The notes beneath the pieces are model-generated. The model worked only from the letters and a program-made list of their open reading frames with translations, was not told where the DNA came from and made no database searches. From Luteimonas terrae (GTDB lineage: Bacteria; Pseudomonadota; Gammaproteobacteria; Xanthomonadales; Xanthomonadaceae), in the NCBI RefSeq assembly GCF_004358165.1, contig NZ_SMTG01000004.1:496001-560000 (forward strand): 64,000 nucleotides of DNA. The letters are read 5' to 3'. A program made the translations under genes and the position numbers. Below are positions 1 through 64,000 of this stretch, piece after piece (within the stretch, counting starts at the first letter, position 1; every line of letters starts with the position of its first letter).

Positions 1-1827
1 GGATTCCACAATCTCCACTTGTCTCGACATACGCAGGGCGGCTGTCGCCCTTCCCTTGAATCTACCGTCTACCGATCGTCCCTTCTTGTCGTTCCTCGTG
101 CTTCCTGGCAATTCGTCAAAGATGAGGTTGTTAGCCCTCTTGAACGCGGTTTCCACAAAAGACTTGGTTCTTCCGCTTCCCGTTGGAGCAAAGCTCACGG
201 ACATTCCATATCGATCCGCGATCTCACGAACGAACTTCGACGTTAACTCCGGGCCCCGGTCTACTAGCAGGCGCCCCGGCAGGGAACCATGCCTTCGTAC
301 GACGTCTCTTAGAATTGACCCAAGCGCATTCCTATCTGATTCCCCCGGGCCCATAGCGAAGCCTACGTAGTCCTTTGTGTTGCAATCGACAGCAACGTAG
401 ACTGTCGACTTTCCAAGCTTTGGTTTATCTTCGTATAACAATACAAACTGGTCCGCGACCGTTGAATCGATTTGCAATGACTCCAACGTCGCTTGCGCCA
501 TAAGCGTACGAACGCGAGGGTCCGAAGCAGTCCTTGCTGACTGAAAGCCCCTCATGCCACCAATATTCAGCGCTCTCGTTTCGTCTTTTACCTTTCTCGC
601 TGCCCTTGCAATCGTTGTTCTACTCACGGGCCGGCACCCAGCTTCAGCCAGAGCATGATTAACACGCGAACAGAGGGTCGATAAGGTGCTTACAGCACCT
701 CCTTCCCAGTCCTCTTTCACGACGGAAGCTAAAATTTCAATTTGCCCATGAGATATTCTGCGCGTCCGATTTCCACTCTTGTGGAAGCTTGTAGCTAGGT
801 CCTGTAGATCAAGGCTAGGCGCTTTTTTCTTTATTCTCTTCTCATATCGATTTAACGCGCGCCCGTGATCTTCTGCGGCTAGTAGTGCTTTCTGTCTTTC
901 TATTGCTCTTGAAAAGTCAACGGTGCTAGCGTTAGCGATCCACGAGGTGACCGGACTCGCATCTAGAAGCGCCTGCTTCTCTACCCTCAACTCATGCTCT
1001 TCGGCGGCTTCTTTATTCAAGAAAACATGAAATCTAGTCGTGTCCGAAATCCGGATACGACGCTCTGGCCCATACAGCACACTACCCCATAGCAGCAGGG
1101 CGATATTCTGTACGGTGAGCTTATCGATGCACTGCAGAAGTTCGTAAATCGTTTTCGAGCTAACTCTTAGCTGATTCTCAATTCTCGCGATCAAGTGTTG
1201 TGTAACGCCATTCACACCCTCTTCTCGCGCGGCACCAAACATCATTTCAAGGTTTGATAACCATATGCCGTCTAGGTATCTGGGGCACCAAGTCTCATAC
1301 CTTAGCCCCCGTTCCTCTGCCCACTTGAGAAGCGGCCTATGCAGAGGCATACCGTTTGCGTAAATCCACTCCTGAGGCTTTGATTCGCGGAGCTTCTCCA
1401 GCCTGTCCTCGTTCTTGCACTCAACGAGTGTCAGCGAGTCTTCTCTTACAATCAGGAAATCCACCGTAATTGTTGAAATGTGATGCTTCCCATTGTTGAC
1501 GAAGCGCTCAACTCGCCGACAAGCAACTTGGTTGAAGTAGGCGAGCACCGTCGAGTCACGCTCAAGCTCATATGCGAGCTGCAACTCCACGGTGGTGCTC
1601 TCTAGAAGTCTCGGTGACCCGTTCTTTTTTGACTGAAATCTCGTAATCACGTTAGTTAAAGCCCTATCGCCGACACGGCGACTAGGCTCCCTGCACATGC
1701 TAAGGATCTCTTCGGAAACTGCCTTGGGAAGGTCCCTCGACCTCAGGTTCTGAGCTAGAACCTCGTAGGCGTGCTCACAATTGGATGCACCACCGCGCCT
1801 CTGTCGGCGCTCAGCTCCACTGACCAT
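1..1827 (-). CDS. TnsA-TnsB fusion transposase (Tn7-like), 3' end outside window
   Basis: 609 codons are open with no stop and run off the left edge. The N-terminal part looks like a TnsA endonuclease: a Glu-rich helix (E81), then VDFLIV (D123) and VECKNED (E136, K138), a PD-(D/E)xK core. From about residue 400 it becomes a TnsB-type DDE integrase: QIDST (D454), LLVDRGPELT (D523) and KSFVETAF (E559), with the 35-residue D-E spacing of retroviral-type integrases. In Tn7, TnsA cuts the 5' ends and TnsB joins the 3' ends; some Tn7-like elements fuse them naturally. The start is ATG 1827 with GAGGTGAG just upstream. tnsC and target-selection genes would lie left of the window. The gene is visibly less GC-rich than the core genes. 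In Tn7 the tnsA 5' end faces the right transposon end, so an end could lie just right of 1827, but I found no convincing TnsB-site array there. Confidence 0.88.
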   Translation of the reverse strand, partial: MVSGAERRQRRGGASNCEHAYEVLAQNLRSRDLPKAVSEEILSMCREPSRRVGDRALTNVITRFQSKKNGSPRLLESTTVELQLAYELERDSTVLAYFNQVACRRVERFVNNGKHHISTITVDFLIVREDSLTLVECKNEDRLEKLRESKPQEWIYANGMPLHRPLLKWAEERGLRYETWCPRYLDGIWLSNLEMMFGAAREEGVNGVTQHLIARIENQLRVSSKTIYELLQCIDKLTVQNIALLLWGSVLYGPERRIRISDTTRFHVFLNKEAAEEHELRVEKQALLDASPVTSWIANASTVDFSRAIERQKALLAAEDHGRALNRYEKRIKKKAPSLDLQDLATSFHKSGNRTRRISHGQIEILASVVKEDWEGGAVSTLSTLCSRVNHALAEAGCRPVSRTTIARAARKVKDETRALNIGGMRGFQSARTASDPRVRTLMAQATLESLQIDSTVADQFVLLYEDKPKLGKSTVYVAVDCNTKDYVGFAMGPGESDRNALGSILRDVVRRHGSLPGRLLVDRGPELTSKFVREIADRYGMSVSFAPTGSGRTKSFVETAFKRANNLIFDELPGSTRNDKKGRSVDGRFKGRATAALRMSRQVEIVES

Positions 1828-1950
1828 CGGCTCACCTCAACTCGGCCGCTTTTCACACGCGAGCCTCACCCGCACGCGAGACAGCGTGTTGATGTCTGTT
1901 TCGGAACCGGATACGATCAGGGTTAAGCGGACACTCGATCGCTTACCCGC

Positions 1951-1979
1951 AAAACCCCAGCCCCGACAGCTGGGGTTTT
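1951..1979 (-). terminator. Rho-independent terminator
   Basis: Perfect 11-bp inverted repeat AAAACCCCAGC / GCTGGGGTTTT around a 7-nt loop, so a U-tract follows the stem in either direction. It lies just beyond the stop of the small HTH gene at 2018 and probably ends that transcript. It may also shield the TnsAB promoter. Confidence 0.8.
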
Positions 1980-2017
1980 GCTTTTCACGTAGCGGCATTT
2001 CTTACTTATCTACCGCG

Positions 2018-2272
2018 TCATCTCTTGTTCTCTTCTGATTGAGCTTTTGGCGCCTGCTCGCATGCAAGTAGCACCTCTAGATCGCGTTGTGCGGACTCTT
2101 TGATTCCCAGCGCGGTGGCAATTCTGTGCGCCTCGCCCCTGCGACCCTTCGTTCTTCCATCCAAGACCGCGTAGACGGCAGCACGCGTGAAGCCGCGGGC
2201 GTCGGCCCAAGTGGCGACACTCATCCCACTTGCTTCAAAAGCAGCTTTCACTTGTTCGAGCGTGTACGGCAT
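2018..2272 (-). CDS. Phage-associated HTH DNA-binding protein (BcepMu gp16-like)
   Basis: 84 residues. Residues about 15-60 form a helix-turn-helix: a TWADARGFTR segment followed by AVYAVLDGRTKGRRGEAHRI and ALGI. This matches the small BcepMu gp16-type proteins found in prophages and islands, which combine an XRE-like fold with a conserved GRTKGRRGEAH-type stretch. Start ATG 2272 has GGAG seven bases upstream, a plausible promoter at 2297-2325 and a terminator just past the stop. It is probably a single-gene transcript encoding a regulator of a neighbouring mobile element. Its target is unknown. Confidence 0.7.
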   Translation of the reverse strand: MPYTLEQVKAAFEASGMSVATWADARGFTRAAVYAVLDGRTKGRRGEAHRIATALGIKESAQRDLEVLLACEQAPKAQSEENKR

Positions 2273-2296
2273 CGACCCACTCCGGCGCTTGTGGAC

Positions 2297-2325
2297 AAAT
2301 TATGTCACAGCCGCCACTAAGTCAA
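2297..2325 (-). promoter_or_regulatory. Sigma70-like promoter of the HTH gene
   Basis: On the minus strand TTGACT (2320-2325) and TAATTT (2297-2302) are separated by 17 bases, about 25 bases upstream of the start at 2272. The surrounding 2300-2400 stretch is markedly AT-rich compared with its flanks. Confidence 0.5.
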
Positions 2326-2463
2326 TATGTGCAATATTCTGTAACTTTATATAACTTAATGTTTGCTGGAAAATATTGCTGGTGGTTTGGATTAATCAAT
2401 TGGTCGGGTCAACCTCTAACGGAAACTGTGAATCGCCGAGGTCTCCGCTGCTAGCCAGGTGTC

Positions 2464-2512
2464 GGTCTCAGCCCGCGAGACCCGTATGCCTCAGCGTAGC
2501 GACCGCATACGG
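2464..2512 (+). promoter_or_regulatory. Double inverted repeat in the umuD leader
   Basis: Two successive perfect dyads precede umuD: GGTCTC-N7-GAGACC (2464-2482) and CCGTATGC-N15-GCATACGG (2482-2512). The second overlaps the GGAG ribosome binding site at 2511-2514. They could be an operator or an mRNA structure that hides the ribosome binding site. No canonical LexA box was recognised; CTGT-N8-ATAA at about 2339 is only half a match to the E. coli box. Confidence 0.4.
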
Positions 2513-2521
2513 AGCTGATCC

Positions 2522-3001
2522 ATGTTTCCACTGTTCTACGCACACGCCACATTCGTCGGTTGCGCCGCGTTCGACGCCCCGCCGCAGCCCCTACCCATCG
2601 GCGCTGCGGCGGTGCAGCTGGGATTCCCCTCACCCGCCGAGGACTTCGAGGAAGACAGGCTCGACCTCAACCGTCTGCTCGTGCGTAACCCACTCGCGAC
2701 CTACATCTATCGGGCCAGCGGCCATTCGATGGCGCGCGCAGGAGTCCTAGACGGCGATCTGTTGGTGGTTGACCGCTCGGTCACACCCCAGAACGGCAGC
2801 CTTGTGATGGCAGTCTGGGAAGGAAATCAGCCGGCCTGCAAGATCCTGAGGATCTGTGAGCGCCACATCGAGCTGCACTCCGCCAACCCTGAGTTTCCGC
2901 CGATCGTCATCGAGTCCTGCACCGAGGTGGAGGTGTTCGTCGTCGTCAGCATTGCGCGCCAGGTGAAGCGCGCCGCGGTGCCCCGTGCGGCCGGTGCGTG
3001 A
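2522..3001 (+). CDS. umuD: UmuD-like autoproteolytic subunit of DNA polymerase V
   Basis: 159 residues, LexA/UmuD S24 peptidase family. The catalytic serine is in SGHSM (S69) and the lysine in ACKIL (K107). The self-cleavage site aligns as Leu33-Gly34 before FPSPAEDF, matching the Cys24-Gly25 site of E. coli UmuD. RecA-stimulated cleavage would yield UmuD', the partner of UmuC in translesion synthesis. Start ATG 2522 has GGAG seven bases upstream. The 3' end overlaps cho, so umuD, cho and umuC form one tightly coupled operon. Confidence 0.93.
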   Translation: MFPLFYAHATFVGCAAFDAPPQPLPIGAAAVQLGFPSPAEDFEEDRLDLNRLLVRNPLATYIYRASGHSMARAGVLDGDLLVVDRSVTPQNGSLVMAVWEGNQPACKILRICERHIELHSANPEFPPIVIESCTEVEVFVVVSIARQVKRAAVPRAAGA

Positions 3002-3845
3002 CCGGCGGCGGGAAGCCGCCGCGTTGTACGAGTACCCTGAGCATCTGCGCAGCGAGATCGACACCCTTCCTCGCGCGCCGGGCGTCTACACCTTCCACGG
3101 CCCCCAAGGCGACGTGCTGCCGCTGTACATCGGAACGTCTGTCGACATCCGCGGTCGCGTGATGGATCACTTCCGCACGCCAGAGGAGGCGATGCTGTTG
3201 CGCCAGGCGCGTCGCATCTCCCACGTGCGCACGGCCGGCGACATCGGCGCCCAGTTGCTCGAGACGCAGATGATCAAGGCTCAGAGCCCGCTCTACAACC
3301 GCAGATTACGGAGCACGACGCGACAGTTCTCGCTGCAGCTACATCGGGGCAAGGTGACCGTGGTGAAATCGGCCGAGATCGACCCGGCGCGTGCGCTAGT
3401 GGTCTATGGGCTCTACTCCAGTTCCCGGTCTGCGATGTCTGCGCTGCGACGCATCGCCGACGATCAGCGGCTTTGCTACACGCTGATAGGCATCGAGCGT
3501 GGCGTGGCCGGACGGCCGTGCTTCCGGGCGATGCTCAAGCAGTGTGCCGGTGCCTGCCACGGCGCCGAGACGTTGGGCGACCATGAGGAGCGTCTACGCG
3601 CGGCACTGGAGGACCGGCAGGTTTCGGCGTGGCCGTGGCGCGGCCCCGTGGCACTGGAAGAGCGCGGGGCCGACATGCGGCAGTACCACGTGGTGTTGGA
3701 CTGGCAGTACCTGGGCAGCGCAGACAACCTCACAGCGGCCAGACGCATCCGCGGCACGACTGGGCAGTTCGACCGCGATGCCTACCGCATCCTGCAGGTC
3801 CCGATTCTCGGCGGTATGCACAAGATCGTTCAGCTGGCTGCCTGA
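2985..3845 (+). CDS. cho: Cho, UvrC-homologous GIY-YIG excinuclease
   Basis: 286 residues, close to E. coli Cho (295) along its length. The GIY-YIG nuclease core is visible as GVY (33-35), LYIG (47-50), R56 and the glutamate of LLETQMIK (E93). The conserved LYEYPEHLRS opening and the cysteine-rich CFRAMLKQCAGAC segment also match. Cho makes the 3' incision in UvrAB-dependent excision repair on lesions UvrC handles poorly, and is SOS-induced in E. coli. The start is GTG 2985 or GTG 2994, both inside the umuD 3' end, implying translational coupling. Placing cho between umuD and umuC puts error-free incision and error-prone bypass under one signal. Confidence 0.92.
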   Translation: MRPVRDRRREAAALYEYPEHLRSEIDTLPRAPGVYTFHGPQGDVLPLYIGTSVDIRGRVMDHFRTPEEAMLLRQARRISHVRTAGDIGAQLLETQMIKAQSPLYNRRLRSTTRQFSLQLHRGKVTVVKSAEIDPARALVVYGLYSSSRSAMSALRRIADDQRLCYTLIGIERGVAGRPCFRAMLKQCAGACHGAETLGDHEERLRAALEDRQVSAWPWRGPVALEERGADMRQYHVVLDWQYLGSADNLTAARRIRGTTGQFDRDAYRILQVPILGGMHKIVQLAA

Positions 3846-3846
3846 C

Positions 3847-5097
3847 ATGTTCGCCCTGGTCGACGGCAACAACTTCTACGCGAGCTGCGAGCGCATCTTT
3901 CAGCCCCGGCTGCGCGGCGTGCCTCTGGTGGTGCTGTCCAACAATGACGGCTGCGCGATCGCGCGTACGGCCGAGGCAAAGGCGCTCGGCATCAAGATGG
4001 GGCAGCCTGCGCACGAGCTGAAGCATCTGGTGAAGCACCAAGGGCTCCAGATGCGCAGTGCGAACTTTGCGCTGTACGGAGACATTAGTGCGCGCGTGGT
4101 CGGTATCCTTCGCGCGGAGGCGCCACGGGTTGAGGTCTACAGCATCGATGAGTCGTTCCTTGACCTGACCGGCATTCCTGATCGCGAGCAGTTCGCACAC
4201 AGGGTGCGAACGAAAGTGCACCGCTGGACTGGCATTCCCAATTGCATCGGCATCGGCCCGACCAAGACGCTGGCCAAAGCCGCGAACAAGTCAGCCAAGT
4301 CCGGTGCGGGCGTCGTCGACCTCACGGATCCAGTTCGCCGCGCGCAGGTGTTGACCTCGTTTCCTGCGACCGACCTGTGGGGCGTGGGTGGCCGCTGGGG
4401 CGCTCGCTTGGCGCTAATCGGAATCACGACCGCTGCACAGCTGCGGGACGCACCACCCGACGGCATCCTCCAAGAGTTCGGCGTCACCTTGGCGCGTACC
4501 CAACGCGAGCTGCAGGGCCACCCCTGCATCGAACTGGAGGAGGTTGCCCCTGATAAGCAACAGATCATGGTCAGCCGATCTTTCGCCGATCGTGTCGAGG
4601 ATCACGAAGCCGTGGCGCAGGCGTTGGCGACCTTTGGGGTACGCGCGTGCGAGAAGCTGCGCCGTGACGGCCTGGTGGCTGGCGCTGTGGGCATCTTCGC
4701 TATGAGCGACAGGTTTCGAGCTGAGCTGCCACAGCACAGCCCCAGTCGCACGATCAACATACCTGCTGCGACCGACGACTCGCGGCTGATCCTTTCGGTG
4801 GTGACGCAGCTTCTCCGCGGCATGCTCAAGCCGGGCATCGGCTACAAGAAGGCCGGGGTCGTGCTGATGGACCTATCGCGCCCAGAGCAGCGCCAAGGTG
4901 ATCTGTTCACCTCGGCAGTTGCAGGCAACCCCAAGCTCATGGCGGCGCTGGACGGGATCAATCGCAAGTTCGGCCGCGGCGCCGCCGGGCTGGCCGCGAC
5001 AGGCTGGGAGAGCCGCCCTGCCTGGGGCATGCGACAGAACTTGCTCTCGCCCCACTACACGACACGCGTACGCGACCTTCCACTGCTGAAGTGCTGA
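3847..5097 (+). CDS. umuC: UmuC, Y-family DNA polymerase V catalytic subunit
   Basis: 416 residues (E. coli UmuC 422). Y-family motifs are intact: the N-terminal metal-binding FALVDGNNFYASCER (D6), the LSNNDGCAIARTAEAKALGI fingers segment and SIDESFLDLTG (D101, E102). Start ATG 3847 is one base after the cho stop; the frame opens far upstream, but only this start gives the conserved N-terminus. It has little ribosome binding site of its own, so coupling to cho is likely. With UmuD' it would perform SOS mutagenic lesion bypass. The catalytic residues are present, so it is probably active. Confidence 0.95.
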   Translation: MFALVDGNNFYASCERIFQPRLRGVPLVVLSNNDGCAIARTAEAKALGIKMGQPAHELKHLVKHQGLQMRSANFALYGDISARVVGILRAEAPRVEVYSIDESFLDLTGIPDREQFAHRVRTKVHRWTGIPNCIGIGPTKTLAKAANKSAKSGAGVVDLTDPVRRAQVLTSFPATDLWGVGGRWGARLALIGITTAAQLRDAPPDGILQEFGVTLARTQRELQGHPCIELEEVAPDKQQIMVSRSFADRVEDHEAVAQALATFGVRACEKLRRDGLVAGAVGIFAMSDRFRAELPQHSPSRTINIPAATDDSRLILSVVTQLLRGMLKPGIGYKKAGVVLMDLSRPEQRQGDLFTSAVAGNPKLMAALDGINRKFGRGAAGLAATGWESRPAWGMRQNLLSPHYTTRVRDLPLLKC

Positions 5098-5168
5098 TAG
5101 GTCTCCTCACCCGAGATCGCTCCCTCTGAGCGTTACGCTCGCCCCAACGTCCCTGAGGAATGCAGCCC

Positions 5169-6095
5169 ATGTGCTATTCCGCCCAAGTCCATGCCGAGTT
5201 CAAGCAGTACAAGCGCGAGTTCGGTGCCGTGATGGATCTCAAGACCTATGTCAAAACGTTCTGGTGGGATCGCGGACTCAACCCGCTGAAGACGAAGGCG
5301 CCTCGCGCGGCGATTCGTGAGCTGATGCAGATTGGACCGCCCGATCTTCAGGCCAACTTGCGAGAAGCGGACATTGCCGCGATCGCCGCGCTTGAGCAGG
5401 AGATGTTCGCGCAGCGGAAGCGCGTGGCCGACGCGGAGCGAAGGTTGCTGACGAGGGAGACGAAGAAGGCACGAGAGGACGTTCGAATCGGTGGGAACGC
5501 CGTGGCCAACGCCAAACGTCGACTGGAGACACTCAAGCGCACAGCCATGCTGCCCGAAGACTCACGGATCTATCCAGGCATCTACTGCCCAGTGATGGTT
5601 TGGGAGGACGGACAGCGGGTGGTAAAGCCAATGCGCTACCAGTGTCGACCTGCGGGCCTTCCTTCCCGATTCGATATTGAGAAGCCTGGTACGTACAACG
5701 CCAGACGCGACAACTTGGAAGGGTTCTGGAAGCGCCAGTTCGGCTACACGCATGGTGTCATAGTCGCCGACCGCTTCTACGAACATGTAGAGATAGACGG
5801 TCGCAACCGGACTCTGGAGTTCGTGCCTCGCACCGGCGAACCGATGCTCATTGCTTGTCTGTGGTCACCCTGGATTGACCCCAAGGGCGTCGAGCCCGAT
5901 CTGCTCTCGTTCGCCGCGATCACCGACGAGCCAGAACCGGAGGTTGCAGCAGCTGGACATGACCGGACCATCATCAACATCAAGCCCGAGCACTTGGATA
6001 ATTGGCTCAGACCAGATCCAGGCAATCTCGAGGCGCTCTACGCCATCTTCGACGACAAGCGGCACCCGTACTACGAGCACAGAGAAGCTGCGTGA
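5169..6095 (+). CDS. SRAP-domain protein (YedK/HMCES family)
   Basis: 308 residues. The family works by exposing Cys2 after Met removal, which forms a thiazolidine crosslink with abasic sites in single-stranded DNA. Start ATG 5169 gives MCYSAQ with GAGGA nine bases upstream, whereas the in-frame ATG at 5160 would bury the cysteine. Other conserved pieces are NARRDNL, DRFYEH (active-site Glu) and AAGHDRT (His). Residues about 60-125 form a charged coiled-coil-like insertion absent from the roughly 220-residue YedK. Position 71 bases downstream of umuC suggests a shared DNA-damage role, though it could be transcribed separately. Confidence 0.88.
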   Translation: MCYSAQVHAEFKQYKREFGAVMDLKTYVKTFWWDRGLNPLKTKAPRAAIRELMQIGPPDLQANLREADIAAIAALEQEMFAQRKRVADAERRLLTRETKKAREDVRIGGNAVANAKRRLETLKRTAMLPEDSRIYPGIYCPVMVWEDGQRVVKPMRYQCRPAGLPSRFDIEKPGTYNARRDNLEGFWKRQFGYTHGVIVADRFYEHVEIDGRNRTLEFVPRTGEPMLIACLWSPWIDPKGVEPDLLSFAAITDEPEPEVAAAGHDRTIINIKPEHLDNWLRPDPGNLEALYAIFDDKRHPYYEHREAA

Positions 6096-6140
6096 CCGAT
6101 GGAACGGACTACATCGGGAGAAGCGCCCGCGCTGATCATT

Positions 6141-6167
6141 CGCAATTATGCGATTCCGCATAAAAGC
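6141..6167 (+). repeat. 27-bp dyad recombination-site-like repeat, copy A
   Basis: CGCAATTATG, a 5-bp spacer (CGATT), then CCGCATAAAAGC. The arms are partly inverted (GC..TTATG against GC..TTATGCGG), the layout of a tyrosine-recombinase core site. An equally arranged copy lies at 42456-42482 in the same orientation with only the spacer differing. It starts 45 bases after the SRAP stop codon. Confidence 0.7.
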
Positions 6168-6280
6168 CAATAATTGTGACCTGCAGCGACGCTAAGGCGG
6201 CCTGAGGTTAGTTCAAACGCCCTTGGATTCGCAGTCAGAGAGTCCTGACACACGTGGCGTGCTTGAGCTGATGGCAGTCG

Positions 6281-6580
6281 TTGCCGCTGATGGTCGACGC
6301 TGCAATGACCTTAAGCATTGAGGTCGCCGTGATCGAGATCAGAGCTTTGCCTGGTGGGCGTTATGAGGTCTTCGCCGAGGGGATTCACCAAGAGGCATTC
6401 GAAGGATGCTTGGGCGCAATCGCTGTCGCGCAAGCGCTGGCGAGTAGAGTGGCTTCGGAGACCCTCACTCCAGTCACTATCTCAACGCCTTGGGGGGAGC
6501 GCAGTGTCGCAGTGCCTTCCCACGCCCTCGAACGGGTCCGCGCCCACAGGGACCTCTACGCGGGGCAAGATCGAGCGTGA
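6281..6580 (+). CDS. Hypothetical protein
   Basis: 99 residues (or 91 from Met 6305); no family recognised. The composition is soluble alpha/beta with VIEIRALPGGRYEVFAEG suggesting a beta-hairpin and a small-residue helix after it. No clear ribosome binding site precedes any start. It stands alone between the dyad repeat and another short hypothetical gene. It could be spurious; amino-acid usage is normal but nothing else supports it. Confidence 0.4.
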   Translation: MPLMVDAAMTLSIEVAVIEIRALPGGRYEVFAEGIHQEAFEGCLGAIAVAQALASRVASETLTPVTISTPWGERSVAVPSHALERVRAHRDLYAGQDRA

Positions 6581-6659
6581 TCGAAGCGTAGTGGTCCACT
6601 TGCGCAGCCGGTCCTGATAGCTCACGGCACGCGGTTGGCGGTAGCTCTAGACTCGTCTG

Positions 6660-6998
6660 ATGGAATGGCATACCGACCCCTTGCTGCGTGAGGAGATCGA
6701 GGCACCAAAGCATCGCAAGGCCTCCCCTTATGCATGGTCGAGTGTCTCGGGGCTTTGGCTATTGACCTACGAGGGACATCCCGTGGGACGCGTCCATGCG
6801 AACGTTCAGTACAGCCTTTCTTGGAGAGATCGGGTGCACGAAGGAACAGCTGCGTCGCAGGCACAGGCCAAGAGGTTCATGACTCGGTGGATCGCAGCTC
6901 GAGGGCAGCAGTCACCTATGCGGCCCGGCCACACGCCGCCCGCAACTCTTGTTCCGTTGGCAGACTTCCTTCGCGACTACGACGCTGGGAAGTTCTGA
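6660..6998 (+). CDS. Hypothetical protein
   Basis: 112 residues; no family recognised. The sequence alternates hydrophobic and polar segments like a small folded domain (WLLTYEGHPVGRV, then a helix ending in FMTRWIAAR), with a proline-rich linker near residue 92. No Shine-Dalgarno is evident. It ends 127 bases before the AraC pseudogene on the other strand. The aromatic-rich, plausible protein composition makes it likelier than the preceding frame to be real. Confidence 0.5.
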   Translation: MEWHTDPLLREEIEAPKHRKASPYAWSSVSGLWLLTYEGHPVGRVHANVQYSLSWRDRVHEGTAASQAQAKRFMTRWIAARGQQSPMRPGHTPPATLVPLADFLRDYDAGKF

Positions 6999-7125
6999 GG
7001 CCTGTCGCGTCGCAACGCCAAGGCGAGATGCGACGTCTAATTTCGGCCAAGAGCAGGCGCTAGCGATAGATGGCCGCTTTCCAGGAAAACCACAGATCAT
7101 TCGCCACACCGACGCCATACCAGTC

Positions 7126-8005
7126 TCACTCTGCGTCCTTCGTATCGGTTCGGTAGCGTCCCGGCGAAACGCCATACTCCCTTTTGAACGCAACACCAAA
7201 GGCGGCATCAGAGAGAAATCCGAGTGACGCTGCAACGCTCGAAACCCGTTTCGTCGTGTCGAGCAGTGCCCTGGTGGCGATCCGCATACGCCACTTCGCC
7301 GCGTATATCACGGGCGGCTGTCCCACCCGCCGCTTGAACCGCAGCGCGAACGCGGAGCGGGACATCGCCGCGATTGCCGACAGCGCCTCGAGACTCCAGG
7401 TCCGCGCCGGTGACGCATGGATCGCACGCAATACCGCGGCGATCGGCGGGCCTGCGAGCGCACCTATCCATCCGAGCGCAGCGGGGTCTCCCGCATCGAT
7501 GTGCTGCCGCAAGGCATGCACGAACATCAGCCGGAGCAGGTCGTCGCAGATCGCGCGGCTGCCGATCCGATCAGAACGCCATTCCCGCTTGAGTTCGTCG
7601 AGCAACAGTGCCAGCGGTGCGCCGCCACCGTGCCGAGCACGTATCACGATGACCGGCTTCAACAGCTCGAGAAGCTCCCCGGCTGCCGGGCCGTGGAGGG
7701 CGACGCTGCCGCCAAGCAGGGCGACCTCATCACACTGGCCCACGCGAGCCGCCAGCGGCGAGGACGAAAAGACCTCGCCGGCGTCCACGGCGGACATCGA
7801 TGGGTCGCTGGCCAGCAAGAACGTCGAGCCCGAGACGACGAGGGCGTCGCCGGCCATCAGCTGCACCGGCGCATCGCCGTCCGCCGCCCGCCAGCATGTG
7901 CCGTGCTGCACGACGTTGAACTTGAGCGCAGTGGTCCGGAATCGCAGCGCCGCCCGCCGTCAAGCGGCCCGAGCAGGCGGCGCGTAGGCCGGCCAGTCTC
8001 AGCAC
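7126..8005 (-). pseudogene. AraC-family regulator, frameshifted near its N-terminus
   Basis: The C-terminal 261 codons (7126-7911) encode a cupin_6-like sensor half and a complete AraC HTH pair (WSLEALSAIAAMSRSAFALRFKR, then VSSVAASLGFLSDAAFGVAFKREYG). The expected N-terminal segment (VLRLAGLRAACSGRLTAGG) lies immediately upstream in a different frame, and an in-frame TGA closes the main frame between them. One frameshift near 7955 therefore separates the two parts. A GTG at about 7911 could express the rest as a short protein. A second, worse decayed copy of its 3' part lies at 11017-11361. Confidence 0.72.
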
Positions 8006-8084
8006 GTCGCACAGGCGGCCTGCGAAGAGGGTACTAGCGGCTAGACAATGAACCCTTTTCCACCGGCATTGAGTGCTTCACCTA

Positions 8085-9047
8085 CTAGAGCACTGCGGTA
8101 GCGAAGCCACCTGCAGCCCCCACAATCACCACGACGCCAAGAACAAGCAGATGTCGGAACTGCCGCTGGGCGGTCGCTTCCACGCAAGCGAGATGACGCT
8201 TGGTCTCCTCGAGCGCTCCACCAAGATCGCGGGTTGTGCGCTCGACCTCTGCGACACAGGCGGCAACACCCTTCGTGAGGGTCGAAATGTGCTCCGCACT
8301 GATCGTGGCCAACTCCTGCAACTCACCGATCGTCAGCAGGGTCGCCCGAGCCTGCTCCTTTTGCTCCTTCAAGCCGGACTGCAAGGTGTCGAATCCCGCT
8401 TTCCATGAGCCCGCCAATGCGTCCGCCCGCTGTTCGATTTGTGCACTGCGGGCGGAAAAGAGCGACTCGCAGGCCTCAGTACGCGAGCTGACGTCAAGAA
8501 CGCTGCTGCGAAATGACTCGAGAAGCGAGTCGCGCGTGCCTTGCACCTCTTTGGCGACCTGGATCAGCTTTGCTGCCCCGTCGAGGGTGAGCCCCTTAAG
8601 TTCGAAGTACTCCCGAACCAGCTTGTCCAGCTCTTCATTTTGACGGGCCAGGTCTTTCTGCTGGTCCGCAATCGTAGTGGCCTGATCCTCAATGCGACAG
8701 GCCTGTTTGCGGAGAGCCTCCTGCTGCGCCCCGAGCTTGCACTGCTGCTCCTGCAACTGTTTGGCCTGCGCAATGGACAGAACCATCAGCTGGCCCAGCA
8801 TTTTCGAGAAGGCTTCCTGAGTTTCCACAGCGTCCAGCTGCGCGACTTTTATCGTGTCGTCAAACGTTATGAAGTCCCAAAGCTTCTCCCCGGCGCTGCG
8901 ACCGTTGTGCTTGTCGCGGGTGGCCTTGAACGCACCGAGCTTGCCGAAGGTTTGGGCGAAGCTCTTCAGGAGATCGTCCGGGTTTGTCAGCCTGACCAGA
9001 TCGGCCGACAGAGGCAACTTGGATACGTGCTCGACCAGATTAGACAT
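8085..9047 (-). CDS. Coiled-coil protein with C-terminal membrane anchor
   Basis: 320 residues, not a family I recognise. Residues 1-95 are globular; about 100-290 are rich in Gln/Glu/Lys heptads (KQLQEQQCKLGAQQEALRKQ and similar), a long coiled coil. The last 22 residues (LLVLGVVVIVGAAGGFATAVL) are a single membrane helix ending at the C-terminus, so it is probably tail-anchored. Start ATG 9047 overlaps the stop of the upstream HNH gene by 8 bases; ATG 9062 is an alternative. The overlap implies the two proteins work together, perhaps this one as a membrane sensor or scaffold. Role inferred. Confidence 0.8.
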   Translation of the reverse strand: MSNLVEHVSKLPLSADLVRLTNPDDLLKSFAQTFGKLGAFKATRDKHNGRSAGEKLWDFITFDDTIKVAQLDAVETQEAFSKMLGQLMVLSIAQAKQLQEQQCKLGAQQEALRKQACRIEDQATTIADQQKDLARQNEELDKLVREYFELKGLTLDGAAKLIQVAKEVQGTRDSLLESFRSSVLDVSSRTEACESLFSARSAQIEQRADALAGSWKAGFDTLQSGLKEQKEQARATLLTIGELQELATISAEHISTLTKGVAACVAEVERTTRDLGGALEETKRHLACVEATAQRQFRHLLVLGVVVIVGAAGGFATAVL

Positions 9048-10632
9048 TTGCGTTGTTTCCATTTGTCTCGTAGGCAAGGGTCGCCAAGAAGCTCGCGACC
9101 TGCTCATCTGCCGCCTGCATATGCACCCGCCAATGGCGCAGCGCTTGCAGAGTTTCGTTCCGAGACCGAACCATGCTGCCGCCGAGCTCAGCTGCCTCCG
9201 CGATGGCCTTTTCACTGTTCGAGATCGCCTCCGCGATCAGTGCGTCCGTTCTTGCCGAATCAAGGAAGCTCTCGGACAACACGAACTGCTGCTGGGCGAG
9301 TTCCGCAATCTTGGTGCCGAGGTCCGCGCTCGCTTCCAGCGCGCCGATGCAAACCTCAAGCTCTTCCGTTCCCGAGGACGCCAGCCAATCAAACAGGCGA
9401 TCGATGCCGTAGATGACCAACGAGGCCGCGACACCGGTGAGAATTCCCGTGATAGCGGGTGATATAAGCCCTGCCACCGGCAGTAAGAAGGGAATGCTGT
9501 GCAGAAAGCTGCTGACGGCCTCCTCAAACAGCATGCCAAGGACCGTTGTGACCACGCCTGCGATGATCTTCGTAGACGAACGCGCGACCTCAATCCCGGG
9601 CATCCCGGCCGGCGGGCTCACGAGGATCTTCGCCGCGTCGTACAGCCCACGCATGCTCTCGCGAATGATGGTAACCACGCGCGCAGAGGTCGTGATCAGG
9701 TTGTTGATCAGGAAGGTCAGCAGGTTACTGACAAAAGCTTGGAGGCCTCCATGGAGGGCGGCATCCAGCGTTGCGCTGACCTTCAATCGGACGCGCTCGG
9801 TGATGCGCCCAAGTGCCGCGGTCAGACGTTCCAACAGGCGGTCGATCTTGCCCGGGGTGCTGATCAGTTCTTTGATCTCGACAAAGAGCCCGTTTACCAC
9901 CTCGTAGAGGACGACGCCAATGGCCTGCCGCAAAGCGCCCTTGGCGGCTTCGGGTGCACCGGTCAGGGCAAGCTCGTGCGAGTGATACTTCACGCGATCC
10001 ATCGTGGACGGCATGTGCCCTGCGACGGCTTCCCGTGCGCGCTCGATCTTCGGCGCTACGACGCTCTGGTCAAATCCGTTTTCCTCGGTGAGGAAGTCTT
10101 CGGGCCGCTTGGTCTTCTTCGCCTGATTCGTCTTGTGCGTTGTGTAATGCAGGTTGGCCTTCTCGGAGCTAACGGCATCGCGCTGTTCCTTGGTCATCAT
10201 CCACCCGCCCCCGCGGTGGATCTCCTGCAGCGGAACCAGATGGTCAAGCTCCGCATTCATAACGGACTTGCCTTTTGCATTTGTCTGCTTGGTCGGCTCG
10301 TGGCGGTTCCCGTAGCTGTCCAGGAAAGTCTGGCTCGACATCTCTCCGCTCGCCACAAGCGATCGCTTGATCTCCGTTTTGGCGGCGTCGTATTTGTAGT
10401 CCTTGTTACGGTCGTAACCTTCGCTGTCCTTCGCGTATATCCCCTGACTTGCGTTGTACTGCGTTGTCACGTTTCCGCCGCGCTTGTCATCGAACATCGC
10501 GGGCGTCAAGCCGAAGGGCCCAATCAGTTGCTGAAGGACTTGGCTCTGGCAACTGTCCAGCAATGCCTGGTTGCGCTCTGCCTTAAGCCGGGCGCGACCA
10601 TGCCGCGCCTGCTGCGTCGTTGATTCCTGCAT
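9040..10632 (-). CDS. HNH-type nuclease domain fused to a membrane segment
   Basis: 530 residues. Start ATG 10632 is preceded by AGGGGGAGC. Residues 125-172 carry an HNH/beta-beta-alpha-metal signature: LDHLVPLQEIH (D130, H131), then N160, H166, N169 and K172. Residues about 230-340 are amphipathic helices; 354-417 are a long hydrophobic stretch with Gly/Pro breaks that could span the membrane two or three times. The C-terminal 110 residues are helical. Nuclease plus membrane domain, paired with a tail-anchored coiled-coil partner, resembles abortive-infection effectors. I cannot name the family, and the defence role is inference. Confidence 0.8.
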   Translation of the reverse strand: MQESTTQQARHGRARLKAERNQALLDSCQSQVLQQLIGPFGLTPAMFDDKRGGNVTTQYNASQGIYAKDSEGYDRNKDYKYDAAKTEIKRSLVASGEMSSQTFLDSYGNRHEPTKQTNAKGKSVMNAELDHLVPLQEIHRGGGWMMTKEQRDAVSSEKANLHYTTHKTNQAKKTKRPEDFLTEENGFDQSVVAPKIERAREAVAGHMPSTMDRVKYHSHELALTGAPEAAKGALRQAIGVVLYEVVNGLFVEIKELISTPGKIDRLLERLTAALGRITERVRLKVSATLDAALHGGLQAFVSNLLTFLINNLITTSARVVTIIRESMRGLYDAAKILVSPPAGMPGIEVARSSTKIIAGVVTTVLGMLFEEAVSSFLHSIPFLLPVAGLISPAITGILTGVAASLVIYGIDRLFDWLASSGTEELEVCIGALEASADLGTKIAELAQQQFVLSESFLDSARTDALIAEAISNSEKAIAEAAELGGSMVRSRNETLQALRHWRVHMQAADEQVASFLATLAYETNGNNANV

Positions 10633-11016
10633 TGCTCCCCCTGAAGAGCGTCCAAACTGGCGGCCCTCGCAGCGCCCCCCTCTCGTATGCTCGTCGGCTA
10701 AAGCCGGTCGGTCAACGGGAGAACGGCAGTTGATGGGGCGGGTCCCAGCGCGACGCATGGCGTCAAGCGTTTATTGGACATCTGGACGAAGTCTTGAAGC
10801 CGCACTTCTCTGGCTGCCCAGTCGCCGGAAAGCGGAAGCCGTTACCATCGCGCTGCTTTCGGGCCGGCCGTCGGGGATGCGACAGACGCACAAGTCAAAC
10901 GGGATTGAGGCAATTTGCTCCGCTTACATGCCTTTGAAAGTGCCGATGCGATCAGGCTGACCTCATCCGCTGTCCACACGCCTCCTCGGCGTCACCGGCC
11001 TACGCCGCAGGCCTCG
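10633..11016. other. Intergenic region, no gene recognised
   Basis: 384 bases between the HNH gene start and the second AraC fragment. Short frames exist on both strands but none resembles a protein. The promoter of the HNH operon must lie in its left part; no clear -35/-10 pair was picked out. Confidence 0.5.
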
Positions 11017-11361
11017 TCAGGCATGTCTGTCCGCACTGCCATCCGCCACGACCCGGCGATCTGTTCGATTGCGCCCGGGCGAGAGGCCGTACTCCCGCCC
11101 GAACGCAACGCCGAAGGCGGCGTCGGACAGAAATCCGAGGGACGCTCGAGACGCGTTTCGTGGTGTCGAGCAGTGCCTCGGCGGCGATCCGCATGCGCCA
11201 CTTCGCCGCGTATGCCACGGGCGGCTGTCCCATCCGCTGCTTGAACCGCAGCGTGAACGCGGAGCGGGACATCGCCGCGATTGCCGACAGCGTCTCGAGG
11301 CTCCAGGTCCGCGCCGGTGACGCATGGATCGCACGCAATGCCGCGGCGATCGCCGGACGTT
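11017..11361 (-). pseudogene. Second, decayed AraC fragment
   Basis: Most of this stretch is a close copy of about 7150-7450 (long identical runs on inspection), encoding the AraC HTH region. An 8-base deletion near 11140 shifts frame between TKRVSS and SLGFLSDAAFGVAFGREYG. It lacks all sequence corresponding to the sensor half. Same orientation as the first copy, so the two are direct repeats flanking the HNH/coiled-coil gene pair. Confidence 0.75.
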
Positions 11362-11635
11362 GGCGCCCGGCCTGAGATCCTCCACGAGACTTGCCTTCAC
11401 TATGGGTAACGACAGCAACAGAATCGTCTAAGGAGGTCCGCTGTATCACCTCTGTTCACATCAGCACACGCCTTGGCAGACGCTTTGGGGGCGGAGCGCC
11501 AGGTCGCGCAGCTGGAATCCACCGGCTTCACGTCGGTGTTATATAGGTCTGAATTGTGTCGGATCTTAAGGCCCAACGTTGGCCCGGCGCTTCCAACACA
11601 CAGCAACTTGCGTCACGCTTGGCGGCGCCACGCAA

Positions 11636-14600
11636 CTAGCCCCGTTCTCTGTTGTAGGCGCACAAGTCCAAGCAGGCGGCGCCAACCTCTGAAGCTTCGC
11701 CTTGCTCCAACTTGATCTTCAACACGTTCATTAGATCGTTCTGATCGGGCATGCCCAGGACCAAGCGGTACAAAGCGCGCTCCTGGTTCAGTGCGTCTAG
11801 TCCGATGCGCTGTTCGCTCGTAAAAGCAGAGAAAACGTAGTTCTTGCATCTCGCCCCATCAACGGTCCACCAAGGTGCGAGCCCTGAATCGTCTCCGAGT
11901 TCGCTTTCCGCCAATTGCGCTAGTTGCTTCCACGGGCTGCCCGTTCCTACGTTCATCATAAGACGCAACTGCATTCGGCTGGCAATGGCTCGCCGGACCG
12001 CCAGCCCCGCAAACCGAGTGATTCGCCCCTCGCGCTGCTCAAGCGCCACCGGCCCTGTTGCCAAGTCCCAATGTGCTAGAGCACTGCACCATGGATGTAG
12101 ATCGAGCCCCTCTTGGCCGATTGATGTGGTCACCAGCACCTTGGGCCAGAACGGGCTGTTAAACGCCCTGCGAACCTCGTCTGGCCGCAACGGTTCGTCT
12201 GAGCCAATTTCACGTTTTCCGTGGATGCGCCCCTCGGTCAATGGAATGGCGACATGACAGCGAACGCGAAACGACTGATCGCACTCGGCGGCCTCCGCAT
12301 CATCGGCGGGTTCGTGGAACGTCACATTGGGGTCGCGCAGACGCAGAGCCGCACGAAGCTCAGCCAGTACTTCGGAGAGCGTGCTTGCAGGCTTCTGTGA
12401 CAGGTACCAGAAGTGTTCATCCAACACGGACTCGAACCCACCTTCGATCACAGCTAGGCGGATCGCGGCTGGATAGCGACTCACCTTCCGACTCGTGAGA
12501 GCCGAGACAAACAATGGACGGTTGAGATAGTTGCGCAACCCGTTCCAAGCGGTACTTACGACGTCCGACATATGGTCGGTCGCCTCAGGCCAATGCCGCT
12601 GAAGTGCACGTAGCAGTGCCACCCCAGGCGCTTCCATCGCCAACGCCACCAGCTCGTCCAACTCACGGGCGGAGATCTCAGTGCACTCTCGAACGGCCGC
12701 CTCATCCCACTTGTGAAGGGCTTCCGTCAGAAGCCCACCAGAGTCATCACCTAGCTCATCACTTGTATCGAGCCAAGCTTTGCTGGAAGTCGCCCACAGC
12801 CCTGCTCTGAGCTCAAGCGCGGGCAGCAACTCCCAACTTTTGCGATGCCCCTTTCGCTTCGCCACTAGCTTGACCCCTAACTCAGCCAAGCGCTCACGCA
12901 GCTGCCGCCTGACCCCTGTCTGCATAACAGCAAGCTTGCCTATGGGCGCCTGCAGCGGCTCAATCGAAGCCAGCAACGGCGACGGATGGAACAACTCCAG
13001 CAGCGCACTTGAGGGCTTCAGCCAGTGTCTGGGTACCGTCTCATAGCTGGTTTCACCATCTCGCAGGCGCGGCACCATCCGCTGTTCTGCGGTGTAACTG
13101 AGCAGCCCAGACAACGCGGTGGGCACGGCGCGAAAGCGACTGAACACCAACAGCTTATCGTCGTCAGCGGCACTGCCATCAAACTTCCAATTCCGCGCCA
13201 GAGGCCACCATGGCAGTGACGGCCGCGACCACGGCATAGCCATCGAGACGCCCGACGTCGTCGCTATCAACGCGCGCAGACGTGGATGCGGCCAATGGGC
13301 GGGCTTCTTGTACTCGTCGCGGACCTGTTTAGATAGTTCGACCTGGGCCGGCATTCTCCTCTTTCGCCGCCATGCTGTGTAGCGGTTACCCAGCGTTTGC
13401 ATGGGCAATGGAACGGACTGCCATAGCGGGACTATCCAGTCCCGATCCTGCTCACTAAGGCAGTCGTGCATGTCTTGAAACTGGCGCAAGTCCGATGGAA
13501 GCAGTTCGCTCTCAATCAGCTTGGAGGACGAATGGCCATCGCAGGAGTTGAGGCGAACACTCGTCCGCTCTGTACGGGACATCAACGGGGTCAGCAGCGC
13601 CGTCAGCTCCCCACGCAGATCAACGGCCCGCTCGGAACGAAGTTCGCCCTTCTGCAATTCCTCACGGAGCTTGGAAAACAGCTGCAATGCTTGGTCCGCA
13701 ACCATTCCGTCCGCTGCCAAGAAGGACACCAAGCTGAAGAAATCCGAGCTGTGTTGATCCTCAGCTGCCCCTGCGACTCGCCGCTCCTGTCGGCTGCGAT
13801 ACGGCGTATAGGGCGTAGCCGACAGCAAAAGTAGCGCGGGGGCATCACTGCCAGCGTCGCCACGGATCGCATCCATTACGCGTGCCGCTGCACGCTCACG
13901 AATGTCTGCGCTTTCATTCCCATCAGAATCGGCTTCCGGCTCATCGCCTTCATCTGTCAGATCGCGGAAGCGCTGAAACTCGTCAAAGATCACCAAATCT
14001 GGCGCGATATCGCGCAGAGCAGCGATCGCCAGCGCCGTGCGCGCTGCAGCGACAAGGTCCTGGTAGTTGCGCTCCTGCAGAAACTGGTTCAATCGTGGCG
14101 GGAGATGACCGCCTTCTGTAATGCCAAGCACCTCCCGGAGGGCATCCCGGAATCTGGCGCGGTATTCGCCGCCGCCTAGACCCTTTCGTTCTGCACCCAT
14201 TTGCTGGTAGTGCTTTACCCAACCTTTAAAGGAAACACCTGCGTTGCGTTTAAACGCGCGGAAGAGGCCCGCCGTGCTTACATTTGGTGCGATCTGTCTG
14301 ATCAGTACCAGCGCGAGCGCACGCTCCTCCATTCGGCCGTCGCGACGCTGGCCCTTGCGGGTCGGAATGGCCGTGTCAGGTGTGAGTTGGAACACCCGTA
14401 CCCCAGGATGGGTCGGCATTTCCCGCGTCGGCATCAGACTAGGACGGTCGATCGTGCCAATTGCTTCCTCTCGCTCCTTTTTCCCAAGAAACGACAACAA
14501 CCCATCCATGTTCTGTCGGGCAATGGTAAGGTTAGAGCACACGTACAGGACGCAAAGTGGGCCCTTGCGGCGACTGCGCGTCATCTTCTGGATGACGCCA

Positions 14601-14728
14601 CTGGCGACGATGGTCTTGCCTAGCCCTACCTCGTCCGCCACCAGAAAACGGCGGGGGCCACGACTGGTCAGAGTACGAAACGCAGCTTCGATCGTGGCCT
14701 GTTGGAAGGGCTTCGCGCGGATGCTCAC
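11636..14728 (-). CDS. SNF2/SF2-type DEAD-like helicase
   Basis: 1030 residues from GTG 14728; an ATG at 14767 exists, but the GTG makes a 4-base GTGA overlap with the upstream stop, like the previous junction. SF2 motifs are present: I ADEVGLGKT (Lys38), II FDEFQ (about 249), III LLSATPY (about 303), a VTTSIGQEGLDL motif V and QREGRITRF motif VI near residue 900. A long region of unknown fold lies between the two RecA lobes. With the PLD and DUF6361 genes it forms one translational unit. The combination resembles DISARM (helicase plus PLD) but lacks its DUF1998 protein. ATP-dependent translocase activity is expected from the family; a defence role is inferred. Confidence 0.85.
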   Translation of the reverse strand: MSIRAKPFQQATIEAAFRTLTSRGPRRFLVADEVGLGKTIVASGVIQKMTRSRRKGPLCVLYVCSNLTIARQNMDGLLSFLGKKEREEAIGTIDRPSLMPTREMPTHPGVRVFQLTPDTAIPTRKGQRRDGRMEERALALVLIRQIAPNVSTAGLFRAFKRNAGVSFKGWVKHYQQMGAERKGLGGGEYRARFRDALREVLGITEGGHLPPRLNQFLQERNYQDLVAAARTALAIAALRDIAPDLVIFDEFQRFRDLTDEGDEPEADSDGNESADIRERAAARVMDAIRGDAGSDAPALLLLSATPYTPYRSRQERRVAGAAEDQHSSDFFSLVSFLAADGMVADQALQLFSKLREELQKGELRSERAVDLRGELTALLTPLMSRTERTSVRLNSCDGHSSSKLIESELLPSDLRQFQDMHDCLSEQDRDWIVPLWQSVPLPMQTLGNRYTAWRRKRRMPAQVELSKQVRDEYKKPAHWPHPRLRALIATTSGVSMAMPWSRPSLPWWPLARNWKFDGSAADDDKLLVFSRFRAVPTALSGLLSYTAEQRMVPRLRDGETSYETVPRHWLKPSSALLELFHPSPLLASIEPLQAPIGKLAVMQTGVRRQLRERLAELGVKLVAKRKGHRKSWELLPALELRAGLWATSSKAWLDTSDELGDDSGGLLTEALHKWDEAAVRECTEISARELDELVALAMEAPGVALLRALQRHWPEATDHMSDVVSTAWNGLRNYLNRPLFVSALTSRKVSRYPAAIRLAVIEGGFESVLDEHFWYLSQKPASTLSEVLAELRAALRLRDPNVTFHEPADDAEAAECDQSFRVRCHVAIPLTEGRIHGKREIGSDEPLRPDEVRRAFNSPFWPKVLVTTSIGQEGLDLHPWCSALAHWDLATGPVALEQREGRITRFAGLAVRRAIASRMQLRLMMNVGTGSPWKQLAQLAESELGDDSGLAPWWTVDGARCKNYVFSAFTSEQRIGLDALNQERALYRLVLGMPDQNDLMNVLKIKLEQGEASEVGAACLDLCAYNRERG

Positions 14729-16560
14729 GATGCGGCCCCCGGCAATCCCGAGCGAATGACCCGCCACGTCGTGGCGAAGCGGTCGAGATGCTCCCTTTCT
14801 GCATCAGCCTGGTCACCACCTATGCTGCGGCGACGCAATTCGAGGATGCGGTCCACTTCGTCAAGTCGCGACCTGTCCTTGAGCCACATGCGCAAGGCCT
14901 GTTCCAGCGTCGGCAGCTCCAGATGCGTCACCCGGCTCTTATGAGGACGCTTAGGGGCGCGAGACGGGTCATCATCCCAGCGTCCACCCTCATCCCCATC
15001 CGTGTAGCCGGTTAGCACGGAATGGATCCACGACAACATCTGGCGGGATCCCAGGTACTCGCTGAGCACCTGCGCATCACGCTGCTCGACATCGAGCGAA
15101 GGCTCGAAGGGCACGACCTGCACCCACGATATGGCCACGCCCTCTAGCTCAAGTCGACAGTGCACGCAATCGGAATCAACCCCACCAGCCGCCAGGACGT
15201 GACTGGTGGCACCATCTGGCCACTCAGTCAGTGCTCCCCTCATTTGCCCACAATGCAGGGTGATCTTGGCATCTGCGGGGCGTGGGACCTGGCCACACTG
15301 AATCACCACGCCCCCCGACGGCGTCCTTCTCTGTTTCCCGATGGCAAGCTGAGCAGCCACTGCGTTGCGCGCCGACGCTAAGCGGTCCTCGATGGATGGC
15401 GCGCTCACACTACCGTCCAAGGCTTCGTCGTCGATCGTGTCGGCGCAGTCAAGCAATGCTTCCAGGCCACCGCGTAACAGATCCGTTCCGTATTTATCTT
15501 GAGCTTCTAGTTTCAGCACGCACTCGGCGTTTCGCGTCCATGCGCGACGTGTCAAATTGGGACTGCCCAGCCAAAGCGTGTTACCTGTCGCATGTTCTGC
15601 GTAGATCATCTTGGCATGCAATCCAATGCGGTCCGCCTCGATCGCTTCGTCATCGGACAGCGGGGCATGGGGAGCGGATTCCAGCTCCGGCTCGGCAAGG
15701 GCCAGCAGTTCGTAGCCAGCGAGTTTTCCGCCCTCCCCCAGCACCCCCTCCAAGGCGGAGCGGGTCGACAGCAACTGGAAGCGTGTATGTTCGTCACGGC
15801 GGGGCCAGCGCCCAAGATCAGCGACCGCGCCCTTGTCGAGGAAGGGCGACACGGCTACCAATCGCTGCAGCTGCGGTATCGGCTTCGGCAACGAGCGCGT
15901 CACGTCACCCGGCAACATCAGTTGCAGGTCAGCGACTGAGAGGCCACGGGGTACGGACCACGCCACCGAACGGAGAGCGCTGGCCAATTCCGTCCAACGT
16001 GCAAGTGCCGGGAACTGGGCCCCCAAGTCCGTAGCAAGCCGTGCGACACCTTCAATTCGCTGGGGCGTCACGTCTCGGCCACCAGGTCCACCGCCCTTCA
16101 ACGAGAAACCGATATCCCATGACGTGTCCAACGTCAGGTTGCGACTACCGAGCATGAACACCCAGCGCTCCGCCGTCGACCCGCGCTCTTCGGGGACCTG
16201 ACGCACAAGCATGAACTTGGCATGCCAGGACTTCCCATCAGCGCCGGCCGATTCATTCCACGGCACCTGCACCAGGAACTGATCAAGCAGTGCAGCTATC
16301 GCGCTGTCATGCCTTCCTTGGGTCAGCCGTCCAGATTGCAGTACGACGTGCACCTTGCCGCGCAAACCCGTTAGCGCACGCACCAAACCCACCCGTGATC
16401 CGGACCCGGTCTCGTCCACCTCACCTGATAGCGCCAACAAGACGGCCGCGATCACGGGCACCTGCGCCGAGTATGTGGACACGAGGGCGCAGTCCGTCTG
16501 CCAACCCGGTTCCGGCCGGATGCAGTCCAGAAATGATAGATGCGGAAACTGCGATTTCAT
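14725..16560 (-). CDS. Phospholipase D-like (HKD) protein
   Basis: 611 residues from ATG 16560, which overlaps the DUF6361 stop as ATGA. Two HKD half-sites are present: WHAKFML (H113, K115) with LGSRN (138-141), and LHAKMIY (H315, K317) with LGSPN (332-335). PLD-superfamily enzymes pair two such sites into one active site and include nucleases as well as lipases. No signal peptide is seen, so it is cytoplasmic and nuclease activity is likelier. The C-terminal 200 residues are unassigned. The 4-base overlaps on both sides imply equimolar production with its neighbours. Confidence 0.86.
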   Translation of the reverse strand: MKSQFPHLSFLDCIRPEPGWQTDCALVSTYSAQVPVIAAVLLALSGEVDETGSGSRVGLVRALTGLRGKVHVVLQSGRLTQGRHDSAIAALLDQFLVQVPWNESAGADGKSWHAKFMLVRQVPEERGSTAERWVFMLGSRNLTLDTSWDIGFSLKGGGPGGRDVTPQRIEGVARLATDLGAQFPALARWTELASALRSVAWSVPRGLSVADLQLMLPGDVTRSLPKPIPQLQRLVAVSPFLDKGAVADLGRWPRRDEHTRFQLLSTRSALEGVLGEGGKLAGYELLALAEPELESAPHAPLSDDEAIEADRIGLHAKMIYAEHATGNTLWLGSPNLTRRAWTRNAECVLKLEAQDKYGTDLLRGGLEALLDCADTIDDEALDGSVSAPSIEDRLASARNAVAAQLAIGKQRRTPSGGVVIQCGQVPRPADAKITLHCGQMRGALTEWPDGATSHVLAAGGVDSDCVHCRLELEGVAISWVQVVPFEPSLDVEQRDAQVLSEYLGSRQMLSWIHSVLTGYTDGDEGGRWDDDPSRAPKRPHKSRVTHLELPTLEQALRMWLKDRSRLDEVDRILELRRRSIGGDQADAEREHLDRFATTWRVIRSGLPGAAS

Positions 16561-17765
16561 CGCTCGTTGAGATCGTTCAACAGCATGCGCACTTTTCCCC
16601 AACGGTAGTGCAGCGTCTCCGCAAGCGGATGCGGCATACGCGGCGTGTTCCACTCGGCACGTCGCTTCCGTGCACCCAAAGTCGCGCCGAGACGGGCCCG
16701 ATCGCGCTTCCGCTCCACCTCGGCGCGGCGATACACCTCATGGAGGTAGGCGCAATCCGACCGACCGGATCGCAGCCAGTCCTGCGTCGCACCAAGCACC
16801 TGAACCAACGCTTCCGGCTGACCGGGGACACATGCCCGCAACGCATCCAATTCCAGTGCCTGTGCGATAGCGCCATGCTCATCGCGCATGACCGACAAGT
16901 GGTCCCGGTAGGTGCGGCTACGCTGGCCGGTGTCGCTGTTCTTGGCCTGTTCGACCAGGGCGGCGTAGACCGCACGCCCGATGCCTGCGAGCGCCGAGGC
17001 TTGCTCGGCCAGCATCAAGACGTTCCGGTCCTCAGTATCGGCCACTCGCCTGATGGCGTTGTGCCAAGGAGAATCGATGCTTGCCACCGAGGTTCGGTGT
17101 TCTGTAAGCCGACCCAACAGGCTTTGCTGTCCGTCGGCGCGCTGGACCGCCATGAGCTGCCTTCGAAAGAAGGCTCGCTCCGTCGCTGTGAGTGCGAATC
17201 CGATAGGCTTGTCTGGGTGTCCCAGCTCAGCAGGCGGGGACGGAAGCGTGACGAAGGGTTGCGCATCCAACGACCACGCGGTCTCTCCATCGATCGACAA
17301 TTGACGCATCGATCCGCCGGCCTGCATAGACTCGATCTGCCGTAAGACTTGGATGCGTGTCTGCGGCGCCTGCCCCGGTCTGGCATGCAGGATCTTCCAG
17401 CGTGATAGCGCGCTCCAGTAGATCATCGCTGCGGTCTGGCTGGGCTCGCGCTGAAGGCTGCCACCGATGATGCCATCCTGCCCTCTCCCTGCCGGATCCT
17501 TCCACTGCACCAGCTGCCGGGTAAGCGTCAGCGCGTCCTTACGAAATCGATCAGACCGACCGCCTGACTGCATCATCAGCCACGGGATAAACAACGCGTA
17601 GCGGAGCCTCGTGTGAAGTACAGACGTTCCTGGGAACAACCGGTCAGCAATTCCCTGATGCAGCGCCAAGAAGCCAATTTCATCACGCACGCCCTGCTGA
17701 TCATTGCGCAGCGCTCTCTCGGCGCTGGCAACCGCTTGGCGCGACAACAGTATCCAGCCGATCAC
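16557..17765 (-). CDS. DUF6361 family protein
   Basis: 402 residues from GTG 17765, giving the family-type start MIGWILLSR; CGGAAG lies about eight bases upstream. Conserved landmarks are the DEIGFLALHQGIADRLFPGTS stretch and TRLRYALFIPWLM near residues 45-80. DUF6361 proteins have no established activity but occur next to PLD-like and helicase genes. It is first in the overlapping DUF6361-PLD-helicase unit. A longer start upstream is possible but lacks a ribosome binding site and the family N-terminus. Confidence 0.78.
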   Translation of the reverse strand: MIGWILLSRQAVASAERALRNDQQGVRDEIGFLALHQGIADRLFPGTSVLHTRLRYALFIPWLMMQSGGRSDRFRKDALTLTRQLVQWKDPAGRGQDGIIGGSLQREPSQTAAMIYWSALSRWKILHARPGQAPQTRIQVLRQIESMQAGGSMRQLSIDGETAWSLDAQPFVTLPSPPAELGHPDKPIGFALTATERAFFRRQLMAVQRADGQQSLLGRLTEHRTSVASIDSPWHNAIRRVADTEDRNVLMLAEQASALAGIGRAVYAALVEQAKNSDTGQRSRTYRDHLSVMRDEHGAIAQALELDALRACVPGQPEALVQVLGATQDWLRSGRSDCAYLHEVYRRAEVERKRDRARLGATLGARKRRAEWNTPRMPHPLAETLHYRWGKVRMLLNDLNER

Positions 17766-18081
17766 GTGGGTTCTTCCGTTCGAGGAGCTTTGGTGGCGAA
17801 CAAGTATGCAGACTTGGCACAGCACACGCGGCAGAAGATAACCCTTCCTTGACTAGTGTCTGCGCTCGACTAGGTGAGGTCTCTCGATTCAACCGTCAAC
17901 GTTCCGACAGAGGTCCGCCTCGAGCCTTCTAGATCTTCTAAAAGTCGGTGCAAGAGAACGTTCTTGCCACGTCACAGTCACTTTCCAGCGAGCCTACGAA
18001 TGGCCGCGTGACTGATGCGACCATGGAGGTGCGCAGACAGCCATCAATGACGGTGGCCACGGATAGGCTGACACCCATCGC
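17766..18081. other. Intergenic region with a palindrome
   Basis: 316 bases between two co-oriented operons. It contains CAAGAGAACGTTCTTG near 17950, an interrupted palindrome that could be an operator for the DUF6361 operon. No gene was seen. Confidence 0.35.
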
Positions 18082-18816
18082 TCAGTGATCGACGCAAGAG
18101 CGACCAACCATGAGGACCGAAACGCCAGGCTGCAGCGCCTCTCTCCACTCATAGCGAATGTTGACATGCACCTCGGCCTCGAAGGGCCCGGATGGCCCCT
18201 CAAACACATCGCCGAATGCATCGAAGACTTGGAAGTGGAGAGAGTTGCTATAACGCACAGCCCCAATCACTCCGACAGGGCTCATCGACGTGTATCTGGG
18301 AACCAGTAACTGCAGGCCGTCTCTTGCCTCCTCCACAGTTGCTGCTGGAACGTCATGGAACTCGATCGCTGCGCCCTTGCGCATGCACTTCAACTCTGGA
18401 TCTAGGGATCCGGTGAGTAGATGGTCGTCGCCATGGAGATCCAGCACAGCATTAATCGTTTGTAATTGCCCATGATCTGTTGGTGGCAGCGTTAGTACCG
18501 ACTTGACGTTTGATGGAATCTCGGAGGGCGATGCTATGGTCAGCGCCATCGTTAGCCTTTCAGCGTTGCAGACAGGTGCAACCCAATCCCAGAAGTCCGC
18601 ATTGGATCCAGGAACCAGCACCTCAACGACAACACCCTGCTCTTGATGCACTACGGGATCTCCCTCATGCAGCACGATGCATTGCAGGCGGGGATGTGCA
18701 GCGTCGATCACTGATGGAGGAACAACAGCTTTCTTACCCACAAGAACGCGCCAGATGAGATCTGGCACGCAGGGGCTAGCGGAGTACGGTGCACTTGAAC
18801 CTTGGTAGACACTCAT
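18082..18816 (-). CDS. Hypothetical protein, operon partner
   Basis: 244 residues; no family recognised. Mostly beta-rich soluble composition with VGVIGAVRYSNSLHFQVFDAFGDVF near the C-terminus, suggesting a small binding domain. No signal peptide or membrane segment. The start ATG 18816 overlaps the stop of the upstream gene as ATGA, so the two are cotranslated. It is separated by 316 bases from the DUF6361-PLD-helicase unit on the same strand and may belong to the same transcript. Confidence 0.72.
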   Translation of the reverse strand: MSVYQGSSAPYSASPCVPDLIWRVLVGKKAVVPPSVIDAAHPRLQCIVLHEGDPVVHQEQGVVVEVLVPGSNADFWDWVAPVCNAERLTMALTIASPSEIPSNVKSVLTLPPTDHGQLQTINAVLDLHGDDHLLTGSLDPELKCMRKGAAIEFHDVPAATVEEARDGLQLLVPRYTSMSPVGVIGAVRYSNSLHFQVFDAFGDVFEGPSGPFEAEVHVNIRYEWREALQPGVSVLMVGRSCVDH

Positions 18817-19520
18817 CCAACGATGTCATCGTTGCCGTTGATCTTGTACGTCCCCTTGCCACCACAACGGCTGCAGCTTTCATGCGCTCCATTACATGAG
18901 CACAACTGCTCGCGAACTTCTTGTTTGCGCTTGGCATACGCGATCTTCTTGTCTTCCTCGATGCGGGCCTTGGTTTCAGGCGACAAGTCGCTGTAGACGA
19001 ACTGAAGGTCTGCAAGTTTCTTCTGCAGTTCGGCCATCGCCGCATCAACCTTCTTCTGCTCCACAGCAGACATGGCCTGACGCTCACGTTGGTGTGCCTG
19101 AGCCTTCAGTTCCAACTGCTCTTTTAGATCTTCCATCTGATCTTCCAGATCAAATTTGGCGTCCATGACATCCATGAGTGCAACCTCGTGGTCGTCCTTC
19201 TGCTGATCCAAGAGGCGCGTGTACTTACGCTTGGCACTGCGCTTGCCCTCCCGCATCAGTCCTTCCACCAGACCATCGAGCTCGAAGTATGAGTAGTTGT
19301 GCTTGACCTTGCGCACCAAGGCCTTGCCACCGCATTCGACTGGCATGAAGACATGGACCTCATCTGCCTCGGTCAATTCGATGATCAGGTCACGCAGTTC
19401 TGCGAGCGTTGCAGGTGCCTCTCGCGGAAGCCTCGGCACGGTATCCAACTCAACGTCAAAGCCCACAAAAACGCCGTAGCGCTTGAACACCTTGAGGATG
19501 AACTGCTGCGAAGGATTCAT
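18813..19520 (-). CDS. Coiled-coil protein with DnaJ-type zinc motif
   Basis: 235 residues from ATG 19520, which has AAGGA about nine bases upstream; a GTG at 19547 would add nine residues but lacks one. Residues about 85-200 are heptad-rich coiled coil. The C-terminus has CSC (207, 209) and CSRCGGKGTY (216, 219), resembling half of a DnaJ CxxCxGxG zinc finger. No J-domain is present. It is first gene of the operon facing the XRE regulator, with operator-like dyads between. Function unknown; zinc-dependent oligomer or adaptor is a guess. Confidence 0.75.
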   Translation of the reverse strand: MNPSQQFILKVFKRYGVFVGFDVELDTVPRLPREAPATLAELRDLIIELTEADEVHVFMPVECGGKALVRKVKHNYSYFELDGLVEGLMREGKRSAKRKYTRLLDQQKDDHEVALMDVMDAKFDLEDQMEDLKEQLELKAQAHQRERQAMSAVEQKKVDAAMAELQKKLADLQFVYSDLSPETKARIEEDKKIAYAKRKQEVREQLCSCNGAHESCSRCGGKGTYKINGNDDIVG

Positions 19521-19542
19521 CTGATCGTCCTTTTTCTGAGTT

Positions 19543-19587
19543 GCCACTCAAGTGGCTGAATTGTGATTTTAGATCACACTGTGATCT
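19543..19587. promoter_or_regulatory. Operator-like palindromes in divergent promoter
   Basis: AGATCACA-C-TGTGATCT (19571-19587) is a perfect 8-bp dyad centred about 32 bases before the XRE gene start. A second dyad, GCCACT-CA-AGTGGC, spans 19543-19556 before the opposite gene. Perfect dyads between a regulator and a divergent operon are the usual arrangement for XRE autoregulation. Confidence 0.65.
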
Positions 19588-19611
19588 ATTGTCTAGCGTT
19601 ACACTTCTCCC

Positions 19612-20100
19612 ATGAATTCCGACAACGCCCCCAATCGACCCCAGCAGGCCATCACTTGGCTTGAGATTGTGGGCACCATCCTTCGCCTCCACAGACAGGC
19701 TGCAAACGTCACCCAAGGCGACGTAGCGACAGCCATTGGGGCCGCTGGTCACGGGTCAGTGGCCCGCTTTGAGCGGGGGATTGCTTCTCCGAGCGTGGAG
19801 CAGTTGGCTCAGATCGCGCAGTGCTGTCGGACCTCCCCCAGTGCCTTCATGAGGGACGCGGACGGGGCACGGCTGCTTCTAGAGCGCCTAGGAGTGCGCA
19901 TCACTGACACTAGGCGTGAGATGGATGCCTTGATAGAGGCCGGCGGCTACTCGCGTGATCGATCTGTGCTGGATCACGTCAATCGCTACATCGATGGCTA
20001 CCACGGCCGCGCTGATGAACGAGCCACCGCGATCCAGTTGATTAGAGAAGCCTCAAGGGGCTTTCATCTTGAAGACTATCGAGGTGACGTGCCGTGGTAG
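19612..20100 (+). CDS. XRE-family HTH regulator
   Basis: 162 residues. The HTH covers about 17-72: IVGTILRLHRQAANVTQGDVA, then GSVARFERGIASPSVEQLAQIA, the classic XRE pattern. The C-terminal half (LLLERLGVRITDTRREMDALI and following) is helical and may sense a ligand or partner. It is divergent from the zinc coiled-coil gene with palindromic operators between, so it probably represses both directions. Its stop overlaps the next gene. Confidence 0.85.
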   Translation: MNSDNAPNRPQQAITWLEIVGTILRLHRQAANVTQGDVATAIGAAGHGSVARFERGIASPSVEQLAQIAQCCRTSPSAFMRDADGARLLLERLGVRITDTRREMDALIEAGGYSRDRSVLDHVNRYIDGYHGRADERATAIQLIREASRGFHLEDYRGDVPW

Positions 20101-20465
20101 ACGATGACCCTGCTCATACGGAGTGGCTCTCAAGCCTCAGGAGTGCACACCCTACCCTCGTGACAGATCAGACCATTGAAGCGAGCCAGTACATCCTCCC
20201 AAGCGGATGGCGCCTGGTTGTCGAGGAGACGATTGACGCTATCGCAATGCAGTCGATCCGATCTCAGACGATCGAACAGATCAAGGAGAAGTTTGGTGTT
20301 CTGCACGTCAGCCTGAGCATCCGTAACCCAGGCACGCAGGCACTGATTGAGTGTGCACGAGCGAAGGCATCAGTCACGTGCGGATCCTGTGGTGGATCAG
20401 CACCACCTAACGAGTTCGATACCCCAACCTGCTTGAAAAGTCGCATTACCAAGGTCAATGCATGA
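20094..20465 (+). CDS. Hypothetical protein with possible zinc-binding cysteines
   Basis: 123 residues from GTG 20094, overlapping the XRE stop by 7 bases. The middle is an alpha/beta segment; the C-terminus has TCGSCGG and a later Cys that could bind metal. No family recognised. The overlap with the regulator and with the next small gene (ATGA) argues that it is real and cotranscribed. Confidence 0.65.
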   Translation: MVDDDPAHTEWLSSLRSAHPTLVTDQTIEASQYILPSGWRLVVEETIDAIAMQSIRSQTIEQIKEKFGVLHVSLSIRNPGTQALIECARAKASVTCGSCGGSAPPNEFDTPTCLKSRITKVNA

Positions 20466-20653
20466 ACTTCTTCAGATGGCTGTCATCCCTCTTCCACAGA
20501 GAATCGGTGGAAGCTCCCCCTGACAACCGCCGCCAAACCTCGATTGCATGCCGTTACATTGAAACCGAAGAGGATTTGATTAGAGTGCTAAACGCTATTG
20601 AGGCAGAGACTCGCAGGCAAGAAGCCCTTCAGCACAGAGAAGATCGCCAATGA
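20462..20653 (+). CDS. Small hypothetical protein
   Basis: 63 residues starting at ATG 20462 inside the previous gene's stop (ATGA). The N-terminus (MNFFRWLSSLFHRE) is an amphipathic, possibly membrane-binding helix; the rest is charged and helical (EEDLIRVLNAIEAETRRQEA). Third gene of the XRE transcript. Function unknown. Confidence 0.6.
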   Translation: MNFFRWLSSLFHRESVEAPPDNRRQTSIACRYIETEEDLIRVLNAIEAETRRQEALQHREDRQ

Positions 20654-21330
20654 TTAGGCAGCAGTTCCCCGTCCGCTCCGCCTCACTGCGCTTCATTAAG
20701 CTCGGCCGTTAGGATTCATGGGAAGGTTGCGCAAAGAAAGATTGAGCTTGTCCGACACGCCTGCGGCTTTGACAGCGGCGACGACTCAGACGCAGCACGG
20801 CATTCCGATGCTGGGTCAAGTAGATCCACTGGTAGTTTTTTTTCGTGACTCGCCAGTCCGGAGCCGCCGGCCAATTGCCCGGGACTCTGCTTTTCAGCCA
20901 GATGCCCTTCGATGCGCGCGAAGTTCTGCGGCCGACTGCTTTCGTATGCGGGTAGCCATTGACTCAGCCGCCGCGAATGCCATGAGTCACAACTGCCGTT
21001 AGTTGCGTTACGGCGCTGCTCACTACTGACCGTGATCGGTGCGCGTTCGAGCGGAGTAACAGAACGTCCGCATTGGTTGAGAAACCGCTCCCCTACCCTC
21101 GATAAATTTCCCTAATGCCTACCCTGCTCTGTCCCGAGTCACCACTCCTGAGCTGGTCCTGATTCGCTTGATCCCGAACGCGCTGCACTCTCGGCATCCA
21201 CGTGCTCAATCGCGTGCCACTTCTTCCGAGTCCCGACCGCTGCGTCGCTCTGAAATCCCGGGCTTGCCGAGATCGCCTTCCATGCCTTACATCTGATGAG
21301 TCCAACCACATTGCTATGGAAAGCGACGCC
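20654..21330. other. Intergenic region, decayed
   Basis: 677 bases without a supported gene. The first 60 bases end in AAGCTCGGCCGTTAGG, resembling the 3' half of an integron attC site, but no matching 5' half is visible. A 94-codon frame at 20718-21002 looks like random GC-rich sequence. The promoter for the ribonucleotide reductase gene must be here; no cobalamin riboswitch features were recognised. Confidence 0.4.
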
Positions 21331-22974
21331 ATGAGTCGACCGAATTGCCTCGTTCCCGATCTGCCTGTCTGGGCGTTGGACAATCCGTACCTGCAGGCGC
21401 TGAAGCCCCGCTTCTTCGCGCGCCCGGCGGAGGGGGTGTGGGGCGAAATCCCCAAGCGGGTGCAGCGTCTTTTCGTCGAAGTTGAGCGCCGGTACACGTC
21501 GACGGACCGGGCGGAGGCACTGGGTGAGACACTGCGAGCACTCGTCCACGATGGCGCGTTCTTCCCTAATAGCCCGGCGATGATGAACAGCGAACAGGAG
21601 AGCCGGGTCAACCTGTTTGCCTGCCACGTTCTTTCGCCACCGATTGAAACGGGGGGATTCGAGGTCGCTCGGACGATTCACGACGGGTGCGGCGGTATCG
21701 GCTACGACCTGACTGCACTCGAGGACCCCGTGTCCCTGACCGAGGTAATCGAGCGGGAGACTACCGCGCTCAATCCGGGTAGAAAGCGTAAGGCGCACAG
21801 CGCCGTGACGGTGGACGCCCTCCATCCCCGCTGCGATGCGTTCATCGAGCTGGCCGGACGCCTATCAGTCACGCATACCAACGTCGAGCTGACCGATGCG
21901 TTCTTCGCGTTGCTCGCGGCAGGCGATGACGAAGCAGTGCGACGGTGGGGCACGATCTGCGACTCCATCGCGGCGACAGGCACCCCGTCGATCGCCTTCG
22001 CTGGCCAGAAGGCAGCGCGGTCGCCCAATGGCGAGCGCCTGGTGCTCAATCTCTGCGGCGAGACGCCACTCCGCGAGAACGAATCGTCGCTCGTGGGCAC
22101 GCTCAACCTCGCCCGGTTCGTCTCAAGCGGCCACTTTGACGTCGCGCGCTTCATTCGCGCCGCGAGAATCGGCGTCCGGTGCCTCGACAACATGCATGAC
22201 CTACAGCGGCATGCCTCTCCCATAGTCGCGGAGCGTTGCGCGCAGGGCCGCAAGATCGGTCTCGGCGTCATGGGGTATGCCGATGCGCTGCTGGAGCTGG
22301 GTATCCGGTACGGCTCGGAGGATGCTCTGGCTTTTGCGCGTACCGTCATGGGACGGCTGTCCCAGGTCGCCTACGCGGAGAGCGAGGCGCTCGCGCGCGA
22401 GCGCGGCTCCTGCGACCCCTCGCTGCAAGGCGGGGATGGGCGGCCGCCTCGGCGCAATGCCGCGCTCTTGGCGATCGCCGCCAATGGCACGCTGGGCCTG
22501 CTCGCGAACGTGACCGGAGGAATGGAGCCGATGTTCGGTCTATACACCCGCCAGATGGTCGAGGACGCCGAAGCGACTTGCCAGCTCCAACCCAGCCTCG
22601 CGCGGGCGCTGCGTGCAGCCGGCTTCGATGAGGACGGCGTCGTGCGCGTCGCGGAGCTGCTGGCCGCTGGCATGAGCCTGGGTGACATCGATGGTGTACC
22701 CGAGAGAATCCGAAACACCGCGGTCTGTGCGCACGAACTCGCATTCCAAGCCCATATCCGGACCCAAGCCACGTTCCAGGCATTCATGGATGGCGGCATC
22801 TCAAAGACGATCAACCTGCCCCGGTCCAGCACGGCCGCGGACGTTGCGACTGCCGTCCTGACGGCGCGTGATGAGGGGTGCATCGGGATTTCGCTGTACC
22901 GGGATGGCAGCGTCGTGGGCCAGCCGTCGCAGGCGCTCGGCGCCGATCAGGCCGTAGGTGCCGTGACCGCATGA
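21331..22974 (+). CDS. Class II (B12-dependent) ribonucleotide reductase-like protein
   Basis: 547 residues from ATG 21331 (GGAAAG about eight bases upstream; ATG 21316 also possible). NrdJ-family landmarks occur in order: FFPNSPAMMN, FACHVLS (redox Cys), GCGGIGYDL, LNLCGETPL (thiyl Cys and Glu), GVMGYADALLEL, RRNAALLAIAANGT, GGMEPMFG and SKTINLP followed by GCIGISLYRDGS. Family members reduce ribonucleotides using adenosylcobalamin. It is shorter than most NrdJ, and no cysteine follows GISLYRDGS, so the usual C-terminal reducing Cys pair seems missing. It overlaps a kinase gene as ATGA. It may be phage-derived. Confidence 0.85.
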   Translation: MSRPNCLVPDLPVWALDNPYLQALKPRFFARPAEGVWGEIPKRVQRLFVEVERRYTSTDRAEALGETLRALVHDGAFFPNSPAMMNSEQESRVNLFACHVLSPPIETGGFEVARTIHDGCGGIGYDLTALEDPVSLTEVIERETTALNPGRKRKAHSAVTVDALHPRCDAFIELAGRLSVTHTNVELTDAFFALLAAGDDEAVRRWGTICDSIAATGTPSIAFAGQKAARSPNGERLVLNLCGETPLRENESSLVGTLNLARFVSSGHFDVARFIRAARIGVRCLDNMHDLQRHASPIVAERCAQGRKIGLGVMGYADALLELGIRYGSEDALAFARTVMGRLSQVAYAESEALARERGSCDPSLQGGDGRPPRRNAALLAIAANGTLGLLANVTGGMEPMFGLYTRQMVEDAEATCQLQPSLARALRAAGFDEDGVVRVAELLAAGMSLGDIDGVPERIRNTAVCAHELAFQAHIRTQATFQAFMDGGISKTINLPRSSTAADVATAVLTARDEGCIGISLYRDGSVVGQPSQALGADQAVGAVTA

Positions 22975-23600
22975 CGGTCTCGAGCGTGCGCACTGCGACG
23001 TTTATCTGCTTCGACGGCCCAAAGGGCGTTGGCAAAACCACGCTTCTCAACGCGGTGGCATCTGCACTGCGCGACGGCGGACGCAGATGCGTCACGTGGA
23101 CGGAGAAGGACTTGGATCCGTACCGCGAGGCGACCCGCCAGTCGCTTCAGGCGTTTCGCGCCTCGCCCAGCCCGGCCGTCGAGCTCGCCATCTGCGAGCA
23201 ACTGGCACGTGGAAGGGCCTGGATCTCTCGAGAGGTCTTGGCGAGCGCCGCCGATAGCAGCGTGGTGCTGATGGACCGATGGTATCCATCGGACGCGGCC
23301 TTCAGGCGAATGGTTCCGTTCGAGGACGTGCTGCGGATCAATGCGCAGCTCGGCGTACGGCGTCCTGACGTCGTCGTGGCCGCCACCTGCCCGCCTGAGG
23401 TGTCATGGGACCGGGCGCATGTGCGCACGCGTGGACTCGACAGCCTGGTGGTCACCAACTTCGACGAGCACGCCGCAACGACCGGCGCCTTCGATCGGGC
23501 GGCAGGAGTCCACGGATGGCTGCGCTGCGATACTCGTCGCTCCGTGGAGCAGTGTGCTGCCGATGTCCTCGCCGGGCTGGGTGGATTCCGCGAGACCTGA
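22971..23600 (+). CDS. Thymidylate kinase-like P-loop protein
   Basis: 209 residues from ATG 22971, overlapping the reductase stop by 4 bases. Walker A is FDGPKGVGKTTLL (about 14-26). DRWYPSDAAFR resembles the DRY...S..AY motif of dTMP kinases, and TCPPEVSWDRAHVRTRG may form the lid. The family phosphorylates dTMP to dTDP. Coupled to a ribonucleotide reductase, it points to dNTP supply or sensing. Substrate not certain; it could be another deoxynucleoside monophosphate. Confidence 0.78.
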   Translation: MTVSSVRTATFICFDGPKGVGKTTLLNAVASALRDGGRRCVTWTEKDLDPYREATRQSLQAFRASPSPAVELAICEQLARGRAWISREVLASAADSSVVLMDRWYPSDAAFRRMVPFEDVLRINAQLGVRRPDVVVAATCPPEVSWDRAHVRTRGLDSLVVTNFDEHAATTGAFDRAAGVHGWLRCDTRRSVEQCAADVLAGLGGFRET

Positions 23601-24034
23601 GGTTCGCTCGATGGCGGCGAGCGCTTGGGGCGCTCTAATGTCCAGCGAGGGTTCCGCGGCCACGATGCCGGCAGGCTGTGGCGCCCTATCCCGTGGTGCG
23701 CGGAAGTGCTAGGACGCGGTCCCTCCAAGAGGGCGATGGCCGTGCCGTCGAGGCACGCGGCATTGAGAACGACTGCGTCGCGGCAGAGCCCGCACGGCGG
23801 CGCGAGGTCGGATGACAGTCCGTACTAAACGTGGCGCCGTACGGCGGTCGCGAACGGCGGGTATTTGTAGGCGGTCGCCTTGTATCGACCCACGCTGCGT
23901 CAGACCTATTGGGGAATAGATGTGCACTGAAGTGTGCCGATTGTAGGATAGGTTCTACTTAAGTGGGCCAGAATCGGTTTGTAGAAGCGGCGCTAGCGGC
24001 GATAGTGGCTCCACCCAAGCCAAGCGCGACCGCG
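23601..24034. other. Intergenic region upstream of XRE regulator
   Basis: 434 bases, GC-rich at first and AT-rich over the last 100. TGTAGGATAGGTTCTAC near 23943-23959 is an imperfect dyad and may be the XRE operator. An upstream GTG at 23963 could be the regulator's start. No other gene was seen. Confidence 0.4.
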
Positions 24035-24655
24035 ATGACCAAAGCCCGCTCCCCCCTACAGACCGAAGTCGCAGCCTCCTTCGTCCGGACGGTCCTGCGG
24101 ATCAGTAATGCCCGCCCCATCGTTCGGGGTGAGGGGCGACGCCGGGTCAGCCAACGTGACATGGCGCGGGCTCTGGGGCCGGGCAAGCTCTCCCGGTCCG
24201 GCATCGCAAAGCTGATGACCGACGAAGCCGAAGCGAACCCAACCTTGAACACGATCTGCCAGATCGCCGAGGTGCTCGGCGTCCCACCGGCCTATCTGCT
24301 CATGCGAGATGTCGACTGGGAATTGCTCGCCCAAGCGATCGATGACTACGAGGCCCACGCGAAAAAGCCGACGGTGATGCAGCTCGCGGCGCGTATCGCA
24401 CAGGACCCGGACCACAGCGCGTTCAACAGTGTTGTGCACGGCCGTCAGGTTGCCGAGACGGTGCTCGAGATCTCAGAGCCCGCGAGCGGCGATCCGCTCA
24501 TTCGCGAGCCCTACGACGAGCGCATGGATCACATCGGCGCCGCTTGCGCGGCGCCGCCCCTACACCGGATTCACCTCAATCGCCCCGGCCTCGTGGCCCT
24601 GCTTCTCACCATCTGTGCACGCATGGGCAGTGCCTTCCGAACCACTTCTCCCTGA
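24035..24655 (+). CDS. XRE-family HTH regulator
   Basis: 206 residues from ATG 24035, or 230 from GTG 23963; neither has a clear ribosome binding site. The HTH reads VSQRDMARALGPGKLSRSGIAKLMTDEAEANPTLNTICQIAEVLGVPPAYLL, with a longer than usual turn. C-terminal region unassigned. It ends 25 bases before the YaaW-like gene on the same strand, so it probably leads and controls that operon. Confidence 0.75.
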   Translation: MTKARSPLQTEVAASFVRTVLRISNARPIVRGEGRRRVSQRDMARALGPGKLSRSGIAKLMTDEAEANPTLNTICQIAEVLGVPPAYLLMRDVDWELLAQAIDDYEAHAKKPTVMQLAARIAQDPDHSAFNSVVHGRQVAETVLEISEPASGDPLIREPYDERMDHIGAACAAPPLHRIHLNRPGLVALLLTICARMGSAFRTTSP

Positions 24656-24680
24656 TCACATCAACACGAGTGACCCGACC

Positions 24681-25559
24681 ATGGATGCCCATCTGATTCA
24701 GCACACCACCGATCTCAATCTACTGCTGCACGAGGCACTCCCGGATGACCTCGACATCCTGGTGGACTACGTGACCGACCGCGGGAAAGGCCGCCTCGCC
24801 TTGGATGGAACCATCTGCAAGGTCCTCGTCCGGGCGAAGCAGACCCAGAGTTACGGGCCGAACGAACGCGCGGCTCTGGCGAACGAAATCCTTGAGTTCG
24901 GCGGCAACACGCTCGGCAATGCATTCCGCCGCGTGCGCTCCAGCCTGCCCTTCATCTCCGACAGCGGGGGCGCTGCTGCCTCCGGCACGGTGCCCTACGA
25001 CGAGATCGTCGGAGACGTCGCGAGCCACCTCGGCGTCAAGGTCTCGAAGGGCTCGCCGATCGCCATTGTCGAGGAAGGGATCCTGCGCAAGATGATGGGC
25101 GATGCGGTGCAGAAGATGACCGATGCGCAGCGCCACGAGGTGGAGGTCGCCCTAGGCTTGGGTACCTCTGCGGTATCCCAAGCGGCATTGATCGTGCTGC
25201 TGCAGACCGGGCGCATGGGCGGGTTCGCCACTTACAAGATGGCGGCGATGGTGGCCAACGCCTCGGCACGGGCCCTGCTCGGACGGGGTCTGCCGCTCGC
25301 CGTGAACTCCGCGCTCAGTCGCACGGTCGGCGTCGCGCTGGGACCGATCGGCTGGGCCCTCATGGCGGCCTGGACGTTGGCCGACTTGTCCAGCCCGGCC
25401 TATCGCGTGACTGTGCCCTGCGTGGTCCACATCGCCTACCTGCGAACCCGGATGCTGGCGGAGGCGAAGTACATCGAGTGTCCGGCCTGCCACGACATGA
25501 TCGAACGCACGGCGCGCTTCTGCTCCAGCTGCGGTGCCGCCCAAGGGGGGAACGCCTGA
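24681..25559 (+). CDS. YaaW-family protein with C-terminal zinc ribbon
   Basis: 292 residues. Matches the E. coli YaaW family (about 237 residues) in the N-terminal LDILVDYVTDRGKGRL segment, the EFGGNTLGNAFR motif (about 73-84) and the AYRVTVPCVVHIAYLR signature (about 240-255). Residues about 170-235 are hydrophobic and may contact membrane. An added C-terminal zinc ribbon, CPACHDMIERTARFCSSCG, is not in YaaW itself. YaaW has no established biochemical role. The stop overlaps the next start, and position between a regulator and a nuclease-like membrane protein suggests a sensor or immunity role (inference). Confidence 0.8.
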   Translation: MDAHLIQHTTDLNLLLHEALPDDLDILVDYVTDRGKGRLALDGTICKVLVRAKQTQSYGPNERAALANEILEFGGNTLGNAFRRVRSSLPFISDSGGAAASGTVPYDEIVGDVASHLGVKVSKGSPIAIVEEGILRKMMGDAVQKMTDAQRHEVEVALGLGTSAVSQAALIVLLQTGRMGGFATYKMAAMVANASARALLGRGLPLAVNSALSRTVGVALGPIGWALMAAWTLADLSSPAYRVTVPCVVHIAYLRTRMLAEAKYIECPACHDMIERTARFCSSCGAAQGGNA

Positions 25560-25696
25560 TGTTCCCGTTGCCGTCTGACTACCTCAAGACTTTTGTCATC
25601 GCGTTCGCCGCCGGCGCCGCTGCAACCGTCGCGAGCGCGGCCTTCGGTCGGCTCATGTACACCCTCGGGCGAAACGCCGGATCCCCGGCCCGATAG
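25559..25696 (+). CDS. 45-residue single-pass membrane peptide
   Basis: ATG 25559 overlaps the TGA of the YaaW-like gene by one base (TGATG), so it is translationally coupled. The sequence has one helix, TFVIAFAAGAAATVASAAFG, with Ala/Gly small-residue packing, then a short positive tail (GRNAGSPAR). No known family. The tight coupling and convincing membrane helix support it despite its size. Confidence 0.68.
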   Translation: MFPLPSDYLKTFVIAFAAGAAATVASAAFGRLMYTLGRNAGSPAR

Positions 25697-25776
25697 CCCA
25701 TCGGCGGCGTAGGTCGCCTTCCCACACCCACTACCCGCAACGCCGGTCGACTTCCCGACCGGTGAAAGGAGAGCTC

Positions 25777-27276
25777 ATGTCCAACGAATTCAAAGACGCC
25801 CGCAACGACGCCGGCCGAGATGCCAAGATCATGCAGGCCCCGCCTGTCACATCCCGGATCCACGACGCGATCATCGAGCCGGCGGACGACGCGCGGGCGA
25901 CCCTCCAGAGCGTCGCTGGCATCTCGGCTTCGACGTTCGCCCAGACGATCGAACGCACACAGATCAGCCGCTACCACACGGCGAACGGCTTTGGATTTGC
26001 TGCCGAGGATGCGCTTAATCTTAATGACCGTCTGGCTGGGAGGACAGTCATAGCAGCGGGGCAGAATGGGGTGCGCAATGGCGCCGATCGGATCGTCGAC
26101 GGTATCGCGTACCAGACCAAGTACTGCCGGAATGCACGTGCCACGGTGCGCTCACTGTTCGATCCGAAGACGGCGCTCTACCGGTACGGGGACATGAAGG
26201 CCGAAGTCCCACCGGAACAGTATGAACTCGCGGTTCGTCTCATGGAACGCCGCATCGCGCGTGGCCAAGTGCCAGGAGTGACCGATCCAAAGGACGCGGC
26301 GAACCTGATCAAAGCGGGTTCAATCACCCGGGCGCAGGCTGTCAAGATCGCTCGCGCAGGCACCATCGAAGGCCTGACCTATGACGCCAAGCTCAACGTG
26401 CTCAATGCAAGTTTCACGTGCACTCTTACGTTTCTGGTCAGCCTCGCGCAGCGCAAATGGGGTGGCGCCTCTGCACGGGAGTCTTTTGAAGGCGCGGTGC
26501 GTGATGCTTTGGCCTCCGGTCTGCTTTGTATGGGAACGGTCGTGGGGTCCGCGCAGTTGATGCGGACCCAGGGGGCGCGCGTACTGCGCGTCGGCATGCA
26601 CGATGGCGTCAAGGTTGCATGCCGCACCGAGGTCGGACGAAAGGTGGTCCATGCCGTAGCGAAGGCGAGCTTGAGGAAGGCGGTCTACGGCGGTGCTGCG
26701 ATCTCCCATGTGGCCAAGCTCGCGCGCTCGAACACCATCGCCAACGGTGTCACGACGGTCGCAATGTCGGTGCCCGATCTCTACCGAGCGACGATCAAGA
26801 AGAACATGTCGTGGGCACAGGTGGGGAAGAACGCTGTCATCAACGGGGCCGGCGTCGCCGGAGGTTCTCTAGGATGGTGGGGCGGCGCGACCGTGGGCTC
26901 GCTCGTCGGTACTTCGCTGGGACCGGTCGGAACGGCCGTGGGATTCGTCACAGGGGGCCTTATGGGCGCATTTGGCGTGGGCAGCGGCTCCTCATGGCTG
27001 GCATCAAAAGCGATGGATGGCGTCGTCGAGGACGATGCGGCCGAGGTGCTAGAGCGTATGCCGGAATGGCTCACGCCCCTAGTCCACGACTACCTGCTGA
27101 CCTCGCCCGAACTGGATGAGCTGTTGAAGACCGTGCGCCAGCATTGCACGCCCGAGTTCCTGCGCAGGCTCTTTGGCGGCCGCGCCGACGCGGCGCGACT
27201 GGTCTACGAGGAGTTCGAACCCGCCTGCTTTGCCATCGTAAGAAAGCGCGGCACCGTCACGCTTCGTGCAGTGTGA
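25777..27276 (+). CDS. Putative PD-(D/E)xK-like and glycine-zipper membrane protein
   Basis: 499 residues from ATG 25777, with AAAGGAGAG five bases upstream. Residues 100-125 read NGADRIVDGIAYQTKYC: D104/D108 and Q113-x-K115 match a D...QxK restriction-type nuclease core. The following part, with VPPEQYELAVRLM and AGTIEGLTYDA, belongs to a conserved uncharacterised family I have seen only as hypothetical proteins. Residues about 350-405 are a Gly-rich hydrophobic zipper (GGSLGWWGGATVGSLVG, GGLMGAFGVG) able to insert in a membrane. Preceded by the YaaW-like and 45-residue membrane genes. The nuclease assignment is motif-based only. Confidence 0.75.
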   Translation: MSNEFKDARNDAGRDAKIMQAPPVTSRIHDAIIEPADDARATLQSVAGISASTFAQTIERTQISRYHTANGFGFAAEDALNLNDRLAGRTVIAAGQNGVRNGADRIVDGIAYQTKYCRNARATVRSLFDPKTALYRYGDMKAEVPPEQYELAVRLMERRIARGQVPGVTDPKDAANLIKAGSITRAQAVKIARAGTIEGLTYDAKLNVLNASFTCTLTFLVSLAQRKWGGASARESFEGAVRDALASGLLCMGTVVGSAQLMRTQGARVLRVGMHDGVKVACRTEVGRKVVHAVAKASLRKAVYGGAAISHVAKLARSNTIANGVTTVAMSVPDLYRATIKKNMSWAQVGKNAVINGAGVAGGSLGWWGGATVGSLVGTSLGPVGTAVGFVTGGLMGAFGVGSGSSWLASKAMDGVVEDDAAEVLERMPEWLTPLVHDYLLTSPELDELLKTVRQHCTPEFLRRLFGGRADAARLVYEEFEPACFAIVRKRGTVTLRAV

Positions 27277-27304
27277 CGCGCGGCCGGCCCGCACTCCAAA
27301 AGCG

Positions 27305-27334
27305 GACCGACGCGGGCGGAGGCCAGCGTCGGTC
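27305..27334. terminator. Inverted repeat between convergent genes
   Basis: GACCGACGC (27305-27313) and GCGTCGGTC (27326-27334) form a perfect 9-bp stem with a 12-base loop between two converging genes. There is no T-run, so it is a weak intrinsic terminator or a transcript-stabilising hairpin. Confidence 0.5.
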
Positions 27335-28535
27335 ATGCGTATACGGCAGAGACCCCCAGCTCAGGGATCATGATCCGATTATCGATGCGCTCGTGCTTGA
27401 AGATACGGCGCTCGCTGACGGCGCGCTTGGTTCGATAGTCGATGAAGTTGTCGTTGCTGACCACGTAATCGTGCTCGTTGGAGGCAAGGTCGAGCACGAC
27501 CTCATCGGCCGCACCGTTGACGATGTGAACGATGGCATCACTGCCGATCGACTCACGCAACTTGGCTTCGTTGAACCCGCGCTTTCGGATCGATCCATCG
27601 AAAACGAAGATTGTCTTGGCCTGACGATCGAGGGAGCGGACCACAGCCTGAAGTGGCGCGACGCCAATGAAAGCCCCGCGACTGAAGCACAGGTTCATTC
27701 CGTCGAACACAAGCTTTTCGATCCGGCGGGAATGCCGCGTTGAGATTTGTTTCAACCGGTTTTTCAGCTTCTGGATGTCGCGAACTGAAGCTTCGATATC
27801 CCGTTGGAATACCTTGATCGCTTCGGCGGGACGGCTGTAGCCCAACTCGAGGCGGGCGCGGTCGTGGAGAAGGCGACGTTCGCGGCCGGAGCCCGCCAGT
27901 TCCAGTTCATTCTCGAGCTTCACCGCCTGCCTGGACTTGGCGTACGCAGCAGCATGACGGCGCTCCGCTGCCTCAAGGTCCTTCAGATACGGCCTTAGTT
28001 CCTCATCGAGGCAGCGGCACTGGGCTTCTAGTGCAGTGCACTCGGCCTCAAGGGCGTGGATGCGATCCGTCACGGCCTGCAAGCGCGCCTCCGCCGACAC
28101 CGGATCGAAATCCGCGCGCCATACAAGTGCGCTGTTGACCTGCTCCGAGAACGCCTTTGCCTTTTCGAGTGAGGCCTGTGCGATCTTGATTGCTTCGGTC
28201 AACTCGTCATGCGACCTGATCGCCGCGTCACGCCGCTGGAGAATGAGCTTGCGCTCGGCAGAGAACCAATGCAATGGGTTAAAACCGAACGAGGCCTGCT
28301 GTACGAGATTGGCGACGATCCTGTCCGCTTCCGTCAAGCGCGTTTGAAGATCCTTGAGTCGCTTCGTCCGTCCTGGCAGCACGGTAGCCGCCGCCTCGGC
28401 TTGCTTGCGCACATGTGCGACGTCGAACCGCTTGTAGCGCTGGCACTGCTGCAGAAGCGCATCGGCTTCCGCCCGCGCTTCCCCCAGTTCCACGATCAAT
28501 TTATCGAGCTTCACCCGATGCGGGTTGTAGTGCAT
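27333..28535 (-). CDS. Coiled-coil protein with C-terminal NYN/PIN-like RNase domain
   Basis: 400 residues; start ATG 28535 has AGGGGG about seven bases upstream. Residues 10-270 are almost continuous coiled coil. From about 272 a compact alpha/beta domain begins: KLVFDGMN (D278), FVFDGS (D313), ADEVVLDLAS (D344) and VVSNDNFIDYR (D362). These four spaced acidic residues are the metal-binding set of Zc3h12a/NYN-type PIN-like ribonucleases. The coiled coil probably drives oligomerisation or target sensing. It converges on the YaaW-like operon, with stops 57 bases apart. A toxin or defence RNase is plausible but inferred. Confidence 0.8.
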   Translation of the reverse strand: MHYNPHRVKLDKLIVELGEARAEADALLQQCQRYKRFDVAHVRKQAEAAATVLPGRTKRLKDLQTRLTEADRIVANLVQQASFGFNPLHWFSAERKLILQRRDAAIRSHDELTEAIKIAQASLEKAKAFSEQVNSALVWRADFDPVSAEARLQAVTDRIHALEAECTALEAQCRCLDEELRPYLKDLEAAERRHAAAYAKSRQAVKLENELELAGSGRERRLLHDRARLELGYSRPAEAIKVFQRDIEASVRDIQKLKNRLKQISTRHSRRIEKLVFDGMNLCFSRGAFIGVAPLQAVVRSLDRQAKTIFVFDGSIRKRGFNEAKLRESIGSDAIVHIVNGAADEVVLDLASNEHDYVVSNDNFIDYRTKRAVSERRIFKHERIDNRIMIPELGVSAVYA

Positions 28536-29080
28536 TAAGGGCCCCCTATCCGTCTTACTTCTAGCCGAAGCGTAATGCGCCGCTGTCGATCACGGAAGGA
28601 CGACGCATCCACGCCATTGCGCTCAAGGCGTGGTTAAACAAGTCAGGCTGACGCACAGTGCACCATTCGCCCGAATGGCCCACTCGATTCGACAGGTTCT
28701 CGCCCGACCTTCCGGCATCACGAGCGAATCGACCTCGCTAGCCACGTGTCGAACGGCTCGTGTCGCCTCCCGACGAGGCGGCTGTCATCGCCGCTCCTGC
28801 GCTCACAGCAGAAGATCTCAGAGACATCCGGAGCTTGATTGCCTAATGGCGCTTTACGGTGCGTTGGACTTCGCTAGGCGGGAGGTTCATTTGCCTGAGA
28901 GCCGGTGCGTCGAAGCCGCAGAGTAACGCCATCCCCACCTTCACCCACGCTGCCCAGCCGGACTGAGGGCATTGGATTCTGATTATTGTTGGATCCTTGG
29001 GCCTGGCCGGGGCGTTAGCGTCCACCGCGGAGTTCGTGCGAGCACGCTACAACGCGGCCGATTGCGTGTTCTGGGCGCAG
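28536..29080. other. Intergenic region, no gene recognised
   Basis: 545 bases. Short frames on both strands have no protein-like pattern. The first part must hold the NYN gene promoter. The rest looks like decayed island DNA. Confidence 0.45.
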
Positions 29081-30034
29081 TTATCCCGCGTCGGTAGATT
29101 CAGGAAGGTCAAAGGTAAGCGTTGTGCGCATCGTTCCGGATTTCCTGGGACAACCTCCAACCAGGCCGGGATCAACCTTCCATTTCCTCGCTGCTTCAGC
29201 AGCCGCACGATCGAGATCTCGGTTCCGACTAGAACCTACGACAGCCACACCACTCACTTGACCGTCGCCGTCGTACTCGAGTTCCACCTCGACCTTACCC
29301 GAAACGCCGGCTCTAGCCGCTGCTGGTGGATAGCGCGGCGACACCACTTCTACAATTTGGGGCTCGCGGTCAGGCTGCCCGAGCGTGGCTGTGCAGCGAG
29401 ACGCAGCTTCTGCCTCTTCTTCAGCTAAGAGTTCAGCGCGTGCAGCATCTTCCGCAGCGGCATTGATCGACTCGATACGCGCTCGGTGTTCTCGTTGAGC
29501 TTCATGGTTCGACGAAGCGATTTGGTTAGCGGAGTTCTGACCAGGTACTTGACTTCCAGTGACGGGTGATCGAGCGGCAGTTGTGTCGTCTCCCGTCCGA
29601 TCATCAGATTCGTCCGTAGCTGTTGCGGGATACGTGGATGCAGACGATCCGGAACCGTCGGTCGTTACGGCTTGCTGATTGCGACAAGCCGCATACACGC
29701 TTTCTGAGAAAAGCTTGGCATTGTTCATTTCTGGAAAATCAACGCGAGCCTTCCTGACGAGACCGGGATCTGCAAAGGCAGCCTCAACAATGCGCCGCCC
29801 GTACTCGGCTGGAATGGGTCCAGAACTGGTTGCAGACTGGACTTGTGCCAACAGTTCGATTCTTTGGACGCCTTCCATACGTGCCATCGCAACGTCCCAC
29901 GCCATCCCCTTAACCCCGACGCAGTCGATGGGCTGGCTCGCACCTGGCGAGCTGCCTCCTTGGCCGCAAGACGATAGAAGCAACGCAGTACAGAACATCA
30001 TAACAACAGGCAACCAGCATCCAACCACCTTCAT
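29081..30034 (-). CDS. Lipoprotein with TonB C-terminal-like domain
   Basis: 317 residues from ATG 30034, with GGGGA eight bases upstream; an ATG at 30064 is less well supported. Signal peptide with lipobox LLLSSC, cysteine near residue 23. The middle is Ser/Thr-rich then charged helical (RAELLAEEEAEAASR). The C-terminal 90 residues match the TonB_C fold: VSPRYPPAAARAGVSGKVEVE, then WKVDPG. No TonB membrane anchor, ExbB or ExbD nearby, so it is unlikely to be a canonical energy transducer. It may bind envelope partners. Confidence 0.8.
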   Translation of the reverse strand: MKVVGCWLPVVMMFCTALLLSSCGQGGSSPGASQPIDCVGVKGMAWDVAMARMEGVQRIELLAQVQSATSSGPIPAEYGRRIVEAAFADPGLVRKARVDFPEMNNAKLFSESVYAACRNQQAVTTDGSGSSASTYPATATDESDDRTGDDTTAARSPVTGSQVPGQNSANQIASSNHEAQREHRARIESINAAAEDAARAELLAEEEAEAASRCTATLGQPDREPQIVEVVSPRYPPAAARAGVSGKVEVELEYDGDGQVSGVAVVGSSRNRDLDRAAAEAARKWKVDPGLVGGCPRKSGTMRTTLTFDLPESTDAG

Positions 30035-30204
30035 TCGTCGAGTCCCCAATCTCATAATGATCATTCTAGAAAAAGCATGCCAAGGCTTCCCACGCCTTGA
30101 CAGCGTGATGGTATAGCAGCTCTCGAAGCACGAGCATCCCTATGAAGTTGGCGGCCTTGTAATATTCTTCACGACATTACGGCACGTGCGTTGCACTTCC
30201 ATAA

Positions 30205-31383
30205 ATGCGCAAGAATGGGCGCAACACACATACTCGCTTGCCGCTGCTCATCGCCATGCTTTTCGCACTCCACATTGAAGTGGCCCACAAGCTGGTGGGC
30301 ATGGCCCCCGCGGCGTTCTTCGAGTACGCGACCGGGCTGAACCACATGCTCTATCGCCGGGGCCGCGGCTACGCAGCCCTCATGGCCAATCGTGAGCAAG
30401 TCGAAGCGCATTCCGACTCCTTACTGCTGCGCATGCTCCAGAAGCGCGGCGTGCCCGATGCCGAGTTCCGCGGGTTCAAGGAAAACATCCCCCAGGGGCA
30501 TTCGGCACTCATGGTCTACGGGATGGGATTGCTCGACGCGCACAGCACGTCCGCCACCCGCGAGCTGGTCGCCATGTTCGATGCGTCAGACGAGCGGCTC
30601 TGCCAGCTGGATAACACGGACGTGCCTGGCTTCCTCGACGAAATCGGGCCAGAGTCCGAGCTGGGGCCTGCCTACTGCGCCCCGTTGGCGGTGGGTGGCA
30701 TCCGAGGCCCTACGTTGGAGCTGTCCGCGCCTGAGCGGGCCGCCTTCGATCTCGCTTTGAACCGTCGCGCCCACATGGCGCTGTCGTTCTTGGCGGCTGT
30801 GGACCATGAAATCGGGCATTGGATTAGCCGCACGAAGCTTGCCGATGCCATGGGGGGCCTCCCCAGATTTGCGGTGCTGTTGGTACCACCCGGCCCGCCC
30901 GATCGGCGTCGCCATACGCCGGCCGATCCGGCCGCGCGTCTCGTCGATTTCATCGGCGCGGTGGGCCACTTCGCGCGCGAAGGTCGCTGGCCTGAGCGCC
31001 CGATCTCGATCGCGGACATGGGTGCCCAGGCAGATCGCTCAGGGATACGGGGTGGTGAGAGCGACCGGTTCATTCGAGCCCTCAGAAGTGGCAAGGACCC
31101 ACTGACTCGAAAGTCGTTCAGGACCCTGGTCCACACCCAACTTTGGACACCAGAAGCCAAGGCATCCGACCTCGACGATCAAGCAGACCTGCTTGAAACC
31201 TACTTGGTGGCCACTCTCCTGTTGAACCTGCTCCTGCCAGATCACCCAACCGCCGTGGGCCACCTGGACCGCATGGGCTGGCGGGAGGCCTACCTGGGAT
31301 GGTGGGCGCGGCATCAACACCGCTACCCACCCCCGGCCCCGTCGACAGGGTCCCTGCCCCCAGCTTGGCTGATCGACCCTTAG
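30205..31383 (+). CDS. Hypothetical protein with HEIGH motif
   Basis: 392 residues; no family recognised. AVDHEIGHWIS (HEIGH at 201-205) matches the HExxH zinc-metallopeptidase pattern, but there is no clear third ligand or signal peptide. DLLETYLVATLLLNLLLP near residue 335 could be a membrane or buried helix. It lacks a clear ribosome binding site. Its stop abuts the stop of the 54-residue gene on the other strand. Confidence 0.68.
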   Translation: MRKNGRNTHTRLPLLIAMLFALHIEVAHKLVGMAPAAFFEYATGLNHMLYRRGRGYAALMANREQVEAHSDSLLLRMLQKRGVPDAEFRGFKENIPQGHSALMVYGMGLLDAHSTSATRELVAMFDASDERLCQLDNTDVPGFLDEIGPESELGPAYCAPLAVGGIRGPTLELSAPERAAFDLALNRRAHMALSFLAAVDHEIGHWISRTKLADAMGGLPRFAVLLVPPGPPDRRRHTPADPAARLVDFIGAVGHFAREGRWPERPISIADMGAQADRSGIRGGESDRFIRALRSGKDPLTRKSFRTLVHTQLWTPEAKASDLDDQADLLETYLVATLLLNLLLPDHPTAVGHLDRMGWREAYLGWWARHQHRYPPPAPSTGSLPPAWLIDP

Positions 31384-31548
31384 TTAGCGCTTCGCAGGAG
31401 CGTTGCTGCGGTTGCCGCCCGATGGCACGCCGGTCTTGGTCGACGGCCAGCCCCCCGCATTCCCCTGCCCCCGAGCACCACCGGCAGTCGAGCCACCCTT
31501 CGAGCCACCACCGGCCTTGCCAGCCGAGCCGCTATTACCCTTTGCCAT
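31384..31548 (-). CDS. 54-residue Gly/Ser/Lys-rich small protein
   Basis: Encodes MAKGNSGSAGKAGGGSKGG followed by NAGGWPSTKTGVPSGGNRSN. It resembles small disordered basic proteins with a WPSTTGNPSGGGR-type tail common in Proteobacteria and their islands. Start ATG 31548 has GAGGA seven bases upstream. It is basic and glycine-rich, so nucleic-acid binding is conceivable, but no function is established. It lies downstream of the H-NS-like gene on the same strand. Confidence 0.72.
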   Translation of the reverse strand: MAKGNSGSAGKAGGGSKGGSTAGGARGQGNAGGWPSTKTGVPSGGNRSNAPAKR

Positions 31549-31660
31549 GTTCGTGTCCTCGTAAGCCCCACATGGGGCACGGAAAGCTTGAACGTTGGCG
31601 CGCGCCGCATAAGCCCCAAAAATTCACAGGTGGGGCATAGCGCTGGTGCTGGGAAAGGAC

Positions 31661-32080
31661 TTAGGCAGCGCCCGCTTTGTAGACGGTCCGCTTCCCCACG
31701 GCGGCCTGCTTCTTGGCCGTGGGCTTGGCCAGACCTGGGATGAGGAAGTCGGCCGCCTGGTGGCCGCGTTTCACCTTCGCGGCCAGCCATCGGGGTTGGC
31801 TCCCTCGACCCGACCAGGTATTGCGGCGGTTCTCGGGGTCGCGGTACTTCGCAGCCACTTTCGGCAGCTTTCGCGCGGCGCGCCTCTTCGGCCTGGCCGG
31901 CTCAGGTGCGGTGCCCAGCAGATCTCCGATCGCGTAGCCCTGCGACGCTGCGAAACGTGTGAGGTCGCGCCGAACATCTGCGATGGGGCGGCGTTTGCTG
32001 ACCACCTTCAATCGTTGTTCGGCGATTTTGATCAGCTGCGTCAGCTCAGCCAGGGAAAAGTGATCAAGTGCGAACTTCAT
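31661..32080 (-). CDS. H-NS-family nucleoid-associated protein
   Basis: 139 residues from ATG 32080 (GAGG eight bases upstream; ATG 32086 sits too close to it). Short N-terminal oligomerisation helix, basic linker, then the H-NS C-terminal DNA-binding signature YRDPENRRNTWSGRGSQPRW. A basic lysine/alanine tail follows. H-NS proteins on islands commonly silence AT-rich foreign genes, which would suit this region. It sits 22 bases downstream of the helicase gene stop and is probably cotranscribed. Confidence 0.88.
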   Translation of the reverse strand: MKFALDHFSLAELTQLIKIAEQRLKVVSKRRPIADVRRDLTRFAASQGYAIGDLLGTAPEPARPKRRAARKLPKVAAKYRDPENRRNTWSGRGSQPRWLAAKVKRGHQAADFLIPGLAKPTAKKQAAVGKRTVYKAGAA

Positions 32081-32102
32081 GGTCATAACCTCAGGCTGAT
32101 CT

Positions 32103-34811
32103 TCAATGACGAACCGTCAGGTTCGCGGTGGCGCGGCATCCATCACGGTAGCGCGAACAGCCGAGAAACGGACCGTTCGATCCATTCCGCTGCTGGAGGT
32201 TGCCCTTCTTGCAGATGGGGCACCGATCACCTGCCGACACTGGCGTGGTGATGCGTTGGGATGTGGCGGGCTGGGTTCGCCGTGTAGCCCCATCCTCAAT
32301 GTTGCGTTTGTAGTCGCAGGCCGGGAAGCGACTGCAGGACAGAAAGGGGCCGTATCGCCCATCCCGCTGCGTCAGGACGCCAGCGCTACATTTCGGGCAG
32401 GCCTCCAATGCCTCTCCGTCGATGGGCTGAATCTCCAGCCCATTCTTCTTGCCTAGCTCCACCAGGAATTGCGAGGGCTGGCATAGCACCGTGTAGAAGC
32501 GCACCTGCTTGCGCGCGCGCGTCATGGCCACGTAGAACAGCCGGCGTTCTTCGGCGAAGGGATACGGATCGGGCACGGGCATGGCCAGCTGCAGCGCCGG
32601 GTCGTCCTGGATCTGACTGGGAAAGCCCATCGTGCCTTGTACGACGTTGAGAACGAACACGTACTCGGCTTCAAGGCCCTTGGATCCGTGCGCGGTCCGA
32701 TATTCGATCGACAGGCGCTCAGCGAACTGGCGCTGCCACGCCTTCAGGCCGGCAGGCTCGTCGTTGCGATATCGCCCCAACAGCATCACGGTCATGCGCG
32801 TGCCCTTGGCGGGCGTAAGCTTTCCATCCACTAGCAGCTCATGCATGTGAGCCAGCTGCTTTTCAACGTACGGCGCGATGTTCGCTTGATCCGCGAACCC
32901 ATAGGCCAGCATGGGCGTCTTAGTCAGCGGATTGGTCGTCTTGACCTTCTTTTTGATCTGGGCCGGGTTGGCTTGAACGAACTGACTGGACACGTCGCAC
33001 AGGCTTTGCGGACACCGGAAAGTTGTGGTGAGCGACAAGCGTGTGGCGTGCTCGAACGTCTTCTCGAACTCGGTCATCACCGTGATATCTGACCCAGCGA
33101 AACGATTGATGCCCTGCCAGTCGTCGCCCACCACACACAAATGCGCGGGGGGACTGGCCTGGCCCGACAGCGCTTTCAACAGTCGGATGCGGGCGCGCGA
33201 GCTGTCTTGGAACTCGTCGGCCAGGATCAAGGTGTAGGGGCTCTTGTAGGCCCCGGACTCCACGTGGCCGGCCGCGAGGATCAACATGTCCTCGAAGTCG
33301 ATGAAGCCGCCGCTCTTGAGGCGCCTTTCCCACTCCGCGGCTATGCGCTCGTAGATGGCCAGGTACATCCGCAGGCGTGCGCCGAACCCATCTTCTGATT
33401 GTTCGGCAAGCGCGTCGACCAGGTTCCGGTGGGTCAGCCCGTTGTTCTTCACGTGCTGCTGGAACACACGGAACGATCGGGCCAGATCCTGCTCGTGGAC
33501 CGGCGCAAGACCCGTGGCCTCCTTGTTCGGATCGAAGACCGGCTGGATGCCCGCCTTGATCAGCGCTTGCTCTAGCGCCGGGATCGCCTCGCCGGTCTTC
33601 AGCCCATGCGAGGTGGTCTCGAAAAGCGCCGTCCCCTTCTCTTTGTGGATTTTCCGCTTCCACCTCACACCCTCCAGGTAGTCCCCGAAATGCTTAGGGG
33701 CCTGCCCTTTTTCGTTCAGTGCGAAATGCTCGTGGTAGAGCTTGCCTTCGGGGTAGTAGAAGTCGGGAAAGTACTGCCGATGGTGGGTGGTTGCGGTGTC
33801 GTGTTCGTAGGGTTGCTCGTACACATAGTTCACACCGTTGTAGAACAGCCAGTCGGCGATCGTGCGCTCTTCCTTGCTCTTGACCACTTCGCCGCGTGCT
33901 GTCCGAAAACCTCGAACGCCGTTGCCGTAGGCATCGGGCACGTCCGGCTCGTTCCACTTTCCGACATCGCGCGCGTAGACCACGCGGAACAGATCCCAGT
34001 CTCGCTTGAAAGTCTTGTCCTGCTCGGACAGCGTCCGAATGATGTCGCCAACCTCGCGGACATCCCCACCTGGATTACTGGGATCTACCCAGGGCGCAAG
34101 CGCCGGCTTCTTACCGGTGGCCTTGGCGATGACATCGATGCCGAACGCATGGAAGGTGTTCGAGCGCACCTTCTCGACCTGAGGCACGCCCTTCAACTGC
34201 TGCGCGATCCGCTGGCCGACTTCTTCTGCCGTGGCCTTGTTGAATGCCAGCAGCAGAATTTGATCGGGCGTGGCCAGACCTTGGTGGAGGGCGTAGCCCG
34301 TCTTGGCCACCATCGTCGACGTTTTGCCGGAGCCAGCCGCGGCCACCACCATCACCGCGTCATCCATGCAGATACACGCATGGATCTGTTCGTCGGTCAG
34401 TGGGTTCTTCTCGACCTTCGCGAAGAAGTCGCCGCGCTTGAGCCTCACCAGAATGGTGTGCTGCGTATTCGCCTTGTCGAACTGGTTGCGCAGTGTCGTC
34501 AGAGGCGAGTCATCGCCTACCGCCTGCTTCCAGCTTTTCGTTTGGTGCTTGGGCGCGGGGTTGGACGCCAGGAAGCGGCTGGCTGTGCCCTTAGGGATCC
34601 ATCGCACAGAACCTGTGCCGGCGTATCGCGTGGCGGCGTCGATCCACTCGCGGTACGCCGCGTCGAACGCTGCCTGCCAGCGGGCCGCATTCGCTCGAGC
34701 CTCTTCGGCCACCTTCGGATCGACCGGCGGCGTGGGCGGTGCTTTCGGGGTTTTGTTGCCAAAAATGGTCCCAATGAGCCAGAGCAGCCCAATGACGATC
34801 AGAAACTCCAT
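32103..34811 (-). CDS. UvrD/HelIV-like helicase with PD-(D/E)xK-like insertion and zinc fingers
   Basis: 902 residues. Order: N-terminal membrane helix (3-18), helicase 1A with Walker A AAAGSGKT (157-164), an inserted segment at about 305-365 with KSKEERTIADWLF, PDF (349-351) and EHF resembling a restriction-type nuclease, then ADEFQDSS, VVGDDWQGINRFAG, the HGSKGLEAEYVF motif V and MTRARKQVR motif VI. The C-terminus has two topoisomerase-I-type fingers, each starting CPxC and containing GPFL(S/G)CSR. E. coli HelIV (684 residues) lacks the fingers. A membrane-tethered helicase-nuclease acting on invading DNA is plausible but inferred. Confidence 0.88.
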   Translation of the reverse strand: MEFLIVIGLLWLIGTIFGNKTPKAPPTPPVDPKVAEEARANAARWQAAFDAAYREWIDAATRYAGTGSVRWIPKGTASRFLASNPAPKHQTKSWKQAVGDDSPLTTLRNQFDKANTQHTILVRLKRGDFFAKVEKNPLTDEQIHACICMDDAVMVVAAAGSGKTSTMVAKTGYALHQGLATPDQILLLAFNKATAEEVGQRIAQQLKGVPQVEKVRSNTFHAFGIDVIAKATGKKPALAPWVDPSNPGGDVREVGDIIRTLSEQDKTFKRDWDLFRVVYARDVGKWNEPDVPDAYGNGVRGFRTARGEVVKSKEERTIADWLFYNGVNYVYEQPYEHDTATTHHRQYFPDFYYPEGKLYHEHFALNEKGQAPKHFGDYLEGVRWKRKIHKEKGTALFETTSHGLKTGEAIPALEQALIKAGIQPVFDPNKEATGLAPVHEQDLARSFRVFQQHVKNNGLTHRNLVDALAEQSEDGFGARLRMYLAIYERIAAEWERRLKSGGFIDFEDMLILAAGHVESGAYKSPYTLILADEFQDSSRARIRLLKALSGQASPPAHLCVVGDDWQGINRFAGSDITVMTEFEKTFEHATRLSLTTTFRCPQSLCDVSSQFVQANPAQIKKKVKTTNPLTKTPMLAYGFADQANIAPYVEKQLAHMHELLVDGKLTPAKGTRMTVMLLGRYRNDEPAGLKAWQRQFAERLSIEYRTAHGSKGLEAEYVFVLNVVQGTMGFPSQIQDDPALQLAMPVPDPYPFAEERRLFYVAMTRARKQVRFYTVLCQPSQFLVELGKKNGLEIQPIDGEALEACPKCSAGVLTQRDGRYGPFLSCSRFPACDYKRNIEDGATRRTQPATSQRITTPVSAGDRCPICKKGNLQQRNGSNGPFLGCSRYRDGCRATANLTVRH

Positions 34812-34880
34812 ATCCCCAAACCCAGTCCCGTGGCCCCCGGCTCCTTGGGGTCATATTGCCACGCAGGCGGCAGACTGGGC

Positions 34881-35558
34881 CTAACGGCGCTTCCCCAGCC
34901 CGGGGCTGCCACCCTGGAGGACGGGACTGCCGCCCCGGCGCCTGCGCTCGCCCTCATCCGGGCCCAAGGCACGCTCCATGCGCTCCTTGGCGTTGCGCGG
35001 GGGTGGCCTGGGCGGGACGGCTGGCGGTAGCTTGGCGATCTCCGCACGGGTCAGCTTGACCGGGGTGCGGGGCTTCTTGGGGATGATGGCCTTCGGTCCC
35101 GCCATCACCCCAGTCTTGCGGTAGCGCCTCACGGCCGCCCGCGCCAGCTTCTCTGCTTTCGACCGGCAGTAGCGACGCTTCATGCCGTCGATCACCAGGC
35201 GGTCGTAATACGCCTTCTCGGTGGCGCTCATCGGACTGTGGGCGGGCTGGGCCTGGGCAGGTTGCGGCGTTGCCTTCGTGGCTGCTCGCTTCGGTACTGC
35301 AGCGGGGGCAAGACCCCTGCTCTTCTGGCGCTCGGTCTCCGCTCTCTTGGCCCGCAGGGGACGCGCCACGGCCACGCGCTTCTGAGGCTCCAATGGCCCA
35401 GCCTTCTTATCCCCTGGAAAGTATCCGAGCTTCCGGAACCGCTCGACCATCTTCCCAGCCATGGTCTCAGCTTTCGCTCGGGAGTAGCCGAACGCACGCA
35501 TGGCGTCTTCCACCATGCGCTCGAACTTGGGCTTCTCGTCATCCGTGAGTGTGATCAC
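34881..35558 (-). CDS. Basic protein with duplicated helical domain
   Basis: 225 residues from GTG 35558, overlapping the upstream stop as GTGA. Two related segments are visible: residues 1-48 (LTDDEKPKFERMVEDAMRAF, then YSRAKAETMAGKMVERFRKLGY) and about 108-152 (MSATEKAYYDRLVIDGMKRR, then RSKAEKLARAAVRRYRKTG). Both are followed by basic Pro/Ala-rich linkers. It suggests two nucleic-acid-binding modules. No family name known. Last of four overlapping genes behind the AAA_13 ATPase. Confidence 0.7.
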   Translation of the reverse strand: MITLTDDEKPKFERMVEDAMRAFGYSRAKAETMAGKMVERFRKLGYFPGDKKAGPLEPQKRVAVARPLRAKRAETERQKSRGLAPAAVPKRAATKATPQPAQAQPAHSPMSATEKAYYDRLVIDGMKRRYCRSKAEKLARAAVRRYRKTGVMAGPKAIIPKKPRTPVKLTRAEIAKLPPAVPPRPPPRNAKERMERALGPDEGERRRRGGSPVLQGGSPGLGKRR

Positions 35559-35926
35559 GGAAGCGACTCTTGCCCGCGGAACTGCTTGGCCAGTTCGCTG
35601 GCACACAGCGGCGCGCCCTTGGGGTGCGCATTGGCCACCGTGAAAGCGGCCACCTTCGTTGAATGTTCCAGCACCTGCTTGGTCATCCCGTCCTCGGCCC
35701 AGTCATCAGGCAACGCCGCAATCGCCCCCAGCGCTTCCTTGCCAGAGAGATATTGCATGCAGGTCAGAAGCGACCACTGAGTGCCTGTGGCCTCGCGCAG
35801 TAAGCGCCCCGCATCTTTCTCGGACATACGATCGGCCAGCACCGCAGCCAATGCGAACGCGGCCAGCTTCACCTTGACGAGGGGTGTGAGCTTCTTTTTG
35901 GGTGGTGTGAGGTTGTGGTCCCTCAC
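35555..35926 (-). CDS. Hypothetical protein, AAA_13 operon
   Basis: 123 residues from GTG 35926, overlapping the upstream stop (GTGA) and ending in an overlap with the next gene. Basic N-terminal tail (PPKKKLTPLVKVK), then an all-helical domain. No family recognised. Chained 4-base overlaps on both sides support it and imply stoichiometric expression. Confidence 0.68.
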   Translation of the reverse strand: MRDHNLTPPKKKLTPLVKVKLAAFALAAVLADRMSEKDAGRLLREATGTQWSLLTCMQYLSGKEALGAIAALPDDWAEDGMTKQVLEHSTKVAAFTVANAHPKGAPLCASELAKQFRGQESLP

Positions 35927-36147
35927 TGCTGCATCTGCTTGTCAGGCACGGCCCATCCCGCGTCATCAGGCGACGCAAGCAGATCAGTGAAGTGCTCTCG
36001 CAGCTCAAGGTCCGCATCGTCTGACCACACCTGGTCGACCAGATCGCCAGCAATGCGATCCCACCCTGCCCAGAATTCGGTGTGGGTGATGCTGTGATCA
36101 GTGGTCCTCAGGTACTCGGACAGTTGGGCGAGTCGTGGATCAGTCAT
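35923..36147 (-). CDS. Small acidic hypothetical protein, AAA_13 operon
   Basis: 74 residues, acidic and helical (GDLVDQVWSDDADLELREHFTDLL). Start ATG 36147 lies 8 bases inside the end of the ATPase gene. Small acidic proteins next to toxin-like ATPases are sometimes inhibitors; that reading is speculative here. Confidence 0.65.
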   Translation of the reverse strand: MTDPRLAQLSEYLRTTDHSITHTEFWAGWDRIAGDLVDQVWSDDADLELREHFTDLLASPDDAGWAVPDKQMQQ

Positions 36148-38362
36148 GTGCGGGCTCCGGGGCGTCCTCGCCCATCTTCATGATGTAGTGCGGTTCCTGA
36201 CCAATGGCTTCGAACATCGCGCGGAATTTGCCCAACAGGTAAGGCACGTCGTACTCGGTCCAGTCAATGGGTGGGCCATTGATCGCGTCTCGGTGGGAGC
36301 CTCGATCGACGAAACGATCCAATGCCGCGTACCTGCTGGAGGTATCTGCGTCAGCCAATTGCTGGACTGCCACGGGGAAGTCAGAAGACCCGGTGGTGAA
36401 GGTGAAGAACTGTTCCAGGATGTTGCGCATGGCGTTGGGCACGATCTGGGTGGGGATCTTCCCGTCCTTGGCATCCCGGAGGATCTGCCACCACACGTCG
36501 TAATCGTTCAATAGCTTGGTGGGATCCAGCGTCTCGACTTCCGAATGCGCGATCTTGACCACGCGTAGTAGCCCGCAATGGTTGTGCGCCTTATCCAGGT
36601 TCATCGTGTGCTGGCGGATAAGCTCGTGGAAGAAGAACAGATTGTGGGTCAGGACGATTACCTGTTTGACGAGCTGGGGCCGGTTCTGGGGCTTAGCCAG
36701 CTCGCGGTGGATCATCGTGGCGATGTCATACACGTAGTTCTGGGACAGGCTGGAGATCGGATCGTCGATGACGGCAATCGTGCGCCGTGCGTCCACGGTC
36801 TCGTGTTCGTCGTGCGACCCCTTGAGCGACTCCATGAAGTAGAGAAACGCGATCAGCGTCTTCTCACCTTCGCTCAATGACTTCGTCTCGCTGCTAGCTA
36901 CTCCTGGGCGCGCCAGGCAGTACACGCGATCCTCGCCCGCTTTTCGATCGATGCTAAATGCCGTGATGCCCAGGCTGCGAAGTCGATCGTTGATCGCATC
37001 GATTGAGGCATCGACGCCCTTTTGAAGCCGGCGCAGATCACGCAACTCGGTGTTGAGTCCGTCTCGCTCCTGCCGCTTCGCTTGCAGGTCTGCCTTTGCC
37101 TGCGTCTCGGCCTCCAGGAGCGGTCCGAGCAACGCGTCATGGTGCGCGTAGGCCTCCATACGCTCGGCATGCATGACCTGGAAGAGCATGGCCTTGATCC
37201 GATCTCGCTCGCCCCTGCGATCCCGGATACGTGTGTTGAAGTCAGCGATCAGGGCGTTGAGCTTGGCCAGTGCCTCGACCAGTGCGTCCACATTGACGGG
37301 GACAATGGAGACCGCCTCCCCCGGCTGCGCTTCCTTCCGACGCAACGCCGTCAAGGTGTCATGGAACGCCCCACGAGCCTGGGACCAGGCAAGCTCCACC
37401 CCTGCTTCTTTTGCGTCGGGGTCGGCCAGAATCGTCTGGGCACGCTGTTCCAGCGCGTCGAGCTGGGCGGCGTAGTTCTGAACTAGTAGGGCGATCCTGT
37501 CGACCTTCGCCTTGCGCTCGCCTTCCAGGAGCCGCGCCAACTCTTCGCGGAAATCGTGAGGCAACCCCTGCTGGCAGAACGGGCACTGGTCTGTGTGCGT
37601 GTACGCCTGACCACGGGCGACCCAGTCCGCGTTGCCCAGGTCGGCAACAAGCGGTGCCAGGCGACTCGTAGTCGACACCTCCACGACCTCGCCCCAGATG
37701 GGATCGCTCTCGATCCGGCTCAGCGCAGTGGTATCCAAGGACACTGATGCACGCTCGCTTTCGGTGCCAGAGACATCGGCCCAGCGCTTTTCCAGTCGCT
37801 CGATTGAGTCCAGCTGCCCGTCCTCGGGCAGGACATGTGTGCGCAGGTCGGTGAAGAACTTTTCCTTGTTCCGGCCGTAGCCTTCAAGCAAAGACGCCAG
37901 AGCTGTCTTCTTGCCCCATTCGTGGGCCTTCCAGATGTCGTCTTTGGCCCGCACGAACTCCTTGGCAATGTTGCCCTCGGCCGTGCTGACGCTAGCGGTG
38001 GCGTCTGCGATCAGACCATCCAGCTCGCCGTTGCGGGTCTCGATGTCCTGGATGCGTTGCTGGCGAACGGTATCGACTTCGCCAACGGTGAAGATGCCTT
38101 GGATCGGCTGACCAATCAGGCGCTCCACATAGTGGTGGTTGTAGACCACGTACCGATAACGCGCGTTGTCGGTTGTCTCAATCCGGCAGTGGGTGAACGC
38201 AGCATCGTTGCGCGCGAGGCCATCGACGACTTCACCGATGGCAGACTTCCCTGCTCCATTCAGTCCGTAGACGTACGTCGCGGTCTTGTTCGGGATCTCG
38301 ACTGAATGGGCGTTGGTGGGATGAAAGCTCTTGTGATGATGAATTGAAATAGTTCTGATCAT
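36140..38362 (-). CDS. AAA_13 family ATPase, RloC/PrrC-like
   Basis: 740 residues from ATG 38362 (GGGAG upstream). ABC/SMC-type ATPase: Walker A GLNGAGKS (33-40), a split helical middle with CPFC (about 261-264, zinc-hook-like), signature LSEGEK (about 497) and Walker B VIDDPISSLS (about 533). The C-terminus has R-N-I-L-E (about 647-651) and a later RGSH (about 691), similar to the Arg-Glu-His triad of PrrC/RloC anticodon nucleases, though spacing is longer. Family members include DNA-damage-responsive wobble-tRNA nucleases. tRNase activity here is inferred from motif only. Heads an operon with three small genes. Confidence 0.85.
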   Translation of the reverse strand: MIRTISIHHHKSFHPTNAHSVEIPNKTATYVYGLNGAGKSAIGEVVDGLARNDAAFTHCRIETTDNARYRYVVYNHHYVERLIGQPIQGIFTVGEVDTVRQQRIQDIETRNGELDGLIADATASVSTAEGNIAKEFVRAKDDIWKAHEWGKKTALASLLEGYGRNKEKFFTDLRTHVLPEDGQLDSIERLEKRWADVSGTESERASVSLDTTALSRIESDPIWGEVVEVSTTSRLAPLVADLGNADWVARGQAYTHTDQCPFCQQGLPHDFREELARLLEGERKAKVDRIALLVQNYAAQLDALEQRAQTILADPDAKEAGVELAWSQARGAFHDTLTALRRKEAQPGEAVSIVPVNVDALVEALAKLNALIADFNTRIRDRRGERDRIKAMLFQVMHAERMEAYAHHDALLGPLLEAETQAKADLQAKRQERDGLNTELRDLRRLQKGVDASIDAINDRLRSLGITAFSIDRKAGEDRVYCLARPGVASSETKSLSEGEKTLIAFLYFMESLKGSHDEHETVDARRTIAVIDDPISSLSQNYVYDIATMIHRELAKPQNRPQLVKQVIVLTHNLFFFHELIRQHTMNLDKAHNHCGLLRVVKIAHSEVETLDPTKLLNDYDVWWQILRDAKDGKIPTQIVPNAMRNILEQFFTFTTGSSDFPVAVQQLADADTSSRYAALDRFVDRGSHRDAINGPPIDWTEYDVPYLLGKFRAMFEAIGQEPHYIMKMGEDAPEPAHD

Positions 38363-38573
38363 GCCCGCTCCCTGCGGGATCATTGTGGATCGGGCCGTGA
38401 GGCCGCTTCCTTGACCGCCCGTAAAACGGCTGGCACTTGTCAAACGACTATAGCGAACAGTCGGCTCTGCTTGACATGGGCTTCGTGGCTTACGGATGCC
38501 CTGGCCAACTGGCGCGGGGCGCTGCTCCCTCCTCTGCACAAGTTGAGAACCCCGCTCCTACAAGGCTCATGGA

Positions 38574-38598
38574 TGTCCGCTCCTAGCCGAAAGCGGTC
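38574..38598 (+). repeat. Hairpin repeat, copy 1
   Basis: TGTCCGCT-CCTAGCCG-AAAGCGGTC, an imperfect copy of the TGTCCGCTTTTGGCCGAAAGCGGAC element seen perfectly at 41010. It sits just downstream of the DUF6988 gene. Confidence 0.6.
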
Positions 38599-38603
38599 GC
38601 GGC

Positions 38604-39272
38604 CTAGGCTGGGAACGGCTCGAGCTCGGGTAGTACGTCGGCGAACTCGTGATGAAGTGCATTCATGACCGCTACAAACTCGGCGTCTCCGGTTATTTCC
38701 GCAAGCATGATCACCGTCAGCATGGTCATCGCATTGGTGTTCTTAAGCAGGTCGGAGAGCAGCTGCGCGGGATAGCCCGACTCACCTCGCTGAAACGGAT
38801 GGATGCCGCCATGAACGTAGGAGTTGAGCCCATCCCACAGTCGTGCGCGTGCTCGACCGAGGAGGGCGGCAGCTCCTCGGGGCCCTAGTGTTTCGAGAGC
38901 TGCAAGCATATCGGGCACCCCGGGGAGCTTCTTCGCTGCCTGTTGGCTTTCCGGGGTGAGCGGGGCTAGTAGCCGAGCTAACTCGGACTCTTTCGCGGCG
39001 TGCCGCGCCCACACGGCCCGCACCAGAGCCTCGAACTGGGATCGCAAGAGAGCCGTGGCCGAGGGCGGGACCTCCACCAGGAGCATTCGAACAGCACGGC
39101 CGTGTTCCAGGGATAGCGAGCACAGGCCAGCAGCCGCGATTGCTGACGGCTCAGATCGGACTTCGCCCCTTTCCCACGCCGCGCAGACAAGCGTCTCTAG
39201 CGCCACTGAACGCTCAAGCTCGGCAGTTAGCCGCTCCAGCGCATTGATCAACTGAGGCTCGGGTCCGTCCAT
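38604..39272 (-). CDS. DUF6988-like helical protein
   Basis: 222 residues from ATG 39272. Helical, with LLRSQFEALVRAVWARHAAKE (about 75-95) and LWDGLNSYVHGGIHPFQR (about 145) typical of DUF6988/DUF5677-type proteins seen in islands. The HGGIHP histidines are conserved in that group; catalytic meaning is unknown. Flanked on both sides by copies of the same hairpin repeat, like a discrete cassette. Confidence 0.7.
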   Translation of the reverse strand: MDGPEPQLINALERLTAELERSVALETLVCAAWERGEVRSEPSAIAAAGLCSLSLEHGRAVRMLLVEVPPSATALLRSQFEALVRAVWARHAAKESELARLLAPLTPESQQAAKKLPGVPDMLAALETLGPRGAAALLGRARARLWDGLNSYVHGGIHPFQRGESGYPAQLLSDLLKNTNAMTMLTVIMLAEITGDAEFVAVMNALHHEFADVLPELEPFPA

Positions 39273-39284
39273 CCGACAATGGTA

Positions 39285-39310
39285 TGTCGGCTTCCGGCCA
39301 GAAGCGGACT
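39285..39310 (+). repeat. Hairpin repeat, copy 2
   Basis: TGTCGGCTTCCGGCCAGAAGCGGACT, a diverged copy of the hairpin element, 13 bases upstream of the DUF6988 start. It would be read as coding if the next gene were started too far upstream. Confidence 0.6.
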
Positions 39311-39455
39311 GGCAAGACGATGCGGTCAGGACCTTATTTCCAATAATGGGGTGCGACACCGAACCAAGCCCGGATCTAAGCGGGAAGCAGCTGTCAGGAA
39401 ATCATGCCGCGGCGCCGATAGAATACTTCACAGATCTCGTCGACAAGGAAATGAC

Positions 39456-40466
39456 GTGGGCAAGGTGCTGAGAGATACAAATCACATCGGTCAACTTGGG
39501 ATTAGCTGGCTTCAATGGATTATCGAAGGGCAATGGGCCTGCGGCGTGGAAGTCGTTTCTGCACACAATGATAACAGTCTGGACATCCTCATTCTTCTCA
39601 AGAGGCGCGATGGGAAGAAGGGCTATAGAGGTGCTACCGGAGATGTAATATTTGCCCAAGTGAAAACTGGATACGTTAAAACGGTGCCGACTGGTCCATA
39701 CAAGATCCAGCTCGGAAAGGATTACGTCACCAGCCATCGACCCCGATGGCTATCGTTTCCGGGACCCGTGATCATGATTAACGTTATCCCACCTAAATCT
39801 CAAGGAAGTAACCCGACTGCATTCTGGACTGACCTGAGGAACCCTTTGAGCTACGCCGGATCCGGAGATATTATTTTTGATCCAAAACGCACCCTGGCCG
39901 GCCTGGTCGGGAAGTCCGCTATGTTCAATCTCTGCTGGCGTTGGACCGAGTTTCGAAAGTTGCCACGCATAGAGGCACCGCGGGGATTTGCGTGGTCGAA
40001 AAACTTGCCAGATCAGAATGTGGCTGTACACGAAAGCATTCATGAACGTAGCAAGAAGTTCTACAAAGACTGGATGAACGAATCCAACATTAGTCCCGCG
40101 TCATTTGGTGATGTCAGGATTACTAACCGCGGTTGGCGGCATATGACTAGAGCTGGTCGAACGAAGTCAAGGATACTCCAGTCATTGCTGTTACTTCCGA
40201 GCGCAAGCAGGCTACTTGAGCCTCAGCACGGGATCGCCAAGAAGCGCCTGACCTCATCTGAAAAATCGATACTTCCTAACGGTCAGGTCCGCGAACGATT
40301 CTATGAGGGAGTTACGGCAAGAATCACGTTCTTCCAACGTCACGAGGCAATCGTTCGGGTGGTGCTAGAGCGAAACATTTTTACGACCGCGAATGGAGAA
40401 CCGTCAAGTGACGAATCGACTCTTTATTCGATCTATGAGATAGCTCGTCGCCGATCGAGCGTGTAA
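39456..40466 (+). CDS. DUF4365-like putative nuclease
   Basis: 336 residues from GTG 39456, preceded by AAGGAA. Upstream in-frame starts would translate the hairpin repeat and are rejected. Residues 8-72 match the DUF4365 pattern: NHIGQLGISWLQW, HNDNSLDILILL (D43) and GDVIFAQVKTG (Q68, K70), a D...QxK restriction-type core. The C-terminal half contains ITNRGWRHMTRAGRTKSRI and a basic domain of unknown fold. The gene is AT-richer than its neighbours, suggesting separate acquisition. Nuclease activity not proven. Confidence 0.75.
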   Translation: MGKVLRDTNHIGQLGISWLQWIIEGQWACGVEVVSAHNDNSLDILILLKRRDGKKGYRGATGDVIFAQVKTGYVKTVPTGPYKIQLGKDYVTSHRPRWLSFPGPVIMINVIPPKSQGSNPTAFWTDLRNPLSYAGSGDIIFDPKRTLAGLVGKSAMFNLCWRWTEFRKLPRIEAPRGFAWSKNLPDQNVAVHESIHERSKKFYKDWMNESNISPASFGDVRITNRGWRHMTRAGRTKSRILQSLLLLPSASRLLEPQHGIAKKRLTSSEKSILPNGQVRERFYEGVTARITFFQRHEAIVRVVLERNIFTTANGEPSSDESTLYSIYEIARRRSSV

Positions 40467-41367
40467 ATAGTGGAAGGGGCTGTTCGAGACAGACCTAGAA
40501 CTGTCACCGAAGCAACATGCGCTTTCCCCTTCTTGCGGGTCAGGGCGCACCTGAAACCGTCTTTACTAGGCCCCCTCCGCCTCTGAGCTTACCGCAAAAA
40601 TACAACATGCAGGAGAAGTGAAAGAGGCGCTGTGGACAGTGACTAGGTCTGCTCCTACGCCGATGCGAAGCTTTAGTCTCAGAAGGCGCTGTTCATGTGT
40701 GGGATTTCCCGGATCTTCAAATCATCTCTGGATGAAATGGCTCATCCGTTCCGGCCTCTCGCGAGTCTGACCATACCTCGACAGACTGTCAGGCCAGCGC
40801 AGAGTGAACAGTTCGATCAAGGGATCTTGCTCAATCCACAGAATGCACCCGCAGCACATCGTCTACCAGGATCGATCATGCGAGCGCGCCGAGTGGTTTG
40901 TGAGAAAGTTTCGGGTTATCAAGCACGGCAAAACGATGTCGATCCTGAGGTCTTAGCCACCTGACAGCAGTTCCGCATGACGTCGATCAGCGTTACATGC
41001 TACAGCCGATGTCCGCTTTTGGCCGAAAGCGGACCTTGAGGGGAAGATCACCGCGCCCCTAGGAGGCAGCTCCCTGCTGCAGCACGCTACAGGTTTGCGC
41101 AGTTCTCCTGCCAAGCGCAATCGGACCGTGAAAAGGACTTCTCCATGGAATTGGGAGCGAATAGTCACCGAGCTTCTCAGGATTTAATGCCGGTGCCCTT
41201 AAAACGGCAACGATCGGTGTACACGCCCTCTTAGATCAAACAGTCATCACATCCCGGCTCACCGCTCCTTCGACTGGCCTCCACTAATCTTGGCGCCCCC
41301 TTCTGAGGTGCGGCGGGCACTTGACGAACAATCGCCTCAGAACTTCGAGAAGTGAAGGGTGAGGCGC
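40467..41367. other. Gene-poor region with hairpin repeat
   Basis: 901 bases with no convincing gene. Small frames at 40695-40964 and 40953-41168 lack protein-like pattern; the second merely translates the hairpin repeat at 41010. Probably decayed DNA plus the DUF4365 gene's 3' trailer. Confidence 0.45.
41010..41034 (+). repeat. Hairpin repeat, copy 3 (perfect)
   Basis: T then GTCCGCTTT-TGGCCG-AAAGCGGAC: a perfect 9-bp stem with a 6-base loop. The best-preserved copy of the element flanking the DUF6988 gene. Confidence 0.75.
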
Positions 41368-42393
41368 TTACCCGTACGGCGCTGATGAAACATGAATCTG
41401 CGAAAAGTCCAGCGCTAATCGATAGCGGATAGGAACCGCACTATCGCGCTCGCTTTCCTCAATTTCAGTCACGATGAAGGGAAAGTCGTCAACAAGTTGA
41501 TGCATGAGAAGGTGCAAGAAGAGCACTTCGGCGAGCGAGCGAACAAACTCAGTCGCAGCGACGATCTCCTCTTTCACAGACATGGCTTGTGAGCCTGGTT
41601 CTCCCACCATTTGCCATGTCGGCTCGCAGATGTCTCCGCTGGGTAGCGCGTGGAAGTTCTTGATGACGGTACGGATCTCGCGTGGATGCTCGTGGTAGTT
41701 CCTAAGCTCTGCGATGTAGCGGACCCTGTCAGCGTGCGCTCGAACAAACCTGGTCAGAGGTGTGTCCTCGCCAACATGCTTGGCAAGCCTTGTGGCGAGA
41801 TGATCGAAGTTGCTATCAGGGCGCTCAAGATCGAAGAACAGGGTAGGCAGCTCGCATACAAGCTTTACAGCTCGGTTGATCTGGACGAGGAACGCTCCGC
41901 AATCGAGCTCCAAGCCCTCGACGTGTGGAAACGGATTGAAGCCACGACCGCCATTATCACGTGGAATTCCCCTCTCCTCGATCTGATTGGTGAGCTTAGA
42001 GATGCCGGATGTGACTCGATCAGACAGCGTCTCACATGCCAGGAGCACTTCCTTGCAGCTATGCATGTGCTGAAGAACTGCTTCCTTATCGACCGTTCCG
42101 TCAAAAGATGCCGAGCTCAGCATCTCCTTGGACTGAAGCAGCACGCGTGCAACAGTCAGATTCGCGGACCCGTAGTTCGAGACCGGGGTCGAGACCCAGG
42201 GAGCATTGGGGTTCGTCTCTTCCGGATCTACAGACTCGGGTGTCTGAATTCTAAAGGTCCTGTCTACCTTGAAGATCTCCAGAAACGATCCACATGGGCA
42301 CATGGCAGTGATGGGGCCAGTCCCCTCCTTGAGTTCTATGGATCCAGGGTAGTGCCGCGGGGAGCGTGCACTGATTTCCGCATTTTTCGACAT
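41368..42393 (-). CDS. Hypothetical protein with HEPN-like RNYHEH motif
   Basis: 341 residues. The N-terminal CPCG (32-35) may bind metal. The rest is helical, with YIAELRNYHEHP (R231, N232, H236) fitting the R-polar-x3-H form (Rx4H) of HEPN ribonucleases. No known family name. It stands alone, oriented away from the dyad repeat at 42456-42482, with 62 bases between start and repeat. HEPN assignment rests on one motif. Confidence 0.68.
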   Translation of the reverse strand: MSKNAEISARSPRHYPGSIELKEGTGPITAMCPCGSFLEIFKVDRTFRIQTPESVDPEETNPNAPWVSTPVSNYGSANLTVARVLLQSKEMLSSASFDGTVDKEAVLQHMHSCKEVLLACETLSDRVTSGISKLTNQIEERGIPRDNGGRGFNPFPHVEGLELDCGAFLVQINRAVKLVCELPTLFFDLERPDSNFDHLATRLAKHVGEDTPLTRFVRAHADRVRYIAELRNYHEHPREIRTVIKNFHALPSGDICEPTWQMVGEPGSQAMSVKEEIVAATEFVRSLAEVLFLHLLMHQLVDDFPFIVTEIEESERDSAVPIRYRLALDFSQIHVSSAPYG

Positions 42394-42455
42394 GTGGGGT
42401 TCTCAGAAGACGCTCAGCAGAGTGGGGCTACAGCCTTGGCCCAGCGGCGATTATG

Positions 42456-42482
42456 CGCAATTATGTAGATCCGCATAAAAGC
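42456..42482 (+). repeat. 27-bp dyad recombination-site-like repeat, copy B
   Basis: CGCAATTATG, spacer TAGAT, CCGCATAAAAGC: both arms identical to copy A at 6141-6167, same orientation and spacer length, spacer sequence different. It lies between two divergent HEPN-motif genes. Confidence 0.7.
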
Positions 42483-42636
42483 AAGTAAATTGATGTGGGA
42501 AGAGACGTTGGGAGCCTCTTAGGCGTCCAGCGACCGCTCTTGTGTCAGGTTCTCAGCACGTTGAGTTTGCGTCCGCTGACAACCTTGATGCCATCTCGAA
42601 TCGGAGGCACCCTTGAGCTACCAGCAGGGGAAGGTC

Positions 42637-43632
42637 ATGTTCGATCATCTGAAGAAGGAATTGGATCGTCTGTCTGTTCCGCAGCAGGTTTCAGTTCCGA
42701 TCGAGAGTGACTCCGACGGCTACTGGGACAGGGAGTGCCCTTCGCCCGAGTGCCTCTTCCAGTTCAAGATTCTCTACGAGGACTGGAAGAACATTGTGAG
42801 AGACGAGGAGGTCTTCTGTCCCTCGTGCCGGCACGCAGCGCCCGCCAAGTCGTGGTTCACGACTGCCCAAGTCGAGGCGGCTCGAAAGTACGCATTCGGG
42901 ACAGTCGTCAATCGCGTGAACAGCGCGATCAGAGCGGATGCTGATGCATCCAAGCGAAGGCAGAGCCGGAGCTCTATCCTTCGCATTACCCTAGAGGCCA
43001 AGGGGGGGCAAGACGCGATATTGCTTCCTATCGCTGCAGCGGAACCCATGCGCCTGAGGGCGAGCTGCGAGAACTGTTCGTGTAGGTACTCCTACATAGG
43101 CGCTGCCTACTTTTGCCCGTCATGCGGCGAAAACTCAGCCAGCCACACATTTTTCCAGACTCTCAGCTCGATTCGCACTGCTGCCGGACTTCGTGGCACA
43201 TTGGCCAGTTCAATCGGCGCCGATGAGGCCGAGGTCGTAACGCAGTCTCTCATCGAGAAGGGCATGTTGGATGCGGTGACATCTTTTCAGAGACTCTGCG
43301 AGCAGCTCTACGCGCAATGCACCGGGAAGCACCCCAGACGAAACGCGTTTCAGAGTCTGGACGCTGGGTCAGAGCTCTGGGAGTCCGCGGTCGGCCTGAG
43401 CTATGAACAGATGACCGATTCCGCCTCTTTGGCCAGGCTCAGGGTGTTCTATCAGCAGCGGCATCTGCTTGCGCACCAGCAGGGAATCGTGGACGCAGAC
43501 TACATCGAGCGTAGCGGTGATCATCGCTACGTGGTCGGCCAGAGAATTCTGGTTCGAGAGAGGGAAGTGCTTGAATTTGTGGAGATCATTGAGGCACTGG
43601 GCAGCAGCCTGCTGGAACGCACGAAGAGTTGA
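42637..43632 (+). CDS. Zinc-finger protein with C-terminal HEPN-like domain
   Basis: 331 residues from ATG 42637, with AGGGGAAGG just upstream; a TTG at 42613 is weaker. Cysteine pairs at 34/39, 61/64 (CPSC), 144/147/149 and 160/163 (CPSC) suggest two zinc ribbons. Residues about 205-310 are helical and contain YQQRHLLAHQQGIVD (R275, H280; Rx4H), a common HEPN form with the GIVDADYI continuation. HEPN domains are often RNases in defence or toxin systems. Partner not evident. Confidence 0.75.
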   Translation: MFDHLKKELDRLSVPQQVSVPIESDSDGYWDRECPSPECLFQFKILYEDWKNIVRDEEVFCPSCRHAAPAKSWFTTAQVEAARKYAFGTVVNRVNSAIRADADASKRRQSRSSILRITLEAKGGQDAILLPIAAAEPMRLRASCENCSCRYSYIGAAYFCPSCGENSASHTFFQTLSSIRTAAGLRGTLASSIGADEAEVVTQSLIEKGMLDAVTSFQRLCEQLYAQCTGKHPRRNAFQSLDAGSELWESAVGLSYEQMTDSASLARLRVFYQQRHLLAHQQGIVDADYIERSGDHRYVVGQRILVREREVLEFVEIIEALGSSLLERTKS

Positions 43633-44102
43633 ACTCTTGCTGTGCATAGAAGCAAGTAACGGGCCGATATCATCTAGATGCCATCGCCTTCGAGGCATGG
43701 CGCGCTAGGCAAAGCGGCCGCGCGATCCGCCCAAACTGAGTTCTTCCACTGCCCCAACCGAAGGCCTAGTGCCGAGGGCGGAGTTCTTCCACCGCTCCGA
43801 TGACCTGTCCGATCAACCAGCGCCAGGGCATCCACTGCGCGATCGAGGGCACGCGCCCGGCACCGAGCGTCTCTTCCAGCTCGTTGAACACCAGATAGTT
43901 GGCAGAGACGGCTGGGCCGGTGACAGGCCGCTAGGCGGCAAAGCCGCGGCATCGGAAGCCGGAGGGAACTAGGCTTGGGCGGCAGCCAGCATGCCTCACT
44001 CCCAGGCACTGAGACGAAAGTCCAACGGAGCATCACCGGTTCGAAACTTTGTCTCCGCACTGCAGGCCGGGGACTCAGCAAAATTGGGCCGGCCGGTTGG
44101 CT
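43633..44102. other. Intergenic region with a short coding remnant
   Basis: 470 bases. On the minus strand a stop-bounded frame of about 50 codons (43766-43920) reads like the end of a real protein, including NYLVFNELEETLGAGRVPSI and a WMPWRWLIGQVIGAVEELR tail. It has no start, so it is probably a gene remnant. Nothing else was recognised. Confidence 0.4.
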
Positions 44103-44407
44103 GTGGTCAAACATCTAATACAACTGGCCAACATCTTGTTCGATTCGCGCAAGCAGGCGCTGTGGGTGTTCATCGCGATGATGTCGTTGTACGACCGTGG
44201 CGCCCTTTTTTGGCTCAGGGTGATAACGACGCTTGGACAACCAAGGTGCATCAGTATCACAACGGATGGCTAGCGCGGGATCCGCAGTTCGCCACAGACA
44301 ATCTCTACAGATCACTACTTACGTTTCTGATCCCTAACTTTGCGCTAGCGCTAATCGAGAACCCCATCTCTTACGTCGAGCGACGTAGGGCTAGGCGCTC
44401 TGGGTAA
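44103..44407 (+). pseudogene. Frameshifted small hypothetical membrane protein
   Basis: From GTG 44103 one frame reads VKHLIQLANILFDSRKQALWVF and on to DRGALF. At the T6 run near 44208-44213 coding sense moves to the -1 frame, continuing GDNDAWTTKVHQYHNGWLARD and NLYRSLLTFLIPNFALALIENP to the stop at 44407. Both halves are protein-like, neither alone is. Either a single-base change in the T-run or -1 slippage would explain it. Confidence 0.45.
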
Positions 44408-44431
44408 AAGCCTTAGTTAGGCTGCTCCCTT

Positions 44432-44674
44432 CTAAGACCTCTGAAGAGACGGCGATTCGCGATCGTACTGATGACCGCTTTTCACACCGTCGTTAGCAAG
44501 GCTATCCAGCACTTCATTTGCCCACGAGCGCAGTCTGCTCATTTCTGAGTTGGAGAGCATCCGGGGAACCATCTGGCGCCTCTCGTCACCAGTTTTTTGA
44601 GCGGCGCCATCCAACGCGGAGAACCTTCGCCCTAGTGAACTCTTCGGCGAGCTAGAAATTTTTGCTTTATCCAT
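44432..44674 (-). CDS. Small hypothetical protein
   Basis: 80 residues from ATG 44674, overlapping the stop of the upstream membrane-peptide gene by 8 bases. Basic Ser-rich N-terminus, then a helical segment (MSRLRSWANEVLDSLANDG). No family recognised; the overlap is the main support. Confidence 0.5.
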   Translation of the reverse strand: MDKAKISSSPKSSLGRRFSALDGAAQKTGDERRQMVPRMLSNSEMSRLRSWANEVLDSLANDGVKSGHQYDRESPSLQRS

Positions 44675-44855
44675 GGCCAGGGTGGGTGTTTGCCTTAGCA
44701 GATTGCCGGTGACAACCGCACTTGCAGCAGTATTTTCGTGATCTGCTGTTTTGCTTGAACGCCCAGTAGGCAACGCCGATAGCGAGCGCAAGACAACCTA
44801 AAACCATGCCGGCTGCTAAGAGCAGAACATCGCTGAACTCGATTGCATTTTCCAT
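44667..44855 (-). CDS. 62-residue membrane peptide with Cys cluster
   Basis: Start ATG 44855 with GGAG eight bases upstream. One membrane helix (LLLAAGMVLGCLALAIGVAYWAF) then a basic tail with CCKCGC and two histidines, possibly metal-binding. It is the first of two overlapping small genes at the right end of the island. Function unknown. Confidence 0.55.
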   Translation of the reverse strand: MENAIEFSDVLLLAAGMVLGCLALAIGVAYWAFKQNSRSRKYCCKCGCHRQSAKANTHPGHG

Positions 44856-44944
44856 CACGGGACTCCGCCACGCGCTTTTATGGATCTTAGGGCATCTGAA
44901 GGACTCCAGTTTTCTTCGGACTCTTTGGAATTCTTCAGTTCGAG

Positions 44945-45021
44945 TGACACCATAGTTTGTGCACGTATTGGAAAAATGTGCACAAACTATGGTGTACAGC
45001 CATGCACAAACTATGGTGTCA
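44945..45021. repeat. Three copies of a 17-19 bp motif at island/core junction
   Basis: TGACACCATAGTTTGTGCA (44945-44963) and its exact complement TGCACAAACTATGGTGTCA (45003-45021) bracket a third copy, TGCACAAACTATGGTGT (44979-44995). Copies 1 and 2 can form a near-perfect 18-bp stem over a 13-base loop. Arrays of about 20-bp repeats are how Tn7-like transposon ends look, and trmL begins 46 bases later. Confidence 0.75.
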
Positions 45022-45066
45022 CCACCACGTTTCCAGTCGCGTGGCTGTGGCCTCGCTCTCGATACT

Positions 45067-45531
45067 TCAGAGTCCGCCGGCGTAGCCGTGCTGGCGCCAG
45101 GCCTCGAACACCACGACCGCGACCGCATTCGACAGGTTGAGGCTGCGGTTGCCCGGCTGCATCGGCAGGCGCAGGCGCTGGCCGTCGGGCACGCGGCCCA
45201 GTACGTCGTCGGGCAGGCCACGGGTTTCGCTGCCGAACAGGAAGGCGTCGCCCGGCGCGAACGCGGGCGCATCGAACCGCACGCTGTTGCGCGTGCTCAG
45301 CGCGAACAGGCGCTCCGGCCGGATCGCCGCGAGTGCGGCGTCCAGGTCGTCGTGGACTTGCAGCGTCGCGTACTCGTGATAGTCGAGGCCGGCGCGGCGC
45401 AGGTTGCGGTCGTCGAGGTCGAAGCCCAGCGGCCGCACCAGATGCAGGCGCGCGCCGGTGTTGGCGCACAGGCGGATCACGTTGCCGGTGTTGGGCGGAA
45501 TCTCGGGCGTGTGCAGGATGACGTTGAACAT
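45067..45531 (-). CDS. trmL: tRNA (cytidine(34)-2'-O)-methyltransferase TrmL
   Basis: 154 residues (E. coli TrmL 157), SPOUT family. Conserved blocks: MFNVILHTPEIPPNTGNVIRLC, HLVRPLGF, LFGSETRGLP and the knot motif RLPMQPGNRSLNLSNAVAVVV. It methylates the ribose of wobble C/U34 in tRNA-Leu. First core gene right of the island; the SDR gene lies 35 bases upstream on the same strand. Confidence 0.95.
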   Translation of the reverse strand: MFNVILHTPEIPPNTGNVIRLCANTGARLHLVRPLGFDLDDRNLRRAGLDYHEYATLQVHDDLDAALAAIRPERLFALSTRNSVRFDAPAFAPGDAFLFGSETRGLPDDVLGRVPDGQRLRLPMQPGNRSLNLSNAVAVVVFEAWRQHGYAGGL

Positions 45532-45566
45532 GGCGCGGGCGCAGGCGGCAGGCCGGCCATTGTCGG

Positions 45567-46271
45567 TCACCAGGGCAGGGCTTTGCCGTTGAAGTCGAGG
45601 AAGCGGCCGCTGTCCGCGTCGCGCAGCCCGGCGATCACGCGACGCAGGCCGGCAACGGACGCTTCCGGCACCTCGCTGGCCCCGGCGCCGCCCATGTCGG
45701 TTTGCACCCAGCCCGGGTGCAGAGCCACGACCACGATGCCGCGCGCGCGCAGCGCGTGCGCCAGCTGCACCGTCGCCATGTTCTGCGCCGCCTTGCTGAT
45801 CGCGTAGCTCGGCGTGCCGAAGCGACCGGTGTTGGCGATCGAACCGAGTTGCGAGGACAGGTTGGCCACGCGTGCGCCGTCGGCCAGCAGCGGCGCCAGC
45901 GCCTGGGTCAGCAGCAACGGACCGGTGACGTTGATGCGCAGACTGTCGTCGAGCACGTCGGCCGACAGCGTGCCGAAGCGCTCGCCGCTGTGCAGGACCC
46001 CGGCGTTGTTGATCAGCAGCCCGATGCGCGCGTCCTCGCCCGCGGCCATCGGCCATTCGCGCACCAGCTCGTCGCGCGAGCGCGTGTCGCCCACGTCGAG
46101 CGGCAACACCTTGAGGTGGCCCGGATGCTCGGCCGCGAGCTGGTTGAGCGCGGTCGCCTTGCCCGGATGCCGACAGGTGGCAACGACGGAGGCACCGTCG
46201 GCCAGCTGCTGGCGGACGAATTCGAGGCCGAGGCCACGGTTGGCGCCGGTGACGAGGGTCCAGTCGGTCAT
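45567..46271 (-). CDS. SDR-family oxidoreductase
   Basis: 234 residues from ATG 46271 (GAGG upstream). Classical short-chain dehydrogenase: TGANRGLG cofactor loop near residue 8, LLINNAG, catalytic Ser in NLSSQLG and YAISK (Tyr, Lys), then HPGWVQTDMGG. NAD(P)H-dependent; substrate unknown, resembling carbonyl reductase/CsgA-like SDRs. Probably cotranscribed with trmL. Confidence 0.88.
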   Translation of the reverse strand: MTDWTLVTGANRGLGLEFVRQQLADGASVVATCRHPGKATALNQLAAEHPGHLKVLPLDVGDTRSRDELVREWPMAAGEDARIGLLINNAGVLHSGERFGTLSADVLDDSLRINVTGPLLLTQALAPLLADGARVANLSSQLGSIANTGRFGTPSYAISKAAQNMATVQLAHALRARGIVVVALHPGWVQTDMGGAGASEVPEASVAGLRRVIAGLRDADSGRFLDFNGKALPW

Positions 46272-46389
46272 TTGCGTGCCTCGGGAGAATCGGGCTTCGA
46301 TGCTAGCGGGCGGGTCGTGAGGATCGGACGGGCAAGGCCGCGGAGATCGCTGGCGCATGGCCAGACCGAGGCAGGTCCGCGATCTGCTC

Positions 46390-46548
46390 CTTCCCCCGCG
46401 CGCGGGGGTAGGCCGGGATGGGGGCGAACGCCCGGATCACGGCAGGAACGGATCGCACGCGTTGCAGATGCCTGGAATCCGGACACCCGTCGGCCTGACC
46501 GTTCGCCCCCACCCAACCCTCCCCCCGCAGTGCGGGGGAGGGCTTCGA
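46390..46548. repeat. GC-rich long inverted intergenic repeat, copy 1
   Basis: Left arm with CCCCCGCGCGCGGGGG then GGGATGGGGGCGAACG; right arm GTTCGCCCCCACCCA then CCTCCCCCGCAGTGCGGGGGAGG. The arms are complementary, with a unique centre. The same structure recurs at 57610-57776. It fills most of the gap before the M16 peptidase gene. Confidence 0.75.
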
Positions 46549-46668
46549 TCCGCTGCGACGATCGCCTCGACCACAAGCAGAGCCCCCGACCATGACCTGC
46601 GGCCCGTGTCGGCGGCCCGGCGGCTGGCTAGGATGCGGGTCCAATTCCGCCCGAATCCAAGGATCGGC

Positions 46669-49536
46669 ATGTCCACTGCCCGCCGCGCTGCACCGTCCCG
46701 TCCCCGCATGGCCCTGCTCGCACTCGCGACCGGCCTCGCCCTGTCCGGCGTCGCCGCCGCGCCGATGGCGCTGGCCGCAGCGCCGGCCGCCGCGGCCACG
46801 GTCGACATTCCCTACGAGACCTTCACCCTGCCCAACGGCCTGCGCGTGGTGGTGCACACCGATCGCAAGGCGCCGATCGTCGCGGTGAACATCTGGTACC
46901 ACGTGGGCAGCAAGGACGAGCCGGCCGGCCGCAGCGGCTTCGCGCACCTGTTCGAGCATCTGATGTTCCAGGCCAGCGAAAATCACGACGGCGAGTTCTT
47001 CGACCCCTTCAAGCAGGTCGGCGTGACCGACCAGAACGGCACCACCAACACCGACCGCACGAACTACTTCCAGAACGTGCCGACTACCGCGCTCGACATG
47101 GCGCTGTGGATGGAATCCGACCGCATGGGCCACCTGCTGGGCGCGGTCGACCAGGCGGCGCTCGACGAGCAGCGCGGCGTGGTGCAGAACGAGAAGCGCC
47201 AGGGCGAAAACCAGCCCTACGGCCAGGTCTGGGACAAGCTGACCCGCGCGATGTACCCCAAGGGCCACCCGTACCACCACGGCGTCATCGGCTCGATGAA
47301 CGACCTCAACGCGGCCTCGCTCGACGACGTCAAGCAGTGGTTCCGCACCTGGTACGGCCCCAACAACGCCGTGCTGGTGCTGGCCGGCGACATCGACGTG
47401 GCCACCGCGCGCGCCAAGGCCGCGCAGTACTTCGGCGACATTCCGGCCGGCCCGACGATGGCCCAGCCGAAGGTCGACGTGGCCCAGCGCACGACCGACA
47501 CCCGCGAGACCATGGAAGACCAGGTGCCGCAGGTGCGCATCTACCGCGTCTGGAACGTGGCCGAACTGGGCACGACCGACATCGACCACCTGCAGGTGCT
47601 GGGCAGCGTGCTCGGCGGCGCCAAGGCCTCGCGCCTGGACAAGCGCCTGCTGCACGACGACCGCCTGGTCGACAACGTCAGCGCCGGCGCCTACGGATCG
47701 CAGCTCGGCTCGATGTTCGCGGTCATGGCCACGGTCAAGCAGGGTGTGGACCCGGCGACCGTCGAAGCCGCGATCGAGGAGGAAATGCAGCGCTTGATCG
47801 AGCAGGGCCCCACGGCCGAGGAACTCGAACGCGCCAAGACCTCGTTCCGGGCCGGCTTCGTGCGCGGCATCGAGCGCATCGGCGGCTTCGGCGGCAAGGC
47901 CGACGCGCTGGCCGAATGCGCCGTCTACGCCGGCGACCCGGGCTGCTTCCGCGAATCGCTGGCGAATGTCGCCGCGACCACCATCGACGACGTCAAGGCC
48001 GCCGGTGCCAAGTGGCTCGACGTCGGCAGCCACACGCTCACCGTCATGCCGGGCGCGCGCACGCCGCTGGCCGAAGAGCCGGCCGTGACCCCGGCCGCAT
48101 TCACCCCGCCGACGCCGGAATCGAAGTTCCGCACCACCCGCAGCACGGTGGACCGCAGCAAGGGCGTGCCGAAGACCGAGTCGTTCCCCGAACTGAAGTT
48201 CCCCGAGCAGCAGCGCGCGACGCTGTCCAACGGCACCACCGTGATCCTCGCGCGTCGTCCGGAGATTCCGGTCGTGCAGCTGAGCTACGAGTTCAAGGGC
48301 GGCTACACCGCCGACCAGGGCCGCACGCCGGGCACCGCGAGCTTCGCGATGAACATGCTCGACGAAGGTGCCGGCGGCCTGGGCTCGCTCGACTTCGCCG
48401 ATCGCGTCGAAAGCCTCGGCGCCAGCATCGGCGCCGGCGCGTCGCTCGACGGCAGCAACGCCTACGTCTCGGCGCTCAAGGAGAACCTCGACCCGACGCT
48501 GGCGCTGTTCGCCGACATGGTGCGGCAGCCGAACTTCGAGCAGAAGGAAATCGACCGCATCAAGGCGACCTGGATCGCCGGCATCGCCCAGGAAAAGGCG
48601 CGCCCGGCCAGCGTGGCGATGCGCGTGCTGCCGCCGCTGGTCTACGGCGCCGGTCATCCCTACGCGATTCCGTTCACCGGCAGCGGCAACGAGGACGCGA
48701 TCGCGAAGCTCACGCGTGACGAGCTGGTCGCCTTCCACCGCGACTGGGTGCGTCCGGAAGGCGCGACGCTGATCGTCGTCGGCGACACCACGCTCGACGA
48801 GATCGTGCCGATGCTCGAAACGCACTTCGGCGACTGGCGCGGCACCGGCCCGGCACCGCAGCCGGTGACCGTGGCCGAAGTCCCGCGCCCCGACGCCTCG
48901 CGTGTGTTCCTGATCGACCAGCCGGGCGCCGTGCAGGCCAACATCTTCGCCGCACAGGTCATCGCGCCGACGAACGACCCGACCTCCACGCGCTTCGACA
49001 TGGCCAACGTGGTGATCGGCGGCGACTTCACCGCGCGTCTCAACATGAACCTGCGCGAGGACAAGCACTGGTCCTACGGTGCGCGCAGCTCGGCCAGCGG
49101 CACGCTGGGCCAGCGTCCGTGGATGGCCTCGGCGCCGGTGCAGATCGACAAGACCGACGACGCGATGGCCGAGATCCAGCGCGAGCTGTCCGACTTCGCC
49201 GACGGCACGCGTCCGCCGACCGAGGCCGAACTCGCCCGCGCCAAGGCCATCAGCACGCTGAGCCTGCCGGGCGCGTACGAAACCGCGTGGTCGGTGATGA
49301 CGACCATCGGCGGCAACGTGCGCTTCGGCCGTCCGGACGACTACGTGTTCCAGCGCAAGGCCGAGATCGAGGCGATGACCGTCGCCGATCTGACCGGCGC
49401 CGCGGCGACGATCGATCCCAAGGCGCTGACCTGGGTCGTGGTCGGCGATCTCAAGCAGATCGAGGGCGAAGTGCGCGCGCTCGAGCTGGGCGAGGTGCAG
49501 GTGCTCGACGCCGACGGCAAGCCCGTCGCCCGTTGA
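46669..49536 (+). CDS. M16-family zinc metallopeptidase, two-domain
   Basis: 955 residues from ATG 46669 (AAGGA upstream). Signal peptide about 1-42. Inverted zinc motif HLFEH (H93, E96, H97) with the distal Glu in DEQRGVVQNEK. The second half (about 515-950) repeats the fold without HxxEH, the usual inactive partner domain. Periplasmic peptide processing or degradation is expected. A longer open frame upstream is not supported. Confidence 0.92.
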   Translation: MSTARRAAPSRPRMALLALATGLALSGVAAAPMALAAAPAAAATVDIPYETFTLPNGLRVVVHTDRKAPIVAVNIWYHVGSKDEPAGRSGFAHLFEHLMFQASENHDGEFFDPFKQVGVTDQNGTTNTDRTNYFQNVPTTALDMALWMESDRMGHLLGAVDQAALDEQRGVVQNEKRQGENQPYGQVWDKLTRAMYPKGHPYHHGVIGSMNDLNAASLDDVKQWFRTWYGPNNAVLVLAGDIDVATARAKAAQYFGDIPAGPTMAQPKVDVAQRTTDTRETMEDQVPQVRIYRVWNVAELGTTDIDHLQVLGSVLGGAKASRLDKRLLHDDRLVDNVSAGAYGSQLGSMFAVMATVKQGVDPATVEAAIEEEMQRLIEQGPTAEELERAKTSFRAGFVRGIERIGGFGGKADALAECAVYAGDPGCFRESLANVAATTIDDVKAAGAKWLDVGSHTLTVMPGARTPLAEEPAVTPAAFTPPTPESKFRTTRSTVDRSKGVPKTESFPELKFPEQQRATLSNGTTVILARRPEIPVVQLSYEFKGGYTADQGRTPGTASFAMNMLDEGAGGLGSLDFADRVESLGASIGAGASLDGSNAYVSALKENLDPTLALFADMVRQPNFEQKEIDRIKATWIAGIAQEKARPASVAMRVLPPLVYGAGHPYAIPFTGSGNEDAIAKLTRDELVAFHRDWVRPEGATLIVVGDTTLDEIVPMLETHFGDWRGTGPAPQPVTVAEVPRPDASRVFLIDQPGAVQANIFAAQVIAPTNDPTSTRFDMANVVIGGDFTARLNMNLREDKHWSYGARSSASGTLGQRPWMASAPVQIDKTDDAMAEIQRELSDFADGTRPPTEAELARAKAISTLSLPGAYETAWSVMTTIGGNVRFGRPDDYVFQRKAEIEAMTVADLTGAAATIDPKALTWVVVGDLKQIEGEVRALELGEVQVLDADGKPVAR

Positions 49537-49657
49537 GTGACGCGTAGCGTGGCGGTGCACCTGCATCGCCACGCGCCGACGGTGAACCCGCACTCAGCCG
49601 ATGCCCGCCACAATGGCGGGCATCGCGCTGCCACCCCGACATCCGGAGCCTTCCCCG

Positions 49658-49969
49658 ATGCGCAAGTTTCCGCTGGTCCTGCTGTTGTCCCTTTCCGCCG
49701 CCGGCTGCACCTGGGTGCACATGGCGCCGGGCGCGAGCGCGGTGCGCGTGGTCAGTGCTGCGCCCGCCGACTGTCAGAAGCGCGGCGAGGTGGAGGTCTC
49801 GGTCAAGCACAGCATCGCGTTCGTCGAACGCAACCAGCTGCGCGTGCGCGAGGAACTCGAAACCCTCGCCCGCAACGAGGCCCCGGGCCTCAATGCCGAC
49901 ACCATCAGCCCGCTCGGCGAGCCCACCGGCGGCAGCCAGCGCTTCGGCGCCTGGCGCTGCGCGCGCTGA
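49658..49969 (+). CDS. DUF4156 lipoprotein
   Basis: 103 residues from ATG 49658 (GGAG upstream). Lipobox LSAAGC with the acylated Cys near residue 17, then a compact domain with VVSAADC-like and NADTISPLGEPTGGSQRF segments typical of DUF4156. Envelope protein of unknown role. Single gene between two peptidases. Confidence 0.82.
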   Translation: MRKFPLVLLLSLSAAGCTWVHMAPGASAVRVVSAAPADCQKRGEVEVSVKHSIAFVERNQLRVREELETLARNEAPGLNADTISPLGEPTGGSQRFGAWRCAR

Positions 49970-50058
49970 TCGCGGTTCCCGCATGACCGTGGACGCGCCA
50001 GCGCGCGTCCACCGCATTTCGCTTTAGCATCGGGCGATCGTCCTTCGAGGAGTCGCCG

Positions 50059-51366
50059 ATGCACCGTCTCGCCGCCGCCCTGCTCTGTGCCTGCTCCGCA
50101 ATGCCCGCCTTCGCGCAGGAGGCGCAGCGTCCCGCGGTCGCGCGCGCTGCGACCGCGCTGCAGGCGAAGGTCGTCGACTGGCGGCGCGACATCCACCAGC
50201 ACCCCGAACTCGGCAACCGCGAGATGCGCACCGCGGCCAAGGTCGCCGCGCATCTGCGCAGCCTCGGCCTCGAACCGAAGACCGGCATCGCCCACACCGG
50301 CGTGACCGCGGTGCTCAAGGGCGGTCGCCCGGGCCCGCGCATCGCGTTGCGCGCGGACATGGACGCGCTGCCGGTGACCGAACAGACCGGCCTGCCGTTC
50401 GCCTCCACCGCCACGGCGACCTATCGCGGCCAGACCACCGGCGTGATGCACGCCTGCGGTCACGACGCACACGTCGCCATCCTGATGGGCGTGGCCGAAG
50501 CGCTGGCCGGCATGCGTGAGCAGCTGGCCGGCGAAGTGCTGTTTGTGTTCCAGCCCGCCGAGGAAGGCCCGCCCGACGACGAAGACGGTGGCGCTTCGAT
50601 GATGCTGGCCGAGGGCATCTTCCGCGACTTCAAACCGGACGCCGTGTTCGGCCTGCACGTGTTCTCGACCCTGCAGGCCGGCCAGATCGGCGTGCGCGGC
50701 GGCCCGCTGATGGCGGCCTCGGACCGCTTCAACATCAAGGTGATCGGCCGGCAGACGCACGGCTCGCGGCCGTGGGGCGGCATCGATCCGATCGTCGCCG
50801 CGGCCGACATCATCGGCACCGCGCAGACCATCGTCAGCCGCCGCACCAACATCTCCGAATTGCCGGCGGTGGTAAGCTTCGGCGCGATCGACGGCGGCAT
50901 CCGCTACAACATCATTCCCGATTCGGTGGAGCTGGTCGGCACCATCCGCACCTTCGACGAGGACGTGCGCCGCGACATCTTCGCCGACCTCACCAACGTC
51001 GCCGAACACGTCGCCGCCGCACACGGGGCGAAAGTCGAAGCGCACGTGCCGGACTCGACCGGCAACCCGGTCACCGTCAACGATCCCGCCCTGACCGCAC
51101 GCCTGCTGCCGAGCCTGCAGGCCGTCGCCGGCGCCGACAACGTCATCGAAACCCCGCTCAACATGGGCGCCGAGGATTTCGCGTACTACGCCAAGGAAGT
51201 GCCGGCGATGTTCTTCTTCGTCGGCGCGACGCCCAAGGGCCAGGACCCGATGACCGCGCCGAGCAACCATTCGCCGCAGTTCGACACGGACGAATCGGCG
51301 CTGGATCTGGGGCTGCGTGCGATGTTGCAGACCACGCTCGACTTCCTCGAGACACCCGCGTCCTGA
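50059..51366 (+). CDS. M20-family amidohydrolase, secreted
   Basis: 435 residues; CGAGGAG precedes ATG 50059. Signal peptide about 1-19. M20D motifs: DIHQHPELGNRE, ALRADMDALPV, MHACGHDAHV (metal ligands), FQPAEEGPPDDEDGG and MGAEDFAYYA. Resembles hippurate/N-acyl-amino-acid hydrolases, cleaving amides in the periplasm. Probably cotranscribed with the small gene 13 bases downstream. Confidence 0.9.
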   Translation: MHRLAAALLCACSAMPAFAQEAQRPAVARAATALQAKVVDWRRDIHQHPELGNREMRTAAKVAAHLRSLGLEPKTGIAHTGVTAVLKGGRPGPRIALRADMDALPVTEQTGLPFASTATATYRGQTTGVMHACGHDAHVAILMGVAEALAGMREQLAGEVLFVFQPAEEGPPDDEDGGASMMLAEGIFRDFKPDAVFGLHVFSTLQAGQIGVRGGPLMAASDRFNIKVIGRQTHGSRPWGGIDPIVAAADIIGTAQTIVSRRTNISELPAVVSFGAIDGGIRYNIIPDSVELVGTIRTFDEDVRRDIFADLTNVAEHVAAAHGAKVEAHVPDSTGNPVTVNDPALTARLLPSLQAVAGADNVIETPLNMGAEDFAYYAKEVPAMFFFVGATPKGQDPMTAPSNHSPQFDTDESALDLGLRAMLQTTLDFLETPAS

Positions 51367-51379
51367 CCGGAGACCCCGC

Positions 51380-51736
51380 ATGCGTCGATTGCTGCTGTGT
51401 AGCGCGTTGTCCCTCGGCATCCTGCCCGCGTTCGCGGCCGACCGATGGGAGGTCCAGGCCACGCTGCGCCACGATGGCGCCGTATTCGCCAATCCCTCGC
51501 TCGTCGTGCGCAACGGCGCGCCTGCCGTCGTCGAAGTCTCGGGCGAGGCGGGCTTCCGCCTCGAACTGACCGTGACCGACGCGCCGGACGGTGCGGTTCG
51601 TGTCGCAACGCAGCTGCAGTCGGTGCACGGCGATGCGGCGCCGGTGCTCGTCACCATGCCGGGCGACACCGCCGAGGTGCGGATCGGCGCGCTCGGCATG
51701 GACCTCGTCGTTACGCCGGCAATGGATCGCGGCTGA
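51380..51736 (+). CDS. Periplasmic hypothetical protein
   Basis: 118 residues from ATG 51380. Signal peptide ends near LPAFAAD; the mature part is all-beta (RWEVQATLRHDGAVFANPSL and following). No family recognised. Only 13 bases after the M20 gene, so likely the same transcript. Confidence 0.75.
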   Translation: MRRLLLCSALSLGILPAFAADRWEVQATLRHDGAVFANPSLVVRNGAPAVVEVSGEAGFRLELTVTDAPDGAVRVATQLQSVHGDAAPVLVTMPGDTAEVRIGALGMDLVVTPAMDRG

Positions 51737-51790
51737 GCCTGCGATTCGCGCGGCGGCATCGGGGCCGGTGCCGGGCGCTAAAATCCCCGC

Positions 51791-52624
51791 ATGTCCTCCC
51801 ACGCATCAGACGCGGCCGCGCCGCCCATTCCGCTCGGCCGCGAGGTCGCCTATCCGCGTCACTACGATCCCGGCCTGCTGTTCCCGATCGCGCGCACGCT
51901 CGGGCGCGCGGAGATCGGCATCGGCGATGCGCTGCCCTTCATCGGCCATGACCGATGGCATGCCTACGAGCTGAGCTGGCTCGACGGCCGCGGCAAGCCG
52001 GTCGTGGCGACCGCGACGATCACCGTGCCGGGCAATTCGCCGCATCTGGTCGAGTCGAAGTCGCTCAAGCTCTATCTCAATTCGCTCAACCACACGCGTT
52101 TCGACACCGCCGACGCCGTGCGCGCGCGCGTCATCGCCGATCTGTCGGCGTCCGCCGGCGCCCTGGTCGACGTGGTGTTCGGCCTGCCGGCGATGGCGGA
52201 TGCAGCGCAGGACGGCGATTCGATCGACGACCTCGACGTCGAGATCGCCAGCTACGGCCCGCCCGATGCGTCGCTGCTGGCCGCCGATGCAGGCGACATC
52301 GTCGAGGAGCGCCTGCAGTCCGCCCTGCTCAAGTCCAACTGCCCGGTCACCGGCCAGCCCGACTGGGCCAGCCTGCACATCGCCTATCGCGGTCCACGCA
52401 TCGATCGCGCCGCGCTGCTGCGCTATCTGGTGTCGTTCCGCGACCACGCCGAATTCCACGAGCAGTGCGTCGAACGCGTGTTCGTGGACCTGCGGGCGCG
52501 CTGCGGCTGCACAGCACTGTCGGTCGAAGCGCGCTACACGCGCCGCGGCGGTCTGGATATCAATCCGTGGCGGGCGACACCCGGCCATCCGGCGCCGGTC
52601 CGGCTGCGTGACGAGCGCCAGTAG
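51791..52624 (+). CDS. queF: NADPH-dependent 7-cyano-7-deazaguanine reductase QueF
   Basis: 277 residues, the long bimodular QueF type. [13 protein letters not shown] (89-101) is the substrate-binding motif; the catalytic cysteine is C184 in [14 protein letters not shown]. It reduces preQ0 to preQ1 in queuosine synthesis. Start ATG 51791 gives the expected N-terminus; no strong ribosome binding site. Confidence 0.95.
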
Positions 52625-52752
52625 GCCTCGCCGCGCGATGGATTCTTAACACGGTGCATGGGAGCCTGCGGCGTCGTCTTCCAGACCCGGCCCGAGCGGC
52701 GCAGGCACTGCCCGCGAGACCCGATTCCCGTTCTTCGAGTGCAGGAGCTTCC

Positions 52753-53220
52753 ATGTCCCGATCCGTCGTGATGACGTCCCTGGCCGCCACGCTCGGCGGT
52801 GTGTTGCTGCTCGCCGGTTGCAACCGCGATGCGCCCAGCGCCGCGCCGCCGCCGGCACCGGTCGCGCCCGAGCCGTCGCCCGCACCGGCCGCGCCTGCGC
52901 CGGCCACGGTCACCAGCGTGGAACTGGGCAATGCCGTCGACGACCAGAACCGCGTCGCCACGCCGGCGTCCGAGTTCGCGACCACCGACACCATCTACGC
53001 CTCGGTCGGCACCGACGGCGGCAGCGCGGCCAAGCTCGGCGCGCGCTGGACCTTCGGCGAAGGCCAGCTGGTCAACGTGTCCGAGGCCGACGTCACCGCC
53101 GGTCCGCAGGTCATCGCGTTCGACATCCGCCATCCCGAAGGCTGGCCGGTCGGCACCTACAAGCTCGAAGTCTCGCTCGACGGCACCGTCGTCGAGACAC
53201 GCGAGTTCTCGGTGAAGTAA
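52753..53220 (+). CDS. Lipoprotein, Pro/Ala-rich linker
   Basis: 155 residues from ATG 52753 (AGGAG upstream). Lipobox LLLAGC, then a Pro/Ala linker (about 28-52) and a beta-sandwich-like domain ending TYKLEVSLDGTVVETREF. No named family. A strong terminator follows at 53250. Confidence 0.82.
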   Translation: MSRSVVMTSLAATLGGVLLLAGCNRDAPSAAPPPAPVAPEPSPAPAAPAPATVTSVELGNAVDDQNRVATPASEFATTDTIYASVGTDGGSAAKLGARWTFGEGQLVNVSEADVTAGPQVIAFDIRHPEGWPVGTYKLEVSLDGTVVETREFSVK

Positions 53221-55737
<2,517 letters not shown>

Positions 55738-55762
55738 TCTCCCCTTGCGATGTCGGAACGAA

Positions 55763-55782
55763 AGGCCCGCTCCGGCGGGCCT
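55763..55782 (+). terminator. Stem-loop after icd
   Basis: AGGCCCGC-TCCG-GCGGGCCT, a strong 8-bp stem 26 bases after the icd stop. It lacks a T-run, so termination may be incomplete. Confidence 0.6.
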
Positions 55783-55834
55783 GTCGCGTTGTGGGCGCGT
55801 GCTAACGTCCGCGCTCCTGCTCCGGAGTGCCCGC

Positions 55835-57526
55835 ATGTCGCGTCCCGTCTTGTCCGTCGCCTGCCTGCTGTTGCTCGTCGCATGTGGCGGCCGCGACGAT
55901 GCCGACGCCGCGTTGCAGGCGCAGACCGCGCCGGGCGCGCCGATGCCGGCCGCGCCCGCGGTCGTCAACGACACGCCGGCCGGACAGCGCATCGAAACCG
56001 ACGTGCGTGCACTCGCCGACGACGCCATGGCCGGTCGCGAAACCGGCACCCAGGGCTTCGACCGGGCGGCCGACTACGTCGCGAAACGCTTCGCCGAAAG
56101 CGGCCTGCAACCGGCCGGCGACGACGGCACCTGGTTCCAGCGCGTGCCGTTGGTGCGCGCGGTCGCCGACCCGGCCGCTGCCACGCTGTCGATCAGTCGC
56201 AACGGCCGCACGATCGCGTTGCGTGCGCAGGACCAGTTCCTGCCGATGGCCGATTTCAACGCGACCGAAGGCGACGTCACCGCGCCGGCGGTGTTCGTCG
56301 GCCAGGCGATCCACGCGCCGGAACTCGGCCACGACGATTTCGCCGGCGTCGAACTGACGGGACGCATCGCGATCGTGTTCGGCGGCGCGCCGCGCGGCTT
56401 CGAGCCGAACCCGTTCGCGCACTACGCCAGCCTGCGTACCAAGACCGAAGCGGTCGTCGCGCGTGGCGCGATCGGGCTGGTCGTGGTGAACACCGTCGAC
56501 GACGAGGCCGGCAGTCCGTGGGCGCGCAGCGTCGCGCAGGCATCGCGCCCGGCGATGCGACTGCGTGATGCGGACGACCGCGCGATCGACGCGCCGGCGC
56601 AGTTGCGTGCCAGCGCGCGCGTCGCCGCGACCGCAGCCGATCTGGTGTTCGCCGATGGTCCGCGCACATCGGCCGAGCTGTTCGATGCGGCGCGCGCAGG
56701 CACGTTGAAGCCGTTCGCTTTACCCGGGACGCTGACATTGCAGACGCGCACGGCGATCGACCGGCTCGAATCGCGCAACGTCGTCGGCGTGCTGCCGGGA
56801 CGCGACAGCGCGCGCGCCGGAGAATCGATCGTGCACACCGCGCACCTCGACCACATCGGCACCGGTGCGCCGGTCGAAGGCGACGCGATCTACAACGGCG
56901 CACTCGACAACGCACTGGGCGTGGCGATCCTGATCGAGGCGGCGCGCGAACTTGCCGACGCCGATGCGGCGCCCGCACGCAGCACGGTGTTCGCCGCACT
57001 GACCGCCGAGGAGCAGGGCCTGCTCGGCGCCGAATGGCTGGCGCGGCATCCGCCGGCGCCGGCCAGTCGCCTCGTCGCCAATCTCAACATCGACATGCCG
57101 ATCCTCACCGCGCCCACGCGCGACATCGTCGCCATCGGCAGCGAGCATTCCTCGTTGAAGACGGCGGTCACGCAGGCGGCTGCGGAGATCGGCGTCGATG
57201 TCTCGCCCGATCCCTTCCCGGAAGAAGTCGCCTTCGTGCGCAGCGACCAGTACGCCTTCGTGCGCGCCGGCATTCCCGCGTTGTACCTCGATGCCGGCGT
57301 GGCTTCGGCCAACGAATCGCAGGATCCGAAGGTCGCGGCGACGTGGTTCCTGCGCAACTGCTACCACCAGCCCTGTGACCAGGTCGACCTGCCGATCCAG
57401 TACGGCGACGCGGCACGCATGGCGCGCGTGTCGGCGGCGATCACGCGCATCGTCGGCGATGCGGAGACGGCGCCGCAGTGGAATGACGGGGATTTTTTCG
57501 GGACACGGTTCGGGGCCAGGCGTTGA
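55835..57526 (+). CDS. M28-family peptidase, lipoprotein
   Basis: 563 residues from ATG 55835. Lipobox LLLVACG, a PA-like domain at about 130-280, then M28 zinc ligands: HTAHLDHIG, GALDNALG, TAEEQGLLG, NLNIDMP and CYHQPCD. Aminopeptidase of the envelope. Separate from icd, with its own putative leader. Confidence 0.88.
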   Translation: MSRPVLSVACLLLLVACGGRDDADAALQAQTAPGAPMPAAPAVVNDTPAGQRIETDVRALADDAMAGRETGTQGFDRAADYVAKRFAESGLQPAGDDGTWFQRVPLVRAVADPAAATLSISRNGRTIALRAQDQFLPMADFNATEGDVTAPAVFVGQAIHAPELGHDDFAGVELTGRIAIVFGGAPRGFEPNPFAHYASLRTKTEAVVARGAIGLVVVNTVDDEAGSPWARSVAQASRPAMRLRDADDRAIDAPAQLRASARVAATAADLVFADGPRTSAELFDAARAGTLKPFALPGTLTLQTRTAIDRLESRNVVGVLPGRDSARAGESIVHTAHLDHIGTGAPVEGDAIYNGALDNALGVAILIEAARELADADAAPARSTVFAALTAEEQGLLGAEWLARHPPAPASRLVANLNIDMPILTAPTRDIVAIGSEHSSLKTAVTQAAAEIGVDVSPDPFPEEVAFVRSDQYAFVRAGIPALYLDAGVASANESQDPKVAATWFLRNCYHQPCDQVDLPIQYGDAARMARVSAAITRIVGDAETAPQWNDGDFFGTRFGARR

Positions 57527-57609
57527 GGGACTGACGCGGCGAGACCACGAGGGAACTCCCGACGCGCGTCGCGTCTCCCGCGTCGTCGAAGGCTCACACG
57601 AATCCGCCG

Positions 57610-57776
57610 CTTCCCCCGCGCGCGGGGGAAGGCTGGGATGGGGGCGAACGATCCGATGCTGGCATTGCCGACAACGGAAGATGACGTGACCGCCGCACGC
57701 GCTCGAATTGTGATGCGCGCTCCCTGGCGGTTCGCCCCCACCCAAACCCTCCCCCGCAGACGGGGGAGGGCTTCGG
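57610..57776. repeat. GC-rich long inverted intergenic repeat, copy 2
   Basis: Same architecture as 46390-46548: CCCCCGCGCGCGGGGG, GGGATGGGGGCGAACG, unique centre, GGTTCGCCCCCACCCA and CCCTCCCCCGCAGACGGGGG. It fills the gap between the M28 and patatin genes. Confidence 0.75.
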
Positions 57777-57866
57777 ATGTCCGCGCGGCCCTGATACACC
57801 CTTCAGCCTCCAACAGGCGAGCGGCCGTTATCCTCGGCGCCAGTCCCGACTCCGGCGTCCTTCCGC

Positions 57867-58904
57867 ATGCGTCTTCGCACTTCCCTCCGCCATGCGCGTA
57901 CCGCGCTGCTCGTCGCCGGCCTGTGCGTGCTCGCCGCCTGCGGGCGTGAGGATGTGCGGCCCACACCGCCTGTAACGCAGCCGGTGACCGCGGCGCCCGC
58001 TGCGCCGCGGCCGCAGCCGATCCGCATCGGTCTCGCGCTCGGCGGCGGTGCCGCCAAGGGTTTCGCGCACATCGGCGTGATCAAGATGCTCGAGGCCAAT
58101 GGTTTCAAGGCCGATGTCGTGGCCGGCACCAGCGCGGGCAGCGTCGTCGGTGCGTTGTATGCCAGCGGCATGGATCCGTTCCAGATGCAGGAACGCGCGG
58201 TCGCGCTCGACGAGTCGAGCATCCGCGATGTGCGGCTGTTCTCCGGTGGCTTGGTGCAGGGCGTCGCGCTGCAGAACTACGTCAACGAACAGGTCGGCAA
58301 CCGCACGCTGGACCGCATGCGCATTCCGTTCGCCGCGGTCGCGACGCGTCTGGAAACCGGCGATCGCATCGTGTTCGTGCGCGGCAACACCGGCCAGGCG
58401 GTGCGCGCGTCGAGCAGCGTGCCGGGCGTGTTCGAACCGGTGAAGATCGGCGACCGCCACTACGTCGATGGTGGCGTCGTCAGCCCGGTGCCGGTGGATG
58501 CGGCGAAACAGCTCGGCGCCGATCTCGTGATCGCGGTCGACATCTCCAGCAAGGCCAGCGGCACGATGCCCGGCAGCATGCTCGGCATCGTCAACCAGTC
58601 GATCGCGATCATGGGCCAGAACCTCGGCCGTCAGGAACTGGCGCGCGCGGACGTGGTGATCCGGCCGCAGGTCAACGACATCGGCCCGGCGAGCTTCGAG
58701 CAGCGCAACGCGGCGATCCTGCAGGGCGAACGCGCGGCGCTGGCGGCGATGCCGCAGATCCGCGCGAAGATCGCCGAGCTCGAACGCACACGCGCGGCCG
58801 CCCGCGTACAGCCCAAGCCGGTGGAACCCGAACCGGTCGACATCGACTGCGGCGACAGCTGGGTGCGTCGCCTCAATCCGTTCGCGAAGGAACGCGCCTG
58901 CTGA
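57867..58904 (+). CDS. Patatin-like phospholipase, lipoprotein
   Basis: 345 residues. Lipobox VLAACG; oxyanion GGGAAKGFAH (about 53-63), nucleophile GTSAG (about 82-86) and catalytic DGG. RssA-like size plus a C-terminal helical extension ending in Cys. Acts on lipids in the envelope. Convergent with the LysR gene 18 bases away. Confidence 0.88.
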   Translation: MRLRTSLRHARTALLVAGLCVLAACGREDVRPTPPVTQPVTAAPAAPRPQPIRIGLALGGGAAKGFAHIGVIKMLEANGFKADVVAGTSAGSVVGALYASGMDPFQMQERAVALDESSIRDVRLFSGGLVQGVALQNYVNEQVGNRTLDRMRIPFAAVATRLETGDRIVFVRGNTGQAVRASSSVPGVFEPVKIGDRHYVDGGVVSPVPVDAAKQLGADLVIAVDISSKASGTMPGSMLGIVNQSIAIMGQNLGRQELARADVVIRPQVNDIGPASFEQRNAAILQGERAALAAMPQIRAKIAELERTRAAARVQPKPVEPEPVDIDCGDSWVRRLNPFAKERAC

Positions 58905-58922
58905 GTGCGGCGCGCGCCCGGA

Positions 58923-59978
58923 TCAGCGGCGCGCCAGCACGACCTCTTCGCTCTCGTCCGTTTCGACGGGCGCCACCACACGTCGCGACACCTTCTCCAG
59001 CTCGGCCAGCGCGACCTTGCCCGCGGCCTTGGCCTGCATCGCCTGCTGCTGCACCTGACACAGCGTCTGCATGTGGTCGGCGTCGAAGTTGAGACGTTCG
59101 ATCAGGAAGTCGACGAAGGCGCGGACCTTCGGCGACATCAGGCGACCGCCCGGGAACACCGCATTGAAGTCGACTTCCGGCCCCGTCCAGCCGGCGAGCA
59201 CGCGCTGCGCCATGCCGGCTTCGACGAAGGCCTTGGCCATCACGTCGCCGGTCATCAGCAGTCCCTCGCCCTTGATCAGCGCCCAGTTGAGCGCGGCCGG
59301 GTCGTTGGCGACGAGTTGCGGGTTGACCGGGAAATCGCACAGCGCGTGGCCGTCGGTGAGCTGCCAGAAGAAGCGGTTGTTGACGTTGTGGCTCTTGCGC
59401 ATCACCAGCGTGCGGTGGTGCTGCAGGTCGTCGGGGTGCAGCGGTTCACCGTGCTTCTCGATGTAGGCCTGGCTGGCGAACACCTGCGTGCGCAGGCTGC
59501 CGAGCTTGCGCGCGATGAGGTTGGAATCGGGCAGCGTGCCGATGCGCAACGCGACGTCGGCTTCGCCCGCGATCAGGTCGAGCTTCTCGTTGCCCATGTG
59601 CATGTCGAGCTGGATCTCGGGGTACTGCGCCTGGAAGTCGCCGAGCAACGGCGCGATCCAGGTGATGCCGATCGAATACGGCACGGTGAAACGCAGCCAG
59701 CCGCGCGGACCGCTCTGCAATTGCGCGACCGCGCTTTCGGCTTCTTCCAGACCGCGCGCGATGCGCTGGCAATGCTCGTGGTAGATGCCGCCCGCTTCGG
59801 TCAGACCGAGCCGGCGCGTGGTGCGGTTGAGCAGGCGCGCGCCCAGTCGCTGTTCGAGTTCCTGCACCTTGCGGCTGACGGTGGTCTTGGGCAGACCGAG
59901 CGCGTTGGCGGCGGCGATGAAGCTGCCCTGCTCGACCACCTTGACGAAGATCAGCGTCTCGTTGAGATCGTGTGCCAT
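58923..59978 (-). CDS. LysR-family transcriptional regulator
   Basis: 351 residues. N-terminal winged HTH (FVKVVEQGSFIAAANALGLP, then KTTVSRKVQELEQRLGARLL) and a LysR substrate-binding domain; an extra 50-residue C-terminal tail is unusual. Divergent from an SDR-like gene and the RND operon, which it probably controls. Confidence 0.9.
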   Translation of the reverse strand: MAHDLNETLIFVKVVEQGSFIAAANALGLPKTTVSRKVQELEQRLGARLLNRTTRRLGLTEAGGIYHEHCQRIARGLEEAESAVAQLQSGPRGWLRFTVPYSIGITWIAPLLGDFQAQYPEIQLDMHMGNEKLDLIAGEADVALRIGTLPDSNLIARKLGSLRTQVFASQAYIEKHGEPLHPDDLQHHRTLVMRKSHNVNNRFFWQLTDGHALCDFPVNPQLVANDPAALNWALIKGEGLLMTGDVMAKAFVEAGMAQRVLAGWTGPEVDFNAVFPGGRLMSPKVRAFVDFLIERLNFDADHMQTLCQVQQQAMQAKAAGKVALAELEKVSRRVVAPVETDESEEVVLARR

Positions 59979-60052
59979 CTGGAACTCCTGGGACTGGGAA
60001 CCGCGCGGGCGCGGACGATTGGACCGTGACGGGGATAATTATTCCCTCGAAT

Positions 60053-60071
60053 GGGGACTAATCAAGTCCCC
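60053..60071. promoter_or_regulatory. Operator-like dyad upstream of LysR gene
   Basis: GGGGACT-AATCA-AGTCCCC, preceded by GGGGATAATTATTCCC at 60031-60046. Two neighbouring dyads in a divergent LysR promoter are typical binding sites. The gap 59979-60358 has no gene. Confidence 0.5.
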
Positions 60072-60358
60072 TTTCGAGGCGGATGATCTGCGGCATTCCC
60101 CGACCGGACGCCGCCCATGTCCTCCCCCCGCCCCGCTGTCCCCCACGCCTCCCGCCCAGTGGCCGCCCCCGCGCGCCGCCGTGGCAGCCGCATGGAAATC
60201 CCGCCGAATCAGTCGTCTAGCGCACGCCTGAGTACCCCCCGGCGCCTGCAGGCCGGCCATGCCGGCTGGGGCTGGCTGTGGTCCTGGCTGCCCGGTGCAA
60301 CCCCCGCCCGCGGCGTGCCGGACACGGTCGAATCGCGCTTTTCGGGAGACAAAATCCC

Positions 60359-61189
60359 ATGAAAGGGACAATCCGGCCGCCGCTGGTAATTGTCGGCGCC
60401 ACCGGGATGGTCGGCGGCCGCGTGCTGGCGCAGGCGCTGGCCGCCGGACGCCGGGTGATCGCGGTGGCCAATGAGCCCGAGGCGCTGGCGCAGCTGCAGG
60501 CCCGGCACGGCAGCGCGCTGACGACGCTGGTCGCCAACGTGCGCACCGATGCCGACGCCGCCGATCTGGCGCTGCGTCTGCGCGCCCTGCCGGGCCCGGC
60601 ACCGGCTTCGGTGATCGCAGCGATCCGCGGCGAGATCGGCAGCCGACGCGTGCTCGATGCCCCGGCGGACTTCCTGCGTCGCCGTCTCGACGAGGACCTG
60701 TTGCCGCATCTGTCGATCGCGCGTTATCTGCTGCCGCTGCTCGCCACGCAGCCGCGCGCCGGCTACGTGCTGGTCGGCGGCCCGGGTGCGGACCAGCCGT
60801 GGTCGGGCTACGGCCACCACTCGATCGGCGCGGCCGCGCTGCGGATGCTGGCGCGCGTGCTGCACGAGGAAGCCCGCACGCTGCCGGTGCGCGTGCAGAT
60901 GCTGGCCGTCGACTCGCCGGTGCGCAGCGCCGCGAATGCCGCCCACGCCTGCGCGCAATGGCCCGATGCCGACGCGATCGCCGATCACGCGCTGCGCCTG
61001 GTCGATGGCGCGGCCAATGCCGACGTCGCGCTGGTGCGTTTCCCGATCGGCGCCGCCGTGCGTCCGCCCGGTCTGTCCGACGACCTCGACGTCGGCCCCT
61101 GTCCGCCGACCTCCCGCCCCTCCGACGAAGCCGGCGCCCTGCTGCGCCGCCTCGCCGCCACCGCCTCTCCCCAGGAATCACGTCCATGA
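60359..61189 (+). CDS. Rossmann-fold SDR-like protein
   Basis: 276 residues from ATG 60359 (GGGAGA upstream). VIVGATGMVGGRVL is an NAD(P)-binding loop; the usual YxxxK is not evident (YGHHSIGAAA instead), so activity is uncertain. Its stop overlaps the efflux adaptor start as ATGA, so it is cotranslated with the RND operon. Confidence 0.82.
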   Translation: MKGTIRPPLVIVGATGMVGGRVLAQALAAGRRVIAVANEPEALAQLQARHGSALTTLVANVRTDADAADLALRLRALPGPAPASVIAAIRGEIGSRRVLDAPADFLRRRLDEDLLPHLSIARYLLPLLATQPRAGYVLVGGPGADQPWSGYGHHSIGAAALRMLARVLHEEARTLPVRVQMLAVDSPVRSAANAAHACAQWPDADAIADHALRLVDGAANADVALVRFPIGAAVRPPGLSDDLDVGPCPPTSRPSDEAGALLRRLAATASPQESRP

Positions 61190-62373
61190 TCCGTTCGACC
61201 CTCACCCCGCGCGCCTGGCGCGCCCTCGCCGCGACCGGCCTCGCCGCCGCGGTCGCCCTCGCCGTCGCCGGCTGCGACAGCCGCGCGCAGGATTCGGCCA
61301 TGCCGCCACCGCCGGAAGTCGGCGTCGCGGCCGTGCTGTCGGAACCGGTGCAGGACTGGAACGACGCCACCGGCCGCGTGTCCGCGGTCGAGAGCGTCGA
61401 ACTGCGCCCGCGCGTCAGCGGTTACGTGCAGCGCGTGGCCTACGCCGAAGGCGACGAGGTCGAGCAGGGCGACCTGCTGTTCGTCATCGACCCGCGCCCC
61501 TACCGCGCGGCGCTGCAGCGCGCGGAAGCCGAACTCGCCCGCGCCCGCGCCGATGCGCAACTCGCGACCACGCGCCACACGCGGGCGCAGTCGCTGGTCG
61601 AAGCCAGCGCGATCTCGCGCGACGACTTCGAAGCGCGCACCGCCGGTCGCGCCGAAGCCGATGCCGCGGTGCGCGCGGCGCAGGCCGCGGTCGAAACCGC
61701 CCGCCTCGATCTGTCGTTCACCGAAGTGCGTGCGCCGGTCGCCGGGCGCGCCGGTCGCGCGATGCTGACCACCGGCAATCTCGCCCAGGCCGACAGCTCG
61801 CTGCTGACCACCGTGGTCTCGCAGGATCCGGTACACGTCTATTTCGAGACCGACGAGCGCACCTTCCTGCGCCATCAGGCGATGGCCCGCGCCGGCACCC
61901 GCAGCAACGGCCAGAACGCGGTGCGCGTGGGTCTGGCCGATGAGACCGGCTACCCGCACGCGGGCACCGTCGACTTCCTCGACAACCAGGTCGACCCGAC
62001 CACGGGCACGGTGCGCGCCCGCGCAGTGCTGCCCAATCCCGACCGTCGCTTCACCCCGGGCCTGTTCGCACGCGTGCAGCTGGAAGGCGCGGCCGCACGC
62101 CCGGCGATCCTCATCGACGACAAGGCGGTGATCACCGACCAGGACCGCAAGTTCGTCTACGTGGTCGGCGAGGGCAACACCGCGCAGCGTCGCGACATCG
62201 TGCCCGGCCGCATCGTCGAAGGTCTGCGCGTCGTCGAGTCGGGACTGGCCGCGGGCGACCGCGTGATCGTCAACGGCGTGCAGAAGGTCTTCATGCCGGG
62301 CATGCCCGTGGCACCGGCGGAGGTCGCGATGCGCGGCGGCAAGCCGGTCGACAAGGCGGTCGCGACGCGCTGA
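61186..62373 (+). CDS. RND efflux periplasmic adaptor subunit
   Basis: 395 residues from ATG 61186. Signal with lipobox VAGC, barrel-sandwich segments ELRPRVSGYVQRVAYAEGDE and LSFTEVRAPVAGRAGRAMLT, coiled-coil hairpin between, and the beta-barrel DNQVDPTTGTVRARA. AcrA/MexE type; joins pump to outer-membrane channel. Followed by the pump gene. Confidence 0.92.
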   Translation: MIRSTLTPRAWRALAATGLAAAVALAVAGCDSRAQDSAMPPPPEVGVAAVLSEPVQDWNDATGRVSAVESVELRPRVSGYVQRVAYAEGDEVEQGDLLFVIDPRPYRAALQRAEAELARARADAQLATTRHTRAQSLVEASAISRDDFEARTAGRAEADAAVRAAQAAVETARLDLSFTEVRAPVAGRAGRAMLTTGNLAQADSSLLTTVVSQDPVHVYFETDERTFLRHQAMARAGTRSNGQNAVRVGLADETGYPHAGTVDFLDNQVDPTTGTVRARAVLPNPDRRFTPGLFARVQLEGAAARPAILIDDKAVITDQDRKFVYVVGEGNTAQRRDIVPGRIVEGLRVVESGLAAGDRVIVNGVQKVFMPGMPVAPAEVAMRGGKPVDKAVATR

Positions 62374-62512
62374 GCGGGTCTCGTCCGCGACGCGTGCCGT
62401 GAGCGCGCGTCACGGCCTGAATTCCCTGATCGTCATCCCCGCAGTTTTCGACAGACGCATGTCAGGTCAGTCGGGCCTGCAATGAATTTGTTCCGGGAGG
62501 CGAAAGACGCTG

Positions 62513-62534
62513 CATTCCCGCGTACGCGGGAATG
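62513..62534. repeat. Perfect 22-bp intergenic palindrome
   Basis: CATTCCCG-CGTACG-CGGGAATG between adaptor and pump genes. This form (ATTCCCGCG...CGCGGGAAT) is a common dispersed repeat in GC-rich Proteobacteria. Confidence 0.7.
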
Positions 62535-62594
62535 ACGGATTCGCTTGCCTTCGTTTCCCACTGCGGCCTCCGCGCCGCCCACAAGGATTTCCCC

Positions 62595-64000
62595 GTGGAC
62601 TTCTCCCGCTTCTTCATCGACCGGCCGATCTTCGCCGCCGTGCTGTCGATCCTGATCTTCGCCGGTGGCCTGATCGCCATCCCGCTGCTGCCGATCGGTG
62701 AATACCCCGAGGTCGTGCCGCCGTCGGTGGTCGTGCGCACCGTGTATCCGGGCGCCAATCCGAAGGTGATCGCCGAAACCGTGGCGACGCCGCTCGAGGA
62801 GGCCATCAACGGCGTCGAGGACATGATGTATATCAAGTCCGTCGCCGGCTCCGACGGCGTGCTGCAGCTCACCGCCACCTTCAAGCCCGGCACCGATGCC
62901 GACGAAGCCGCGGTGCGCGTGCAGAACCGCGTGGCACAGGCGCAGGCGCGTCTGCCCGAAGACGTGCGCCGGCAGGGCGTGACCACGCAGAAGCAGTCGC
63001 CGGTGTTCCTGATGGTGGTGCATCTGACGTCCAGCGACGGCCGCTACGACTCGCTGTACCTGCGCAACTACATGCGCCTGCACGTCAAGGACGAGATCGC
63101 GAAGATCTCCGGCGTCGGCGATGCGCAGGTGTTCGGCGGTGGCGACTACGCGATGCGTCTGTGGCTCGACCCCGACAAGATCGCCGCGCGCGGTATGACC
63201 GCCAGCGACGTGGTGTGCGCGGTGCGCGAGCAGAACGTGCAGGTCTCGGCCGGGCAGCTCGGCGCCGAACCCATGCCCAACGGCAGCGATTTCCTGCTGC
63301 CGATCAACGCCAAGGGTCGCCTGGAAACCGTCGAGGAGTTCGGCGACATCGTGCTGAAGTCCGGCGCCGACGGTGAGCTGGTGCGGCTGGCCGATGTGGC
63401 CCGCATCGAACTGGCCGCCGGCGACTACACATTGCGCGCACGCCTGGACGGCAAGAACGCTGCCGCGATCGGCGTCTTCCAGGCGCCGGGTGCGAACGCG
63501 CTCGAGATCCGCGATGGCGTCGTCGCGACGATGGAGCGTCTGCGGCCGTCGCTGCCGCCGGGGGTGGAGATCCAGTCGATCTACGACACCACGATCTTCG
63601 TGCGCGATTCGATCAAGTCGGTCGTGGTGACACTGATCGAGGCGACGCTGCTGGTGGTGCTGGTGGTGATCCTGTTCCTGCAGACCTGGCGCGCGTCGAT
63701 CATTCCGCTGCTCGCGGTGCCGGTGTCGATCGTGGGCACGTTCGCGGTGCTGTACCTGCTGGGCTATTCGATCAACACGCTGACGCTGTTCGGACTGGTG
63801 CTGGCGATCGGCATCGTGGTGGACGATGCGATCGTGGTGGTGGAGAACGTCGAGCGGCACATCGAGCTGGGCGCATCGCCGCTCGAAGCGGCGCATCTGG
63901 CGATGCGCGAGGTATCCGGCCCGATCATCGCGATCGCGCTGGTGCTGTGCGCGGTGTTCGTGCCGATGGCGTTCCTGACCGGCGTGACCGGCCAGTTCTA
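62595..64000 (+). CDS. RND multidrug efflux inner-membrane pump, 3' truncated by window
   Basis: 468 codons seen from GTG 62595 (AAGGA upstream), open at the right edge. N-terminal FFIDRPIFAAVLSILI helix, porter domain, then TM2-4 with the RND signature GIVVDDAIVVVENVERH (proton-relay Asp pair). AcrB/MexB-like HAE1 pump. Full length would be about 1040 residues. Confidence 0.94.
   Translation, partial: MDFSRFFIDRPIFAAVLSILIFAGGLIAIPLLPIGEYPEVVPPSVVVRTVYPGANPKVIAETVATPLEEAINGVEDMMYIKSVAGSDGVLQLTATFKPGTDADEAAVRVQNRVAQAQARLPEDVRRQGVTTQKQSPVFLMVVHLTSSDGRYDSLYLRNYMRLHVKDEIAKISGVGDAQVFGGGDYAMRLWLDPDKIAARGMTASDVVCAVREQNVQVSAGQLGAEPMPNGSDFLLPINAKGRLETVEEFGDIVLKSGADGELVRLADVARIELAAGDYTLRARLDGKNAAAIGVFQAPGANALEIRDGVVATMERLRPSLPPGVEIQSIYDTTIFVRDSIKSVVVTLIEATLLVVLVVILFLQTWRASIIPLLAVPVSIVGTFAVLYLLGYSINTLTLFGLVLAIGIVVDDAIVVVENVERHIELGASPLEAAHLAMREVSGPIIAIALVLCAVFVPMAFLTGVTGQF

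What the first reader, a model, noticed from the sequence alone, without database searches (positions are those of the whole stretch)
25559..28535. Candidate system: YaaW/zinc ribbon, 45-aa membrane peptide, nuclease-like zipper protein, NYN RNase
A regulator-led operon couples a YaaW-family protein with an added zinc ribbon to a tiny membrane peptide by a TGATG overlap, then to a 499-residue protein joining a D...QxK motif with a glycine-zipper segment. A coiled-coil NYN/PIN-like RNase converges 57 bases away. I know no named defence system with this composition.
Basis: partly seen in the sequence, partly recalled or inferred. Interest (0 to 1): 0.8.

Follow-up and report, generated by a model that had tools for sequence, protein, structure and literature searches.

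The report
Jumbo-phage-killer-type operon with nuclease effector
The five genes look like a variant of a recently described bacterial immune system (Juk): a sensor with an added zinc ribbon, a one-helix membrane peptide, a membrane-linked DNA-cutting enzyme and an RNA-cutting enzyme, and the same set is kept together in a distant relative.

Summary
Observation confirmed. The 499-aa protein is not JukB. It belongs to a widespread family outside Pfam: a PD-(D/E)XK-like domain (E77, D104, Q113xK115, E143 invariant in 79 sequences; model pTM 0.82) plus a glycine zipper. Decisive test: in G936, another family of the order, HTH–JukA-ZnR–membrane peptide–effector–NYN lie together at 30-46% identity, so the NYN gene is likely a real part. 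Elsewhere the JukA/peptide core carries other enzymes: PDC-M09B (L120), HNH-like (L154), a NYN with its own zipper (L155). The peptide occurs in 6 of 6 such loci and 4 of 24 other JukA loci (filter set after the fact). The window is a defence island. Best reading: a Juk-type system with a swappable nuclease arm, a new variant of a known kind. Anti-phage activity, target and peptide role are inferred; 77 of 80 effector relatives have no JukA in the fetched flanks.

The parts
23963..24655 (+). HTH (Xre/Cro-type) regulator; likely ATG start at 24035
   Evidence: Pfam HTH_3 1.3e-7; homologues beside JukA in L018, L144, L154, L155
24681..25559 (+). JukA-like sensor (YaaW family) with C-terminal zinc ribbon
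   Evidence: PADLOC JukA PDLC04111 1.3e-50; NCBIfam PRK10236 4.9e-9
25479..25535 (+). four-cysteine zinc ribbon at the end of the JukA-like protein
   Evidence: CPAC..CSSC; ribbons also in JukA of L018, L120, L121, L144, L154, L156
25559..25696 (+). 45-aa single-helix membrane peptide, start overlaps the JukA stop
   Evidence: best 19-residue KD mean 1.85; similar to the L018 and L144 peptides, 0 of 2000 shuffles as good in each case
25777..27276 (+). 499-aa effector: PD-(D/E)XK-like domain plus glycine-zipper helical region
   Evidence: 81-sequence family; AF2 model pLDDT 82
25948..26394 (+). nuclease-like domain (residues 58-206), E77/D104/Q113xK115/E143
   Evidence: profile match to PDC-M09B
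26842..27006 (+). glycine-zipper segment (residues 356-410)
   Evidence: 10 GxxxG starts; low model confidence here
27333..28535 (-). coiled-coil + NYN/Zc3h12a-like protein, convergent here
   Evidence: homologue co-directional behind the effector in L144 (phmmer 5.9e-54); a NYN follows JukA in L155
21202..22974 (+). ribonucleotide-reductase-like protein, possible associated gene
   Evidence: Pfam Ribonuc_red_lgC 8e-50; homologue (37%) next to the JukA-NYN set in L155 only
22971..23600 (+). thymidylate-kinase-like protein, possible associated gene
   Evidence: Pfam Thymidylate_kin 1.2e-12; homologue (41%) after the RNR-like gene in L155 only

Best explanation
A Juk-type anti-phage operon with an enzyme arm in place of JukB. 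Shown: a JukA homologue with a zinc ribbon, an HTH gene, a one-helix membrane peptide, a PD-(D/E)XK-like + glycine-zipper protein and a NYN-like gene form a conserved neighbourhood. Inferred: the HTH protein keeps the operon low; JukA detects an early infection event at the cell membrane (as known JukA does at the early phage infection vesicle); JukA and the membrane peptide bring the effector to that membrane; its glycine zipper inserts there and its nuclease domain cuts the ejected phage DNA; the NYN protein cuts RNA as a second arm. In related loci the enzyme arm is exchanged while JukA and a peptide, and mostly the HTH gene, stay.
For: JukA assignment. Five-gene set in G936/L144, found by searching with JukA, not with the effector; identities to the window 30 (HTH), 46 (JukA), 36 (peptide), 35 (effector), 31% (NYN). 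Four-gene set in L018 in another order. Peptide in 6 of 6 loci of this JukA subgroup and 4 of 24 other JukA loci. Conserved catalytic-type residues and PD-(D/E)XK-like structure rows. Same nuclease domain in PDC-M09B (hhalign 88%, E 3.1e-6), which sits beside JukA-ZnR and a membrane peptide in L120. Effector exchange in L154 and L155. Defence-island context, 7 of 10 ORFs given with PADLOC matches; in 40 other genus genomes only short DNA matches to 22971-32100. Known Juk logic (PMC13282480, passages).
Confidence: 0.6

Rival explanations
1. The effector is a JukB-like pore former: the glycine zipper breaks the phage vesicle or cell membrane, and the PD-(D/E)XK-like domain only binds nucleic acid or protein.
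For: JukB forms tetrameric pores (PMC13282480 passage); 10 GxxxG starts; 40 of 81 family members match LeoB, in the members looked at in the zipper region.
Against: E, D, Q and K of the putative active site are invariant in 79 sequences; the exchanged effectors in related loci also read as enzymes (HNH-like, NYN).
Confidence: 0.2
2. Toxin-antitoxin module: the effector is a toxin and the membrane peptide its neutraliser; JukA and HTH regulate it.
For: Peptide coupled by TGATG/ATGA overlap to JukA and next to the effector; many effector relatives stand without JukA.
Against: Of 91 effector loci without JukA screened (two of them identical) have an ATG-started peptide with KD of at least 1.7 beside the effector (threshold picked by me from the printed hits), so it is not a general antidote of the family; a peptide also stands with HNH-like and NYN enzymes.
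Confidence: 0.12
3. Two or more independent defence genes lie side by side in a defence island; NYN and RNR/TMK are passengers.
For: Island holds ZacBC, PDC-M40BC, PDC-S06 and PDC-M14A matches; two NYN homologues looked at on Pseudomonas plasmids have no JukA or effector among their neighbours' names; RNR/TMK found in only one other fetched locus.
Against: NYN is 63 bases behind the effector in L144 (31% identity to the window's) and follows JukA in L155 (26% over 140 residues).
Confidence: 0.25

Closest known systems
Juk (jumbo phage killer; JukA + JukB), Li et al. Cell 2025 (paper not held; known here from passages of PMC13282480, and PMC12571901)
   Same: JukA sensor homologue; sensor-effector operon; JukA is reported with a diverse set of effectors, among them the membrane-pore former JukB.
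   Different: No JukB; added zinc ribbon, membrane peptide, HTH and NYN; effector with a PD-(D/E)XK-like domain.
PDC-M09 (PADLOC phage defence candidate)
   Same: PDC-M09B shares the E..D..QxK domain and a glycine-rich C-terminal half, and in L120 stands beside JukA-ZnR and a membrane peptide.
   Different: Different C-terminal family; partner PDC-M09A; no JukA beside it in L132 and L133, and none named among the neighbours on Klebsiella plasmid L134.
E. coli YeeR (CP4-44 prophage)
   Same: An 838-aa E. coli relative of the effector (L007) is identical to K-12 YeeR over 507 residues, which include the nuclease motif.
   Different: YeeR has an N-terminal membrane part and in K-12 is 510 aa, without the zipper part; no JukA named beside it.
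Bunzi BnzA (PADLOC)
   Same: 20 of 81 effector-family members match BnzA.
   Different: In the two members looked at the match is only an added N-terminal stretch; the window protein does not match.

Membership tests
Juk system | JukA homologue | tested here: met
   PDLC04111 E=1.3e-50, PDLC04113 8.4e-47, PDLC04112 6.4e-32
Juk system | JukB effector | tested here: not met
   PDLC04114 is the JukB model; 0 matches in the genome at E<=1; effector has no PADLOC match at E<=1. Juk is reported to use other effectors too
Juk system | JukA next to an effector gene | tested here: met
   window, L018, L120, L144, L154, L155
Juk system | protects against nucleus-forming jumbo phages | not testable with these tools
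   needs phage challenge
PD-(D/E)XK nucleases | E/D...D...(D/E/Q)xK active-site pattern (pattern recalled) | tested here: met
   E77, D104, Q113, K115 invariant in 79 sequences
PD-(D/E)XK nucleases | common core fold | tested here: inconclusive
Bunzi (BnzA) | BnzA match | tested here: not met
   no match of the window protein
PDC-M09 | PDC-M09B match over full length | tested here: not met
   window protein has none; only the nuclease domain is shared at profile level
NYN/Zc3h12a-like RNases | Pfam gathering score | tested here: not met
   RNase_Zc3h12a 15.9 bits, cutoff 23; so called NYN-like only

The most novel reading that the evidence does not exclude
A distinct Juk subtype in which HTH + JukA-zinc ribbon + membrane peptide form a sensor-and-docking chassis onto which different nucleases (PD-(D/E)XK-zipper, PDC-M09B, HNH-like, NYN-zipper) are exchanged, with a combined DNA- and RNA-cutting arm in this window and possibly a nucleotide-metabolism arm (RNR-like and thymidylate-kinase-like genes).
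Probability: 0.4. Interest if true: 0.75.

Novelty: new variant of a known kind. Interest (0 to 1): 0.6.

Why it matters
Juk is among the few systems described against nucleus-forming phages (passages of PMC13282480 and PMC12931631), whose DNA is hidden from ordinary nucleases. A membrane-inserting nuclease delivered by JukA would show how DNA cutting can reach such phages. It also gives a testable role to a membrane micropeptide, and places E. coli YeeR and a large family outside Pfam in a defence setting.

Tried and rejected
Considered and rejected: YaaW as a housekeeping ubiquinol-cytochrome chaperone (PF03981 E=4e-4, just under cutoff; JukA model far stronger). Effector as JukB or as BnzA. 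Midway I judged the NYN gene a passenger; L144 and L155 overturned that.

Led nowhere: JukA in viral contigs, 600 pattern stretches, none confirmed; whole-length Foldseek against PDB and BFVD, nothing under 0.001; sequence search of solved structures, best E 0.041 for the effector and 0.33 for JukA; effector in phages, 1 record; promoter scan none, terminators 4 against 3.2 by chance; Pfam on the nuclease domain, nothing convincing (best E 0.0042, SecD_1st, 37 of 79 members). The Juk paper is not held, so whether its effector list already holds this effector is not known; no claim that it is unpublished is made.

Counts that depended on choices: the peptide filter was loosened (GTG starts, KD 1.6, 28-80 aa) after L154 and L155 had been seen, and then applied to all 30 JukA loci; of the 4 hits among the other 24 (L057, L127, L159, L160), three look to me like chance. 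An earlier count (4 of 5 JukA loci with a QxK effector, 0 of 16 others) dropped ORFs without a Shine-Dalgarno match in L121 and L107 but kept such a one in L057. The first JukA tree used 16 rows; the second left out 11 of 30. My JukA rates (1 of 150, 3 of 369, 9 of 398, 3 of 250, each with the own genome; 8 of 182 with G936; [quoted passage not shown] not resolved. HNH in L154 and in PDC-M40B (L108), the GTPase in L145, the hydrolase in L124-L126 and the glycine-rich stretch in L155 are read by eye, not tested by a profile. HTH homology was not searched in L120; none shows in its gene list.

Full report
What is there. The window (G000:C7:496001-560000) holds, on the + strand, an HTH gene (23963-24655), 25 bases later a YaaW-like gene (24681-25559), a 45-codon gene whose ATG overlaps its stop (TGATG), and 80 bases later a 499-codon gene (25777-27276); a 400-codon gene (27333-28535) converges on it with 56 bases between.

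The sensor. The YaaW-like protein matches all three PADLOC JukA models (best 1.3e-50) and NCBIfam's PRK10236 model weakly (4.9e-9), and ends in a four-cysteine ribbon. JukA is the sensor of Juk: it detects early phage proteins at the early infection vesicle and works with diverse effectors, one being JukB, a tetrameric pore former (PMC13282480, passages seen). PMC12571901 (passages) reports that silencing jukA makes strain PA14 susceptible to phage PhiKZ. The Juk paper itself is not held.

Linkage from the effector side. Only 3 of 80 genome loci and 0 of 8 viral loci have a JukA within the fetched flanks; all three JukA genes are on the effector's strand. One, L018, has four of the window's genes in another order: effector, 43-aa membrane peptide, HTH, JukA with zinc ribbon. 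The two Bacteroidales loci (L057, L083) have JukA without ribbon. On the 85-row effector tree the four JukA-linked effectors need four separate changes, no fewer than shuffled labels, so the pairing arose, or was lost, repeatedly.

Linkage from the sensor side. This is the sharper test, because the effector played no part in the search. Among 250 genomes of the order the JukA-ZnR profile found two besides the own genome. G936, of another family, has on one strand HTH, JukA-ZnR, membrane peptide (start overlapping the JukA stop as ATGA), effector (HMM 4e-101) and a NYN gene (phmmer 5.9e-54) 63 bases behind it. Identities to the window are 30, 46, 36, 35 and 31%, so this is not recent shared DNA. 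The other, G1049, has a ribbonless JukA next to what reads as a GTPase, and no effector. In the family of G936, 8 of 182 genomes have JukA; of the seven besides G936 two resemble the window's set: L154 has HTH, JukA-ZnR, peptide and an HNH-like gene; L155 has HTH, JukA without ribbon but with a lysine-rich tail, peptide, a NYN gene with its own glycine-rich stretch, then RNR-like and thymidylate-kinase-like genes at 37 and 41% identity to those just upstream of the window's HTH. The other five (L156-L160) have neither effector, NYN nor peptide of this kind by these searches (weak peptide-like ORFs in L159 and L160). In the phylum sample (9 of 398 with JukA), G815 (L120) has PDC-M09A, PDC-M09B, a 54-aa membrane peptide and JukA-ZnR; the other two phylum genomes with PDC-M09B have no JukA beside it. 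PDC-M09B carries the same nuclease domain (hhalign 88%, E 3.1e-6).

The peptide. With one filter for all 30 JukA loci, a 28-80 aa one-helix ORF within 1 kb occurs in 6 of 6 subgroup loci (window, L018, L120, L144, L154, L155) and 4 of 24 others (the filter was set after L154 and L155 had been seen; the L144 ORF overlaps a long antisense ORF). The window, L018 and L144 peptides are similar beyond 2000 shuffles each (window against L018 and L144); those of L120, L154 and L155 share only size and type with them. In the 19-row JukA tree these six rows and L011, L106, L156 form one branch (100/99); the last three have no such peptide.

Setting. Of 10 further window ORFs given to PADLOC 7 match: ZacC and ZacB (7e-245, 1.7e-96), PDC-M40B and C, a UvrD helicase of GajB type, PDC-S06 (2e-209), PDC-M14A. 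In 40 other genomes of the genus the stretch 22971-32100 gave only short matches, most at about 31.67-31.95 kb and five of under 60 bases elsewhere. NYN relatives (E 1e-8) were found in 1 of 101 genomes, the own one, and on 19 plasmid records, 18 of Pseudomonas; in the two looked at no JukA or effector is named beside them.

Reading. The evidence supports a Juk-type operon whose enzyme arm is a membrane-linked nuclease, with NYN as a likely second arm. That it acts on phages, on which ones, and what the ribbon and peptide do is inference.

Noticed in passing
window 8085-16653, 36140-38539, 42613-43632: Other defence candidates in the same island: PDC-M40C and M40B, ZacC, ZacB, PDC-S06 (AAA_13, PrrC-like), PDC-M14A.
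   Followed up: partly
window 32103-34811 (-): UvrD-type helicase with two matches to topoisomerase-type C4 zinc ribbons, GajB-like matches.
   Followed up: no
window 21202-23600; L155 1893-4008: RNR-like and thymidylate-kinase-like gene pair beside the JukA set in two distant genomes; unexplained.
   Followed up: partly
L007 3777-6293; L109 10780-12312: E. coli K-12 YeeR (510 aa) is identical over 507 residues to an 838-aa relative of the effector; the K-12 protein lacks the zipper part.
   Followed up: partly
L124, L125, L126: JukA-like region fused behind what reads by eye as an alpha/beta hydrolase, in three genomes of one family.
   Followed up: no
L108 3836-6646: Long JukA followed by PDC-M40B, which by eye has an HNH motif and a hydrophobic C-terminus; the window has its own PDC-M40B.
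   Followed up: no
L011, L106, L156: JukA with an adjacent or fused partner sharing a QKHLADIS motif; L156 has a zinc ribbon at the joint.
   Followed up: no
L036, L047, L085: Bacillota effector relatives carry N-terminal additions: BnzA-like (20 of 81 members match) or TerD (L085, 4e-48), possibly other sensors.
   Followed up: partly
L154, L155: JukA proteins with long lysine/alanine-rich tails.
   Followed up: no
L121: JukA with a zinc ribbon on a separate branch of the JukA tree, near a KwaA gene.
   Followed up: no
L015 9600-10685: In Geomonas an effector relative is followed by a NYN protein (RNase_Zc3h12a 5e-7) of another kind than the window's, without JukA.
   Followed up: partly
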